Positions 1-38,255 of a DNA stretch of 38,255 bases are shown piece by piece. Below the pieces are notes generated by a model. It saw only the letters and a program-made list of their open reading frames with translations. It was not told the DNA's origin and did no database searches. The stretch lies in the NCBI GenBank assembly GCA_029861785.1, contig JAOTYR010000005.1, forward strand, positions 1 to 38,255. Reading direction: 5' to 3'. A program made the translations under genes and the position numbers. This DNA comes from Candidatus Nitrosopumilus sp. GTDB lineage: Archaea > Thermoproteota > Nitrososphaeria > Nitrososphaerales > Nitrosopumilaceae. How positions within the stretch are numbered: the first letter of the stretch is position 1; each line of letters starts with the position of its first letter.

Positions 1-468
1 ATCAATTGCTAGAATATGACCTTCAACAATGTCTTGTTTTAATTGAGCGTTTTTGTTTCCCAAATACTCAGAAGCTCCATCAAATAGTGCATTAAAGACA
101 GGAAATGTCATTTTTACAAAATTTGAATTGAGAATACGAGAAACCCGGTCTCGTATTACTTCAATATTATCTAGTTTTGTCATTATAGGATCAATTTCAG
201 AAGATTGAAGAATGATTTCTGTGGATCCTACTTCATCACCAAAAGCTTGTTGAGTAGAATTTGGGGAAGGATCTGATTTAATTGCATTAAAAAGATCCTG
301 GGCAAATCTTTCTGCAAAATTTGGAAATTCTTTTTCTGTCTCTTCTTTGTAATGATTAAATAGTTTGTAACCTTTTGATTTGAATAATGCTTGCTTCATA
401 ATTTGTTTTCCAGGTTTTGTACTCATCAAAGCTTCTTTGCTAATTACAGATTGATCTTTTCCACTCAC
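1..468 (-). CDS. Unknown conserved-looking protein, 3' end outside window
   Basis: An open frame of 156 codons runs from a GTG at 468 to the window edge without a stop. The product begins VSGKDQSVISKEAL and is hydrophilic and largely helical, with no signal peptide or membrane segment in the visible part. I do not recognise the family. GTG 468 is preferred over an in-frame GTG at 480 because an archaeal TATA-like box (minus strand GCATAAATAAC, 488-498) is centred about 25 bases upstream, as expected for a leaderless transcript. It is divergent from the phosphatase gene at 554. The carboxyl half lies outside the window, so no function is proposed. Confidence 0.75.
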   Translation of the reverse strand, partial: MSGKDQSVISKEALMSTKPGKQIMKQALFKSKGYKLFNHYKEETEKEFPNFAERFAQDLFNAIKSDPSPNSTQQAFGDEVGSTEIILQSSEIDPIMTKLDNIEVIRDRVSRILNSNFVKMTFPVFNALFDGASEYLGNKNAQLKQDIVEGHILAID

Positions 469-487
469 AACGGTCAGCACCTATATT

Positions 488-498
488 GTTATTTATGC
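488..498 (-). promoter_or_regulatory. TATA box for the gene starting at 468
   Basis: Minus-strand GCATAAATAAC is centred 25 bases before the GTG at 468. The spacing fits an archaeal BRE/TATA promoter with a leaderless mRNA. Confidence 0.45.
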
Positions 499-522
499 TT
501 TCAAATCAATAAAACTTCCTTC

Positions 523-532
523 ACTTAAATTA
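523..532 (+). promoter_or_regulatory. TATA box for the phosphatase gene
   Basis: ACTTAAATTA is centred about 26 bases before the ATG at 554. Transcription would start at or next to the start codon. Confidence 0.45.
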
Positions 533-553
533 CGATTTGGTAAAGTTGAATCA

Positions 554-1375
554 ATGGAAGTAATTGATATTCTTCGTGAAGTCTCTAAAAAAATTTATGA
601 AAATGTAAAAGATTTAGCTGGAACTGAAGATGCAGGTGGAGATTTTGGAAGAGGTGCAGGAGGAGACATTTCTCGTAATATCGATATTATTGCAGAAAAA
701 ACGGTCTTAGATTGTCTAAAAGAAATTAATTTTGAATGTGTGGTTTTAGGTGAAGAGTGTGGACGGGTCGAATTATCTGAAAATCCAAAGGGATTTATTA
801 TTATGGATGCAATTGATGGTTCGGCAAATTCTGTAAGGGGGATTCCCTTTTTTTGTAGTTCCCTTGCATTTGCTACAGAAAACAAGTTAAGCTCCATCAC
901 AGATGGAGTGATTACAAATCTTTCCAATGGAGAAATGTATTGGGCCTCAAAAGAGAAGGGAGCATTTTTGAATCAATCAAAAATTTCTGTTCATGACAAA
1001 GAACCTATCTACAAAATAGTAGGAATTAACACTTCAGGTGCTACACCAGAATTAATGAAAAGATTACATCCAATATTTGAGCAACATAACCACACTAGAC
1101 ATTTTGGTGCTAATGCACTTGAAATGGCGATGTTTGCAAATGGATTGATGGACATTTTTATTGATTTAAGAAAAAAAATCCGTATTCAGGATATTGCTGC
1201 AGGATATTTGATTGTAAAAGAAGCTGGGGGATTACTTTTAGATGAAAATTTTGAATTACTTGATGCAGATCTTAGTTATGATACTAGAGTATCTTTTATT
1301 GCTGCAGCAAACCAAAAAATTTTGGATGATGTATTTTCAGAAATAAGAAATGATGGCGCCCTCGGCGGGATTTGA
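554..1375 (+). CDS. Inositol monophosphatase / archaeal fructose-1,6-bisphosphatase family enzyme
   Basis: A 273-residue protein of the Mg-dependent IMPase/FBPase superfamily, which hydrolyses sugar or inositol phosphates in the cytoplasm. The metal-binding signatures are visible: GEE near residue 67, the DxIDGSxN motif at 85-92 (D85 and D88 would bind metal), and a C-terminal IQDIAAGYLIVKEAGG in which the usual WD is QD. In archaea, enzymes of this family can act on both inositol-1-phosphate and fructose-1,6-bisphosphate; the sequence does not decide between them. The ATG at 554 lies 26 bases past a TATA box. The last seven codons and the TGA lie inside the antisense of tRNA-Asp, with the stop formed by the reversed T-loop. 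Confidence 0.88.
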   Translation: MEVIDILREVSKKIYENVKDLAGTEDAGGDFGRGAGGDISRNIDIIAEKTVLDCLKEINFECVVLGEECGRVELSENPKGFIIMDAIDGSANSVRGIPFFCSSLAFATENKLSSITDGVITNLSNGEMYWASKEKGAFLNQSKISVHDKEPIYKIVGINTSGATPELMKRLHPIFEQHNHTRHFGANALEMAMFANGLMDIFIDLRKKIRIQDIAAGYLIVKEAGGLLLDENFELLDADLSYDTRVSFIAAANQKILDDVFSEIRNDGALGGI

Positions 1376-1431
1376 ACACGCGTCTCAGCCGTGACAGGGC
1401 CGAATTCTAGACCGGGCTATACTACAAGGGC
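1357..1431 (-). tRNA. tRNA-Asp (GTC)
   Basis: On the minus strand the acceptor arm GCCCTTG pairs with CGAGGGC. The anticodon stem CGGCC/GGCTG encloses the loop CTGTCAC, giving anticodon GTC. The T-arm contains GTTCAAATC and the discriminator base is G. The next three bases (1356-1354) read CCA, so the 3' end appears to be genome-encoded. A TATA-like GATTAAAAG complement near 1461 sits about 30 bases upstream of the 5' end. The 3' part overlaps the end of the convergent phosphatase gene. Confidence 0.95.
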
Positions 1432-1496
1432 ACGATTACTTTTCATCAAAATCCTAGATTAAAAGTTTCTGTAATGACAAAATATTTTGTAAAAGA

Positions 1497-1507
1497 CTAA
1501 ATTATAC
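1497..1507 (+). promoter_or_regulatory. TATA box for tRNA-Lys
   Basis: CTAAATTATAC is centred 26-27 bases before the first base of tRNA-Lys at 1529, the classical archaeal tRNA promoter spacing. Confidence 0.5.
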
Positions 1508-1528
1508 ACTCAAGGCAAATTTCTTTGT

Positions 1529-1602
1529 GGGTCTATGGCGCAGCCAGGTAGCGCACCGGACTTTTAATCCGGTTGTCGAGGGTCCGAATCCCTCTAGACC
1601 CG
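1529..1602 (+). tRNA. tRNA-Lys (TTT)
   Basis: The acceptor arm GGGTCTA pairs with TAGACCC. The anticodon stem CCGGA/TCCGG encloses CTTTTAA, giving anticodon TTT. The T-arm is GAGGG TCCGAAT CCCTC and the discriminator is G. CCA is not encoded (the next bases are CTA). No intron is seen. Confidence 0.95.
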
Positions 1603-1701
1603 CTACTTTTGAGTAGTTAATTACACTAAAACTAAAGAATATAATCCAAATGCACAAAATCCTTCTCCAAATCTTAGCAAGAATACTTTGGAAATTTTTT
1701 G

Positions 1702-3165
1702 TCATCTAGTTAAAATAGAAATTTTTTCATCCAAAGCCTCAAATGCGTGAGATAATTCATTTTCTCTAGCTGTTATTTTCATTCGATAATCATTGATTTT
1801 TTTGGTACGATCTTTTATCATTCGTTTTTGTTCAGCATATCCCGACGATCCAAAAGAAATTCGGTCTCTCAAAGAGGAGGTAACCGTGGTAGATTTGATA
1901 ATATCTGAAACAATGTTTGAATCAATTTTGGTTCCCTCGACTGATTTTTTAATTTCATTAGTAGACAGTTTTCTCAATGGTTTTTTGGAATTATGTGCTT
2001 GTTGAACTAATGTCCCAGCAATTTTATGTGTAGTTCTAAAGGGAATTTCTTTTAGAACTAGTTTTTCGGCAATGTCAAGGGCAATCAGATAACTTGAATC
2101 CGTAGCTTTTTTCATTTGTTTTTCATTTACTTTTAGGGTCAAAAGCATTGTTTTTAAAATCAATAATGTGTTAATCGAAGTTCTCGAGGTTGACCAAATA
2201 GAGGATTTAATTTGTTGTAAATCTCGTCCATAACCGGTAGATAATCCTTTGATGGTAGAAAGAATTGCAGTGAGATTCCCAATTATTTCAGCTGTTTTTC
2301 CTCTTGTTAGCTCCAAAATATCAGGATTCTTTTTTTGTGGCATTACACTTGATGGCGAGGTAAATTCATCAGATAGTTCAATAAAAGAAAATTCCGAGGT
2401 CGACCAAAGAACAAAATCCTCGGCAATTTTGCTAAGATTAGTCATCAATATTGCAATGGCTGCAACATATTCGGCAACATAATCACGAGTACTTGTTGCA
2501 TCTATAGAATTTTCAACAATCCCACTGAATCCCAACATTTTTGCTGTGGTGTGTCTATCAATTGGAATACTTGTTCCTCCTACCGGTCCAGCACCTAGAG
2601 GACTCGCATTAACACGAACATATGCATCGTAAAGCCGCTCAAAATCTCGAAATAAAGCATCTGCATGAGCCAAAAGATAATGAGAAAGCAATCCAACTTG
2701 GGCCTGCTGCAAATGAGTGTATAGTGGCATGATTGTTTTTAGGTGATTTGTTGCTAATGATACTAGAGATTCAATTGTATCAAGCAGACAATTACAGATA
2801 ATATTAATATCGTTTCTTATTTTCATTCGAATATCTAATGTGACTTGATCATTTCGAGATCTAGCAGTATGCATTTTTCCACCACTTGCCATTCCAGCTT
2901 TTTTTATTACAAGTGATTCAATTAATTCATGAATATCCTCAGCACCTGATGATGAATCAAATTTTTCGTTTTTTAGAAATTCAAGTGCAGTTAAGATTTT
3001 TTTTGCATCATTTTTGGTTATTATTTTTTTTTCGTTTAGCATTAGAACATGAGCTTGACTTCCTAAAATATCAAAAAGGATAATTTCAGAGTCATCATTA
3101 ATTGAGGAGACATAATCTAGAGTAATATCACTCAAATCATTACCAAGACGTGAACGATACATCAT
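1702..3165 (-). CDS. argH: Argininosuccinate lyase
   Basis: Splits argininosuccinate into arginine and fumarate, the last step of arginine synthesis; a cytoplasmic homotetramer in known relatives. The 487-residue length fits the family. Diagnostic segments are GGKMHTARSRNDQ near residues 95-107, GPVGGTSIPIDR, and the fumarase/lyase signature SSVMPQKKNPD with its flexible-loop serines. The start is one of two consecutive ATG codons (3165 or 3162); a TATA box centred at 3187 is 25-26 bases upstream of the second. It is divergent from the DUF59 gene and shares that box. Confidence 0.96.
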   Translation of the reverse strand: MMYRSRLGNDLSDITLDYVSSINDDSEIILFDILGSQAHVLMLNEKKIITKNDAKKILTALEFLKNEKFDSSSGAEDIHELIESLVIKKAGMASGGKMHTARSRNDQVTLDIRMKIRNDINIICNCLLDTIESLVSLATNHLKTIMPLYTHLQQAQVGLLSHYLLAHADALFRDFERLYDAYVRVNASPLGAGPVGGTSIPIDRHTTAKMLGFSGIVENSIDATSTRDYVAEYVAAIAILMTNLSKIAEDFVLWSTSEFSFIELSDEFTSPSSVMPQKKNPDILELTRGKTAEIIGNLTAILSTIKGLSTGYGRDLQQIKSSIWSTSRTSINTLLILKTMLLTLKVNEKQMKKATDSSYLIALDIAEKLVLKEIPFRTTHKIAGTLVQQAHNSKKPLRKLSTNEIKKSVEGTKIDSNIVSDIIKSTTVTSSLRDRISFGSSGYAEQKRMIKDRTKKINDYRMKITARENELSHAFEALDEKISILTR

Positions 3166-3182
3166 CTAAGGTTCTAGAATGG

Positions 3183-3191
3183 TTATATATA
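3183..3191. promoter_or_regulatory. Symmetric TATA box shared by argH and the DUF59 gene
   Basis: TTATATATA lies midway between the argH start (3162/3165, minus) and the ATG at 3212 (plus), about 25 bases from each. No other TATA-like element is obvious between the two genes, so one box probably serves both directions. Confidence 0.5.
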
Positions 3192-3211
3192 GCATCGACG
3201 CTTTTGCTCAC

Positions 3212-3535
3212 ATGAGTCAAGATATCAAACAACTTCGAGTAAAAATATTCGATGAGCTATCAAAGATTGTAGATCCTGAAATTAACACCACGATTACAGA
3301 TTTGGAATTAATTGATGAAGTAGATATTAATGAAAGTAATGTAAAAGTGGATTTGCATTTAACGAGTCCATTTTGTCCTGCGGTTTTTGGATTTAAAATA
3401 TGTCAAGATATTCATGATAATCTTTTGAAGGTAGATGGAATTAATGATGTTAAAGTAAATGTATCAAACCATTTTATGGCAGAGCAAATTAACAACCAAG
3501 TAAACAACAGTCCTAATCCAAAAAAACTAGGTTAA
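3212..3535 (+). CDS. DUF59/MIP18-family iron-sulfur cluster assembly factor
   Basis: A 107-residue single-domain protein of the MIP18/SufT/PaaD family, whose members help deliver Fe-S clusters to apoproteins. Visible marks are VDPEIN with the DPE core, the following LELIDEV strand, and SPFCPAVFGF with the conserved cysteine. I start it at ATG 3212 rather than the upstream in-frame ATG at 3179, because the TATA box (3183-3191) lies between them and is 25 bases before 3212. It converges on sdhB, and the stop codons of the two genes share one TTAA. The neighbouring Fe-S subunit is a plausible client (inference). Confidence 0.85.
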   Translation: MSQDIKQLRVKIFDELSKIVDPEINTTITDLELIDEVDINESNVKVDLHLTSPFCPAVFGFKICQDIHDNLLKVDGINDVKVNVSNHFMAEQINNQVNNSPNPKKLG

Positions 3536-4299
3536 CTTCTAAATCCTAAAAGATATCCACGAAGGAATTGTATTCCCATAGCAGGATCTACGCCTTTTGG
3601 GCATACCTGACTGCATGATCCTGCAAAATGACATCTCCATATACCATGCGAGTCATCAATAACTTTTAACCTTGAATCTTTTCCTTTATCTCTACTATCG
3701 GCAACATACCTGTAAGCTTGTGCCAATGCCTGTGGACCAACAAATGAGGAGTCTGTTGCCATAGTTGGACAAGCGGAGTTACATAATCCGCATTTAATAC
3801 AATTTGAAAATTGAATGTATTGCTCTAGTTCTTCAGGAGACTGCAAAAATTCCTTTTCGTTGGATGTAATTTCAGAATCGTCTCGAATCAAATAGGGTTT
3901 GATTTTATGATGTGTATCAAAAAGTCGTTCAAATCTAACTGCCAAATCACGGATAATTGGAAAGTTATTCATTGGCTCAACAGTTACTATATCAGAATCT
4001 AATTCACTGATTTTTGTAAAACAGGCAAGTCTTGGTTTACCATTAATTATCATCCCACAAGAACCACATGTTGCCTGTCGGCAGGAATATCTAACTGCTA
4101 CAGAATGGTCAAAGTGTTTCTTTACTTCAAGAATTGCCTCTAAAACAGTAGTCCATTTTTCATAAGGTATAGTAAATTCCATAAACTTTCTTTCATTTTC
4201 GTGTTCGGGATTAAATCTTGCAATACGGAGTGTGACCGATTTAGAAGAGGAAAGAGACGTTGATAATTGTTCTTCTGCAATACTAGGTACTTGTGTCAT
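3532..4299 (-). CDS. sdhB: Succinate dehydrogenase iron-sulfur subunit
   Basis: Electron-transfer subunit of complex II, carrying electrons from SdhA flavin to quinone. The 255 residues contain ligands for three clusters: C73, C78, C81 and C93 for [2Fe-2S]; CIKCGLCNSACP at 167-178 for [4Fe-4S]; and C223, C229, C233 with CPKG for the [3Fe-4S] centre. It is the last gene of the sdhA-C-D-B operon, starting immediately after the sdhD stop. The N-terminal 20 residues before the ferredoxin fold are short and variable. It converges with the DUF59 gene with a 4-base overlap. Confidence 0.96.
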   Translation of the reverse strand: MTQVPSIAEEQLSTSLSSSKSVTLRIARFNPEHENERKFMEFTIPYEKWTTVLEAILEVKKHFDHSVAVRYSCRQATCGSCGMIINGKPRLACFTKISELDSDIVTVEPMNNFPIIRDLAVRFERLFDTHHKIKPYLIRDDSEITSNEKEFLQSPEELEQYIQFSNCIKCGLCNSACPTMATDSSFVGPQALAQAYRYVADSRDKGKDSRLKVIDDSHGIWRCHFAGSCSQVCPKGVDPAMGIQFLRGYLLGFRS

Positions 4300-4644
4300 C
4301 TATACTATCCCCATGTTTACCATTATTATTGTTCGCGAACCATAGGCAATTAATCCTATCATAGCTGCTACACACCCATACGATACTGCCTTTTCGTATA
4401 CCCGACCCTGCTTTAATTCTAGTAAAATAACTCTTAGCCCATTAAATCCATGTACAGATAACAGGATCAAAATTATTTCCAGCATTCCAGCATAAGGTAA
4501 GAATTGATAGTTTGCAATCACATTTTCATATTCCAATGATTCAGCAAAGCTCTGGGTTAGACGCATCAAAACATGAACTGCAACAAGTGCAACTGCAGCT
4601 AAAGCAGTTCCGTAATGAATTTTCATAATTATGCTCTCTCTCAT
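4300..4644 (-). CDS. sdhD: Succinate dehydrogenase membrane anchor subunit (SdhD-like)
   Basis: A small hydrophobic anchor of complex II with three membrane helices, around residues 13-29, 53-68 and 90-108 counted from a TTG at 4656. It carries VHGFNGLRVIL, an H-x2-NG-x-R motif like the one in the preceding subunit; its histidine is a candidate haem or quinone-site ligand. I favour ATG 4644 (114 residues) over TTG 4656 or GTG 4653. GGTGAG at the end of sdhC would then serve as a ribosome binding site and the start would follow the sdhC stop by one base. Confidence 0.85.
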   Translation of the reverse strand: MRESIIMKIHYGTALAAVALVAVHVLMRLTQSFAESLEYENVIANYQFLPYAGMLEIILILLSVHGFNGLRVILLELKQGRVYEKAVSYGCVAAMIGLIAYGSRTIIMVNMGIV

Positions 4645-4645
4645 C

Positions 4646-5080
4646 TTACTCACCAAACATTACTGCAAGACCATACATCATCGCGATTGCTGCTAAAACT
4701 ATTGCTGAATAGATACCTATTTTATGCCTGGCATTCTGGGATGCTGGAGTATATGGATAATCAGGTCGTGCTGGTTTTCCAACACCAACTCCGCCGTGTC
4801 CAAGCATTACTCTTATTCCATTTACAGTGTGAAAAACACACATTGCAATTACGATAGCCAAAACAGCATGACCTTCATTAGTTTGTGTTAATTCTAAAAA
4901 TTCATTCCATCCAACTTCACCCTTCAAAATTGAACTTGTTTCATAAATATGTCCAATGAAATATGCAAGTAATCCAAGGCCACTTAATCGCATTAACAAA
5001 TATGCTACTCGTTCGATACCATATCTTCTAGGATTTATCATTCCTCCAATACCTTCTTTGTTTTCGTCTTGCTGTGTCAT
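4646..5080 (-). CDS. sdhC: Succinate dehydrogenase cytochrome b-type anchor subunit (SdhC-like)
   Basis: A 144-residue membrane subunit of complex II with three predicted helices: about 24-45, 71-90 and 122-142. The segment FHTVNGIRVML, with H84, matches the conserved histidine region of the cytochrome b anchors. It begins directly after the sdhA stop and ends next to the sdhD start, so translation of the operon is probably coupled. The resemblance of the H-x2-NG-x-R motif to that of sdhD suggests that the two anchors are homologous (inference). Confidence 0.87.
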   Translation of the reverse strand: MTQQDENKEGIGGMINPRRYGIERVAYLLMRLSGLGLLAYFIGHIYETSSILKGEVGWNEFLELTQTNEGHAVLAIVIAMCVFHTVNGIRVMLGHGGVGVGKPARPDYPYTPASQNARHKIGIYSAIVLAAIAMMYGLAVMFGE

Positions 5081-6793
5081 CTAGTATATCCTCTCTACTG
5101 GTTGATAGTTTGTAATTGTTACTGGATGTGTTTTCATTATCGGTTCTTTTGAATCATAATAGGCAAGTGTATGATGTAAATAGTTTGCATCATCCCGTTT
5201 TGTATAATCTGTTCTTGCATGAGCTCCCCTTGATTCCTTTCTATTAATGGCACCTATCAAAACAATTTCTGCGGTTCTTATCATGGAATCAAGCTCCATT
5301 ACATTTGTAAAATTTGTATTATACTCTTTTGCACTATCATCAACATGTTTCCAAGTTTGTTCTTTTAGTTGTCGTACTTTTTGTAATCCTTCAATTAGAT
5401 TTTTTTCATTTCGGTAGACATATGCTTTATCATTCATAGTGTCAGTTAGTTCTTGTTTTATTTCATAAGGATTAACATCTCCATTGCCTCTAAAGATTTC
5501 ATCATAAATTCTCTTTTCCTCAAGTGTAACTAAATGATGAGGCCAAGGATTAGAATTAGTATTTTTTTCAATGTAGTCTACGGCAAGACTTCCTGTTATT
5601 TTTCCCCACACAATGCATTCGGAAGTTGAATTTGCACCAAGTCTATTTGAGCCATGGACGCTGTTACATGCTGCCTCACCTGCAGCCCAAACTCCTTGCA
5701 ATTCTGTCGCACCATCAATGTTAGTATGAATTCCACCCATCATATAATGACAAACTGGTCGGATATCAAGAATCTCATCAGCTGGATCCAATCCAGAAAA
5801 TTTTATAGAAATTTCTCTTATACCTCCCAACTTTTCTTTAATTTTTTCATCACCTAAATGTCTCAAATCAAGCTTCATACAATCAACCCCTGTTTCATGT
5901 TTGAATCCATTTCCTTCATCGATTTCAGTCATGATGGCTCGGGAAACAATATCACGTGGAGCCAATTCCATTTTCCCAGCAGCATATTTATTCATGAAAC
6001 GTTCTCCTTTGTTGTTTAATAGGTATCCACCCTCACCTCGTGCACCTTCTGTAATCAATATTCCAGATGGTAAAATTCCAGTAGGATGAAATTGTACAAA
6101 TTCCATATCCTTTAGTGCCATACCCGCGCGATACGCCATATCCAAACCATCAGGAGTAGAGGATAACGCATAAGTTGAAAAGCTGTATAGTCTTCCTGCT
6201 CCTCCCGTTGCAATGATCAAAGCTTTTCCTTTAATTTGGTAAAAGTTACCCGAAGATATTTCTATTGCAGTAAGTCCCATGAATTTATTTCCATCATGAA
6301 CTATTGATGTTGCAAACCATTCATTGAGATACTCAATATTTTCATATTTTTGGCAAGTATCATACAGGGTTTGCATCTCAAAGAAACCTACTTTATCAGA
6401 GGCATACGTAGCTCTTGGGAAGCTATAGCCACCAAAGTTTCTTTGATCTATTCTACCATCATTCCTTCTAGACCAAGGCATTCCCCAATGATCTAGTTGG
6501 CGAATTTCTTTTGGCATTTCTTCACATAGTCGTTTAGCAACATCTTGGTCTGCAAGAAAATCACTTCCCTTTACAGTGTCATAAATATGAGATTCAATCG
6601 TATCACCTTCATCCTCAAAAAGTACTGCGGCAGTTCCACCTTCTGCAGACACAGAGTGAGAACGCATGACTTGGACTTTTGAGACAATTCCAATTTTGAT
6701 CTTGGAATTTTTTCGTGCAGCCTCAATTGCAGCCCTCAGTCCTGCCAATCCAGAACCGCAAATAATCAAATCAAATTCTATGGAATTTACCAT
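5081..6793 (-). CDS. sdhA: Succinate dehydrogenase flavoprotein subunit
   Basis: Catalytic subunit of complex II (570 residues), oxidising succinate to fumarate. The FAD-binding GSGLAG is at residues 13-18 and RSHSVSAEGGTA at 44-55, where H46 is at the usual position for covalent FAD attachment. The substrate region includes FVQFHPTG and EGARGEGGYL, and HYMMGGIHTN follows. It is the first gene of the operon; the ATG at 6793 lies about 28 bases from a minus-strand ATATTTAAC box. Length and motifs are complete. Confidence 0.97.
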   Translation of the reverse strand: MVNSIEFDLIICGSGLAGLRAAIEAARKNSKIKIGIVSKVQVMRSHSVSAEGGTAAVLFEDEGDTIESHIYDTVKGSDFLADQDVAKRLCEEMPKEIRQLDHWGMPWSRRNDGRIDQRNFGGYSFPRATYASDKVGFFEMQTLYDTCQKYENIEYLNEWFATSIVHDGNKFMGLTAIEISSGNFYQIKGKALIIATGGAGRLYSFSTYALSSTPDGLDMAYRAGMALKDMEFVQFHPTGILPSGILITEGARGEGGYLLNNKGERFMNKYAAGKMELAPRDIVSRAIMTEIDEGNGFKHETGVDCMKLDLRHLGDEKIKEKLGGIREISIKFSGLDPADEILDIRPVCHYMMGGIHTNIDGATELQGVWAAGEAACNSVHGSNRLGANSTSECIVWGKITGSLAVDYIEKNTNSNPWPHHLVTLEEKRIYDEIFRGNGDVNPYEIKQELTDTMNDKAYVYRNEKNLIEGLQKVRQLKEQTWKHVDDSAKEYNTNFTNVMELDSMIRTAEIVLIGAINRKESRGAHARTDYTKRDDANYLHHTLAYYDSKEPIMKTHPVTITNYQPVERIY

Positions 6794-6816
6794 TTAGAGT
6801 GACTACTTGAAAGGCA

Positions 6817-6826
6817 GGTTAAATAT
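6817..6826 (-). promoter_or_regulatory. TATA box of the sdh operon
   Basis: Minus-strand ATATTTAAC is centred about 28 bases before the sdhA ATG, consistent with a leaderless operon transcript. Confidence 0.45.
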
Positions 6827-6832
6827 GTAATA

Positions 6833-7393
6833 ATGAATCCCAAAGCGTTATTTTTTTATATATCACTAGTGATATTACTAGTGTTGATTTCAGAATGGTT
6901 CCAAAGAGTAGGAAGTTCAGTACCAAGAGGATTTTCTAGATATTTTATTCTGGAGTTATTAAAGGAGAAAAATCGAACTGGTAAAGAAATCATAGACTAT
7001 GCAGTTGAGCAAAGCGATGGGATATGGAAACCATCACCTGGATTGATCTATCCATTATTAGGGAGATTACTAGATGAAGGGTTAATTGAAGAGGACAAAG
7101 CTGGGAAGTACCAATTAACAAAAAAAGGAGTTGAGACTGCGGCAGATGTAGACAAGGTTAATGATATTGTCAAAAAGCAGCTAGATGTTCTTTTTAGACT
7201 AGGAAATATCGGGAGATTTGTTGCAATGGATTTACTTGAAAAAAATTTCAGTATGGGGTCTGTTCTTAGTTCAAACATTGCACAAATGACTGAGGAAGAA
7301 ACTGTAAAATATAAAACATTTTTAGAAACTGAACTAAAAAAAATAAAAAAGCAAGAAACTAAGAAGAAAGGACAGCAAATTAAGATAGAATGA
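6833..7393 (+). CDS. PadR-like winged-helix transcriptional regulator
   Basis: The DNA-binding domain is clear. FSRYFILELLKEK, the recognition region GIWKPSPGLIYPLLGRLLDEGLIEE and the wing GKYQLTKKG match PadR regulators; a helical C-terminal dimerisation segment ends in a lysine-rich tail. From ATG 6833 the protein has 186 residues and a hydrophobic N-terminal stretch (residues 6-20) that would be a membrane anchor. However, a TATA box (6855-6863) and a perfect 16-base palindrome (6860-6875) lie inside that stretch, 20-30 bases before in-frame GTG 6881 and TTG 6884. The true product may therefore be a soluble protein of about 170 residues that represses itself. Target genes are unknown; sdhA is the divergent neighbour. 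Confidence 0.82.
   Translation: MNPKALFFYISLVILLVLISEWFQRVGSSVPRGFSRYFILELLKEKNRTGKEIIDYAVEQSDGIWKPSPGLIYPLLGRLLDEGLIEEDKAGKYQLTKKGVETAADVDKVNDIVKKQLDVLFRLGNIGRFVAMDLLEKNFSMGSVLSSNIAQMTEEETVKYKTFLETELKKIKKQETKKKGQQIKIE
6855..6863 (+). promoter_or_regulatory. TATA-like element inside the annotated PadR 5' end
   Basis: TTTATATAT is centred about 25 bases before TTG 6884 and 22 before GTG 6881. It would drive a leaderless message for a shorter PadR protein. Confidence 0.35.
6860..6875. promoter_or_regulatory. 16-base perfect palindrome, candidate PadR operator
   Basis: ATATCACTAGTGATAT is its own reverse complement. The core ACTAGTG recurs at 6877-6883. It sits just after a TATA box and before alternative PadR start codons, the usual place for a repressor site. 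It could also be chance within coding DNA. Confidence 0.4.
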
Positions 7394-7423
7394 CTATAAG
7401 ATTTTTTTAATTGGGGTATAACC

Positions 7424-7519
7424 ATGTTTTTTTTTAAAGTTAAATTGAAATTATTTTTTGGAAAGGATGAGCAACTAATTTCTAAACCATCTAAATCAAG
7501 TCAACACAAGATTTCTTGA
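7424..7519 (+). CDS. Possible 31-residue peptide
   Basis: ATG 7424 opens a 31-codon frame starting MFFFKVKLKLFFGK, basic and aromatic. A TATA-like ACTATAAG (393-400 of this kilobase) is centred 27 bases upstream, so a leaderless message is possible. No family is recognised and the frame could be fortuitous. Confidence 0.22.
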   Translation: MFFFKVKLKLFFGKDEQLISKPSKSSQHKIS

Positions 7520-7593
7520 GAGCCCAATTATCAGTAATGATAATACAAGAGTCTTCTAAATAGGTCTACAATTTCACTTTGAGTGAAAATAAA

Positions 7594-8103
7594 ATGAAAT
7601 TTCAGATAGTAATATTTTATATGGTTGCCTTTTTGGTTGCAATAGTTTCTGTAGAAAACGCATTTGCAATAAATGAGGATTTCAAGCTTACAGCATCAGA
7701 CGGAGCATTATTTGATAGATTTGGCAGTTCTGTTTCAATCTCTGGAGACAAGGCAATAGTTGGAGCATGGGGTGATGACGACAATGAAAATAGGTCTGGC
7801 TCTGCATATGTCTTCGTTTTAGAGACAAACACCCCTGAAATGCTCATAGATGATACGATAGAAGATATTCAAAATTTGATTGACAATGAGGGCCTTAACA
7901 AGGGTATTGGAAATTCCTTGATTAGCAGTCTTGAAGCTGCAGGCAAGAGCCTTGACAAAGAAAATCTTAATGCAGCATGCAATCAACTTGGTTCTTTAAT
8001 CAATAAAATAGATGCCCAAGAAAATAAAAAACTATCAGAAATTCAACCTCAAGAACTCAGAGATGCAGTAAATGAAATCAAATCAAAATTGAGCTGTTCC
8101 TAG
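7594..8103 (+). CDS. Secreted protein with one FG-GAP repeat and a FIMAH-like C-terminal domain
   Basis: About 169 residues from ATG 7594; an in-frame TTG at 7579 would add five. A signal peptide ends at VENAFA. Next comes one FG-GAP/beta-propeller blade (TASDGALFDRFGSSVSISGD, then AIVGAWGDDD and GSAYVF). The C-terminal half resembles the FIMAH domain: paired helices with LNKGIGNSL and AACNQLGSLINKI, ending in SCS. The two cysteines (AACNQ and the final SC) could form a disulfide. FG-GAP blades normally occur in sets of about seven, so a single blade suggests a shortened relative of larger surface proteins. Its role is unknown; extracellular binding is likely. Confidence 0.75.
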   Translation: MKFQIVIFYMVAFLVAIVSVENAFAINEDFKLTASDGALFDRFGSSVSISGDKAIVGAWGDDDNENRSGSAYVFVLETNTPEMLIDDTIEDIQNLIDNEGLNKGIGNSLISSLEAAGKSLDKENLNAACNQLGSLINKIDAQENKKLSEIQPQELRDAVNEIKSKLSCS

Positions 8104-8295
8104 ATATTTCTCAAAAGTCCTATTTTGATAATTACCTTAGTTACCGTCTAAATTCACGCCCAAAGAAGGGGCATTCTATTTTTACTGATAGTCGATAAAC
8201 TCGTTTACACTTCAAAGGAGAAATATTGTCAAACATCAAAATTCTTACAAAAACCAAAATCAAAATCATAAATAATCCGGAGTCAAGTTTATCCT

Positions 8296-9162
8296 GTGGT
8301 AAATCTAAAGAAAATGCTAAAATCAAAAAAACCAATCGTTATTCCTGGAGTCTATGATGCAATAGGGGCAAAGATTGCAGAAAATGTTGGGTTTGAGGTA
8401 ATGTTTCAAACAGGATATGGTACTTCGGCTACGTTGTTTGGAATGCCAGATTATGGATTTATCGGAGCAGCTGAAACTGTAGATAATGCTAGGAGAATAT
8501 GTAGAACTGTATCGGTTCCTGTAATTGTTGATTCAGATACAGGATATGGTAATGCTCTAAGTGTTTGGAAATTAGTACAAGAATTAGAATCTGCAGGAGC
8601 TTCTGGAATTTTTCTTGAAGACCAAAGATGGCCAAAGAGATGTGGCCATATGCAAGGAAAAGAAGTAATCTCACAAGAAGAATATACTGAAAAACTCGGT
8701 GCAGCAATTGATGCAAGACAAAGCAAGGATTTCATAATTGTAGCAAGAACAGATGCACGTGCAACAGAAGGATTAGATGGTGCAATACAAAGAGGGTTAC
8801 AAAATAAAAAAACAGGAGCAGATGCTGTGTTTATTGAGGCACCTAGATCAATTGATGAGATGAAACAGATTGGAAAAGCAATCAAAGGGCCGTTGGTTGC
8901 AAACATGATTGAAGGAGGTGCAACTCCGCTAAGTTCAGCTGATGCATTGCAAAAGATGGGGTTTAACATAATTTTATATCCTCTATCAGTATTATTTGCA
9001 AATACTTTTGCTACGATGAATATTCTAAAGGAATTAAAAAAGGCAGGAACTACCGCAAAATTTAAACAAAAAGTTGTGAATTTTGATCAATTTAATGAAT
9101 TAGTGGAATTATCAAAGTTTAGAAAACTAGAGAAAAAGTATGGATTTTCAAAAAGAGAATAA
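8296..9162 (+). CDS. PEP mutase / isocitrate lyase superfamily enzyme
   Basis: A 288-residue TIM-barrel enzyme. Mg-binding acidic residues lie in VIVDSDTGYGN (79-85) and LEDQ (108-111). The catalytic-loop motif PKRCGH at 113-118 carries the cysteine found in isocitrate and methylisocitrate lyases, and IVARTDA follows. Relatives are annotated as methylisocitrate lyase, carboxyphosphonoenolpyruvate mutase or oxaloacetate decarboxylase, and the substrate cannot be decided here. The start is a GTG; AATCATAAATAATC centred near 8271 is 25 bases upstream, so GTG 8296 is preferred over ATG 8314. It stands alone, convergent with alba. Confidence 0.85.
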   Translation: MVNLKKMLKSKKPIVIPGVYDAIGAKIAENVGFEVMFQTGYGTSATLFGMPDYGFIGAAETVDNARRICRTVSVPVIVDSDTGYGNALSVWKLVQELESAGASGIFLEDQRWPKRCGHMQGKEVISQEEYTEKLGAAIDARQSKDFIIVARTDARATEGLDGAIQRGLQNKKTGADAVFIEAPRSIDEMKQIGKAIKGPLVANMIEGGATPLSSADALQKMGFNIILYPLSVLFANTFATMNILKELKKAGTTAKFKQKVVNFDQFNELVELSKFRKLEKKYGFSKRE

Positions 9163-9188
9163 AAATAAAAATTTCAAGTAAAAGAGAG

Positions 9189-9473
9189 TTAATTGTTTCT
9201 CTTTACTTCGATTTCTATTGTTGAAACATTTCTAGTTCTGCCGTCTTGTGACTCTAAGGATTCAGAGCCGATTTTAATATCGCCGATGGCATATCCTGCA
9301 TTTTCTGTTTTGCGTGCAATGATTTGGGCAACGTCTACAGCACGTCCGATGCTGAGTCCCCTAGCTTTGATGTGAACGGAAGGTAAGTTTGCCAATTGAA
9401 TTAGGGCAGATGTAACATATGCCATCAATGGTTTCTTACCGATGAATATTGTGTCTCTTGTTTCGTTTGACAT
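9189..9473 (-). CDS. albA: Alba chromatin / RNA-binding protein
   Basis: A 94-residue protein that covers the Alba fold completely. It has FIGKKPLMAYV near residues 10-20 with the paired lysines that contact nucleic acid (acetylation site in Sulfolobus), SVHIKARGLSIGRAVDVAQII, and a final beta hairpin with STIEIEVKR. Alba dimers coat DNA and RNA and are abundant in archaea. The ATG at 9473 is 26 bases from a CTTTAAATTAT box, indicating a monocistronic leaderless transcript. Confidence 0.95.
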   Translation of the reverse strand: MSNETRDTIFIGKKPLMAYVTSALIQLANLPSVHIKARGLSIGRAVDVAQIIARKTENAGYAIGDIKIGSESLESQDGRTRNVSTIEIEVKRNN

Positions 9474-9493
9474 GAAGATTTTGATATTTAAGG

Positions 9494-9504
9494 ATAATTT
9501 AAAG
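9494..9504 (-). promoter_or_regulatory. TATA box of alba
   Basis: Minus-strand CTTTAAATTAT is centred 26 bases before the Alba ATG. It is close to the archaeal consensus, as expected for a highly expressed gene. Confidence 0.55.
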
Positions 9505-9590
9505 CTAGAAGAGGTTTTTTGGTTTGGAAAAATGTAAATTCAAAAAAAATGCAATTATTATTAATATGATTTTGCTATTGAAATAACGAA

Positions 9591-10145
9591 TTGGAACAGA
9601 AGATAGAAATTCTAGAATTTGGCACCTCTGAAGAAAAAATCAAAATTTTAGAAAATCTTGAAACTACAGATGATTTTAAAATTATTAAAAAAATGATCAG
9701 TTGTCTAGATGATCCAGATATAAAAGTGAGAGGAGAGGCATTTAGCTCTTTAATTTTAAATAAAAATGAAATTTCAAATTTTTTAATGGATAGTCTTAAA
9801 GATTCGCGAAAAAATATTCGGGGATTTGTAACTCTAGTATTAGCAAATAGGAAAGATGCTAAAGCAATACCTACAATAATTCCTCTTGTTAAAGATGAAC
9901 GATCCATGGTAAGGGGATGTGCATTGGGAGCTCTTGGTCATCTCAGAGCAAAAGAAGCTAAAGATGCAGTTCATAGTTGCGTTTTAGATTCTAACATTGA
10001 GGTGAAAAAAAGTGCTCTGCAAGCCATGATAAATCTTGAAGAAGAAATCACAAAGGAGGAGATTTCAGAAATTTCAAAGGAAAGAGATTCAGAAATAGAG
10101 CAACTAATTTCTAAATTGAAAAAGAGTGGACCGGAAGGGATTTGA
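9591..10145 (+). CDS. HEAT-repeat (PBS-lyase type) protein
   Basis: 184 residues from a TTG start, with a TATA-like TTATTAATATG centred about 26 bases upstream. Three or four HEAT units are visible: CLDDPDIKVRGEAFSSLI near 38-55, LKDSRKNIRGFVTLVLA, VKDERSMVRGCALGALGHL, and VLDSNIEVKKSALQAMINL. A charged helix rich in Glu and Lys ends the protein. Such repeats form protein-binding solenoids; no partner is suggested by the neighbours (Alba and a reductase). The final codons and the TGA stop overlap the antisense of tRNA-Ala by 19 bases. Confidence 0.78.
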   Translation: MEQKIEILEFGTSEEKIKILENLETTDDFKIIKKMISCLDDPDIKVRGEAFSSLILNKNEISNFLMDSLKDSRKNIRGFVTLVLANRKDAKAIPTIIPLVKDERSMVRGCALGALGHLRAKEAKDAVHSCVLDSNIEVKKSALQAMINLEEEITKEEISEISKERDSEIEQLISKLKKSGPEGI

Positions 10146-10200
10146 ACCCTCGATCCGATGCATGCCATGCACCTATCCTACCGGACTAGACGACCGGCCC
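10127..10200 (-). tRNA. tRNA-Ala (GGC)
   Basis: The acceptor arm GGGCCGG pairs with CCGGTCC, giving the G3-U70 wobble pair that identifies tRNA-Ala. The anticodon stem GGTGC/GCATC encloses ATGGCAT, anticodon GGC. The T-arm has GTTCAAATC and the discriminator is A; CCA is not encoded. The 3' end overlaps the convergent HEAT-repeat gene. Confidence 0.95.
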
Positions 10201-10323
10201 AGCTGTCAGTGTTCTGACCGAATTACGTTTTTTAATTTGGTTATTAACGTTTAGCTGTATGTGTACGTCTTTTGTAAAGAATTAACACAAGATATTTAAC
10301 CACATATTTCCTTGTTTTTACGG

Positions 10324-11169
10324 ATGGTAGTAGATAAAGAGGCAACAATTACTTATATTCAATTATTAAAAGAAGATCTCTTAATAATTCGACTTGTTCC
10401 TGATGAAGGTCCAGTACCTGAATACAAAGCAGGGCAATTCATCACACTAGGTTTACCAAATCCTGCAGAAGGAGGTAAAATTGTTAGAAGAGCATATTCA
10501 ATAGCATCACATCCAGAAAATAGAGAATACATTGAGCTTGTAATTAGATGGGTTAGAAAACCACTTCCAGGAAGATTAACTACACAACTATTCAATGCAA
10601 AAGAAGGTGATAAGATAAAGTGGTTAAAGCCTACAGGCCTAGCACTTTTGATTAACGAGGAGCTTCCAAATGGAGAAAAAGATATGAGACGTATTGTATG
10701 TATTGGAGGAGGGACAGGTTTAGCACCATTTGTTAGCTTTGCACAGCATTTCCATGCAGTAGGAGACAAAAGAGAAATTGTTGTTCTTCACGGTGCAAGT
10801 TATGTCGATGAGTTAAGTTACAAGGATCTATTAAGTGATTTAGAAAATGAGAGTATCAAGAGAGGAAAAGAAGAATGGAATTTCAGATATAGAGCTGCAA
10901 TTAGTAGACCACAAGAATGGTTTAACAGGTCATGGTCAGGTCAAGTAGGTAGAGTTGAAACTTTTCTTAGACCTAGAGAAAATGGTATTTCGCCATTAGA
11001 AGAACTTGTAGGTGAGAAGATTACAAAAGAAAATACAATTTTTTATTGTTGTGGATGGCAAGGAACAATAGATGGAGTTATGGACTTTTTAACACCAAGA
11101 GGATTTGTCACCTATCACCACAAGCGTGAAGATGGAAGCTTTGAAGTCAAAGACGAGTCTTACGGATAG
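10324..11169 (+). CDS. fpr: Ferredoxin-NADP reductase family flavoprotein
   Basis: A 281-residue FAD/NAD(P) oxidoreductase, probably passing electrons between ferredoxin and NADP(H). The FAD-binding R-x-Y-S motif is at RRAYSIAS (55-62). The nucleotide-binding glycine motif CIGGGTGLAPFVSF is at about 126-139. The C-terminal part contains FYCCGWQGTIDGVMDFL and the tail VTYHHKRED, similar to bacterial Fpr. ATG 10324 is favoured over TTG 10312 because AGATATTTAACC is centred about 27 bases before it. The tandem zinc ferredoxins 10 kb away are possible partners (inference). Confidence 0.88.
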   Translation: MVVDKEATITYIQLLKEDLLIIRLVPDEGPVPEYKAGQFITLGLPNPAEGGKIVRRAYSIASHPENREYIELVIRWVRKPLPGRLTTQLFNAKEGDKIKWLKPTGLALLINEELPNGEKDMRRIVCIGGGTGLAPFVSFAQHFHAVGDKREIVVLHGASYVDELSYKDLLSDLENESIKRGKEEWNFRYRAAISRPQEWFNRSWSGQVGRVETFLRPRENGISPLEELVGEKITKENTIFYCCGWQGTIDGVMDFLTPRGFVTYHHKREDGSFEVKDESYG

Positions 11170-11297
11170 ATACATTCATTTTTCAAATTAATCGTTTACA
11201 TAAATTAAAAATTGTTTTTAGATTTTGTTCAAGTTTTTCTGAAAACATACGAAAAAAGTCAATCATTGAAATATGACTTATTTTAAGCCATTTATGG

Positions 11298-11900
11298 TTG
11301 ACAACAATTCTATATCTTGCACATCTAAATCCCTTGACCAATGCCCATATTGAAATTATTAACCAATTGAAAGGAGATGCCGAAATTGTAAAAGTTATGC
11401 CTGTAATTTTCAAATTAGGTAAAAAAGAGGTCACAAGTAAAAGTTTTCCATTTAATTTCGAGATTAGAAAAAAGATGATAGAATCCGTTTTTGGAGATTC
11501 TGTTTTAATTACTGATGATTATACTTTTAATGCGCCATTCAAAAAATATTTGCCTCCACTTTTATCTTTAAAATCTTGGAAGTTGAGAAAAAAAATTCTT
11601 ACTGGTGTGAAGGGGAACTATTATTCCTATACAGGAGACAAGGCCGAGGGATACATGCTAAAACTATACAGACTCAAACCGAAGATAGGAGAAAGAAGAT
11701 TGTTATCTGCTGCATCTGTGAAAGAAAAAATGTATGATGCTGTTTTAGGTAAAAAATCAAATTGGAAGGAAGATGTTCCAGAAAGCGTAGGAAAGATTAT
11801 TGATGAGAATTGGGATATAATTGAAAAATATTCAAGGATAGAGGATAAAACTAGACGAGTGTTAGGAATGAAGTTTCCAGTAGAGGGATGGTCCGAATAG
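11298..11900 (+). CDS. Divergent nucleotidyltransferase-like (HIGH superfamily) protein
   Basis: A 200-residue protein whose start, TTILYLAHLNPLTNAH, has the layout of the N-terminal (T/H)xGH motif of cytidylyl- and NMN-adenylyltransferases. P12 and H17 are kept, but threonine and alanine replace the first histidine and the glycine. A later LLSAASVKEKM may correspond to the ISSTxxR motif, without its arginine. A basic middle (KSWKLRKKILTG) follows. The fold assignment is tentative and catalysis is doubtful. The start is TTG 11298; an ATG four bases earlier is out of frame. It lies 29 bases upstream of ilvE and may be cotranscribed with it. Confidence 0.6.
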   Translation: MTTILYLAHLNPLTNAHIEIINQLKGDAEIVKVMPVIFKLGKKEVTSKSFPFNFEIRKKMIESVFGDSVLITDDYTFNAPFKKYLPPLLSLKSWKLRKKILTGVKGNYYSYTGDKAEGYMLKLYRLKPKIGERRLLSAASVKEKMYDAVLGKKSNWKEDVPESVGKIIDENWDIIEKYSRIEDKTRRVLGMKFPVEGWSE

Positions 11901-11929
11901 ATTAAGTACTAAAGGATAGAGATTTTTTT

Positions 11930-12847
11930 GTGAGGCTTCCCCTTTCAAAATATGTTTGGTTTGATGGAAAATTCATTCTACGAGATAAAGCAATGATTCC
12001 AATTACAACCCATGCAATACATTACGGGACATCGATCTTTGAAGGAATACGAGCTTATTGGAATGGAAAAAATCTTTTTGTGTTTAGATTAGATGATCAT
12101 GTGAAGAGATTTAGAAGGTCAGGGCAATTTTATAATATTTTACTTAATTTTTCAGATAAGGAAGTTACTGATGCTATTACAGGTATATGTAAAAAAAATA
12201 AAATAAAAAAATCATGTTACATAAGACCATTTTATTTTGTTGGAGATTATGGAATAAATTTGCATGTGACAGAAAAGGCTCCTACAAATATGGCAATCTT
12301 TTCATTTCCTTTTGGTGACTTGTTTAATAAAAATGGAATAACTGCAGGAGTAGTTTCATGGAGGAAATTCTCCGACATGTCAACTCCACCTCAAGCAAAG
12401 ATGGGGGGGAATTATCTTAATTCAATTATTGCAACACAAGAAGCAAAGAGAAATGGCTATGATGAGGCAATTTTACTGGATCATAATGGAAATGTAAGTG
12501 AGGCTCCAGGTGAAAATATCTTCATTGTAAGAGAGGGTCAATTAATAACGCCGCCCTTATCTTCTTCAGCCCTTGAAGGAATTACACGTGATACAATAAT
12601 CAAGATTGGAAAGGATCTTGATATGGACGTATTAGAAAAGGATGTTACCAGAAATGAATTAATTATCTCTGATGAGATTTTCCTCACAGGTACTGCAGCA
12701 GAAATTACACCAATAATCTCAATGGATGATAAAAAAATTGGTAATGGAAAACCTGGAAATATTACCAAAAAGATGATGGAGGAATATTCAGATATTGTAA
12801 TGGACAAAAATGAGGATTATTCCCATTGGTTAACTCCGGTGTACTAG
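11930..12847 (+). CDS. ilvE: Branched-chain amino acid aminotransferase
   Basis: A 305-residue PLP class-IV aminotransferase that transfers amino groups between glutamate and leucine, isoleucine and valine. Hallmarks are HAIHYGTSIFEGIRAY (28-43), AKMGGNYLNS with the PLP lysine at K157, NGYDEAILLDHNGNVSEAPGENIF, and the phosphate-binding LEGITRDTI. The start is GTG, just after a T-run. The next gene starts one base after the stop codon, so ilvE, the Gfo/Idh gene and the Trm112-like gene form an operon. Confidence 0.95.
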   Translation: MRLPLSKYVWFDGKFILRDKAMIPITTHAIHYGTSIFEGIRAYWNGKNLFVFRLDDHVKRFRRSGQFYNILLNFSDKEVTDAITGICKKNKIKKSCYIRPFYFVGDYGINLHVTEKAPTNMAIFSFPFGDLFNKNGITAGVVSWRKFSDMSTPPQAKMGGNYLNSIIATQEAKRNGYDEAILLDHNGNVSEAPGENIFIVREGQLITPPLSSSALEGITRDTIIKIGKDLDMDVLEKDVTRNELIISDEIFLTGTAAEITPIISMDDKKIGNGKPGNITKKMMEEYSDIVMDKNEDYSHWLTPVY

Positions 12848-13768
12848 ATGAAAGTTGTTCAAATTGGATTAGGAGTATGGGGAGAAAAAAATGCAAGTAT
12901 TTTTTCAGATCTTGGAATATTATCGGCTGTTTGTGATTCCAACACTCAGAAATTAAAAGGAAGCATTAAAAAAAAATCTGTAAATCATTATGAATCCACA
13001 GATAATTTAATAGCATCTGAACATTTTGATGGTGCTTTTGTTGATACCGCTGTATCAAATTGTGTAGATACAATAACAAAACTAATCTCTGAAAAAAAAC
13101 ATGTATTTGTTAAAAAATCAACAATGTTTGATTTAACAGAAGTAGAGAAATTAATAGAAATGTCACTAAAAAAGAAAGTGATTTTTACTTGTGGATTTGA
13201 TGGACGGTTTAATCAAACGGTAAAGCAAGTAAAAAAATTTGTTAGAGAAAAAAAATATGGTGATTTGACATTGTTAGAGTTTTATTGCAAAAGTAAAAAA
13301 GTACCACAAAACCAAAGAGGAATTGTTTTTGAAAGTTCAATTAATGATATTGATAGTTCAAACTGGATATTTGACGAAATGCCAGTTGTTGTTTTTGCAA
13401 GATTAGATTCAAATAGTGAAAAAGAAAATTTTGCAAGCATAATGTTGGGCTATAAAGATAACAAAACAGCAATTATTTTATCAAATGGTTTGTTATCAAA
13501 AGAAAAAAGAAATCTTCGAGCGATTTGTTCTAAGGCAGTTGTTTGTTCAGATCTTATTTCTCAAGAAATAAAGGTAGAAAACGAAGATGCACAGGTATTA
13601 CCCAAAGAAGATTCAGTATTATTACAAGTTCAAAATTTTATTGGAGCCATGCAAGGAAAAAATGAGATTGCTGTAAAGACAAACGAAATAGTTAATGTAA
13701 CAAAAGTTGCAGAGGCAGCACTTTTATCTGGTAAACAAGGAGTTCCAATCTATCTGGATCTAAAATGA
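12848..13768 (+). CDS. Gfo/Idh/MocA-family oxidoreductase-like protein
   Basis: 306 residues with an N-terminal Rossmann fold (VVQIGLGVWGEKNA, residues 3-16) and a C-terminal alpha/beta domain typical of Gfo/Idh/MocA dehydrogenases, which use NAD(P) to oxidise sugars, inositol or related alcohols. The conserved EKP of the family appears as KKS in HVFVKKSTMFD, so the lysine remains but Glu and Pro are lost, and activity may be altered. It starts directly after the ilvE stop and its TGA overlaps the next ATG as ATGA. The substrate is unknown. Confidence 0.78.
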   Translation: MKVVQIGLGVWGEKNASIFSDLGILSAVCDSNTQKLKGSIKKKSVNHYESTDNLIASEHFDGAFVDTAVSNCVDTITKLISEKKHVFVKKSTMFDLTEVEKLIEMSLKKKVIFTCGFDGRFNQTVKQVKKFVREKKYGDLTLLEFYCKSKKVPQNQRGIVFESSINDIDSSNWIFDEMPVVVFARLDSNSEKENFASIMLGYKDNKTAIILSNGLLSKEKRNLRAICSKAVVCSDLISQEIKVENEDAQVLPKEDSVLLQVQNFIGAMQGKNEIAVKTNEIVNVTKVAEAALLSGKQGVPIYLDLK

Positions 13769-14034
13769 ATAAAGCAATGATGGATATTTTAGCATGTCCA
13801 ATCGATAAGACGCATCCATTAGAACTGTATGAAATAAAAGAAAAAGACAATGTCATTTTAGAAGGAGTACTAGTATGTACAAAATGTTCAAGATTTTATC
13901 CAATTATTGAGGAAATCCCAATTATGTTACCAGATGAACTTCGAGATAAAAAATTAGAGATTGATTTTCTTAAAAGATACAAGGAAGAATTGCCTGAAAA
14001 AATTACCAAAAATGGAGCACCATGGCATCTTTAA
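13765..14034 (+). CDS. Trm112-like zinc-binding protein
   Basis: An 89-residue protein with the Trm112/UPF0434 pattern ILACPIDK...LVCTKCSRFYPIIEEIPIML. Trm112 proteins are small activators that bind several RNA and protein methyltransferases. Cysteines 11, 38 and 41 are present, but the usual fourth metal cysteine is D14 (CPID). The ATG overlaps the stop of the Gfo/Idh gene by four bases, so translation is coupled. The C-terminal helix (KKLEIDFLKRYKEELPEKI) is longer than the bare zinc fold. Confidence 0.82.
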   Translation: MNKAMMDILACPIDKTHPLELYEIKEKDNVILEGVLVCTKCSRFYPIIEEIPIMLPDELRDKKLEIDFLKRYKEELPEKITKNGAPWHL

Positions 14035-14062
14035 TTTTGTTATTTTAGAATGAATCATAATT

Positions 14063-14293
14063 TTAGGCATTGAATGTTTTTCTAAACACCAAATTTTTTA
14101 GTTTAGCTAATATCAAAACCCATACAATTGACAGACCAATTGCAATAATACCCTTAACAATGGAATTTATCAAAGGATCAATTTCCCCGAAACCTGATAT
14201 TGAGATTGGTCCAAGAATGGTAACTGCAATTGCACCCCCAATAATTACCAAAACCCACATCAAAAATAAGAATCCAAAAAGAGGTCCGTGCAT
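14063..14293 (-). CDS. Small membrane protein
   Basis: A 76-residue protein with two membrane helices, about residues 8-29 and 43-64, and a basic C-terminus (KLKNLVFRKTFNA). Its ATG overlaps the TAA of the upstream glycosyl-phosphate transferase by one base, so it is probably translated with it. No family is recognised; it may assist the membrane transferase (inference from position only). Confidence 0.65.
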   Translation of the reverse strand: MHGPLFGFLFLMWVLVIIGGAIAVTILGPISISGFGEIDPLINSIVKGIIAIGLSIVWVLILAKLKNLVFRKTFNA

Positions 14294-15285
14294 TATAGTT
14301 TAAACTCCATCATGAAGGTAGTAATTATTGCAAGAATAGCAGAAAATAAAGCCAGTTTAAAAATTACTATTCCAACTTCTTTTTCTGATAGTGGGGTAGT
14401 TGCGACAATTAATCTCACTAATGAGATTCGCGCTCTTTTGTTTTTAGTCGCCTTGAGCTTAAATTCATCAGTAAGCTCTACGGGTTTTTCATTTAGCTCT
14501 CTGTGATCTACAATTTTTTTTACACTTGCCAAGAACAAAAATGAATTTAAAATGGCAGGTAGCAAGGCTACTGCAGCAATTACCTCCACTTGACCAACAA
14601 TGGCAACTGCTCCATACATAGCTCCCAAAGTTAAAGCCCCTGAATCTCCTGGGAATATCTTGCTTGGAATTTTATGGTATTTGTAAAAGGCCAGAGAAAC
14701 AAACCCCAGAGACAGGCTTGCAATACCTATTTCATAATTTTGTAAAATAAACAAAGCTGTGCTTAATGAAAAACTAGCAATAATCATAAATCCGCTGGCA
14801 ATTCCGTTTGCCACATCAATAGAATTAACAGTATTTCCAGTAATCACAATCATGAAAAATATTATTCCAAGATATAGAATTGGGATTTGTACTTCGCCAA
14901 ACAAAGGAAAGGCAAGGTCAGTGTCGTATGCGCCAAGTAAGATAATTGGTAATGCCGCAAGAGCAAGGCCAATAGGCTTGAACCATCCTCCCATAACTTT
15001 TCTATCATCAACATAACCAACTAAGAATGCGAGGAAACTAGTAATCATTATGGCAAGAATTTCATTCATTTGAAAAAATGCATATAACACAATTTCTGAT
15101 GCAATAATTCCTGCAATTATTGCAGGACCCCCAGGTCTTACAACCATAATTTCTCCTTTTTTATGAATGTCTCTTACTGCAAGGTTTTGTATTTCTAAAT
15201 ATTTTATCAGCGGAGGAATCATTAGATAAACTGTGAAAAATGCAACAATGCATGAAATAATTGCAGGAATAATTAATTCAGTCAA
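14293..15285 (-). CDS. Polyprenyl-phosphate sugar-1-phosphate transferase (MraY/WecA/GPT family)
   Basis: A 330-residue multispanning enzyme, likely loading N-acetylhexosamine-1-phosphate onto dolichyl phosphate as the first step of archaeal N-glycosylation (AglH-like). Family marks are VGYVDDRKVMGG (DD pair), GNTVNSIDVANG (the N-x2-N-x2-D metal site) and FPGDSGALTLGA. About ten hydrophobic segments are visible, with a cytoplasmic loop near residues 255-290. The start is TTG, and its bases overlap the TGA of hel308 as TTGA, so it is co-translated with a DNA-repair helicase. Confidence 0.87.
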   Translation of the reverse strand: MTELIIPAIISCIVAFFTVYLMIPPLIKYLEIQNLAVRDIHKKGEIMVVRPGGPAIIAGIIASEIVLYAFFQMNEILAIMITSFLAFLVGYVDDRKVMGGWFKPIGLALAALPIILLGAYDTDLAFPLFGEVQIPILYLGIIFFMIVITGNTVNSIDVANGIASGFMIIASFSLSTALFILQNYEIGIASLSLGFVSLAFYKYHKIPSKIFPGDSGALTLGAMYGAVAIVGQVEVIAAVALLPAILNSFLFLASVKKIVDHRELNEKPVELTDEFKLKATKNKRARISLVRLIVATTPLSEKEVGIVIFKLALFSAILAIITTFMMEFKL

Positions 15286-17411
15286 TATCTAACCTTTTTT
15301 AATTCTGACTTAATGTTATCTGCAAGGGTTAAACCAATTTTATCAATTTCCGCTAATTTGTTTACAGGGATTGTTGCCAAATCATCTAAAGTCTTGATTT
15401 TGTGTTTGAATAAAGCCCTTGCCCTTACACGACCTATTCCTTTTACCTTTACCAGCTCTAACAGTTCCTCTCTAATACCATATACGATTCGCCTTCTTTG
15501 GTTTTCAAGCTCTTCAAGCAAATCTGCTCTTTCCACATGTTTTGCAATCTCTCTGAGGCAGTATGTGAGCCAATTTGCATTCTCAACCATCCTATGCATA
15601 TCTCCTGATTCTATCCCCAGACCATCTGAGAGAGAGGTTTCAGAAGATTCTGTTATCCATGACTGGAGTGCCATAAGACTCCTAGAGCAATCATACTCTG
15701 AAATCGGCTCAAGTAGCTCCGAGGTATGATTTTCTATCATCAGACTGGCAGTCTCAAAATCTTTATTTCGCAATGAAAATTTTGGAAAAAACTCCTCAGA
15801 ATTTGTAATTACATGTAAAAATCCAAAAGTGTGTTTTTTTTTCTTTGAGACATTTTCTATTGAATCTCTAAAATGAGTTGCGGTTAATGGATCAATATAT
15901 AGCATTGATGTCTTTTTACCAAATTCAGTGGCAGCATATCGTTGACCTTTTTTTATTATTAAAAATTCACTTGAAAGAAAACGTAATGCAATATCTATTG
16001 CAAATTTTATTGCTGGTTTTCTTGATTGCAAACCCCCTAATGTTTGCAAAAAGAAATCTAGAATTTCTTCTTTTTTAATTCCAGGATTTGTAACAATTAC
16101 ACTTAGAATATGCGTTCTCAAAGACTTATCATCAGTAATTTTTGATACAATTGGTTCTGGTTCTCCTTTTATGTAATGCTCAATTATTTCCTCACCGTTT
16201 CCCTTTCCAATGATTATTGATTCTCCATACTTGTCGTACTGTGGTCTTCCTGCTCTTCCACAAAGTTGTTTGTACTCCAGTATGCTAATTGGTCTGTTTG
16301 CTCCAACCTTTGCATTGTATCTACTAATGTTTGAAATTACAACACGTCTTGCTGGAAGGTTAACACCTGCTGCTAAAGTTGGTGTAGATGATAACAGTTT
16401 GATCTTTCCACTTCTAAATTCTGTTTCAATGATTTGTCTACATGATTGGTTTAATCCTGCATGATGAAAAGCAACTCCTTTTTTTATTAACACAGCAAGT
16501 GTCTTTACAAGATCAGTATTTTCATTTACCTTTAGGATTTTTTTTGAGATTTTTTCTAGTTCATCAAGTTCTTTTTTTTCTATTAGATTTCCTATTACAT
16601 CCATTGCCTTTGTTGCCAAAGACTTGGAACGTGTTCTAGTTTCTGCAAAGATTAGTGATTGGCCTCCTTCCTGAACGCATTGTACGCCTAGATCAATGGG
16701 AGTTCCACGAATGGTGTTATCTACCTCAAATGTTTCCCCATCACTCATTGTCACCACTCCTCCATCATAGACCCCTTCTGAAAGTGGTACAGGTCTCCAT
16801 TGATTTTCTACTAACTTACATCCAAGCCAATTGGCTAATTCTTCAGAATTTGTAATGGTAGCACTAAGAGCCAAAATTTGTGGTTTGTTCTCTAGTCTTT
16901 TTAGCCGAGTCAGAACCATCTCAAGTGTTGGTCCACGTGAATCATCACCAATCAAATGGACCTCATCAGAAATTACAAGACCAATATCATCAATCCATTC
17001 TACTGTTTTTCTTATTACAGAGTCCATCTTTTCATTAGTTAAAATCAAGATGTTGTTCTTTTCTAATTTTTTTTCAACATTTTCAAAATCACCTGTAGAA
17101 ATTCCTACCTTTATTTTATTTCCTATTGAGAGTTTTTCCAATTTTTTAAACTCTAAAAATTTTTCAGCAGCTAATGCTCGAAGTGGACTAAGATAGATTA
17201 CCTTACCTTTATTTTTTGAAAGATAACTAATCATCGCCAAAGTAGCAATCAGAGTCTTTCCGCTTGCAGTTGGGGCAGAAACCAAAATACTTTTGCCCTT
17301 TAGCAGCCCTGCCTTTACACTGTCAGCTTGGGGAGGATATAGCTTTGTTAGTCCCTCTGATTTTAAAAACTTGATTGCAGACTCGGAAAGATCTAGTTGT
17401 TCTATTTTCAT
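15282..17411 (-). CDS. hel308: Hel308-type Ski2-like DNA helicase
   Basis: A 709-residue ATP-dependent 3'-5' DNA helicase thought to remodel stalled forks. RecA1 has the Walker A segment APTASGKT and the DEVH box in VISDEVHLIGD. Motif III is SATITN; RecA2 has HHAGLNQSCRQIIE, LAAGVNLPARRVVI and QLCGRAGRP. A winged helix and a ratchet domain follow, and two helix-hairpin-helix motifs (VKGIGRVRARALF and IDKIGLTLADNI) close the protein. Its ATG overlaps the MCM stop as ATGA. Some Hel308 proteins end in a PCNA-binding motif; none is obvious here. Confidence 0.92.
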   Translation of the reverse strand: MKIEQLDLSESAIKFLKSEGLTKLYPPQADSVKAGLLKGKSILVSAPTASGKTLIATLAMISYLSKNKGKVIYLSPLRALAAEKFLEFKKLEKLSIGNKIKVGISTGDFENVEKKLEKNNILILTNEKMDSVIRKTVEWIDDIGLVISDEVHLIGDDSRGPTLEMVLTRLKRLENKPQILALSATITNSEELANWLGCKLVENQWRPVPLSEGVYDGGVVTMSDGETFEVDNTIRGTPIDLGVQCVQEGGQSLIFAETRTRSKSLATKAMDVIGNLIEKKELDELEKISKKILKVNENTDLVKTLAVLIKKGVAFHHAGLNQSCRQIIETEFRSGKIKLLSSTPTLAAGVNLPARRVVISNISRYNAKVGANRPISILEYKQLCGRAGRPQYDKYGESIIIGKGNGEEIIEHYIKGEPEPIVSKITDDKSLRTHILSVIVTNPGIKKEEILDFFLQTLGGLQSRKPAIKFAIDIALRFLSSEFLIIKKGQRYAATEFGKKTSMLYIDPLTATHFRDSIENVSKKKKHTFGFLHVITNSEEFFPKFSLRNKDFETASLMIENHTSELLEPISEYDCSRSLMALQSWITESSETSLSDGLGIESGDMHRMVENANWLTYCLREIAKHVERADLLEELENQRRRIVYGIREELLELVKVKGIGRVRARALFKHKIKTLDDLATIPVNKLAEIDKIGLTLADNIKSELKKVRY

Positions 17412-19495
17412 ACTCGGTTATAATGACCGGGTTTTGATTCATAAATAGATGCTTCGCGCAACATTCTTCGGACATAGTTTCTTGCTTCTTCTTCAGTAAA
17501 TTTTTCAGTCTTTTCAAGTTCTTTGACGAAGGTCCTTTCTTCTACTGCAACCTTGTTGTCACCTTCAAGTCCTTTTAGGACATCCATGAATAGCTGCATT
17601 TTTGAGACCTCGCTTCTCGGTCTTCCTTGTAAGACTCCAAGGTCCACCTTGCCTGTATTGACATCCACACCTGCATCCTGAAGCATAGATTGTATTAGAA
17701 ATATGGCACGTTCAGCATCCTCTTCTTCTACCTTGTCTTTCATAAGTAATCTGGCACGAGCAGTTGAGAGCCTGATAATACCCTCAAGTTGTCTTGGGGT
17801 AACTGTAATCATCTCTTCAGATTCCACATTTCTCATCTGCAAATAATAATCAAGAATCTTCTCTTCGGCTTCCTTGGTCAAATCAGGTACTCCTTTTCTT
17901 GCATATGCTAGATACTTTGTTAGTAAATCAACATCAATTACAGAACGCTTGTTTGTTCCCTGTGGAGTGTGTAAATCGATAATATGTCGTGCAATCTTTT
18001 CGTCTCTCTCTCTTGTTGGAATGTCCCTTACTACAAATATCAAGTCAAATCTTGTAAGCAATGGAATAGGCAAGTTTACATTTTCTGTGATATTTTTAAA
18101 TGGATCATACTTGCCGTACATTGGATTTGCTGCTGCCAAAATTGAAGTTCGTGCATTCAATGTTGCGACGATACCACCTTTTGCAATACTTGCAGATTGT
18201 TGTTCCATAACTTCGTGTAATGCACTTCTATCTTCTGGTTTCATTTTGTCAAATTCATCTATACATACTAGTCCTTGATCACCTAACACGACAGCTCCTG
18301 CTTCAAGCATCATAATTCCTGTCTTGTCTCTAACTACAGCTGCTGTAAGTCCTGCAGCAGTCGATCCTCTACCTGATGTATAAAGTCCTCTTGGCGCAAT
18401 TCTTGCACAAAATTTTAGCATCTCACTTTTTGCAGTACCAGGGTCGCCGACAAGAAATACGTTAATGTCACCCCTAATTTTGCTTCCATCACCTAGCAAA
18501 CGCTGGTTGGATCCTACAATCAACAACAAAATTGCTTCTTTGATTAGGGATTGTCCTTGAATATGTGGTGCAAAAGAATCTATTAATCTTTGATATACAT
18601 CAGGAGTGTTCCCTAATGCACGAATTAATTTTTCGTCTTCAGGTGAGATTTCTTCTCTTTGGATTTTTCTTGAGGTCTTGGAGCCACGACCCCCCAAGAA
18701 CTCTATATTGTTACCCTCGATTCTTAATCTATACAATCCACTGTGTCCTCTTTGAATACCTGCAACAGATTCTTGTTCAATTCTGACTATTCCAGTAAGT
18801 ATGATTCTGTCTCCTGGCCTTGCATTATCTACTAAATCCTGCCTAATTGTGACATCAATATAGTGAGGAAGCTGTCCAGGTGGAAGATCTTCAGGAAGTT
18901 CTTGCAATCTTAAAATTTGGAAATCTATGAATTTACTTGCCTCAGGTTTTAACTCAAAGTCTCGGTGTTTACAATTAGGATTATCACAAACAACTGGAAT
19001 CTTTACATCCATTCCTTTGAGCTGAATTACTTTGGTTGGATGCTCATCAGGACACACAAAGATTAGTTCCTTTGCTAGCGGTTTTACTTCAGAAGCCCTT
19101 ACCACCATCCCTGAAACACTTGTTATGTATCCAATTGTTTCAGAATTGATTTGTCTGAGACTACGTTGTAATGGATAGTTTACCAGCCTAACACGAACTT
19201 CGTCTTTAATCTTCTCCGCATAATCAGGGAATCTTGTTTGAAGAGCTTCTTTTATTGCACGTGAAAAAGCATTGAAGATCCTATCAGGATCTTCAGAGAA
19301 TATTATTTCAATTTCGGGCTCTATTACAAGATCATTATAATCAACTAAAATGTATTTTTGATTTTTTGGCATCATTTCGTCAATTTGCTCGACATACTTG
19401 TAGTTGCCAAACTTGTCTTTGAATCGAATTAAGAAATCTTTTACTCTATCAGACAAAGCAGATTCTGTAAATGTGCTAACTTGAACTTTACTCAA
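17408..19495 (-). CDS. mcm: Replicative minichromosome maintenance helicase
   Basis: A 695-residue hexameric fork helicase. The N-terminal domain holds a zinc site (C148, H152, C170 and C175, with H177 nearby) and an OB fold. The AAA+ core has Walker A GDPGTAKS at 350-357, Walker B LVCIDEFDKM at 409-418, sensor LAAANP and arginine-finger region LLTRFDL. A winged helix ends the protein. The start is TTG 19495, overlapping the end of the GINS gene by eight bases in another frame. Full-length with all motifs. Confidence 0.97.
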   Translation of the reverse strand: MSKVQVSTFTESALSDRVKDFLIRFKDKFGNYKYVEQIDEMMPKNQKYILVDYNDLVIEPEIEIIFSEDPDRIFNAFSRAIKEALQTRFPDYAEKIKDEVRVRLVNYPLQRSLRQINSETIGYITSVSGMVVRASEVKPLAKELIFVCPDEHPTKVIQLKGMDVKIPVVCDNPNCKHRDFELKPEASKFIDFQILRLQELPEDLPPGQLPHYIDVTIRQDLVDNARPGDRIILTGIVRIEQESVAGIQRGHSGLYRLRIEGNNIEFLGGRGSKTSRKIQREEISPEDEKLIRALGNTPDVYQRLIDSFAPHIQGQSLIKEAILLLIVGSNQRLLGDGSKIRGDINVFLVGDPGTAKSEMLKFCARIAPRGLYTSGRGSTAAGLTAAVVRDKTGIMMLEAGAVVLGDQGLVCIDEFDKMKPEDRSALHEVMEQQSASIAKGGIVATLNARTSILAAANPMYGKYDPFKNITENVNLPIPLLTRFDLIFVVRDIPTRERDEKIARHIIDLHTPQGTNKRSVIDVDLLTKYLAYARKGVPDLTKEAEEKILDYYLQMRNVESEEMITVTPRQLEGIIRLSTARARLLMKDKVEEEDAERAIFLIQSMLQDAGVDVNTGKVDLGVLQGRPRSEVSKMQLFMDVLKGLEGDNKVAVEERTFVKELEKTEKFTEEEARNYVRRMLREASIYESKPGHYNRV

Positions 19496-20006
19496 TTTTG
19501 TAACCTCTTATCTGTTTTTCAAAATTTTTACTATTCTCATAAATTGTTTTAAAGAAAACACTTTCTTCAACAGTAAGCTTGTGGTACAAATCAGAATTTA
19601 GTTTAGTAGAGTCTGCAAGTTTTACAAGCTTGCCTCTTCGCATCCTAAATAATTCAAGCAACATACTTTCGATGTGATCAAAGTCCTCTCTTTGTAATGT
19701 TTTCAGGTATTGTTTTAATTTGATATAGAAATGAGGATCAAGGGTTGATACTTGGTATTCTCCTACCATTTTTTCTTTAGATAGTGCTTGTTTTAGTTCA
19801 GTTATCATATCAGGCGAATCTAGTTCTCCGAGATTGTTATCCTCAAGAATCTTTCCAACCCAACGGGGAAGATTCATGATCTCGCCTGTGCCACCCTCAA
19901 CTTTGATTTTGGCCACGTTAAACTTGACATCTTGACTGAGAGTAATCTTGGCTTCCTTTAGCCCATATCCCATATCATGTAATTTCTCTACTCTTTCTAT
20001 TTCCAT
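19488..20006 (-). CDS. GINS complex subunit (Gins23-like domain order)
   Basis: A 172-residue partner of MCM in the archaeal CMG-like helicase. The small B-like domain comes first (ITLSQDVKFNVAKI, then NLPRWVGKILEDNNLGEL), and the helical A domain follows (FDHIESMLLELFRMRRGKLVKLAD, then LTVEESVFFKTIY). B before A is the order in Psf2/Psf3 and archaeal Gins23, although the A-domain wording also resembles Psf1/Sld5. ATG 20006 is chosen over GTG 20015. First gene of the GINS-MCM-Hel308 chain. Confidence 0.75.
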   Translation of the reverse strand: MEIERVEKLHDMGYGLKEAKITLSQDVKFNVAKIKVEGGTGEIMNLPRWVGKILEDNNLGELDSPDMITELKQALSKEKMVGEYQVSTLDPHFYIKLKQYLKTLQREDFDHIESMLLELFRMRRGKLVKLADSTKLNSDLYHKLTVEESVFFKTIYENSKNFEKQIRGYKIE

Positions 20007-20098
20007 TAAGATCACTATTACCTCATATGATCTTCATGTAATGGATCGATCAATTCTATTCACTATTTAGTGAGATCAATTGATCCTATTAATTTCGA

Positions 20099-20105
20099 TT
20101 TATTA
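20099..20105 (+). promoter_or_regulatory. TATA-like element for the RFC small subunit
   Basis: TTTATTA is centred about 28 bases before ATG 20130 and supports that start over the earlier in-frame GTG at 20070. Confidence 0.35.
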
Positions 20106-20129
20106 GTGGGGCGTAGACTATGGAGAAGC

Positions 20130-21080
20130 ATGTCATCAACAGGCATGTGGGTTGAAAAGTATCGTCCAACAAAACTTTCTGAAATCGTAAACCAAACAGA
20201 AATTATTGGTAGTTTAGAGGCCCTAATTGCACATCCTGCAGATATGCCCCACTTGTTATTTTCAGGGTCTGCTGGTGTTGGCAAAACTACTGCTGCAATG
20301 TGTATCTCAAAGCAGATTCTTGGGGAAAATGCCAAAGATTACACTTTGGAACTTAATGCATCTGATGAGAGAGGAATAGGAATGGTTAGAGAAAAAGTAA
20401 AAAAATTCTCTAGATTTGCAGGAATGTCAGATGCACCTTTCAAATTAATAATTTTAGATGAGGCTGACGAAATGACAAATGACGCTCAGACTGCCCTGAG
20501 ACGGATAATAGAAGATACTGCCCAATATTGCAGGTTTATACTTATAGCCAATAATATCTCAAAAATTATCGAACCAATTCAAAGTAGATGTGCTGCATTC
20601 AAGTTTACATCAATTCCCGAAGAAGATGTGATTAGTCGACTAGGTGAGATTTCAAAAAAAGAGAAAATAAAGTCAGACAAAAAGGGCCTCAAGGCAGTTT
20701 ATGAATACTCAGAAGGAGATCTGAGACATGCAATTAATCTCCTGCAGGCTACTGCAAGTATTGGGGATATTACAGAGGAGCACGTAAAGTCTTCAGCAGG
20801 ACTAACTAAAACCTCTGATGTTGATGGAGTTCTTGCAATGGCATTGGCCGGAAAAATCATAGAAGCAAGAGAAAAGATGATTGAACTAATCAAAGTCTAT
20901 GGAATGAGCGAATCTGATTTTCTAAAATATCTAAATGCGGCAGTATTCAAATCAAAACATGAAAGGCTATCTGAAATTCTAGAATTCATTGCAAAGTATG
21001 ATTATAGAATTTTAGTTGGGGCAAATCCTGAGATTCAGCTATCGGCGTTATTAGCAGAACTTGGGAATGTAGAGAAATAA
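20130..21080 (+). CDS. rfcS: Replication factor C small subunit
   Basis: A 316-residue AAA+ clamp-loader subunit that helps place PCNA on DNA. It begins with the family's MWVEKYRP segment. Walker A is GSAGVGKTTAA, Walker B with DEAD is LIILDEADEMTNDAQTALRR, and the SRC motif is PIQSRCAAFKF; the C-terminal collar is complete. The upstream frame to GTG 20070 would add 20 residues with no family counterpart, so ATG 20130 is used. It is divergent from GINS-MCM-Hel308. Its stop codon ends at the base adjoining the 3' end of convergent tRNA-Ser. Confidence 0.94.
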   Translation: MSSTGMWVEKYRPTKLSEIVNQTEIIGSLEALIAHPADMPHLLFSGSAGVGKTTAAMCISKQILGENAKDYTLELNASDERGIGMVREKVKKFSRFAGMSDAPFKLIILDEADEMTNDAQTALRRIIEDTAQYCRFILIANNISKIIEPIQSRCAAFKFTSIPEEDVISRLGEISKKEKIKSDKKGLKAVYEYSEGDLRHAINLLQATASIGDITEEHVKSSAGLTKTSDVDGVLAMALAGKIIEAREKMIELIKVYGMSESDFLKYLNAAVFKSKHERLSEILEFIAKYDYRILVGANPEIQLSALLAELGNVEK

Positions 21081-21164
21081 CGCAGAGAGGGGGATTTGAA
21101 CCCCCGCGTTCTTGCGAACACAGGCTCTCAAGGCCCGCGCCCTACCGGACTAGGCGACCTCTGC
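21081..21164 (-). tRNA. tRNA-Ser (TGA)
   Basis: A class II tRNA with a long variable arm. Acceptor GCAGAGG pairs with TCTCTGC. The anticodon stem CGGGC/GCCTG encloses CTTGAGA, anticodon TGA. The variable arm is the TGTTCGCAAGAACG hairpin. The discriminator is G, as expected for serine. CCA is not encoded. A TATA-like element near 21191 is about 26 bases upstream. Confidence 0.94.
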
Positions 21165-21240
21165 AAATTTCGATAAAATTTAGTGGTTAAAATTTGTTGA
21201 TGACAGAAATTAGAAAAATAAGAAAAAAGAAAAGTTTTCT

Positions 21241-21786
21241 TTAATCGTGCGCATGTGGATTGCCGCTGCCTTCCATCTTGACATATGTACCTGCTGCTTT
21301 TTCATGGAATTCTGCATTTGCTTGTTCAATTAGAATAGCGCCAGTTGGACATGCTTCTTGGCATGCCATGCAAACAGTACAATCATGTTCTCTGATTGGC
21401 ATTGATTTGTCACTTTTGTCTAATCTTTCGTCCTGTTCAGTAAGACCAGTACCTTCAAAGGTTTTGCCAACAACATCGGCTGCTGGAATATCTTGTTCGG
21501 TTCTATACCACTGGAATGTCTGAACTGGACATACACTCATGCAAGATCCTGCGGCAATACATGAATCCCAATCTACTGCAACTGTAGTACCGTGAATACC
21601 AAGTGGAACTTGTTCTTCTCCATGGTCTGCATATGCTGCTTTTACTTCATCGTCAGAAAATGCTGCACCATCGTTTCCGGTATTTACAGGCCAGATCCAA
21701 TGAAAATTCTCGCCATCACCGTGGCTTGTCTTTCCGGTTGGTTCTTTTTCTGCAAAATAGTCTTCAGATATTACTAAATCTGCCAT
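21241..21786 (-). CDS. Zinc-type dicluster ferredoxin, copy 1
   Basis: A 181-residue ferredoxin of the Sulfolobus zinc type. The first cluster motif is C76-IAAG-S-C82...C86P, lacking the fourth cysteine and so set for [3Fe-4S]; the second, C136-TVC-MAC-C146P, binds [4Fe-4S]. Compared with the S. tokodaii zinc site (H16, H19, H34, D76), candidate histidines H22, H29 and H65 are present but the Asp position is M129. The residue between cluster-I cysteines, Asp in Sulfolobus, is A79. A C-terminal tail ends in PHAHD. ATG 21786 is 25 bases from the TATA box, so it is preferred over TTG 21804. A soluble electron carrier, probably for 2-oxoacid oxidoreductases. Confidence 0.9.
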   Translation of the reverse strand: MADLVISEDYFAEKEPTGKTSHGDGENFHWIWPVNTGNDGAAFSDDEVKAAYADHGEEQVPLGIHGTTVAVDWDSCIAAGSCMSVCPVQTFQWYRTEQDIPAADVVGKTFEGTGLTEQDERLDKSDKSMPIREHDCTVCMACQEACPTGAILIEQANAEFHEKAAGTYVKMEGSGNPHAHD

Positions 21787-21804
21787 ACGATAATTACCAT
21801 TCAA

Positions 21805-21816
21805 ATATTATTTAAA
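21805..21816 (-). promoter_or_regulatory. TATA box of ferredoxin copy 1
   Basis: Minus-strand TTTAAATAATAT is centred 25 bases before ATG 21786. The same 12 bases occur at the same distance before ferredoxin copy 2. Confidence 0.6.
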
Positions 21817-21916
21817 TCTAGATAGAATTAATCTCACCTAATCCTATGAATGGATATAGCTGGTAAAAAATTTAAAAAATCATAAAACAATTTAAAAGAA
21901 ACTAAACGTTTCAAAT

Positions 21917-22405
<489 letters not shown>

Positions 22406-22420
22406 TCACATCAGATTTAG

Positions 22421-22432
22421 ATATTATTTAAA
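22421..22432 (-). promoter_or_regulatory. TATA box of ferredoxin copy 2
   Basis: Minus-strand TTTAAATAATAT is centred 25 bases before ATG 22402, identical in sequence and spacing to the box of copy 1. Confidence 0.6.
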
Positions 22433-22541
22433 GCTAGACCAGAATTAATGGGAACGAATCTATTCGATCTGGAATTGTTGTATTGATTTTCTTATTCCTA
22501 AATCCCTTACGTTCATATCGTTTGAGTGTAAATTGTTATAG

Positions 22542-23207
22542 TTGGATATTTTCAAGTACGATGCATATCGTGGACCAAACATTGGAGTGTACATTACTGT
22601 AAATGATGATTTTGTTTTACTACCTATGGGCTTCGCAAATACAAAAGCGGAAAAACTTGGAAAGTATCTAGAGGTAGAAACACTGTTTACATCGGTTGCA
22701 AACACCCGACTATTGGGAGCACTAATGGTGATGAACAATCGAGGAATACTATTACCAACTACTGCATATTTGGATGAATATGATTTTTTGAAAAAAGAGA
22801 CTGGCCTTGAGGTGGAAGTTTTGGATTCAAAGTATACTGCCTTGGGAAATGTAATTTGTGCTAATGATAAAGGAGCAATTGTATCGCCATGGCTCTCAAA
22901 GTCAGACTGTGAGACAATAGAGCAAGTTTTGGGAGTAGAGGTGGTTCAAAAGAGGATTTCAGGTTTGAGTCAGGTAGGGGCTTTGATGGTGGCAAATAAT
23001 TCAGGAGCAGTTATTCATCCTGAGACCAATGAAGAGGATATGAAGATGTTTGCAAACGTTTTAGGTGTGAAAATAGAGCATGCTACCATTAACAATGGAG
23101 TGCCATTTGTATCATCAGGAATTTTGGCAAACAACAAGTCAGTAGTTGTTGGAACATTAACTACGGGACCTGAGATTATGATGTTAACTAGGGCTTTTCT
23201 AAATTAA
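22542..23207 (+). CDS. eif6: Translation initiation factor aIF6
   Basis: A 221-residue anti-association factor that binds the large ribosomal subunit. It shows the five-fold IF6 repeats: NIGVYITVNDDFVLLP, LLGALMVMNNRGILLP, ALGNVICANDKGAIVSP, QVGALMVANNSGAVIHP, and VSSGILANNKSVVVG. The start is TTG, with no nearby in-frame ATG that keeps the first strand (DIFKYDAYRGPNIG). It converges on hisS and the two coding ends overlap by 20 bases. Confidence 0.95.
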   Translation: MDIFKYDAYRGPNIGVYITVNDDFVLLPMGFANTKAEKLGKYLEVETLFTSVANTRLLGALMVMNNRGILLPTTAYLDEYDFLKKETGLEVEVLDSKYTALGNVICANDKGAIVSPWLSKSDCETIEQVLGVEVVQKRISGLSQVGALMVANNSGAVIHPETNEEDMKMFANVLGVKIEHATINNGVPFVSSGILANNKSVVVGTLTTGPEIMMLTRAFLN

Positions 23208-24468
23208 TTACAGATGCTGGATCATCAGTTATAGTTTCAATCTCAATTTTTGATTCTAATCCTGATTTCATATCTCTTAGAACAACTTTGCCCTCTTCTA
23301 GTTCTTTTGGAGCTACAATTATACAAAACCTAGAGTCTGCTGATTGATCCATTTGTTTTTTCAAAGGTTTTCCTGCAAGGTCAATGTTTGTTGGAATATT
23401 TGCAAGTCTCAATAAAGATGCAATACTCATTGCAACTTTTTGCATCTCGCCGTTAATATACAAAACAGAAACTCTAGCTTGAAGTCTATCTGAAATTATT
23501 TTTTGCTCTTGCATTGTAAGAATTATTCTTTCTACTCCACCTGCAACTCCAGTTGCTCCAATGTCTTCTCGTCCAAAGGCTTTGGTTAGTGAATCGTATC
23601 GTCCACCACCTGCAAGAGCTCCCAATGTAGAGTTTTTATCAAATACCTCAAAGACTGTTCCTGAATAGTAATCTAGTCCTCGAACTATACCGAAATTAAT
23701 TCTGACATTTGATACTCCTCGATTTTCTAGTGATGTGAATAGCTCTTTTAGATAGTCCCACGATACCAAGTTAGCAGCATCTATTTTTTCTTCTACCTCT
23801 TTAATGGAACCTTTGATTTGTGAAAATTCTAGAATCTTTTCTAGCTTGTCTGTATCATATCTGTTATTGAACTCATTTAGAATATCTTGTTTTGATTTTT
23901 TCTGAATCTTGTCAATTACGCGCAAAATGTCAGCCACTAAAGTAGGATCTTGTGAATCAAATGTTTTGTTAATGTAGGATTCTACTAGATTTCTATGATT
24001 GATATCAATTGTAATGTCCTTGAGTAGTAAGGAATCAAAGAGGCGTGATGTAAACTCGATAATTTCGGCTTCTGACTCTATTCCTGGCTTGCCGTAAACT
24101 TCGATATCCCATTGGTGAAAGTATCTGTATCTTCCCTTTTGGGGCTCGTCATATCGAAACACTCCGCCAAAACTTGAGATTTTTGCAGGTAGTCTCATTG
24201 ATTTTTGTGATGCTGCATAACGCGTCAGTCCAACTGTAAAGTCAAATCTTAAGGCAACTTCTCGTTCTCCCTTGTCTGTAAAGTAATAAATCTCGTCTCT
24301 GATCGCAGGACCAGACTTTGTCTCTAATACTGATAGTAGTTCAATTGGTGAAGGATCCATAAATGAAAATCCATACAAATTTGATAGTTGTTTAAAGTGG
24401 GATCTGATATGTTCAATGTTGACATGCTCTGCTGCCTCAAAGTCTTTCATTCCGCGTGGTAGATCCAA
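23188..24468 (-). CDS. hisS: Histidyl-tRNA synthetase
   Basis: A 426-residue class II synthetase. Motif 2 is FRYDEPQKGRYRYFHQWDIEVYG. The histidine-binding signature RGLDYYSGTVFE and the motif 3 region GGGRYDSL lie in the second half. A short anticodon-binding domain follows (VSVLYINGEMQKVAMSIASLLR). The start is ATG 24468 at MDLPRGMKDF, which matches the family's N-terminal pattern. The end overlaps the convergent aIF6 gene. Confidence 0.95.
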   Translation of the reverse strand: MDLPRGMKDFEAAEHVNIEHIRSHFKQLSNLYGFSFMDPSPIELLSVLETKSGPAIRDEIYYFTDKGEREVALRFDFTVGLTRYAASQKSMRLPAKISSFGGVFRYDEPQKGRYRYFHQWDIEVYGKPGIESEAEIIEFTSRLFDSLLLKDITIDINHRNLVESYINKTFDSQDPTLVADILRVIDKIQKKSKQDILNEFNNRYDTDKLEKILEFSQIKGSIKEVEEKIDAANLVSWDYLKELFTSLENRGVSNVRINFGIVRGLDYYSGTVFEVFDKNSTLGALAGGGRYDSLTKAFGREDIGATGVAGGVERIILTMQEQKIISDRLQARVSVLYINGEMQKVAMSIASLLRLANIPTNIDLAGKPLKKQMDQSADSRFCIIVAPKELEEGKVVLRDMKSGLESKIEIETITDDPASVINLEKP

Positions 24469-24524
24469 GATAGTTTTGGTATTTGATATAGTGATTTAGA
24501 TATTTCTAAAATAACTATACAGAA

Positions 24525-26096
24525 CTAGGTAATTTTTTTGAAAATCAATCCTTGTTTTTTTATTCCAATAACAACTACTACTGGAACCCCAATGTACATT
24601 CCGACATTTAAGAGAATCAGACTAATTCCATATCCTAAAACTTTAGCTTCAGAATCTAAATCTACATAGTTTAGAATAGATAGACTAGAGATCATTGGAG
24701 TAATTGTTATTTTTAGTGCCTCTCGAAACATTGGATATTCCCGCTGATAATCAGATATTTCTGGACTAAACGAATAATAGAATTCGTTAAATGCGTTCAT
24801 AAAAAAATTTCCTGATTTAGTTTGAAGAAACTTGTTTTCTCTAAGTTCTCTTAATTCTTGTACTTGCGGTGCTAGCTCCGAGCCAAAAGCTGCAGTTGCT
24901 ATGAGACAACCACCTCCATTAGTATTGGAGTTTGGAATAGTTTGATCCTGGATTGTCACAGCTTCTATAGGTAAAATTCTGTAAATGGTTCGTTTGCTGT
25001 GGGTTATTAGATACAAATAACCATCGGGTCCGCTCTCAATGTCTGTAATACAACCAAAACCAGTTCCTATGACCAAATCATCTATTGATTCATCTAGGTT
25101 AGCAACCTTGTCTTGAAGAGATGGATTGGAAAATTCAAACCCATCCCGATTTTCATTTAATTTAAAATTGTAGATATTTCCATTATTACAATCACCTACA
25201 AAAAGAGAATTTTGATAGTTGTTAGTTTCTGAAAATTGTACAAATGTTATTCCTGTAGGAGCTACTACTTTTTGCCAACTAAACTCCGGATCATTATATT
25301 CATAATCCAAGTATCCAGGAAGACGTAATTCTTCTGATTCAATTGCAGGACCCATAATTTTGTTCCATCCGCTGTTAAATTTTTCAGGAATCAAGTTGAT
25401 TTCATCAAAATCATCGTCTCCATTTTCAGTAGCCCATAAGTTTCCTGTAATAGGATCAATTGCAAGACCAAAGCTATTTCGAATTCCCATACCATAGTAA
25501 GACCCCTCAGGATCAACTCGTAAAATTACACTTGTATCCATGTAATCAGTAGTTTCAGGTGGAAAAATATTCTCAAGTAATTTATTTTGTAATGGGCCAT
25601 ACTTTCCAGTATCACCTATAACTGCATACACTTGGTTATCAAGACCTGTTACCAATGCCCCTCCATTGTGATAGTCATTTGAAGGAAGTTCTTTGAGAAG
25701 TATAGGGTTTATCAGGGAATCTTCATTCCACTCATACTTGTAAATTCGATTTCCAAATGTTTCTCCCTTGTAGTCTGCCTCAGTGAGATAGAGATAGACA
25801 CTAGAGCCAACATTGGTTATTCCTAATAATCCATTTTCACCAATTGGATTTACTGGAACCTCTAAGACAGGCTCATCTTGTATTATCCCATCTTTAACTA
25901 GAGTTACAAAACCATCTTTTTCTAAAACCAGAATATCTTCTCCCACAAACGTCATGGCAGTATAACCCCAACCACCTTCTTTGGCAAATTCCTCTAACAC
26001 AAGGTTTTCATCAAATAGAATTGGTTCTGCAAGTATTGGGGGAAAATTTAAAAATGCAAAACTTGCCAATAAAATTAAAAACACAATTATTTTCAT
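24525..26096 (-). CDS. Secreted glucose/sorbosone dehydrogenase-like protein with CFI-box membrane C-terminus
   Basis: 523 residues. A signal peptide ends near LAEP (residue 23). Residues 30-370 form a six-bladed propeller of the PQQ-type GSDH family (GENGLLGI, LYLTEA, GGALVTG, VYAVIGDTG, LRVDPEGS, GIRNSFGLAIDP, ATENGDDDFDEIN). A short linker (TIPNSNTNGGG) leads to a C-terminal module at 394-523 that starts GGGCLIATAAFGSELAPQ, the CFI-box type. It continues through FNEFYYSFSP to a hydrophobic segment and a basic tail. The same module ends the unrelated protein at 31284. The propeller would lie outside the membrane; substrate and cofactor use are unproven. Confidence 0.83.
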   Translation of the reverse strand: MKIIVFLILLASFAFLNFPPILAEPILFDENLVLEEFAKEGGWGYTAMTFVGEDILVLEKDGFVTLVKDGIIQDEPVLEVPVNPIGENGLLGITNVGSSVYLYLTEADYKGETFGNRIYKYEWNEDSLINPILLKELPSNDYHNGGALVTGLDNQVYAVIGDTGKYGPLQNKLLENIFPPETTDYMDTSVILRVDPEGSYYGMGIRNSFGLAIDPITGNLWATENGDDDFDEINLIPEKFNSGWNKIMGPAIESEELRLPGYLDYEYNDPEFSWQKVVAPTGITFVQFSETNNYQNSLFVGDCNNGNIYNFKLNENRDGFEFSNPSLQDKVANLDESIDDLVIGTGFGCITDIESGPDGYLYLITHSKRTIYRILPIEAVTIQDQTIPNSNTNGGGCLIATAAFGSELAPQVQELRELRENKFLQTKSGNFFMNAFNEFYYSFSPEISDYQREYPMFREALKITITPMISSLSILNYVDLDSEAKVLGYGISLILLNVGMYIGVPVVVVIGIKKQGLIFKKIT

Positions 26097-26288
26097 TCTC
26101 TAATCTTCAGTCCCTCTTGCACTTGATATAAAATATCTTTCAATATTTCTGAATAGTAAAAAATAGTTTGAAATTATTCCACTTTATTCTAAAAGTCTAA
26201 GTCCAAAAAGGATTTCTACAAACAGAAAATGAACAGGATTTTGCCCATTCATATTTGTGATTTTTGTCTTCAAAAAGATGAATTTAGT

Positions 26289-26900
26289 CTAACATCCGTG
26301 TTTTTTGACCCATGATTCCTCTGCAAACTCACTTACAGAACAAAACTCGGGTAGAATCTCTGCATGTCCAACTTCTAAAATTTCTTCATTAAGATTCAGC
26401 TCATTACAGTAAATTTTTGCAATAATTCTTCCATGACTTCCTTCTGTTTGACCATCATCTTCATCGATTAGAACTTTGGAGCCAATAGGGCAAATAGTCT
26501 CAATGTATGCTCTGGCTTGACTGTAATCATACTGTCCATATTCAGGTGTATTTACTAGGGCAAATCGTATGGATTGTCCATCAACTATTATGGTATCACC
26601 ATCAATAACTCTGGTTACAAACCCGTTGATACATTTGGCATCACCAGTGCATTGTTTTTCTCTTAGAGTGTAAGGTGGGATTGTTTTTTCTTTAATTTCT
26701 GGTGTAATTTGAGGATCTGTAGCTATTGAAACTGGTTCAACACTCTCTTGTTTTTGTTCATTGATTATTTCTGGACTAGTTTTCTCATCAAATGTTGGAA
26801 GCATTACAGCAAAAGAAACAACTCCTATTGCAACTATTACGATAAAGCTTGTAAGAATAATTTTTCCAATGCTCATAGATTTTGTAAATTTTATTCTCAC
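26289..26900 (-). CDS. Membrane-anchored staphylococcal nuclease-like (thermonuclease) protein
   Basis: 203 residues. Helix 13-34 anchors the protein, followed by a Pro/Glu/Ser-rich stalk and the SNase fold from about residue 90: VTRVIDGDTIIVDGQSIRF, LVNTPE and GRIIAKIYC. The catalytic set is kept (R112, E120, R158, with acidic residues at D100/D102). C84/C90 and later cysteines could form disulfides outside the cell. It probably degrades external nucleic acid for nutrients (inference). The start is GTG 26900; ATG at codon 9 is an alternative. Confidence 0.85.
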   Translation of the reverse strand: MRIKFTKSMSIGKIILTSFIVIVAIGVVSFAVMLPTFDEKTSPEIINEQKQESVEPVSIATDPQITPEIKEKTIPPYTLREKQCTGDAKCINGFVTRVIDGDTIIVDGQSIRFALVNTPEYGQYDYSQARAYIETICPIGSKVLIDEDDGQTEGSHGRIIAKIYCNELNLNEEILEVGHAEILPEFCSVSEFAEESWVKKHGC

Positions 26901-26958
26901 TTAAGATTATCTTTGAAATTCTCCGTATCAAAAAACCAAACTTTTTTTAAGCTCTGTT

Positions 26959-27502
26959 TTAATCTTGGATATTGGAAAACTCACGTTCAAAATAACTATA
27001 AGTTTCATAATCATAGATACAAAACTCAATTAGCTGAATTGAGGTATTTTGATTTTTTTGTATATACTTTTGTGATTCACCTACAAGAATTTTTGTGCAT
27101 TTGTTTTTTGGAAAACCAAATATTCCCGAACTAATTGCAGGAATTGAAATGCTAAAAAAACTTTTGATCTGAAGCTAGTTTCATTATGCTGTGTATAATA
27201 TGTTTTAGCTTGGTCGCCTCATCGCCTTCTCCCATTTTAGGGCCTACAGCGTGAATTACTGATTTGCAAGGAAGCTTGCCAGCAATGGTAAATATAGCAG
27301 AACCCACTGGAACATATCCAATTTTGTTACTTTCCTCTTGTATTATATCTCCACCTTTTCCTACAATTGTACCAGCTACACCTTCTCCATGTATTAGATA
27401 AGAATTTGCAGCATTAACAATTGCATCTACTTTTCTATCTGTAATGTCGCTTTGAACTAGACTCAAAGTTTTGCTGTAGATAATTTTTTTCAAATTGTTC
27501 AA
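26959..27502 (-). pseudogene. Macro-domain (ADP-ribose binding) gene split by a one-base shift
   Basis: From TTG 27502 the frame gives 116 residues of a macro domain: SLVQSDITDRKVDAIVNAAN, HGEGVAGTIVGKGG, VPVGSAIFTIAGKLPC and VIHAVGPKMGEGD. It then hits TAG right after a run of seven Ts on the coding strand (27154-27160). In the next frame the sequence continues without interruption to TAA at 26959 with ISIPAISSGIFGFPKNKC and a terminal FCIYDYETYSYF, exactly the missing second half. Removing one T gives a normal 180-residue protein that would hydrolyse or bind ADP-ribose derivatives. This may be a sequencing error, a recent mutation, or slippage. Confidence 0.82.
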
Positions 27503-27565
27503 TTTGTACTGAATTTATCTAAAAGAAAAATTTTCCAATCTCATAGGTAATCAGAATTGTAATAA

Positions 27566-28474
27566 ATGATAAGAAATATCACTAGAGATATGAACGTGAA
27601 CTTACAATTAAAGTCATTTTTTGAAGAATTAGTATCTAATGTAACTACCAAATTTCCAAATCAGATTGTTTCAATAGTACTATTTGGTTCGGCGACAACT
27701 GGAGAATGGATTAGAGGCAAGTCCGATATAGATTGTATTGTAATAATAAAAGACAAAAAACAATGTCAGAAAATTGAAGAATATCTAAATAATATGTTAT
27801 TGCATCTTGATTCTAAGTTTGATCTTAAACTATCACAAACGTGTACATCATACAAAAAGACAAACAATCTTGCGCTTGATTTAATCTACAAAACCGAAAA
27901 CAAATTGATGTTTGGTAAACCATTTTACGTAATATCTCAAGAACAGCTTGATTTAGGTGGATACAAGATACGCAAAGATCTTAAAGTAGAGATTGGAACA
28001 AGGACAATCGCATCTCTTGGGTTATTTTTTCATAGGATAAAAAATACAGGAGTCATACTTTATGGAAAAGACATCAGGCAAGAGATTCCAAAAACAGTTC
28101 CCGTACTAGAGAAAGTAAAGGCATCCTTTAATGCAATGCTTCTTTTAATGATTAGTTTTGTAATATTTCCCTTTAATGTAAATTCAGCTTTTTCTCACGC
28201 AATAAAGGCTAACTTTTGGGCATGCGATGATGTTCTATTTGCACTAGACAAACCACTTGCTAATACCAAACAAGAAGTAAACCAAATATGTACAATTTTT
28301 GAGTCTGAAATTGATAAAGAGCATCTTCTTAACTCCTTAGAGTATAAAAAAATAAAAGAAGATTTAGACATTAAACCAAGATTTGTTTTTCTATATTTAC
28401 TTAAGAGTACAAAATTTGTTTATGGATTGTATGGGGCAACGTTGATAAAGATATTAAAATGGAAAAAAAATTAA
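27566..28474 (+). CDS. Pol-beta-type nucleotidyltransferase domain protein
   Basis: 302 residues. Near the N-terminus VLFGSATTGEWIRGKSDIDCIVI (38-60) gives the GS-x10-DxD signature (G41, S42, D54, D56) of pol-beta-like nucleotidyltransferases such as MNT and aminoglycoside transferases. The C-terminal half is helical with a hydrophobic stretch near 190-206 and no recognised domain. The substrate is unknown. ATG 27566 is used; an in-frame ATG at codon 9 is possible. It is divergent from the macro-domain gene, and its stop shares TTAA with the convergent secreted protein. Confidence 0.75.
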   Translation: MIRNITRDMNVNLQLKSFFEELVSNVTTKFPNQIVSIVLFGSATTGEWIRGKSDIDCIVIIKDKKQCQKIEEYLNNMLLHLDSKFDLKLSQTCTSYKKTNNLALDLIYKTENKLMFGKPFYVISQEQLDLGGYKIRKDLKVEIGTRTIASLGLFFHRIKNTGVILYGKDIRQEIPKTVPVLEKVKASFNAMLLLMISFVIFPFNVNSAFSHAIKANFWACDDVLFALDKPLANTKQEVNQICTIFESEIDKEHLLNSLEYKKIKEDLDIKPRFVFLYLLKSTKFVYGLYGATLIKILKWKKN

Positions 28475-29304
28475 AACCGAACTAACTTTGATAAAGATTC
28501 AAAAATTGTATTTGTAACCATTGCAGCCAAGTCATTAATTACTTTAATTTGCTCCATTAGTACTGCATCTTTTTTTTCAATCGTTACTTCTTTTTCTGCT
28601 AGTGTTTCTTTGAGTTGTACAATCTCTTCTTTTAGGTTGATAATCTCTTGACTTTGCTCTTCTAGCTGTATTTCCATCTCGGTAACTTCTGTTAATGATT
28701 TATCATCACTAATTTCAAATGACGCAAAATCCACTTGGATAGAATCAATGCTATTTGCATGGATTTCAGCTGAATGAGCAAAACAAGATTTTAGACCAAT
28801 GACTGAACCCACTGCTGCCTGTCTTTCATCAATATCAGAATACACTATGATCTCTGGGGCAATCAATCTCTTGTCTCCTGCACATACATCAAAAAATGCA
28901 ATGTATTTTCCTTCAATCTTGGAGGAAAGAATGTCAGTTATCACAATTTTCTGTTCATTAGTAGCTGGAGTTGGCTCATCAAGTGTGATAGTGATAGAAT
29001 CAGGATCCTTTGCATCAATCACTGAAATAATTGGATGGCCCAAAATATCAGTCATACATTGATTCTGGTACAAGATAAAATCAACATGAAATGACTTCCA
29101 CTCTAGATCCGAAGATATCTTAAAGTCCTGTCCAATCTTTTCTACTAATGCACATACATCCCAGCTTATGGTCCATTGGTCTGCCCGAATTGGTTCAACT
29201 GTAAGAATTTCTACTAATAATTTTTCTTCCGCAAATATAGTTTGGGTAGATACAGTTGACAAAAAGATTGTAAAAATTGCTAAGGATAAAATGAAATTAT
29301 TCAC
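28471..29304 (-). CDS. Secreted protein with C-terminal coiled coil
   Basis: 277 residues from a GTG. A signal peptide ends at TIFA (25). Residues 30-200 form a mainly beta domain with four cysteines (DVCALVE, YQNQCM, FDVCAGD, LKSCFAH) that may make disulfides. Residues of about 208-265 are a heptad coiled coil rich in Glu, Lys, Ile and Leu. There is no C-terminal membrane helix. I do not recognise the family. It is probably a surface-associated protein that oligomerises through the coil. Confidence 0.75.
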   Translation of the reverse strand: MNNFILSLAIFTIFLSTVSTQTIFAEEKLLVEILTVEPIRADQWTISWDVCALVEKIGQDFKISSDLEWKSFHVDFILYQNQCMTDILGHPIISVIDAKDPDSITITLDEPTPATNEQKIVITDILSSKIEGKYIAFFDVCAGDKRLIAPEIIVYSDIDERQAAVGSVIGLKSCFAHSAEIHANSIDSIQVDFASFEISDDKSLTEVTEMEIQLEEQSQEIINLKEEIVQLKETLAEKEVTIEKKDAVLMEQIKVINDLAAMVTNTIFESLSKLVRF

Positions 29305-29388
29305 AATAGTTTATTTTTTTATAGACCTAATAACGATTCTGAATTTTTTAAATCACATTTGATAGTAAGATTCAAAAAGGAATAAAAG

Positions 29389-29407
29389 TTGAGAAATATT
29401 CTCTCAA
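29389..29407. repeat. Short inverted repeat
   Basis: TTGAGA and TCTCAA flank a seven-base AATATTC loop. The hairpin lies upstream of the broken reading frame at 29534; no function is clear. Confidence 0.3.
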
Positions 29408-29533
29408 TCTATATTACTAAATTAAAAAATGGTAGTAAAGATTTTCAGCAAAATCATCGAATGCATTAAGATGATAAAATAATTCAAACTTATATGAAAA
29501 TTTGAGATTTTCATTTTTATTAGTTGTATAGTT

Positions 29534-29958
29534 TTGTCACAATATTCATTTGCATATCACGAAGAACTTGAACAATTTCAAATGTTGCAAATGACAGAAC
29601 TGTTTAATTCTCAGATGAATATGATAATGTTTCCATTAGTTGGAGAGAAATATCATTTACAGGTTGTATTGCGTGATGAATCGCGATATGGAAACTCTAC
29701 TGTAACTGTTGGGGATGCTTTTAATTTAATAGAGAAAGTACCAAACAAACTATCTCCTGATTCTACCAAATCTTTTATGGGATTTGAGGGCTCACATTCA
29801 ATTTCTAGCGATAGAACTCTAAAACAATTCATGCCAGCAAATACGAATTTCCCATCATTGTAAACTTTACAGTTACATTTGAAAACCCAAAAATGTATAG
29901 ACATTCATTTTATGAGCACGTGATGGAGCTGGAAGAAAGTATCGATTCATTAGGATGA
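29534..29958 (+). pseudogene. Unknown reading frame with a probable one-base deletion
   Basis: A TTG-started frame of 109 residues stops at 29863. The -1 frame, open from 29815, carries on with protein-like sequence (KYEFPIIVNFTVTFENPKMY, then FYEHVMELEESIDSLG) to TGA at 29958. Adding one A in the short A-run at 29839-29841 would join both parts into about 141 residues. The joined product has no signal peptide and matches no family I know. Upstream there is only AT-rich DNA. It could be a decayed gene, an assembly error, or chance. Confidence 0.4.
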
Positions 29959-30010
29959 GGATATCATGTTGTGTCAAAGTACAGCAAGGCGATAAATGAG
30001 AACGGGGTGT

Positions 30011-30053
30011 GCAAAACCCCAAACTTTTCACTTTGGCAAAACCTGACTTTTCA
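30011..30053. repeat. Imperfect tandem direct repeat, two units
   Basis: GCAAAACCCCAAACTTTTCA (30011-30030) is followed by GCAAAACCTGACTTTTCA (30036-30053). The first unit overlaps the GGGGT/ACCCC hairpin. Confidence 0.5.
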
Positions 30054-30160
30054 ACAATTGTTTGCATAACGCCCGAAACACATCATTAGGTAATAACACG
30101 TGGTTGGACGCCACAATCAAGTTGAGATTTTTTGGGTCTTGGAATCACAAAAATTTCCAA

Positions 30161-30178
30161 TTTTTGGATAATTTGTGC
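30161..30178 (+). repeat. 18-base motif, copy 1
   Basis: TTTTTGGATAATTTGTGC is identical to 33878-33895. Both copies lie 60-75 bases before a reading frame encoding a related SNLIP leader, so they belong to a duplicated upstream region. Confidence 0.6.
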
Positions 30179-30220
30179 TTGAGAAGAGCAACACTAGAAG
30201 GAATTTCTTGAATTAATGCA

Positions 30221-30409
30221 ATGACACATGTCTTTTCTTTTCTTTTTGTTTTTCTAAAAACAAACTCAAACTTAATACCCGAATCCAAAAAGAAAATATG
30301 CTTGAAACTATCATATCTTCCCGAATTAGTTACCACCGGAATATTTTCATTATTTTCAATTGATAATCATGCTTTAACTGAAGAATCAACTATGGAGGAT
30401 ATCCAATGA
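30221..30409 (+). pseudogene. Relic or leader frame related to the N-terminus of the cupredoxin protein
   Basis: The 62-codon frame contains FLKTNSNLIPESKKK, LKLSYLP and a hydrophobic segment. The protein at 33954 begins FLKIKSNLIPKSKNKK, LKLSYLL and TTFSFGVDYAFA. The two are clearly homologous over about 45 residues. Here the frame ends in TGA that overlaps the ATG of the next gene as ATGA. It could be a decayed N-terminus left after deletion of the cupredoxin part, or a short upstream leader coupled to the gene at 30406. Confidence 0.5.
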
Positions 30410-31173
30410 AAATATTAGTGACATTGTTTATTGCAATTTTGGTTATTCCTGCATTTTCACAATCTATGATTTCTTTAGATTTTGATACTGCAGAATTTAT
30501 TCCAGGGCAAACAGTACAGATGACAGGTAAAGTAGAAGAAGGATTTGAAGGAAAACCAGTTTCTATTGAAATCAAAGATGGATCAAGTGAGGTGATTTTT
30601 ATTAGAATAGTAACTACTGATGCAAATGGAGACTTTGTATTAACATTTAAAATTCCTGAATTTGCCGAACCAGGAAAATTTGAGGTTGTTGTAAACATGG
30701 AACTTGATGGAATTTCATTTTCAGAGACAAAAATAATAGATGGAATAGAGGGGGGAATGACGATTCAAGACACAAAAGAATCTCAAGAAGTAAGTAAATT
30801 TTTGTTATTTCTAAGCATAATTTTTGTTTCCGTTGTTGGAGGATTGATAGTAATAAAAATAACAAATAAAAAAAATGATAAACTCTCTGGCGACATTGAA
30901 TATGATGATTCCATAGTAGAAAATGCACCCATTATAGAAAGATTTCAAGATATGCAAGCAAAGCCTACATCAGATTCTGTAAAAAATGATCAATTGGATG
31001 AAATGATTGACAAAAAGGTTGGAATGATCTCAAAATTACAAGAAAACAAAATTGGAGATTATGACAAGTTAGAGTTTATTAAAAAATCATTGATAGATAA
31101 CGATCATTTTAATCAAGAGAGCAATGATTATCTTGAAGAAAAATATGAAGAATACAAAAAAATCTGGCAATGA
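30406..31173 (+). CDS. Signal peptide-Ig-like domain-membrane helix-cytoplasmic tail protein
   Basis: 255 residues. A signal peptide ends at PAFSQ (19). Residues 22-115 form one Ig-like/macroglobulin-type beta domain (FIPGQTVQMTGKV, VSIEIKDGSSEVIF, TTDANGDFVLTFKI). A membrane helix spans 131-151. An acidic linker and a helical tail follow, containing VGMISKLQENKIGDYDKLE and the ending EEYKKIW. Domain, helix and tail all match the C-terminal part of the 587-residue protein at 33954, so this is a compact paralogue without copper domain or repeats. Function unknown; a surface sensor or scaffold is possible. Confidence 0.75.
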   Translation: MKILVTLFIAILVIPAFSQSMISLDFDTAEFIPGQTVQMTGKVEEGFEGKPVSIEIKDGSSEVIFIRIVTTDANGDFVLTFKIPEFAEPGKFEVVVNMELDGISFSETKIIDGIEGGMTIQDTKESQEVSKFLLFLSIIFVSVVGGLIVIKITNKKNDKLSGDIEYDDSIVENAPIIERFQDMQAKPTSDSVKNDQLDEMIDKKVGMISKLQENKIGDYDKLEFIKKSLIDNDHFNQESNDYLEEKYEEYKKIWQ

Positions 31174-31283
31174 GAGGTCTTGAGATGAAATAAGAACAGA
31201 TTCATAGATAGCTAGTCTTCTTTTTTTTAAAAATCAAGTCAATACGCTTAAGTTCATACAATATTTGAAAAATATTGAAAATA

Positions 31284-32681
31284 ATGAAAAGACTGGGAGT
31301 GCTGATAATGGTATTTATGTTAATTTTTTCTCCATTTCTAAGTCCTTCTTATGCTCAAATTAGCAATCAAAGAATACCGGCATCATCTACAGAAATAATT
31401 TCTTTAGGTCCATTGGAGATACAGTTGACATATTCATTGGATATTGATATTGCCATGCCAAAAAAAATAACTGCTGGTAATACAGAAGAGGTAAGAATAA
31501 CTCCATCTAATGGAATGCTAGATACTACTTTTTTCTTTAATGGTGAGTCTTATGGACCCTATTCAAATTCGATTGGTTTGGGGGAAGAAAAAGATATTGC
31601 AATTGATGTTCCAATTTTAAATGTATATGCAAAACCTGAAATCAATGCACATCCTATGGTAAAAGGTCCTGCAAGTGTATCTCCAGACTTGTTGCAGTTT
31701 AACACAACGACTACCAAATCAGTTCAAATTCATGTGAATGACAATATTGGAACCAATAACTCCATTGACTTGCAAATACCAATTACTTTATTTTTAGAAG
31801 TTGGAGCAGAGCTTGATATTTTGTTAGCCTCTAAAACATACCCTGTTGAAACTTTTGAGATAAATCGATTTACAACCATCTCAAGCTATATCCCAATTGA
31901 AAAATTTGTTTACACCAATCTGAATTTAGAAGTAGATGAGAGTTCAAAAGAACAATACATAAAAATAAACCCAATTGTTACTTTGGGGAAAACAACCTTG
32001 TATGATTATCCTGTAAATATCTACATTGATGACAAACTCATACAAACCGTACAGTCTTCTCGTTGGTCTGGAGATATTTTGCTAGGATATGAGACACATT
32101 CAGTAAAGGCTGAATTTACTCAAACTCAAGACAAGTCAAACTCTGCAATAATCTATCTTGAATCAATAGATTTTGAATCGGTGTCTTTGAAGAAACCAAC
32201 TTCTCTCAGTACGACAGATTCTGGAAATCTGCAATGTGGGTCTGGCACCCATGAAGAGAATGGTCAATGCGTGGCAGATGGCTTATTTGGAGGGGGATGT
32301 CTGATTGCTACTGCCACATATGGCTCAGAGCTAGCACCCCAGGTTCAAAACCTCAGAGAAATCCGAGATAATCAATTTTTGGGTACAGAATCAGGTATGA
32401 ATTTTATTAATTTCTTCAATGAATTCTACTATTCCTTCAGTCCGGCAATTGCAGATTATGAGCGTGAAAATCCAGTATTTCGTGAAGCAGTCAAACTGGC
32501 TTTGACTCCAATGATTTCAAGTCTGTCAATTCTGAATCATGTAGATATGGATTCAGAAGCTGAAATGCTGGGTTATGGTTTTAGCTTGATCCTTCTAAAT
32601 GTTGGAATGTATTTTGTTGCACCTGCAGTAGTAATTATTGGAATTAAAAAGAAATTTTTTTACTTTTTAACACTTGATTGA
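31284..32681 (+). CDS. Surface protein with CFI-box membrane C-terminus
   Basis: 465 residues from ATG 31284 (TTG 31275 would add three). A signal peptide ends at SYAQ. The ectodomain is long and beta-rich, without a family I recognise; CGSGTHEENGQC near 310-325 could form a disulfide loop just before the terminal module. From about residue 336 comes GGGCLIATATYGSELAPQ and a 130-residue module, about 70% identical by my count and without gaps to the end of the GSDH-like protein at 24525. It includes FNEFYYSFSP, PMISSLSILN and a hydrophobic anchor near the end. The tail (KKKFFYFLTLD) differs. Confidence 0.75.
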   Translation: MKRLGVLIMVFMLIFSPFLSPSYAQISNQRIPASSTEIISLGPLEIQLTYSLDIDIAMPKKITAGNTEEVRITPSNGMLDTTFFFNGESYGPYSNSIGLGEEKDIAIDVPILNVYAKPEINAHPMVKGPASVSPDLLQFNTTTTKSVQIHVNDNIGTNNSIDLQIPITLFLEVGAELDILLASKTYPVETFEINRFTTISSYIPIEKFVYTNLNLEVDESSKEQYIKINPIVTLGKTTLYDYPVNIYIDDKLIQTVQSSRWSGDILLGYETHSVKAEFTQTQDKSNSAIIYLESIDFESVSLKKPTSLSTTDSGNLQCGSGTHEENGQCVADGLFGGGCLIATATYGSELAPQVQNLREIRDNQFLGTESGMNFINFFNEFYYSFSPAIADYERENPVFREAVKLALTPMISSLSILNHVDMDSEAEMLGYGFSLILLNVGMYFVAPAVVIIGIKKKFFYFLTLD

Positions 32682-33058
32682 AAAGATTAATTTCATTATC
32701 TCTACTAGGATTATAAATTTCAAAAATAATTTTTCTAAAAATTAATTTGATCTGGTTTATCATTCTGTGTAGAGGAGGCAGGTGTAAAGCCATATGATTT
32801 GCGTTAGCATATCCAAAAATATTTTGCATAAATGTTAGATACTTTGACACCAGTCTCATTACTCTAGAAAATTATATCATGGTTTTTGTATTGTTGCCAA
32901 GTTTAATTATTTGCATTGTTTCCAATTTACTTTTTATTTTTTATTATATTTTGAATTTGTGAGTTTAAGATAGTCTACAAATTTTGCAAAAATAAATTCT
33001 AGATTGGCAAATTATGAATATCATATAGATTTAAAAATGCAACAGGTGACAGTGATTC
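32682..33058. other. Gene-free AT-rich spacer
   Basis: I see no supported gene, RNA or repeat here. A 71-codon minus-strand frame (32644-32859) lacks a promoter or recognisable domain and overlaps the CFI-box gene. Confidence 0.5.
33030..33038 (+). promoter_or_regulatory. TATA box for the 104-residue protein
   Basis: TTTAAAAAT is centred about 25 bases before ATG 33059. Confidence 0.4.
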
Positions 33059-33373
33059 ATGGGATCTGAACTAATTGATGTAAAAGAATCTGTTGAAGAT
33101 ACTTTTTCAAAAATACAGCGAGCAATTGGTAAAAGTGATTACAAAATAAAAACAGTCGAGGCAAACAAATCTATAATTGCTGAAGGCAATCGAGAATTTA
33201 GCTGGGCAATATTAATTTGGCCTGCAGCAATTGTCTACTATTTTACCCGTCAAAGAAGCAGTGTAACTGTAATTACCACACCAAATGTTGATTCTGGATG
33301 CAAGGTAACCATTAATTCAAATGGAAAAACAGGAGATCAGGTCATGGCATTAATTGTAGAGATTTTGCAGTAA
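33059..33373 (+). CDS. Small protein with a central hydrophobic segment
   Basis: 104 residues. An N-terminal amphipathic part (VKESVEDTFSKIQRAIG) and a short hydrophobic stretch (WAILIWPAAIVYYF, about 49-62) are followed by a beta-rich end (SSVTVITTP, then GCKVTINSNG, MALIVEIL). The layout resembles small START/SHS2-like or DUF-type folds with a hairpin insert, but no family is named. The start is supported by the TATA box 25 bases upstream. It stands alone. Confidence 0.65.
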   Translation: MGSELIDVKESVEDTFSKIQRAIGKSDYKIKTVEANKSIIAEGNREFSWAILIWPAAIVYYFTRQRSSVTVITTPNVDSGCKVTINSNGKTGDQVMALIVEILQ

Positions 33374-33582
33374 ACATTTCAAATTTAATTATTTTATCTT
33401 AAAGGCAAGAATTTTGTGAAATTTTAGAGGAATTCGTGCCTGAATTTAATCATTACTCTGAATATACAATCAATCTGAACGAAGCTATAAAGTTTTAAAA
33501 AGATGAGAATTGAAAATGGATAAAACTTTGTTGTTTAGACTAAATTGGATCCACCATATAGTATCAATAGAAGTTATCTAAC

Positions 33583-33684
33583 TTATTGAGATTTAAGATA
33601 ATCTTCAAAATGACACTTGGTAGAACAGTGAGAAAGAAGAGAATCTTCAAGCTCTTCTCCACAATTTTTACATTTTTCGTTCAT
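33583..33684 (-). CDS. 33-residue zinc-finger microprotein
   Basis: The product begins MNEKCKNCGEELED and ends HCSTKCHFEDYLKSQ. Two pairs, C-x2-C and (H)C-x3-C, make a complete small zinc-binding unit. A GGGCGATAGTG purine-rich stretch lies directly before the ATG. Below usual gene-calling length, but the four spaced cysteines argue for a real gene. Its role could be nucleic-acid or protein binding; unknown. Confidence 0.6.
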   Translation of the reverse strand: MNEKCKNCGEELEDSLLSHCSTKCHFEDYLKSQ

Positions 33685-33877
33685 CACTATCGCCCTTTAT
33701 AAAATAGAATTAATTTGTATTAAAATACTCGTATTGGTAATTTTATTTTATTACAGATGAATTTCTGTTTTCCTAATTTACAGAATTTTCAATAAATACT
33801 TTCATCAAGCTCATCAAAAGTCCTTAGTTAATTCAAAAAGTATCTCAATTGTATGGCAACCTGTCAGAATTTCCTAG

Positions 33878-33895
33878 TTTTTGGATAATTTGTGC
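33878..33895 (+). repeat. 18-base motif, copy 2
   Basis: Identical to 30161-30178, located 59 bases before ATG 33954. It marks homologous upstream regions of two paralogous surface genes. Confidence 0.6.
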
Positions 33896-33953
33896 CTGGA
33901 TTTCAGTACTTACAACAAAATGAATTTGAATAAAATCTTGAATTTTTCAGGGA

Positions 33954-35717
33954 ATGATAATCTACATGTATACAACTTTTCTATTTGGTTTTCTGAAAAT
34001 CAAGTCAAACTTAATACCTAAATCCAAAAACAAAAAACGTTTGAAACTTTCTTATCTTCTTATTCTTGGAATAATTACCACGTTTTCATTTGGAGTTGAC
34101 TATGCATTTGCAGCCAACGTTAGTATTACACAAGGATCATCAGTTCCAGGTTGTGAGACTACAAAGGAATGTTTCATTCCATATGAGGTATCTATTCCAG
34201 TTGGAGGACAGGTAGTATGGTTAAATGATGATTCAGCAGCGCATACAGTAACTGGAGGCAGTTCTGCTGATAGTCCTTCAGGAGTATTTGATTCTAGTTT
34301 GTTTATGGCAGAAACCACTTTTTCGTATACTTTTTCTGAGGCAGGAGTTTATCTTTATTTTTGTATGGTTCATCCTTGGATGCAAGGAATTGTAAATGTT
34401 GGAAACTATTCAGATTCTTCACATTCATCCACAGAAAAAACAATTACAGTACAAATGAATGGGCCTTCAACATTTTATCTAGATGTACCAAACCAAATTA
34501 TTCGAGCAACAGTAGAGATTCAAAATTTTAATCCTAGTGAGGGACAATATATCATGAAAATTACTCATCGCCCAACAAACACAGTACTAAAAGACTTTGA
34601 AATTTTTCCCAAATCTGCTGTCAATGATCTGTGGACTGTTCAGATTGCATATCCAATTTTAGAATCAGACATTAGGGTTGAAGACCAAGTATTGCTTGGG
34701 GAATATGAAATCCATATTAGAACAGAATTTGGTTCGCAAACTGCAACTACAACATTTTCAATTTTAGAATCATCCTCACAATCTAATACATCCCGAGTAT
34801 CAGAAACTAAAATTGTTATCGATGTTCAAGCAAACAAAAGGTTCTATGATGAAAATGAAAAAATTCAAGTAACTGGCACAGTTAATAAATTGCTTTATGG
34901 AAATAAAATTTCCCTAAGAATTATTTCTCCTAATAGCAATATCATTTTGGTTGATCAGGTCCCAATTGAATCAGATGGTATCTTTAGTTATGATTTGAGT
35001 GCCAACAATAGTCTTTTTGTAGAAAACGGAGATTATACAATTCAATTAATTTATGGTAAAGAAGGAATCAACAAGAATATTTTGTTTTCATATGTTGGAC
35101 ATGCATCTACTTCTAAACCAATACCAACACCTGAACCTGTTGTAGAGCAGATGCCTGAACCTGTTGTAGAGCAGATGCCTGAACCTGTTGTAGAGCAGAT
35201 GCCTGAACCTGTTGTAGAGCAGATGCCTGAGCCGACAAAAGAAAATGAGGAAACTGACTTTTCTGATCAACAAGTTGTTTCTCAAGGAGAAGAATCTGGG
35301 GAACTTTCCAACATTCTTCTTTACTTAGGAATGGTAATTGCTGTATCTGTAGTGATAGCAGTTGTCATGAAATTAAAGAATTCCGAAAAAGACGATGAGC
35401 TTACTGAAAACTATGATTATGAAGATGATTCAATTATAGAAGAGGAACCACTTACAAAAAAATTACAAGACACCGAAGTAACTCCACAATTAACTCCTAC
35501 AAACAGCATACAGATAGACCAAATAATTAAAGACAAAATTCAAAAGATTACAAAATTACAGGAAAACCAACTCGGGGATCATGACAGATTAGAAAACTTT
35601 AAAAAATCTCTGAAAGAAACAGGAACTTTTTCAAAAGTAGATAATGAATATTTTGAAAAAATATATGAAACATACAAAAAAATTAAAAAGATAGATTCGG
35701 ATAATAAAAACGAATGA
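33954..35717 (+). CDS. Membrane-anchored cupredoxin with Ig-like domain, PEPVVEQM repeats and cytoplasmic tail
   Basis: 587 residues. A long N-terminal leader (1-30) precedes a signal segment ending at DYAFA (53). Residues 55-150 are a plastocyanin-like domain with type I copper ligands H97, C137, H140 and M143 (AAHTV and YFCMVHPWM). A second beta domain (about 160-270) and an Ig-like domain (285-380) follow. Residues 393-425 hold four PEPVVEQM repeats. A membrane helix spans 453-472, then comes an acidic linker and a tail with KITKLQENQLGDHDRLE. The Ig domain, helix and tail match the protein at 30406. It may link extracellular copper electron transfer to a cytoplasmic partner (inference). 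Confidence 0.85.
   Translation: MIIYMYTTFLFGFLKIKSNLIPKSKNKKRLKLSYLLILGIITTFSFGVDYAFAANVSITQGSSVPGCETTKECFIPYEVSIPVGGQVVWLNDDSAAHTVTGGSSADSPSGVFDSSLFMAETTFSYTFSEAGVYLYFCMVHPWMQGIVNVGNYSDSSHSSTEKTITVQMNGPSTFYLDVPNQIIRATVEIQNFNPSEGQYIMKITHRPTNTVLKDFEIFPKSAVNDLWTVQIAYPILESDIRVEDQVLLGEYEIHIRTEFGSQTATTTFSILESSSQSNTSRVSETKIVIDVQANKRFYDENEKIQVTGTVNKLLYGNKISLRIISPNSNIILVDQVPIESDGIFSYDLSANNSLFVENGDYTIQLIYGKEGINKNILFSYVGHASTSKPIPTPEPVVEQMPEPVVEQMPEPVVEQMPEPVVEQMPEPTKENEETDFSDQQVVSQGEESGELSNILLYLGMVIAVSVVIAVVMKLKNSEKDDELTENYDYEDDSIIEEEPLTKKLQDTEVTPQLTPTNSIQIDQIIKDKIQKITKLQENQLGDHDRLENFKKSLKETGTFSKVDNEYFEKIYETYKKIKKIDSDNKNE
35130..35225 (+). repeat. Four exact 24-base coding repeats
   Basis: Four identical 24-base units encode PEPVVEQM in frame, followed by a partial unit encoding PEPTKE. 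The identity at synonymous positions points to recent expansion. It forms a rigid proline/glutamate stalk before the membrane helix. Confidence 0.95.
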
Positions 35718-35762
35718 AAGGTAATTTCCTCCCTAGAGTCAAAAATTTAATAAATTAGAGGA

Positions 35763-35783
35763 TTTTTTTGTAATTATTTTTTT
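35763..35783 (+). terminator. T-rich terminator after the cupredoxin gene
   Basis: Two seven-T runs (35763-35769 and 35777-35783) follow the stop codon by 46-66 bases, the typical archaeal termination signal. Confidence 0.45.
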
Positions 35784-35795
35784 AAAAATATTTAA

Positions 35796-36161
35796 TTATT
35801 TAAACAGCATATTTTTCTGCATTTTTACTAGGCTTTGAAGGTTGGGAGGCTTTTCTTCAATGGAATGGATTCCAAATTCTAGTAATTCCTTGGTTTGAGC
35901 CTCGTTGAATGGCAATACACTTACCACTACCACTTTTTTTAACTCTGATGGTTTATGAATTTTTAAATCACGAAGGAAATCCATTCCACTATAATTTGGC
36001 ATCATCATATCAAGAAGAATTAGATCATAATCGTTTTTAGCTACAAGTTTTAGACCATCTCTTCCATCATTGACACTTCTAATAGAGTGATTATCAATGG
36101 TAAACATGTCAGAATACAAATCACATATTTCTTGGGAATCATCTATGTGGAGTACATTCAC
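35796..36161 (-). CDS. Single-domain response regulator (CheY-like)
   Basis: 121 residues forming one receiver domain. The acidic pocket is D7/D8, the phosphoacceptor D51 is in LILLDMMMPNYSG, S81 is in VVVVSVLP and K104 is in IEEKPP. There is no output domain, so it would act by protein contact, as CheY does. No histidine kinase is in the window. The ATG at 36161 is about 26 bases from a GTTATAATTAT box. It converges with the cupredoxin gene. Confidence 0.92.
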   Translation of the reverse strand: MNVLHIDDSQEICDLYSDMFTIDNHSIRSVNDGRDGLKLVAKNDYDLILLDMMMPNYSGMDFLRDLKIHKPSELKKVVVVSVLPFNEAQTKELLEFGIHSIEEKPPNLQSLVKMQKNMLFK

Positions 36162-36238
36162 AACATATGCTTTTGAGATAAAATAATTATAACAATTGTA
36201 TGTTCATTTAAACAAACTTAGGTGGAAATAGGGAAGGC

Positions 36239-36340
36239 ATGTCAAGGAGAATCATACTTTTGGGCCACTCTAGGAGCATGACTCAGTTAGGGTTACTTGG
36301 AGAGGGATTTCTTAATGGTCTTAATTCTCATCAAGAGTAA
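36239..36340 (+). CDS. Possible 33-residue peptide
   Basis: The frame starts MSRRIILLGHSRSM and ends at TAA overlapping the end of the minus-strand gene at 36321. A TATA-like CATTTAAAC is about 30 bases upstream and a GGTGG lies 13 bases before the ATG. No known family; it may be fortuitous. Confidence 0.3.
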   Translation: MSRRIILLGHSRSMTQLGLLGEGFLNGLNSHQE

Positions 36341-36806
36341 AAATCCCGTGAGCAGCTGCCATAAATGCCAAAACAAATCCATCCAAAGTTCGCATGTGTA
36401 CTACCTCATCAACACTCAATTCATCAATTTGGTTTTTCAGTCCTTTTTGATTGTCTGCAAACAAAATATCGTTAAGCTTTTTTCTATAAACCAATTTTCT
36501 AATCAAAGTTGGCAAATCAGGATTCTCTTTGTAATTTGGGTGATCAGGAATTGGGGAGAAATCAATTGCCAGGTATTTCCTTTTCTTCTCACGTCTAATG
36601 TAATTAATAATAGGCTGTGCCTCTTCGTTTTCATAAATTACACATAAATCCACATCCACTAGGGATTTTAGATGTTTGATGAACTTGAAATGTCTCAGAC
36701 GTCCCTCGTGTTTTTCTACCTTTAGTGTATCTATATTTCCAGAGTCCAATAACATTACTGAATAGATCACCTTATCACAATAAACCCCGATGCTTGTTTT
36801 TGTCAT
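36321..36806 (-). CDS. Unknown cytoplasmic protein
   Basis: 161 residues. The start (SIGVYCDKVIYSVMLLDSG) has the rhythm of an RNase H/actin-like first hairpin, but no catalytic set can be assigned. A basic middle (YIRREKKRKYLAIDFSP) and a final helix (DGFVLAFMAAAHGIF) follow. There is no signal peptide. I do not recognise it. It lies in the accessory region between the response regulator and the small-gene cluster, with no close operon partner. Confidence 0.6.
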   Translation of the reverse strand: MTKTSIGVYCDKVIYSVMLLDSGNIDTLKVEKHEGRLRHFKFIKHLKSLVDVDLCVIYENEEAQPIINYIRREKKRKYLAIDFSPIPDHPNYKENPDLPTLIRKLVYRKKLNDILFADNQKGLKNQIDELSVDEVVHMRTLDGFVLAFMAAAHGIFTLDEN

Positions 36807-36861
36807 TATTTCTTTTTGTAGGTTTGTCTTTGTAAACTTTGAGTGTTACAAATTAAAAAAG

Positions 36862-36871
36862 AGTATATAAT
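36862..36871 (+). promoter_or_regulatory. Strong TATA box without a matching gene
   Basis: AGTATATAAT precedes ATG 36888 by about 21-26 bases, but that frame closes after six codons. A short non-coding transcript starting near 36890 is possible. Confidence 0.35.
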
Positions 36872-36947
36872 CTAAAAAAATTTAGCCATGGAATTCAAAG
36901 ATTTGTAAACACTTTGTTTTGTATTTGTCAAAAATAATCTGGAATTA

Positions 36948-36958
36948 AAATTAAATTG
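36948..36958 (+). promoter_or_regulatory. TATA box for the 28-residue membrane peptide
   Basis: ATTAAATTGAC is centred about 27 bases before ATG 36981. Confidence 0.4.
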
Positions 36959-36980
36959 ACATCTAAAAAAAATTTCTTAC

Positions 36981-37067
36981 ATGTTAGGTCCAATAGGTTT
37001 CATATTGACTGCCATTGCAGGCCTTGTTTCGCTTTGGGCGTATCTTGAAAAGGTTGTAGGAATATAG
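36981..37067 (+). CDS. 28-residue single-span membrane microprotein
   Basis: The product MLGPIGFILTAIAGLVSLWA continues with YLEKVVGI. It is one hydrophobic helix with a short polar C-terminus. A TATA box at leaderless distance supports expression. Such peptides often serve as small subunits of membrane complexes; no partner is indicated. Confidence 0.5.
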   Translation: MLGPIGFILTAIAGLVSLWAYLEKVVGI

Positions 37068-37111
37068 ATACACCAGAATTACTGAAACTTTAGTACAAAT
37101 CGTTCATTGAT

Positions 37112-37119
37112 CTTATATA
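37112..37119 (+). promoter_or_regulatory. TATA box for the 41-residue zinc finger
   Basis: CTTATATA is centred about 26 bases before ATG 37141. Confidence 0.4.
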
Positions 37120-37140
37120 CAAATTTCTTCAATGCATACC

Positions 37141-37266
37141 ATGACAAACATTACAATGTGGAAATGTTTTAGATGTGAGTTGACATTTAATGAAGAATCG
37201 CATGCCAACTTTCACAAAAACCTTTCAAACCACAATTCCCAAAAAGTAATGTTCTCATGTGCCTAA
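37141..37266 (+). CDS. 41-residue C2H2-type zinc-finger protein
   Basis: WKCFRCELTFNEESHANFH gives C-x2-C followed by H-x3-H, with a further histidine in NLSNH, as in a single C2H2 finger. It starts at ATG 37141 (ATG 37132 is in frame) at leaderless distance from a TATA box. It may bind DNA or protein. Its 3' end overlaps the convergent gene at 37255 by 12 bases. Confidence 0.6.
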   Translation: MTNITMWKCFRCELTFNEESHANFHKNLSNHNSQKVMFSCA

Positions 37267-37362
37267 TTCCCTAATTTTGCTGGCACACTCATCGCAGAGC
37301 ATAATCTCAATGCCTATGACATCTACTGGCTTTTTATTTTCATGATTACATGATATGGTCAT
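37255..37362 (-). CDS. 35-residue zinc-binding microprotein
   Basis: The product starts MTISCNHENKKPVDVIG and ends EIMLCDECASKIRELGT. C5/H7 and C-x2-C form a likely metal site, similar to half of a zinc ribbon. A TTTAAATTAA box on the minus strand near 37391 is about 27-29 bases upstream. Function unknown. Confidence 0.55.
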   Translation of the reverse strand: MTISCNHENKKPVDVIGIEIMLCDECASKIRELGT

Positions 37363-37400
37363 TTTCTTATATTCTAGGGTAGAAAATTAATTTAAATTTT

Positions 37401-37586
37401 TTATGGTAAAATATCAAAAACAGGCAGAGGAGAACCTGAAGAGGACCTCGGAGTTTTAGAATCTTGAACATCATCCATGTATTCTTCAAATAACTCCTGT
37501 TGATACATACCACCCACCACAAAAACAGCAGATATTATTCCTATTGAGCAGGCAAGAGCTATTGCTAGAATTACTATTGTCTTCAA
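37401..37586 (-). CDS. 61-residue membrane or secreted small protein
   Basis: An N-terminal hydrophobic helix (3-27, KTIVILAIALACSIGIISAV) is followed by an acidic segment (EEYMDDVQD) and a Ser/Pro tail. It starts at TTG 37586, divergent from the gene at 37619 with only 32 bases between the start codons. No family recognised. Confidence 0.5.
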   Translation of the reverse strand: MKTIVILAIALACSIGIISAVFVVGGMYQQELFEEYMDDVQDSKTPRSSSGSPLPVFDILP

Positions 37587-37618
37587 TTAAGATAAATAAA
37601 AAGTTCTAAAAAATAAAG

Positions 37619-37885
37619 ATGTTATCGAATCTAAAAATAGTAAAAAGCCAGATTCATTCAAATATTATCATGAAAGAAATGCTCCTAAGTCTTTGTACGT
37701 GTACCGCAATAGAGATCATGACTGCAATTGGAGTTACCTTCTATTTGCTTTACCTGAATGAGCCTATTTTGGCCCTGATTTCGACTATAGTCTTTGCAAA
37801 ATTAATTGCATTTCATTTTACTATGGATTATTTTGACAAAAAACAAAGAAAAAAATCTCAATCTTTAAGTCTAAAAAAGATTTAA
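37619..37885 (+). CDS. 88-residue two-helix membrane protein
   Basis: Two membrane helices (about 22-46 and 49-66) are flanked by a basic C-terminus (KKQRKKSQSLSLKK). TAAATAAAA at 37592-37600 is about 23 bases upstream of the ATG. It is followed after eight bases by the zinc-ribbon frame. Function unknown. Confidence 0.6.
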   Translation: MLSNLKIVKSQIHSNIIMKEMLLSLCTCTAIEIMTAIGVTFYLLYLNEPILALISTIVFAKLIAFHFTMDYFDKKQRKKSQSLSLKKI

Positions 37886-37892
37886 TCTACTT

Positions 37893-37992
37893 GTGAAACC
37901 TCAATCTTGCAGAAATTGTGGAAAAGAAATATTTCAAAACCAGAGTCTGTCCTAAGTGTGGTAGAGACACCAATCAAGATGATCCAGAATAG
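37893..37992 (+). pseudogene. Double zinc-ribbon microprotein broken by a one-base insertion
   Basis: GTG 37893 opens VKPQSCRNCGKEIF, which soon stops. The +1 frame continues as KTRVCPKCGRDTNQDDPE to TAG 37992. Removing one T from the TTT at 37932-37934 gives a 32-residue protein with two C-x2-C knuckles, a standard double zinc ribbon. It lies eight bases after the previous gene and seven before the next, so it belongs to that cluster. Confidence 0.6.
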
Positions 37993-37998
37993 CAAATT

Positions 37999-38255
37999 AT
38001 GAAATCCTTTAAAATCATCGCACTGGGAAGTGTTTGCTTTATTGTAGTTTTTATTGTAGCAGTTCTTCTTGCAATCTCTCTTGGAGATATAATTGGTGAT
38101 CAAAATGAGCGAAACTATAGCAGATTTGTCCAAAATGTAGATGCTTTAACCAACACATTTAGAGAACCAGTAGAAGAGTGTGCAAAAAAGACAATTGAAG
38201 GGCAAGATAATGATTGCATAATTGCAGTTGATGAAGAATATAGAATTCAGTTTGG
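37999..38255 (+). CDS. Membrane-anchored protein, 3' end outside window
   Basis: 85 codons are visible. A hydrophobic helix (about 5-28, IIALGSVCFIVVFIVAVLLA) is followed by an acidic outer part with two cysteines (EECAKK and NDCII) that may pair. It follows the zinc-ribbon frame by six bases and is probably cotranscribed with it. The family is not recognised. Confidence 0.65.
   Translation, partial: MKSFKIIALGSVCFIVVFIVAVLLAISLGDIIGDQNERNYSRFVQNVDALTNTFREPVEECAKKTIEGQDNDCIIAVDEEYRIQF

Follow-up and report, generated by a model that had tools for sequence, protein, structure and literature searches.

A 46-residue core domain in the predicted inner tails of unlike surface proteins of Nitrosopumilaceae

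Nitrosopumilaceae are among the most abundant marine archaea. In a stretch of 38,255 nucleotides from Candidatus Nitrosopumilus sp. (hereafter the window, i.e., the whole stretch of DNA that was analysed), located on contig C95 of the bin G000 (about 77% complete; family placement as Nitrosopumilaceae based on named relatives), two genes encode a copper-free (P0001) and a copper-carrying (P0002) surface protein that end in similar tails (Table 1). Why would such unlike proteins be held by one and the same inner tail, and what could this tail bind? The question is relevant where energy metabolism depends on copper; moreover, an unusually large share of thaumarchaeal genes has no known function (PMC6393860).

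Table 1. Coordinates of the two surface proteins, of the neighbouring receiver (positions in the window) and of the two-copy locus of the same genome (positions in contig G000:C45, locus L077)
Feature	Position	Strand	Details and support
P0001	30406..31173	+	255 aa; signal-like N terminus, one Ig/MG2-like ectodomain, predicted membrane helix, predicted cytoplasmic tail
P0001, Ig/macroglobulin-like ectodomain	30469..30738	+	residues 22-111; MG2, Foldseek, relation to P0002
P0001, predicted membrane helix	30799..30855	+	residues 132-150; mean hydropathy 2.95, lysines directly after
P0001, predicted cytoplasmic tail	30856..31170	+	105 aa; helical core preceded by an acidic linker that contains an FQDMQ motif
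P0001, copy of the 46-aa core domain	31021..31155	+	profile E = 1.1e-18
P0002	33954..35717	+	587 aa; signal-like segment, cupredoxin, two Ig-like domains, stalk, predicted membrane helix, predicted tail
P0002, cupredoxin with type 1 copper ligand set	34119..34403	+	PF00127
P0002, first Ig-like domain	34431..34769	+	residues 160-272
P0002, second Ig-like domain	34803..35096	+	residues 284-381; z = 7.6 vs P0001
P0002, proline-rich stalk	35121..35240	+	four PEPVVEQM repeats, just before the membrane helix
P0002, predicted membrane helix	35313..35369	+	residues 454-472; mean hydropathy 2.89, lysines directly after
P0002, predicted cytoplasmic tail	35370..35714	+	115 aa
P0002, copy of the 46-aa core domain	35538..35675	+	profile E = 3.7e-18
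CheY-like stand-alone receiver	35796..36161	-	convergent with P0002; PF00072, 64 bits
Two-copy protein (L077)	2119-3180	-	
Receiver-output protein (L077)	1341-1994	-	

An anchor and tail under unlike ectodomains

When compared by BLASTP, P0001 and P0002 align from just before the membrane helix through to the C terminus, with 53 of 132 residues identical (40%; E = 6e-25), which bears out an earlier note on this DNA, according to which the two proteins have both the helix and the tail in common. The same note had described a common Ig-like domain, and this also holds, though the domain has diverged: the ectodomain of P0001 and the second Ig-like domain of P0002 are related with a z-score of 7.6, a score that none of 1000 shuffles matched. 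In the same comparison, the first Ig-like domain of P0002 was unrelated to that of P0001.

Topology was predicted from hydropathy and charge over nine homologues (the pair and seven further proteins), all of which (9/9) display a signal-like N terminus, one strong membrane helix and lysine or arginine residues just after it. P0001 and P0002 are accordingly predicted to be type I single-pass membrane proteins with their C terminus inside. The tail is read as cytoplasmic because a cupredoxin that follows a signal-like segment should face the exterior, and its assumed location on the inner side of the membrane is thus a consistent prediction. Another protein of the same genome (L078, 4821-5537) starts with the core domain described below, followed by a membrane helix and then by an Ig-like domain related to that of P0002; the order is reversed with respect to the pair, and the parts are predicted on the same sides of the membrane. 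Wherever topology could be judged, the core domain was predicted on the cytoplasmic side.

Regarding the ectodomains, the cupredoxin of P0002 reaches 24.8 bits with PF00127 (Pfam cut-off: 21.2) and matches the amicyanin model (1.1e-9) under that model's own cut-off, and a complete set of type 1 copper ligands (H97, C137, H140, M143) can be read from its sequence. For P0001, the match to MG2 (PF01835) stays under the cut-off (26.3 vs 32.8 bits), while the top Foldseek match of the predicted structure is an alpha-2-macroglobulin domain (2p9r; E = 1.6e-5), the matches listed fitting the Ig part and being uninformative on the tail; the alpha-2-macroglobulin match still supports an Ig/MG-like fold. 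Other cupredoxin proteins encoded by the genome resemble the cupredoxin of P0002 at 56-70% identity, and in related genomes separate proteins match the first Ig-like domain of P0002 at 57-67%. In one of these genomes (L075, G083), a tail gene with a lamin-tail domain (5257-6246) is directly followed by a gene (6304-7674) with a first Ig-like domain of the P0002 type. Such likenesses give P0002 the look of a mosaic put together by shuffling, as if neighbours of this kind had fused. As a separate observation, a similar C-terminal region is found in two other genes of the window, 31275-32681 (CFI-box-CTERM domain, NCBIfam) and 24525-26096 (a GSDH-type propeller protein), and constitutes another module common to unlike surface proteins, of which L071 (45-1028) provides a third example.

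Does the tail exist beyond the pair? When the whole module was searched as a two-row profile, strong matches came only from the same genus, and a seven-row profile recovered the full module in nine proteins from four of the ten genus genomes, the six others, including 98-99% complete bins, being devoid of it. When the motif of the pair was searched in 84,980 species genomes, it occurred at two loci, both in Nitrosopumilaceae. By this family search, the tail is a separate conserved module, and listing what it carries gave at least five different outer parts over the nine proteins: an Ig/MG2 domain (P0001), a cupredoxin plus Ig (P0002), a lamin-tail domain (L071, L072 and L075; tested with Pfam in L071 and in L006, which is the same gene as in L072, and assigned by similarity in L075), an NHL-type beta-propeller (L074) and almost nothing (L070, L073, L076). 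The inner tail therefore lies not only under copper-carrying and copper-free ectodomains, as previously proposed, but also under nearly absent ones. Since the tail extends beyond the pair and is predicted inside, neither of the two findings that the earlier note had named as refuting, i.e., a tail confined to these two proteins or located outside the membrane, was made. A viral origin was rejected, a scan of viral contigs with the tail profile having yielded no relative. The module, its homology, its distribution and its predicted topology are, in this respect, results of computation.

A 46-residue core domain in one archaeal family

Besides full-length hits, the module search returned many weaker matches that covered only the final 50 residues and occurred several times per protein, and iteration on these led to an essentially gap-free family of 46 columns (I..I..L.....GD..RL..I...L..G..L..SD..YL). 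The link between this core and the pair is not circular, because a profile built from 50 distant core copies, without any tail protein, finds both P0001 (43.8 bits; E = 4.3e-12) and P0002 (41.9 bits; E = 1.6e-11), and has no match beyond these two among the 186 ORFs of the window. The tails are highly charged, and Lys- and Glu-rich helical segments might resemble each other by chance or composition; against this, the best of 5000 shuffled tails reached 18.3 bits with the same profile (vs 42-44 bits for the real ones), the pair aligns with the E-value given above and the family is almost without gaps, which leaves chance a negligible probability.

The fold prediction of P0001 (AF2, built from a four-sequence alignment) suggests a three-helix core (194-213, 219-232 and 237-254; pLDDT about 80), and the model of P0002, poor overall (mean pLDDT 42), has three helices at the same tail positions. 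Neither Pfam nor NCBIfam gave a full-length match to the core in the window pair and its relatives. No solved relative emerged either, the PDB giving no match by sequence (phage tail sheath proteins came closest, at E = 0.11), and a literature search of incomplete coverage found no description of the domain. As judged from these sequence comparisons, the core is an uncatalogued family.

Its distribution was examined in two samples of 250 genomes, across the phylum (35 genomes matched) and across the order (80 genomes matched), every match falling in the family of the window; among the genomes listed, one family member (phylum sample) and two (order sample) were without it. As diverged relatives may escape the initial step of the search, the apparent restriction of the core to Nitrosopumilaceae, in nearly every sampled genome of which it occurs, holds for the genomes sampled and at this sensitivity. 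All ten genus genomes have it, in 3-11 copies each; in that of the window, four proteins contain five copies between them.

The company of the core is varied. In GT2 glycosyltransferases (L014, L015, L044; GT2 tested for L014), it lies ahead of a zinc-ribbon-like segment and of the membrane segments, and it is also found in zinc-ribbon membrane proteins (L011, L019, L051, L056, L067, L069), in small membrane proteins (L048, L059, L068) and in small proteins with C-terminal Cys/His clusters (L020, L024). Two copies are present in many long Lys/Glu-rich proteins of 345-1200 aa across the family, which appear coiled-coil-like by eye, three copies are associated with membrane helices in L025, and five copies make up soluble proteins (L008, L009, L013), a type not seen in the genus, a point that speaks against the docking reading given below. 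Finally, proteins of 115-122 aa (L117, L118) start with the core and end with a SHOCT domain. Because small size, many partners, location on one side of the cell membrane, and single as well as tandem use are the signature of interaction domains, we infer that the core is a protein-interaction domain. Its recurrence provides a concrete interaction hypothesis, as well as a starting point for naming many Nitrosopumilaceae proteins, whether enzymes, zinc-ribbon membrane proteins or surface proteins.

Candidate partners and readings of function

According to the reading that we prefer, and that we hold to be an even call, P0001 and P0002 would be held by a common anchor, composed of the membrane helix, an acidic flexible linker and the C-terminal three-helix domain inside, and the latter would serve as a cytoplasmic docking domain, binding either copies of itself or a common cytoplasmic protein. 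Docking would thereby gather unlike ectodomains (cupredoxin, Ig, lamin-tail, beta-propeller) on one inner platform. That the tails have a common cytoplasmic partner can fairly be supposed; binding, clustering and any link to signalling are what we infer from the computed features.

Another view is that the helix and its charged tail only fix the hold of the protein in the membrane, its level or its place, with no specific partner. In three of the nine proteins the ectodomain is nearly missing, and the tail drifts as fast as the ectodomain: between the lamin-tail orthologues of G071 and G083, identity is 60% in the tail vs 66% in the ectodomain. As the tail is no better conserved than the ectodomains, a strict partner interface is not evident. 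In a tree of the nine tails, support was obtained for two groupings only, namely this lamin-tail pair and the near-empty pair of the same two genomes. Yet an anchor would not need a core homologous to a family-wide domain that also occurs in soluble, tandem and N-terminal positions. Moreover, purifying selection was observed in one orthologous pair (dN 0.22 vs dS 0.96) and in an orthologous pair with near-empty ectodomains (dN 0.25 vs dS 1.35), the latter suggesting that it is the inside part that does the work. A purely passive anchor or sorting tail thus seems rather unlikely.

If the tails dock to a partner, which protein could it be? The earlier note had pointed to a lone response regulator directly downstream of P0002, and to a possible association with the tail. 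The distance is indeed short (78 bp), but the gene is on the opposite strand and convergent, hence not in an operon with P0002. Among tail-bearing genomes, its closest relatives (81% on G083:C2, 80% on G071:C12) are located away from the tail genes, and matches at E below 1e-15 occur in all ten genus genomes, six of them tail-less. Diverged paralogues (58-61%) are indeed encoded at 3-4 kb from tail genes in two cases (G071:C53, G083:C9); the neighbourhood is partly syntenic, since these two contigs share other genes of the window (homologues of 28471-29304 and 36321-36806 on both, of 33059-33373 on G071:C53). Furthermore, nearness is a weak argument in organisms where about 75% of the response regulators are stand-alone receivers (PMC5847659). 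Both distribution and linkage therefore argue against a dedicated partner, in spite of the paralogues near tails in two genomes, and from these comparisons the CheY-like protein appears to be a poor candidate.

Some of the neighbouring genes deserve a mention of their own. Window 28471-29304 (minus strand) encodes a secreted protein with no assigned function, 69% identical in G071 and G083, whose homologues stay near tail genes in three genomes. Window 36321-36806 (minus strand) encodes a 161-aa protein with no family match (62-68% in the neighbourhoods on G071:C53 and G083:C9), and window 27152-27502 (minus strand) resembles, by eye, a shortened macro-domain protein: DITDRKVDAIVNAAN.

A better lead than the CheY-like protein is offered by the two-copy coiled-coil-like protein. 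In seven of the ten genus genomes (G000, G018, G035, G051, G063, G071, G095), its gene is followed, about 100-150 bp on and on the same strand, by a gene for a receiver-output protein (~217 aa), and a methyltransferase-like gene adjoins the pair in most loci read. This represents a single orthologous locus, not seven independent events, and because it is also present in tail-less genomes, the two-copy protein cannot serve the tails alone.

Both regulators would come into play if the surface proteins were transmembrane receptors, the ectodomains sensing copper or other ligands and the tail signalling to the CheY-like protein or to the paired receiver-output protein. Such a scheme draws on the proximity of the regulator in the window and of its paralogues near the tails of two other genomes, and on the conservation of the two-copy/receiver-output pair in the genus. 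However, it is at odds with a convergent regulator gene, unlinked closest relatives and regulator matches in tail-less genomes, with the commonness of stand-alone receivers in these archaea, with the receiver-linked two-copy gene also being found where tails are missing, and with a tail in which Pfam matched no kinase or phosphotransfer domain, so that we regard it as improbable. A broader version, in which the core would be the plug of an undescribed Nitrosopumilaceae network running from surface proteins through two-copy hubs to receiver-output proteins, without a transmembrane kinase, is to our mind quite improbable.

Alternatively, the surface proteins might be fastened by their tails, with the two-copy proteins as one conceivable link, to a scaffold inside the cell that arranges the S-layer or patches of membrane. 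The length and family-wide occurrence of these coiled-coil-like proteins would suit such a role, as would the position of the core in GT2 enzymes, where zinc ribbon and membrane segments come after it. Nevertheless, no S-layer protein was found with the tail, and the absence of the module from six of the ten genus genomes, nearly complete ones included, indicates that it is not a general part of the envelope, which makes a scaffold of this kind very doubtful. For the docking domain that we favour, the candidate platform within the genus would be the same two-copy protein, encoded just upstream of the receiver-output gene.

Comparison with known domain families

The N-terminal domain of P0002, with its complete type 1 ligand set, is of the same kind as archaeal cupredoxins and halocyanins (PF00127, TIGR03102), but differs from them in belonging to a protein that also comprises a pair of Ig-like domains, a stalk, a membrane helix and the inner tail. 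The core itself recalls SHOCT (PF09851; PMC3581485), which is likewise very short, helical, free of insertions and attached to many unrelated proteins, and whose function is unsettled, oligomerisation or nucleic-acid binding having been suggested (PMC3581485). The two nevertheless differ in size (46 columns and three predicted helices vs about 30 residues, two helices and a conserved G and E), in distribution (one archaeal family vs widespread) and in position, SHOCT being mostly C-terminal, whereas the core is C-terminal in the window pair and N-terminal or tandem in most other members. Membership of SHOCT was rejected: PF09851 has no match in the window pair or in ten relatives at E 0.1, its matches in the genomes fall on other stretches than the core, profile-profile alignment gives a probability of 1.4% (hhalign), and both domains coexist in one protein.

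A second resemblance concerns YihI, the activator of the Der GTPase (PF04220), of which profile positions 97-140, i.e., the helix-turn-helix part, are similar to the core. One two-copy core fragment scores 30.9 bits, above the cut-off of 25 bits, which is passed only when two core copies are summed; as only about a quarter of the 155-position profile is covered and the remainder of YihI is missing, the core was not considered a member. Finally, a comparison can be drawn with NitrOD1-5, the output domains of thaumarchaeal response regulators (PMC5847659). The models for members other than NitrOD3 and NitrOD4 (PF18549, PF18550, PF11537) have no match in the window proteins and, unlike NitrOD, the core is never fused to a receiver in the loci examined; what the core has in common with them is to be a small lineage-specific domain, present in several copies per genome and often stand-alone.

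Follow-up and report, generated by a model that had tools for sequence, protein, structure and literature searches.

A block of conserved micro-genes for small zinc and membrane proteins in one Nitrosopumilaceae-type genus

Results

A run of very small genes is retained across the genus

The window analysed here, a complete contig of 38,255 bases from an assembly of 1.39 Mb with a completeness of 76.6%, ends in a run of very small genes, and every reading frame named in an earlier note on this DNA was recovered at its position in the window's ORF list. Along the contig these genes encode a one-span membrane peptide of 28 aa (36981..37067, plus strand), a 41-aa protein with a single C2H2 zinc finger (37141..37266, plus strand), a 35-aa zinc-type protein (37255..37362, minus strand), a 61-aa one-span membrane protein (37401..37586, minus strand), a 71-aa two-span membrane protein (37670..37885, plus strand), a double zinc ribbon that is frameshifted in the window (37893..37992, plus strand) and an anchored protein whose frame runs off the contig end (37999..38255, plus strand). 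A 161-aa protein of unknown family (36321..36806, minus strand) is the divergent neighbour of the block. The spread of these proteins was surveyed in 151 genomes of the family, ten of them from this genus, and the block was compared with seven relative loci (L033-L039), which are the surroundings of matches to the 41-aa protein in seven further genus genomes. By tblastn, the 161-, 28-, 41-, 35-, 61- and 71-aa proteins were found at all seven loci in identical order and orientation, and the order of the tiny ORFs is retained in seven of the nine other genus genomes. In two of these relatives (L033 and L039) the gap between the C2H2 and 35-aa genes is widened to about 1 and 1.8 kb. Two genus genomes, G089 and G095 (72 and 87% complete), gave no match to the 161-, 28-, 35-, 61- or 71-aa proteins.

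Coding constraint was measured as pooled pairwise pN/pS over eight sequences per gene (four for the ribbon), and the L037 row of the 71-aa protein enters both the alignment and the calculation without its first nine residues. In the true frame, pN/pS was 0.15 for the ribbon gene (four relatives), 0.20 for the C2H2 gene, 0.21 for the 35-aa gene, 0.27 for the 71-aa gene, 0.33 for the 28-aa gene and 0.50 for the 61-aa gene, the least constrained of the six, and values of 0.76-6.0 were obtained in four of the five alternative frames. Frame r1, which is antisense and shares its third positions with the true frame, gave 0.26-0.58, and for the 61-aa gene it came near the true frame (0.58 versus 0.50). 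Stops occur in r1 in all sequences for four genes, in four of eight for the 35-aa gene and in two of eight for the 28-aa gene; given these few stops, the strand of the 35- and 28-aa genes was chosen from the lower pN/pS, the conserved starts and the protein patterns. Taken together, these results show that the six tested ORFs evolve as protein-coding genes under purifying selection, and that the ORFs of 28, 35 and 41 aa are genes, as their conservation demonstrates. The suggestion that the small ORFs are real genes is thus borne out by the order kept in seven relatives and by pN/pS values of 0.15-0.50, and the cysteine and histidine patterns pointed out in the earlier note are conserved in the relatives. 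A search of Rfam gave no match, leaving an RNA-gene reading unsupported, and none of the five intact micro-proteins of the window matched an NCBIfam model above its cut-off.

The 28- and 71-aa membrane proteins and the 161-aa neighbour

Hydropathy analysis placed a membrane-span-like stretch in the 28-, 61- and 71-aa proteins and in the anchored protein, with the weakest in the 28-aa peptide. Alignment of the eight upstream regions of the 28-aa gene revealed a conserved TCTGGAATTA...ATTAAAT (36938..36956, plus strand), located 25-43 nt before the ATG, which by prediction may be the promoter of this gene. The 28-aa family was matched in 13 of the 151 genomes, eight of this genus and five others at E values of 0.006-0.009. 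One of these outside matches, in G041 of genus g4 (L109:1498-1572), is a frame of about 24 aa with a TTG start that reads LSPIGFCVTAFAVILSILAYFK and is a probable relative of the 28-aa peptide, judging by its sequence; the four other outside matches are short pieces, three of them within longer frames.

The 71-aa protein had been described as a membrane protein of 88 residues, and the ORF list does contain a frame of 88 aa (37619-37885, plus strand). The gene is real, but its length has to be corrected, since the conserved start lies at 37670 and the 17 residues upstream of it are unconserved. The family is present in 38 of the 151 genomes and in eight genera, one of them solely at an E value of 0.009. 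Among 30 loci taken as best matches, CxC was found in 29, CxCxxxE in 28 and FHF in 29. In a two-span hairpin both ends are on one side of the membrane, so a surface metal site is possible; the CxC and FHF motifs would lie at the same membrane face and might bind metal. The one-span 28-aa peptide and the 71-aa hairpin are probably accessory membrane subunits. A pathway link for the 71-aa protein via its neighbours was rejected because these vary between genera.

The 161-aa protein was matched in eight of the 151 genomes, all of this genus, and searches of Pfam, NCBIfam and PDB gave it no noteworthy match. Its structure model is poor (mean pLDDT 43) and shows three strands followed by alternating helices and strands at low confidence. 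Between the 161- and 28-aa genes, TTTGTAAAC occurs twice (36829-36837 and 36902-36910), with TTTG within two bases after each copy, and upstream of the 161-aa gene the relatives have retained a AAAGTTTACAAA-like sequence. Elsewhere on the contig, a secreted cupredoxin-like protein with tandem PEPVVEQM repeats is encoded at 33954-35717 (plus strand); its cupredoxin part (query about 1420-1701) matches many other contigs of the genus, indicating a multi-copy family. Two otherwise different proteins (24525-26096, minus strand; 31275-32681, plus strand) have a common C-terminal GGGCLIATA..GSELAPQVQ..LRE.

The 35- and 61-aa genes and the arrangement of promoters

The 61-aa protein has an acidic tail and a TTG start, and the 35-aa gene starts 38 nt behind it. 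The region between the 61- and 71-aa genes (37587..37669, no strand assigned) is predicted to be a divergent promoter region, in which AATRGTAAAA is present in all eight sequences and, on the minus strand, a TATA-like CTTTATTTTT in six of eight. The gap of 38 nt between the 61- and 35-aa genes and that of 7 nt between the 71-aa gene and the ribbon suggest two small operons, and a promoter of its own is therefore unnecessary for either the 35-aa gene or the ribbon. It had been proposed that several of these genes have TATA boxes of their own at leaderless spacing. For the C2H2 gene this is clear, with the TATA box 28 nt before the ATG; the 28-, 61- and 71-aa genes plausibly have one too. It does not hold for the 35-aa gene and the ribbon, which follow so closely behind other genes.

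The ligands of the 35-aa protein (C-x-H-x15-C-x2-C; C5, H7, C23 and C26) are invariant in all eight sequences. In its structure model (mean pLDDT 78.5, pTM 0.41), strands at 10-15 and 18-23 are followed by a helix at 24-34, with C23 and C26 at the helix start. A treble clef consists of knuckle ligands and a beta-hairpin, followed by a helix that begins at a C-x2-C pair; the hairpin and helix are modelled here, but the first pair, C-x-H, is atypical. A Foldseek search with the model gave no significant match (best E 4.1). The 35-aa family was matched in nine of the 151 genomes, eight of the genus plus one partial match (E 0.004), and the 61-aa family in 13, eight of the genus plus five partial matches (E 2.5e-4 to 0.007), four of which cover the N-terminal span alone. 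The 35-aa protein may be a minimal zinc-stabilised module that is co-produced with the one-span 61-aa membrane protein.

The ribbon, the anchored protein and the 33-aa protein

The double zinc ribbon had been called broken, and its frameshift in the window was confirmed, with intact copies of 33-34 aa in four relatives (L034, L035, L036 and L039). The site of this frameshift is about 300 nt away from the contig end, and an assembly error may explain it. In three of the seven relatives the ribbon was not found at the block position, and one of these (G018) has a copy elsewhere. The ribbon family is present in 60 of the 151 genomes; by a count from the match list, 22 of these fall below 1e-12, and they belong to four genera. 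Along its length, the anchored protein had a match in only one of the seven relatives (L039, 159 aa); short weak matches in L035-L037 correspond to the leader region of another protein. Downstream of the block, L033, L034 and L039 encode an additional short zinc-ribbon protein (DRFYEP.NWD...CGKCGH) and, at a greater distance, a small protein that by eye resembles winged-helix regulators.

The 33-aa zinc-type protein (CxxCG...CxxxC; 33583..33684, minus strand), which the earlier note had mentioned at a distance of 3 kb, is present and belongs to a real family, found in 36 of the 151 genomes at E <= 0.001 with up to three matches per genome. It is not part of the block, however; within the genus, the 33-aa gene and the block are on one contig solely in G000 and G071.

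A widespread single C2H2 finger

The 41-aa protein carries the ligands C9-x2-C12-x12-H25-x5-H31, unchanged in all eight genus proteins, and this spacing agrees with the classical C-x2-4-C-x12-H-x3-6-H. In 39 additional loci (34 distinct), picked as best matches, C-x2-C-x12-H-x3-6-H was present in every one. The usual C2H2 core has a Phe four residues after the second Cys and a Leu before the first His; F16 is invariant in all eight genus proteins, and the usual Leu position is occupied by Ala22 in all eight. Matches in the seven other genus genomes show 73-88% identity, and the family as a whole was found in 133 of the 151 genomes at E <= 0.01, with one to six matches per genome. At the level of the order, the C2H2 profile matched 89 of 250 genomes, 80 of this family and nine of one other. 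All eight genus proteins gave a weak match to DUF7128 (PF23447; best E 3.2e-4), and the window protein scored 16.7 bits, below the gathering cut-off of 25.7. The protein also weakly resembles human zinc finger 224, and PDB sequence matches to the C2H2 profile were weak (best 0.062).

C2H2 genes have clade-specific upstream elements

The C2H2 genes of the genus carry T(C/T)GTTCAT upstream, with the TATA box 28 nt before the ATG. In the window the element is TCGTTCAT; 37099..37119 (plus strand) holds the ATCGTTCAT element and the TATA box. The pattern ATCGTTCATN4-8TTAWATA was found as a single copy in each of six of the ten genus genomes, always at the C2H2 gene, and the reversed-pattern control gave none in the genus genomes; the remaining two block genomes have one-base variants of it. 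The octamer TCGTTCAT alone occurs also at 25 places (redundant) away from C2H2 genes in the examined loci.

In a first sample, WWCGY-N3-10-TATA preceded 28 of 42 C2H2 genes. For comparison, WWCGY stood at this spacing before 12 of the 628 TATA-like heptamers found elsewhere in the examined loci; many of these may not be promoters. In a second sample, this pattern was found at none of 20 C2H2 genes. Post hoc, four of these 20 (L217, L219, L222 and L223) fail only at the last TATA base, and five (L215, L224, L225, L230 and L231) have AATCATGCAATATC before TTATAAG. A TATA-anchored comparison, which excluded the genus C2H2 genes, placed 45 of 62 genes in 17 clusters with weak shared positions. A universal C2H2 operator was rejected because the first-sample pattern is absent from all 20 second-sample genes, and this failure, together with the weak cluster positions, narrowed the claim to clade-specific elements: the C2H2 clades have conserved elements of their own.

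On the sequence evidence, the C2H2 protein is most likely a DNA-binding micro-regulator with its own clade-conserved upstream element, made from an mRNA that is predicted to be leaderless. We infer that it may be autoregulated, perhaps by acting, singly or together with a partner, on the promoter of its own gene; a partner is possible because a single finger reads few bases only. A much wider version, in which near-universal self-regulating single-C2H2 micro-factors act throughout the Nitrosopumilaceae, with paralogue clades co-evolving with their own elements and one of them controlling the linked membrane micro-proteins in this genus, would be a long shot.

Alternatively, the C2H2 protein might bind RNA or protein instead of regulating DNA, for example as an accessory factor of the ribosome or of RNA polymerase, which we consider rather unlikely. 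It is a single short finger, widespread and strongly conserved, and the DNA specificity of a lone finger is limited. In addition, ribosomal and polymerase subunits are among the small archaeal zinc proteins (PMC2253796). However, the conservation of promoter elements within clades points to regulation of these genes, possibly by their own products, and the copy number is variable, unlike that of core ribosomal subunits. A DNA-binding micro-regulator is the role that we prefer for the C2H2 protein.

One system or separate genes

The earlier note had imagined one regulatory or membrane system. In a more specific form, the 161-, 28- and 71-aa proteins, the 61/35-aa pair and the C2H2 protein would constitute a genus-specific membrane-signalling module, with the zinc proteins passing a signal from the membrane on to DNA. 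The preserved order in the eight block-bearing genomes speaks for such a module, as does the presence of the 161-, 35- and 61-aa genes in exactly the same eight of the ten genus genomes, which fits linked function; these three were not matched at full length in any of the 141 remaining family genomes, and by layout the 61- and 35-aa genes appear to be co-transcribed. However, the shared absence from G089 and G095 may be mere incompleteness of these assemblies, and the C2H2 and 35-aa genes are set well apart, by about 1-1.8 kb, in L033 and L039. The C2H2 and 71-aa families are present without the others in other genera, where the neighbours of the 71-aa gene also differ, and the probable relative of the 28-aa peptide in genus g4 occurs without the 35-, 61- and 161-aa genes, which leans further against a module confined to this genus. 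Moreover, one shared regulon was rejected, since visual comparison of the aligned upstream regions showed no element common to the block. Given the very different ranges of the genes, and with no shared promoter element seen by eye, one joint system is not supported and we regard the signalling module as improbable, while the conserved order in all eight block genomes leaves a looser link between the genes open.

It is hardly credible that the genes arose as ORFs by chance or are left over from a mobile element or provirus: many of these ORFs are in the size range where chance ORFs abound, the ribbon is frameshifted and C2H2-like micro-proteins are known from archaeal viruses (PMC3541406), but pN/pS is 0.15-0.50, the order is fixed in seven relatives, and no viral relative, PHROGs hit or Rfam match was found. 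In three pattern-based scans of a viral collection, no relative was confirmed for the C2H2, 35-aa or 161-aa proteins, and a viral origin was rejected on this ground; in PHROGs, the 28-, 41- and 35-aa proteins had no hit at E <= 0.1. Overall, we favour, with somewhat better than even confidence, the view that these micro-genes form a genuine block, passed on vertically within one Nitrosopumilaceae-type genus, and that the block does not work as one machine.

Discussion

Small zinc proteins are a recognised, under-annotated class in archaea (PMC6562870, PMC2253796, PMC3541406, PMC9258230). Among them, Brz is encoded beside the gene that it regulates, and in the opinion of the authors many such ORFs have been overlooked (PMC2253796, PMC6562870). 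In a literature search that covered titles and abstract openings, with subscription journals thinly represented, no paper on the present families in Thaumarchaeota was found. The block proteins are new members of this known class of archaeal zinc micro-proteins, which is mostly uncharacterised. The C2H2 family is the most interesting of them, being widespread in one archaeal family, whereas a study of 2013 reports no thaumarchaeal homologue of the C2H2 family of AFV1p06 (PMC3541406). If the C2H2 protein regulates transcription, a eukaryote-like finger would be at work in chromosomal regulation in archaea; the promoter element dedicated to it allows this role to be tested directly.

The haloarchaeal one-domain zinc finger micro-proteins (Brz and the Haloferax volcanii set) are likewise very small and have a zinc site. 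What defines the Brz class, however, is a CPxCG-like pattern, which is missing from the C2H2 and 35-aa proteins; here the pattern is present only in the ribbon of the relatives and in the 33-aa protein. As defined in PMC2253796, the CPxCG-related class has two Cys/His patterns 7-40 aa apart, with at least one CPxCG, CPxCx or CxxCG. Judged by eye, the ribbon of the relatives (CRNCG, CPKCG) and the 33-aa protein (CKNCG, CSTKC) belong to this class, whereas CFRCE of the C2H2 protein and CDECA of the 35-aa protein are without the Pro and Gly, and in the 35-aa protein the first ligand pair is C-x-H. Among Pfam families, the intact ribbon of L034 (33 aa) scored above the cut-off of Zn_Ribbon_1 (PF13240; 27.1 versus 25 bits) and below that of the double zinc ribbon family (DZR; 21.9 versus 27.3 bits), the copy in the window being frameshifted. 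AFV1p06, in turn, is a DNA-binding protein of an archaeal virus (PMC3541406), and like the family studied here it is short and has just one C2H2-like finger. In AFV1p06 a Glu replaces the fourth ligand histidine, whereas the C2H2 family described here keeps all four ligands and is chromosomal, occurring in 133 of the 151 genomes examined from one family.
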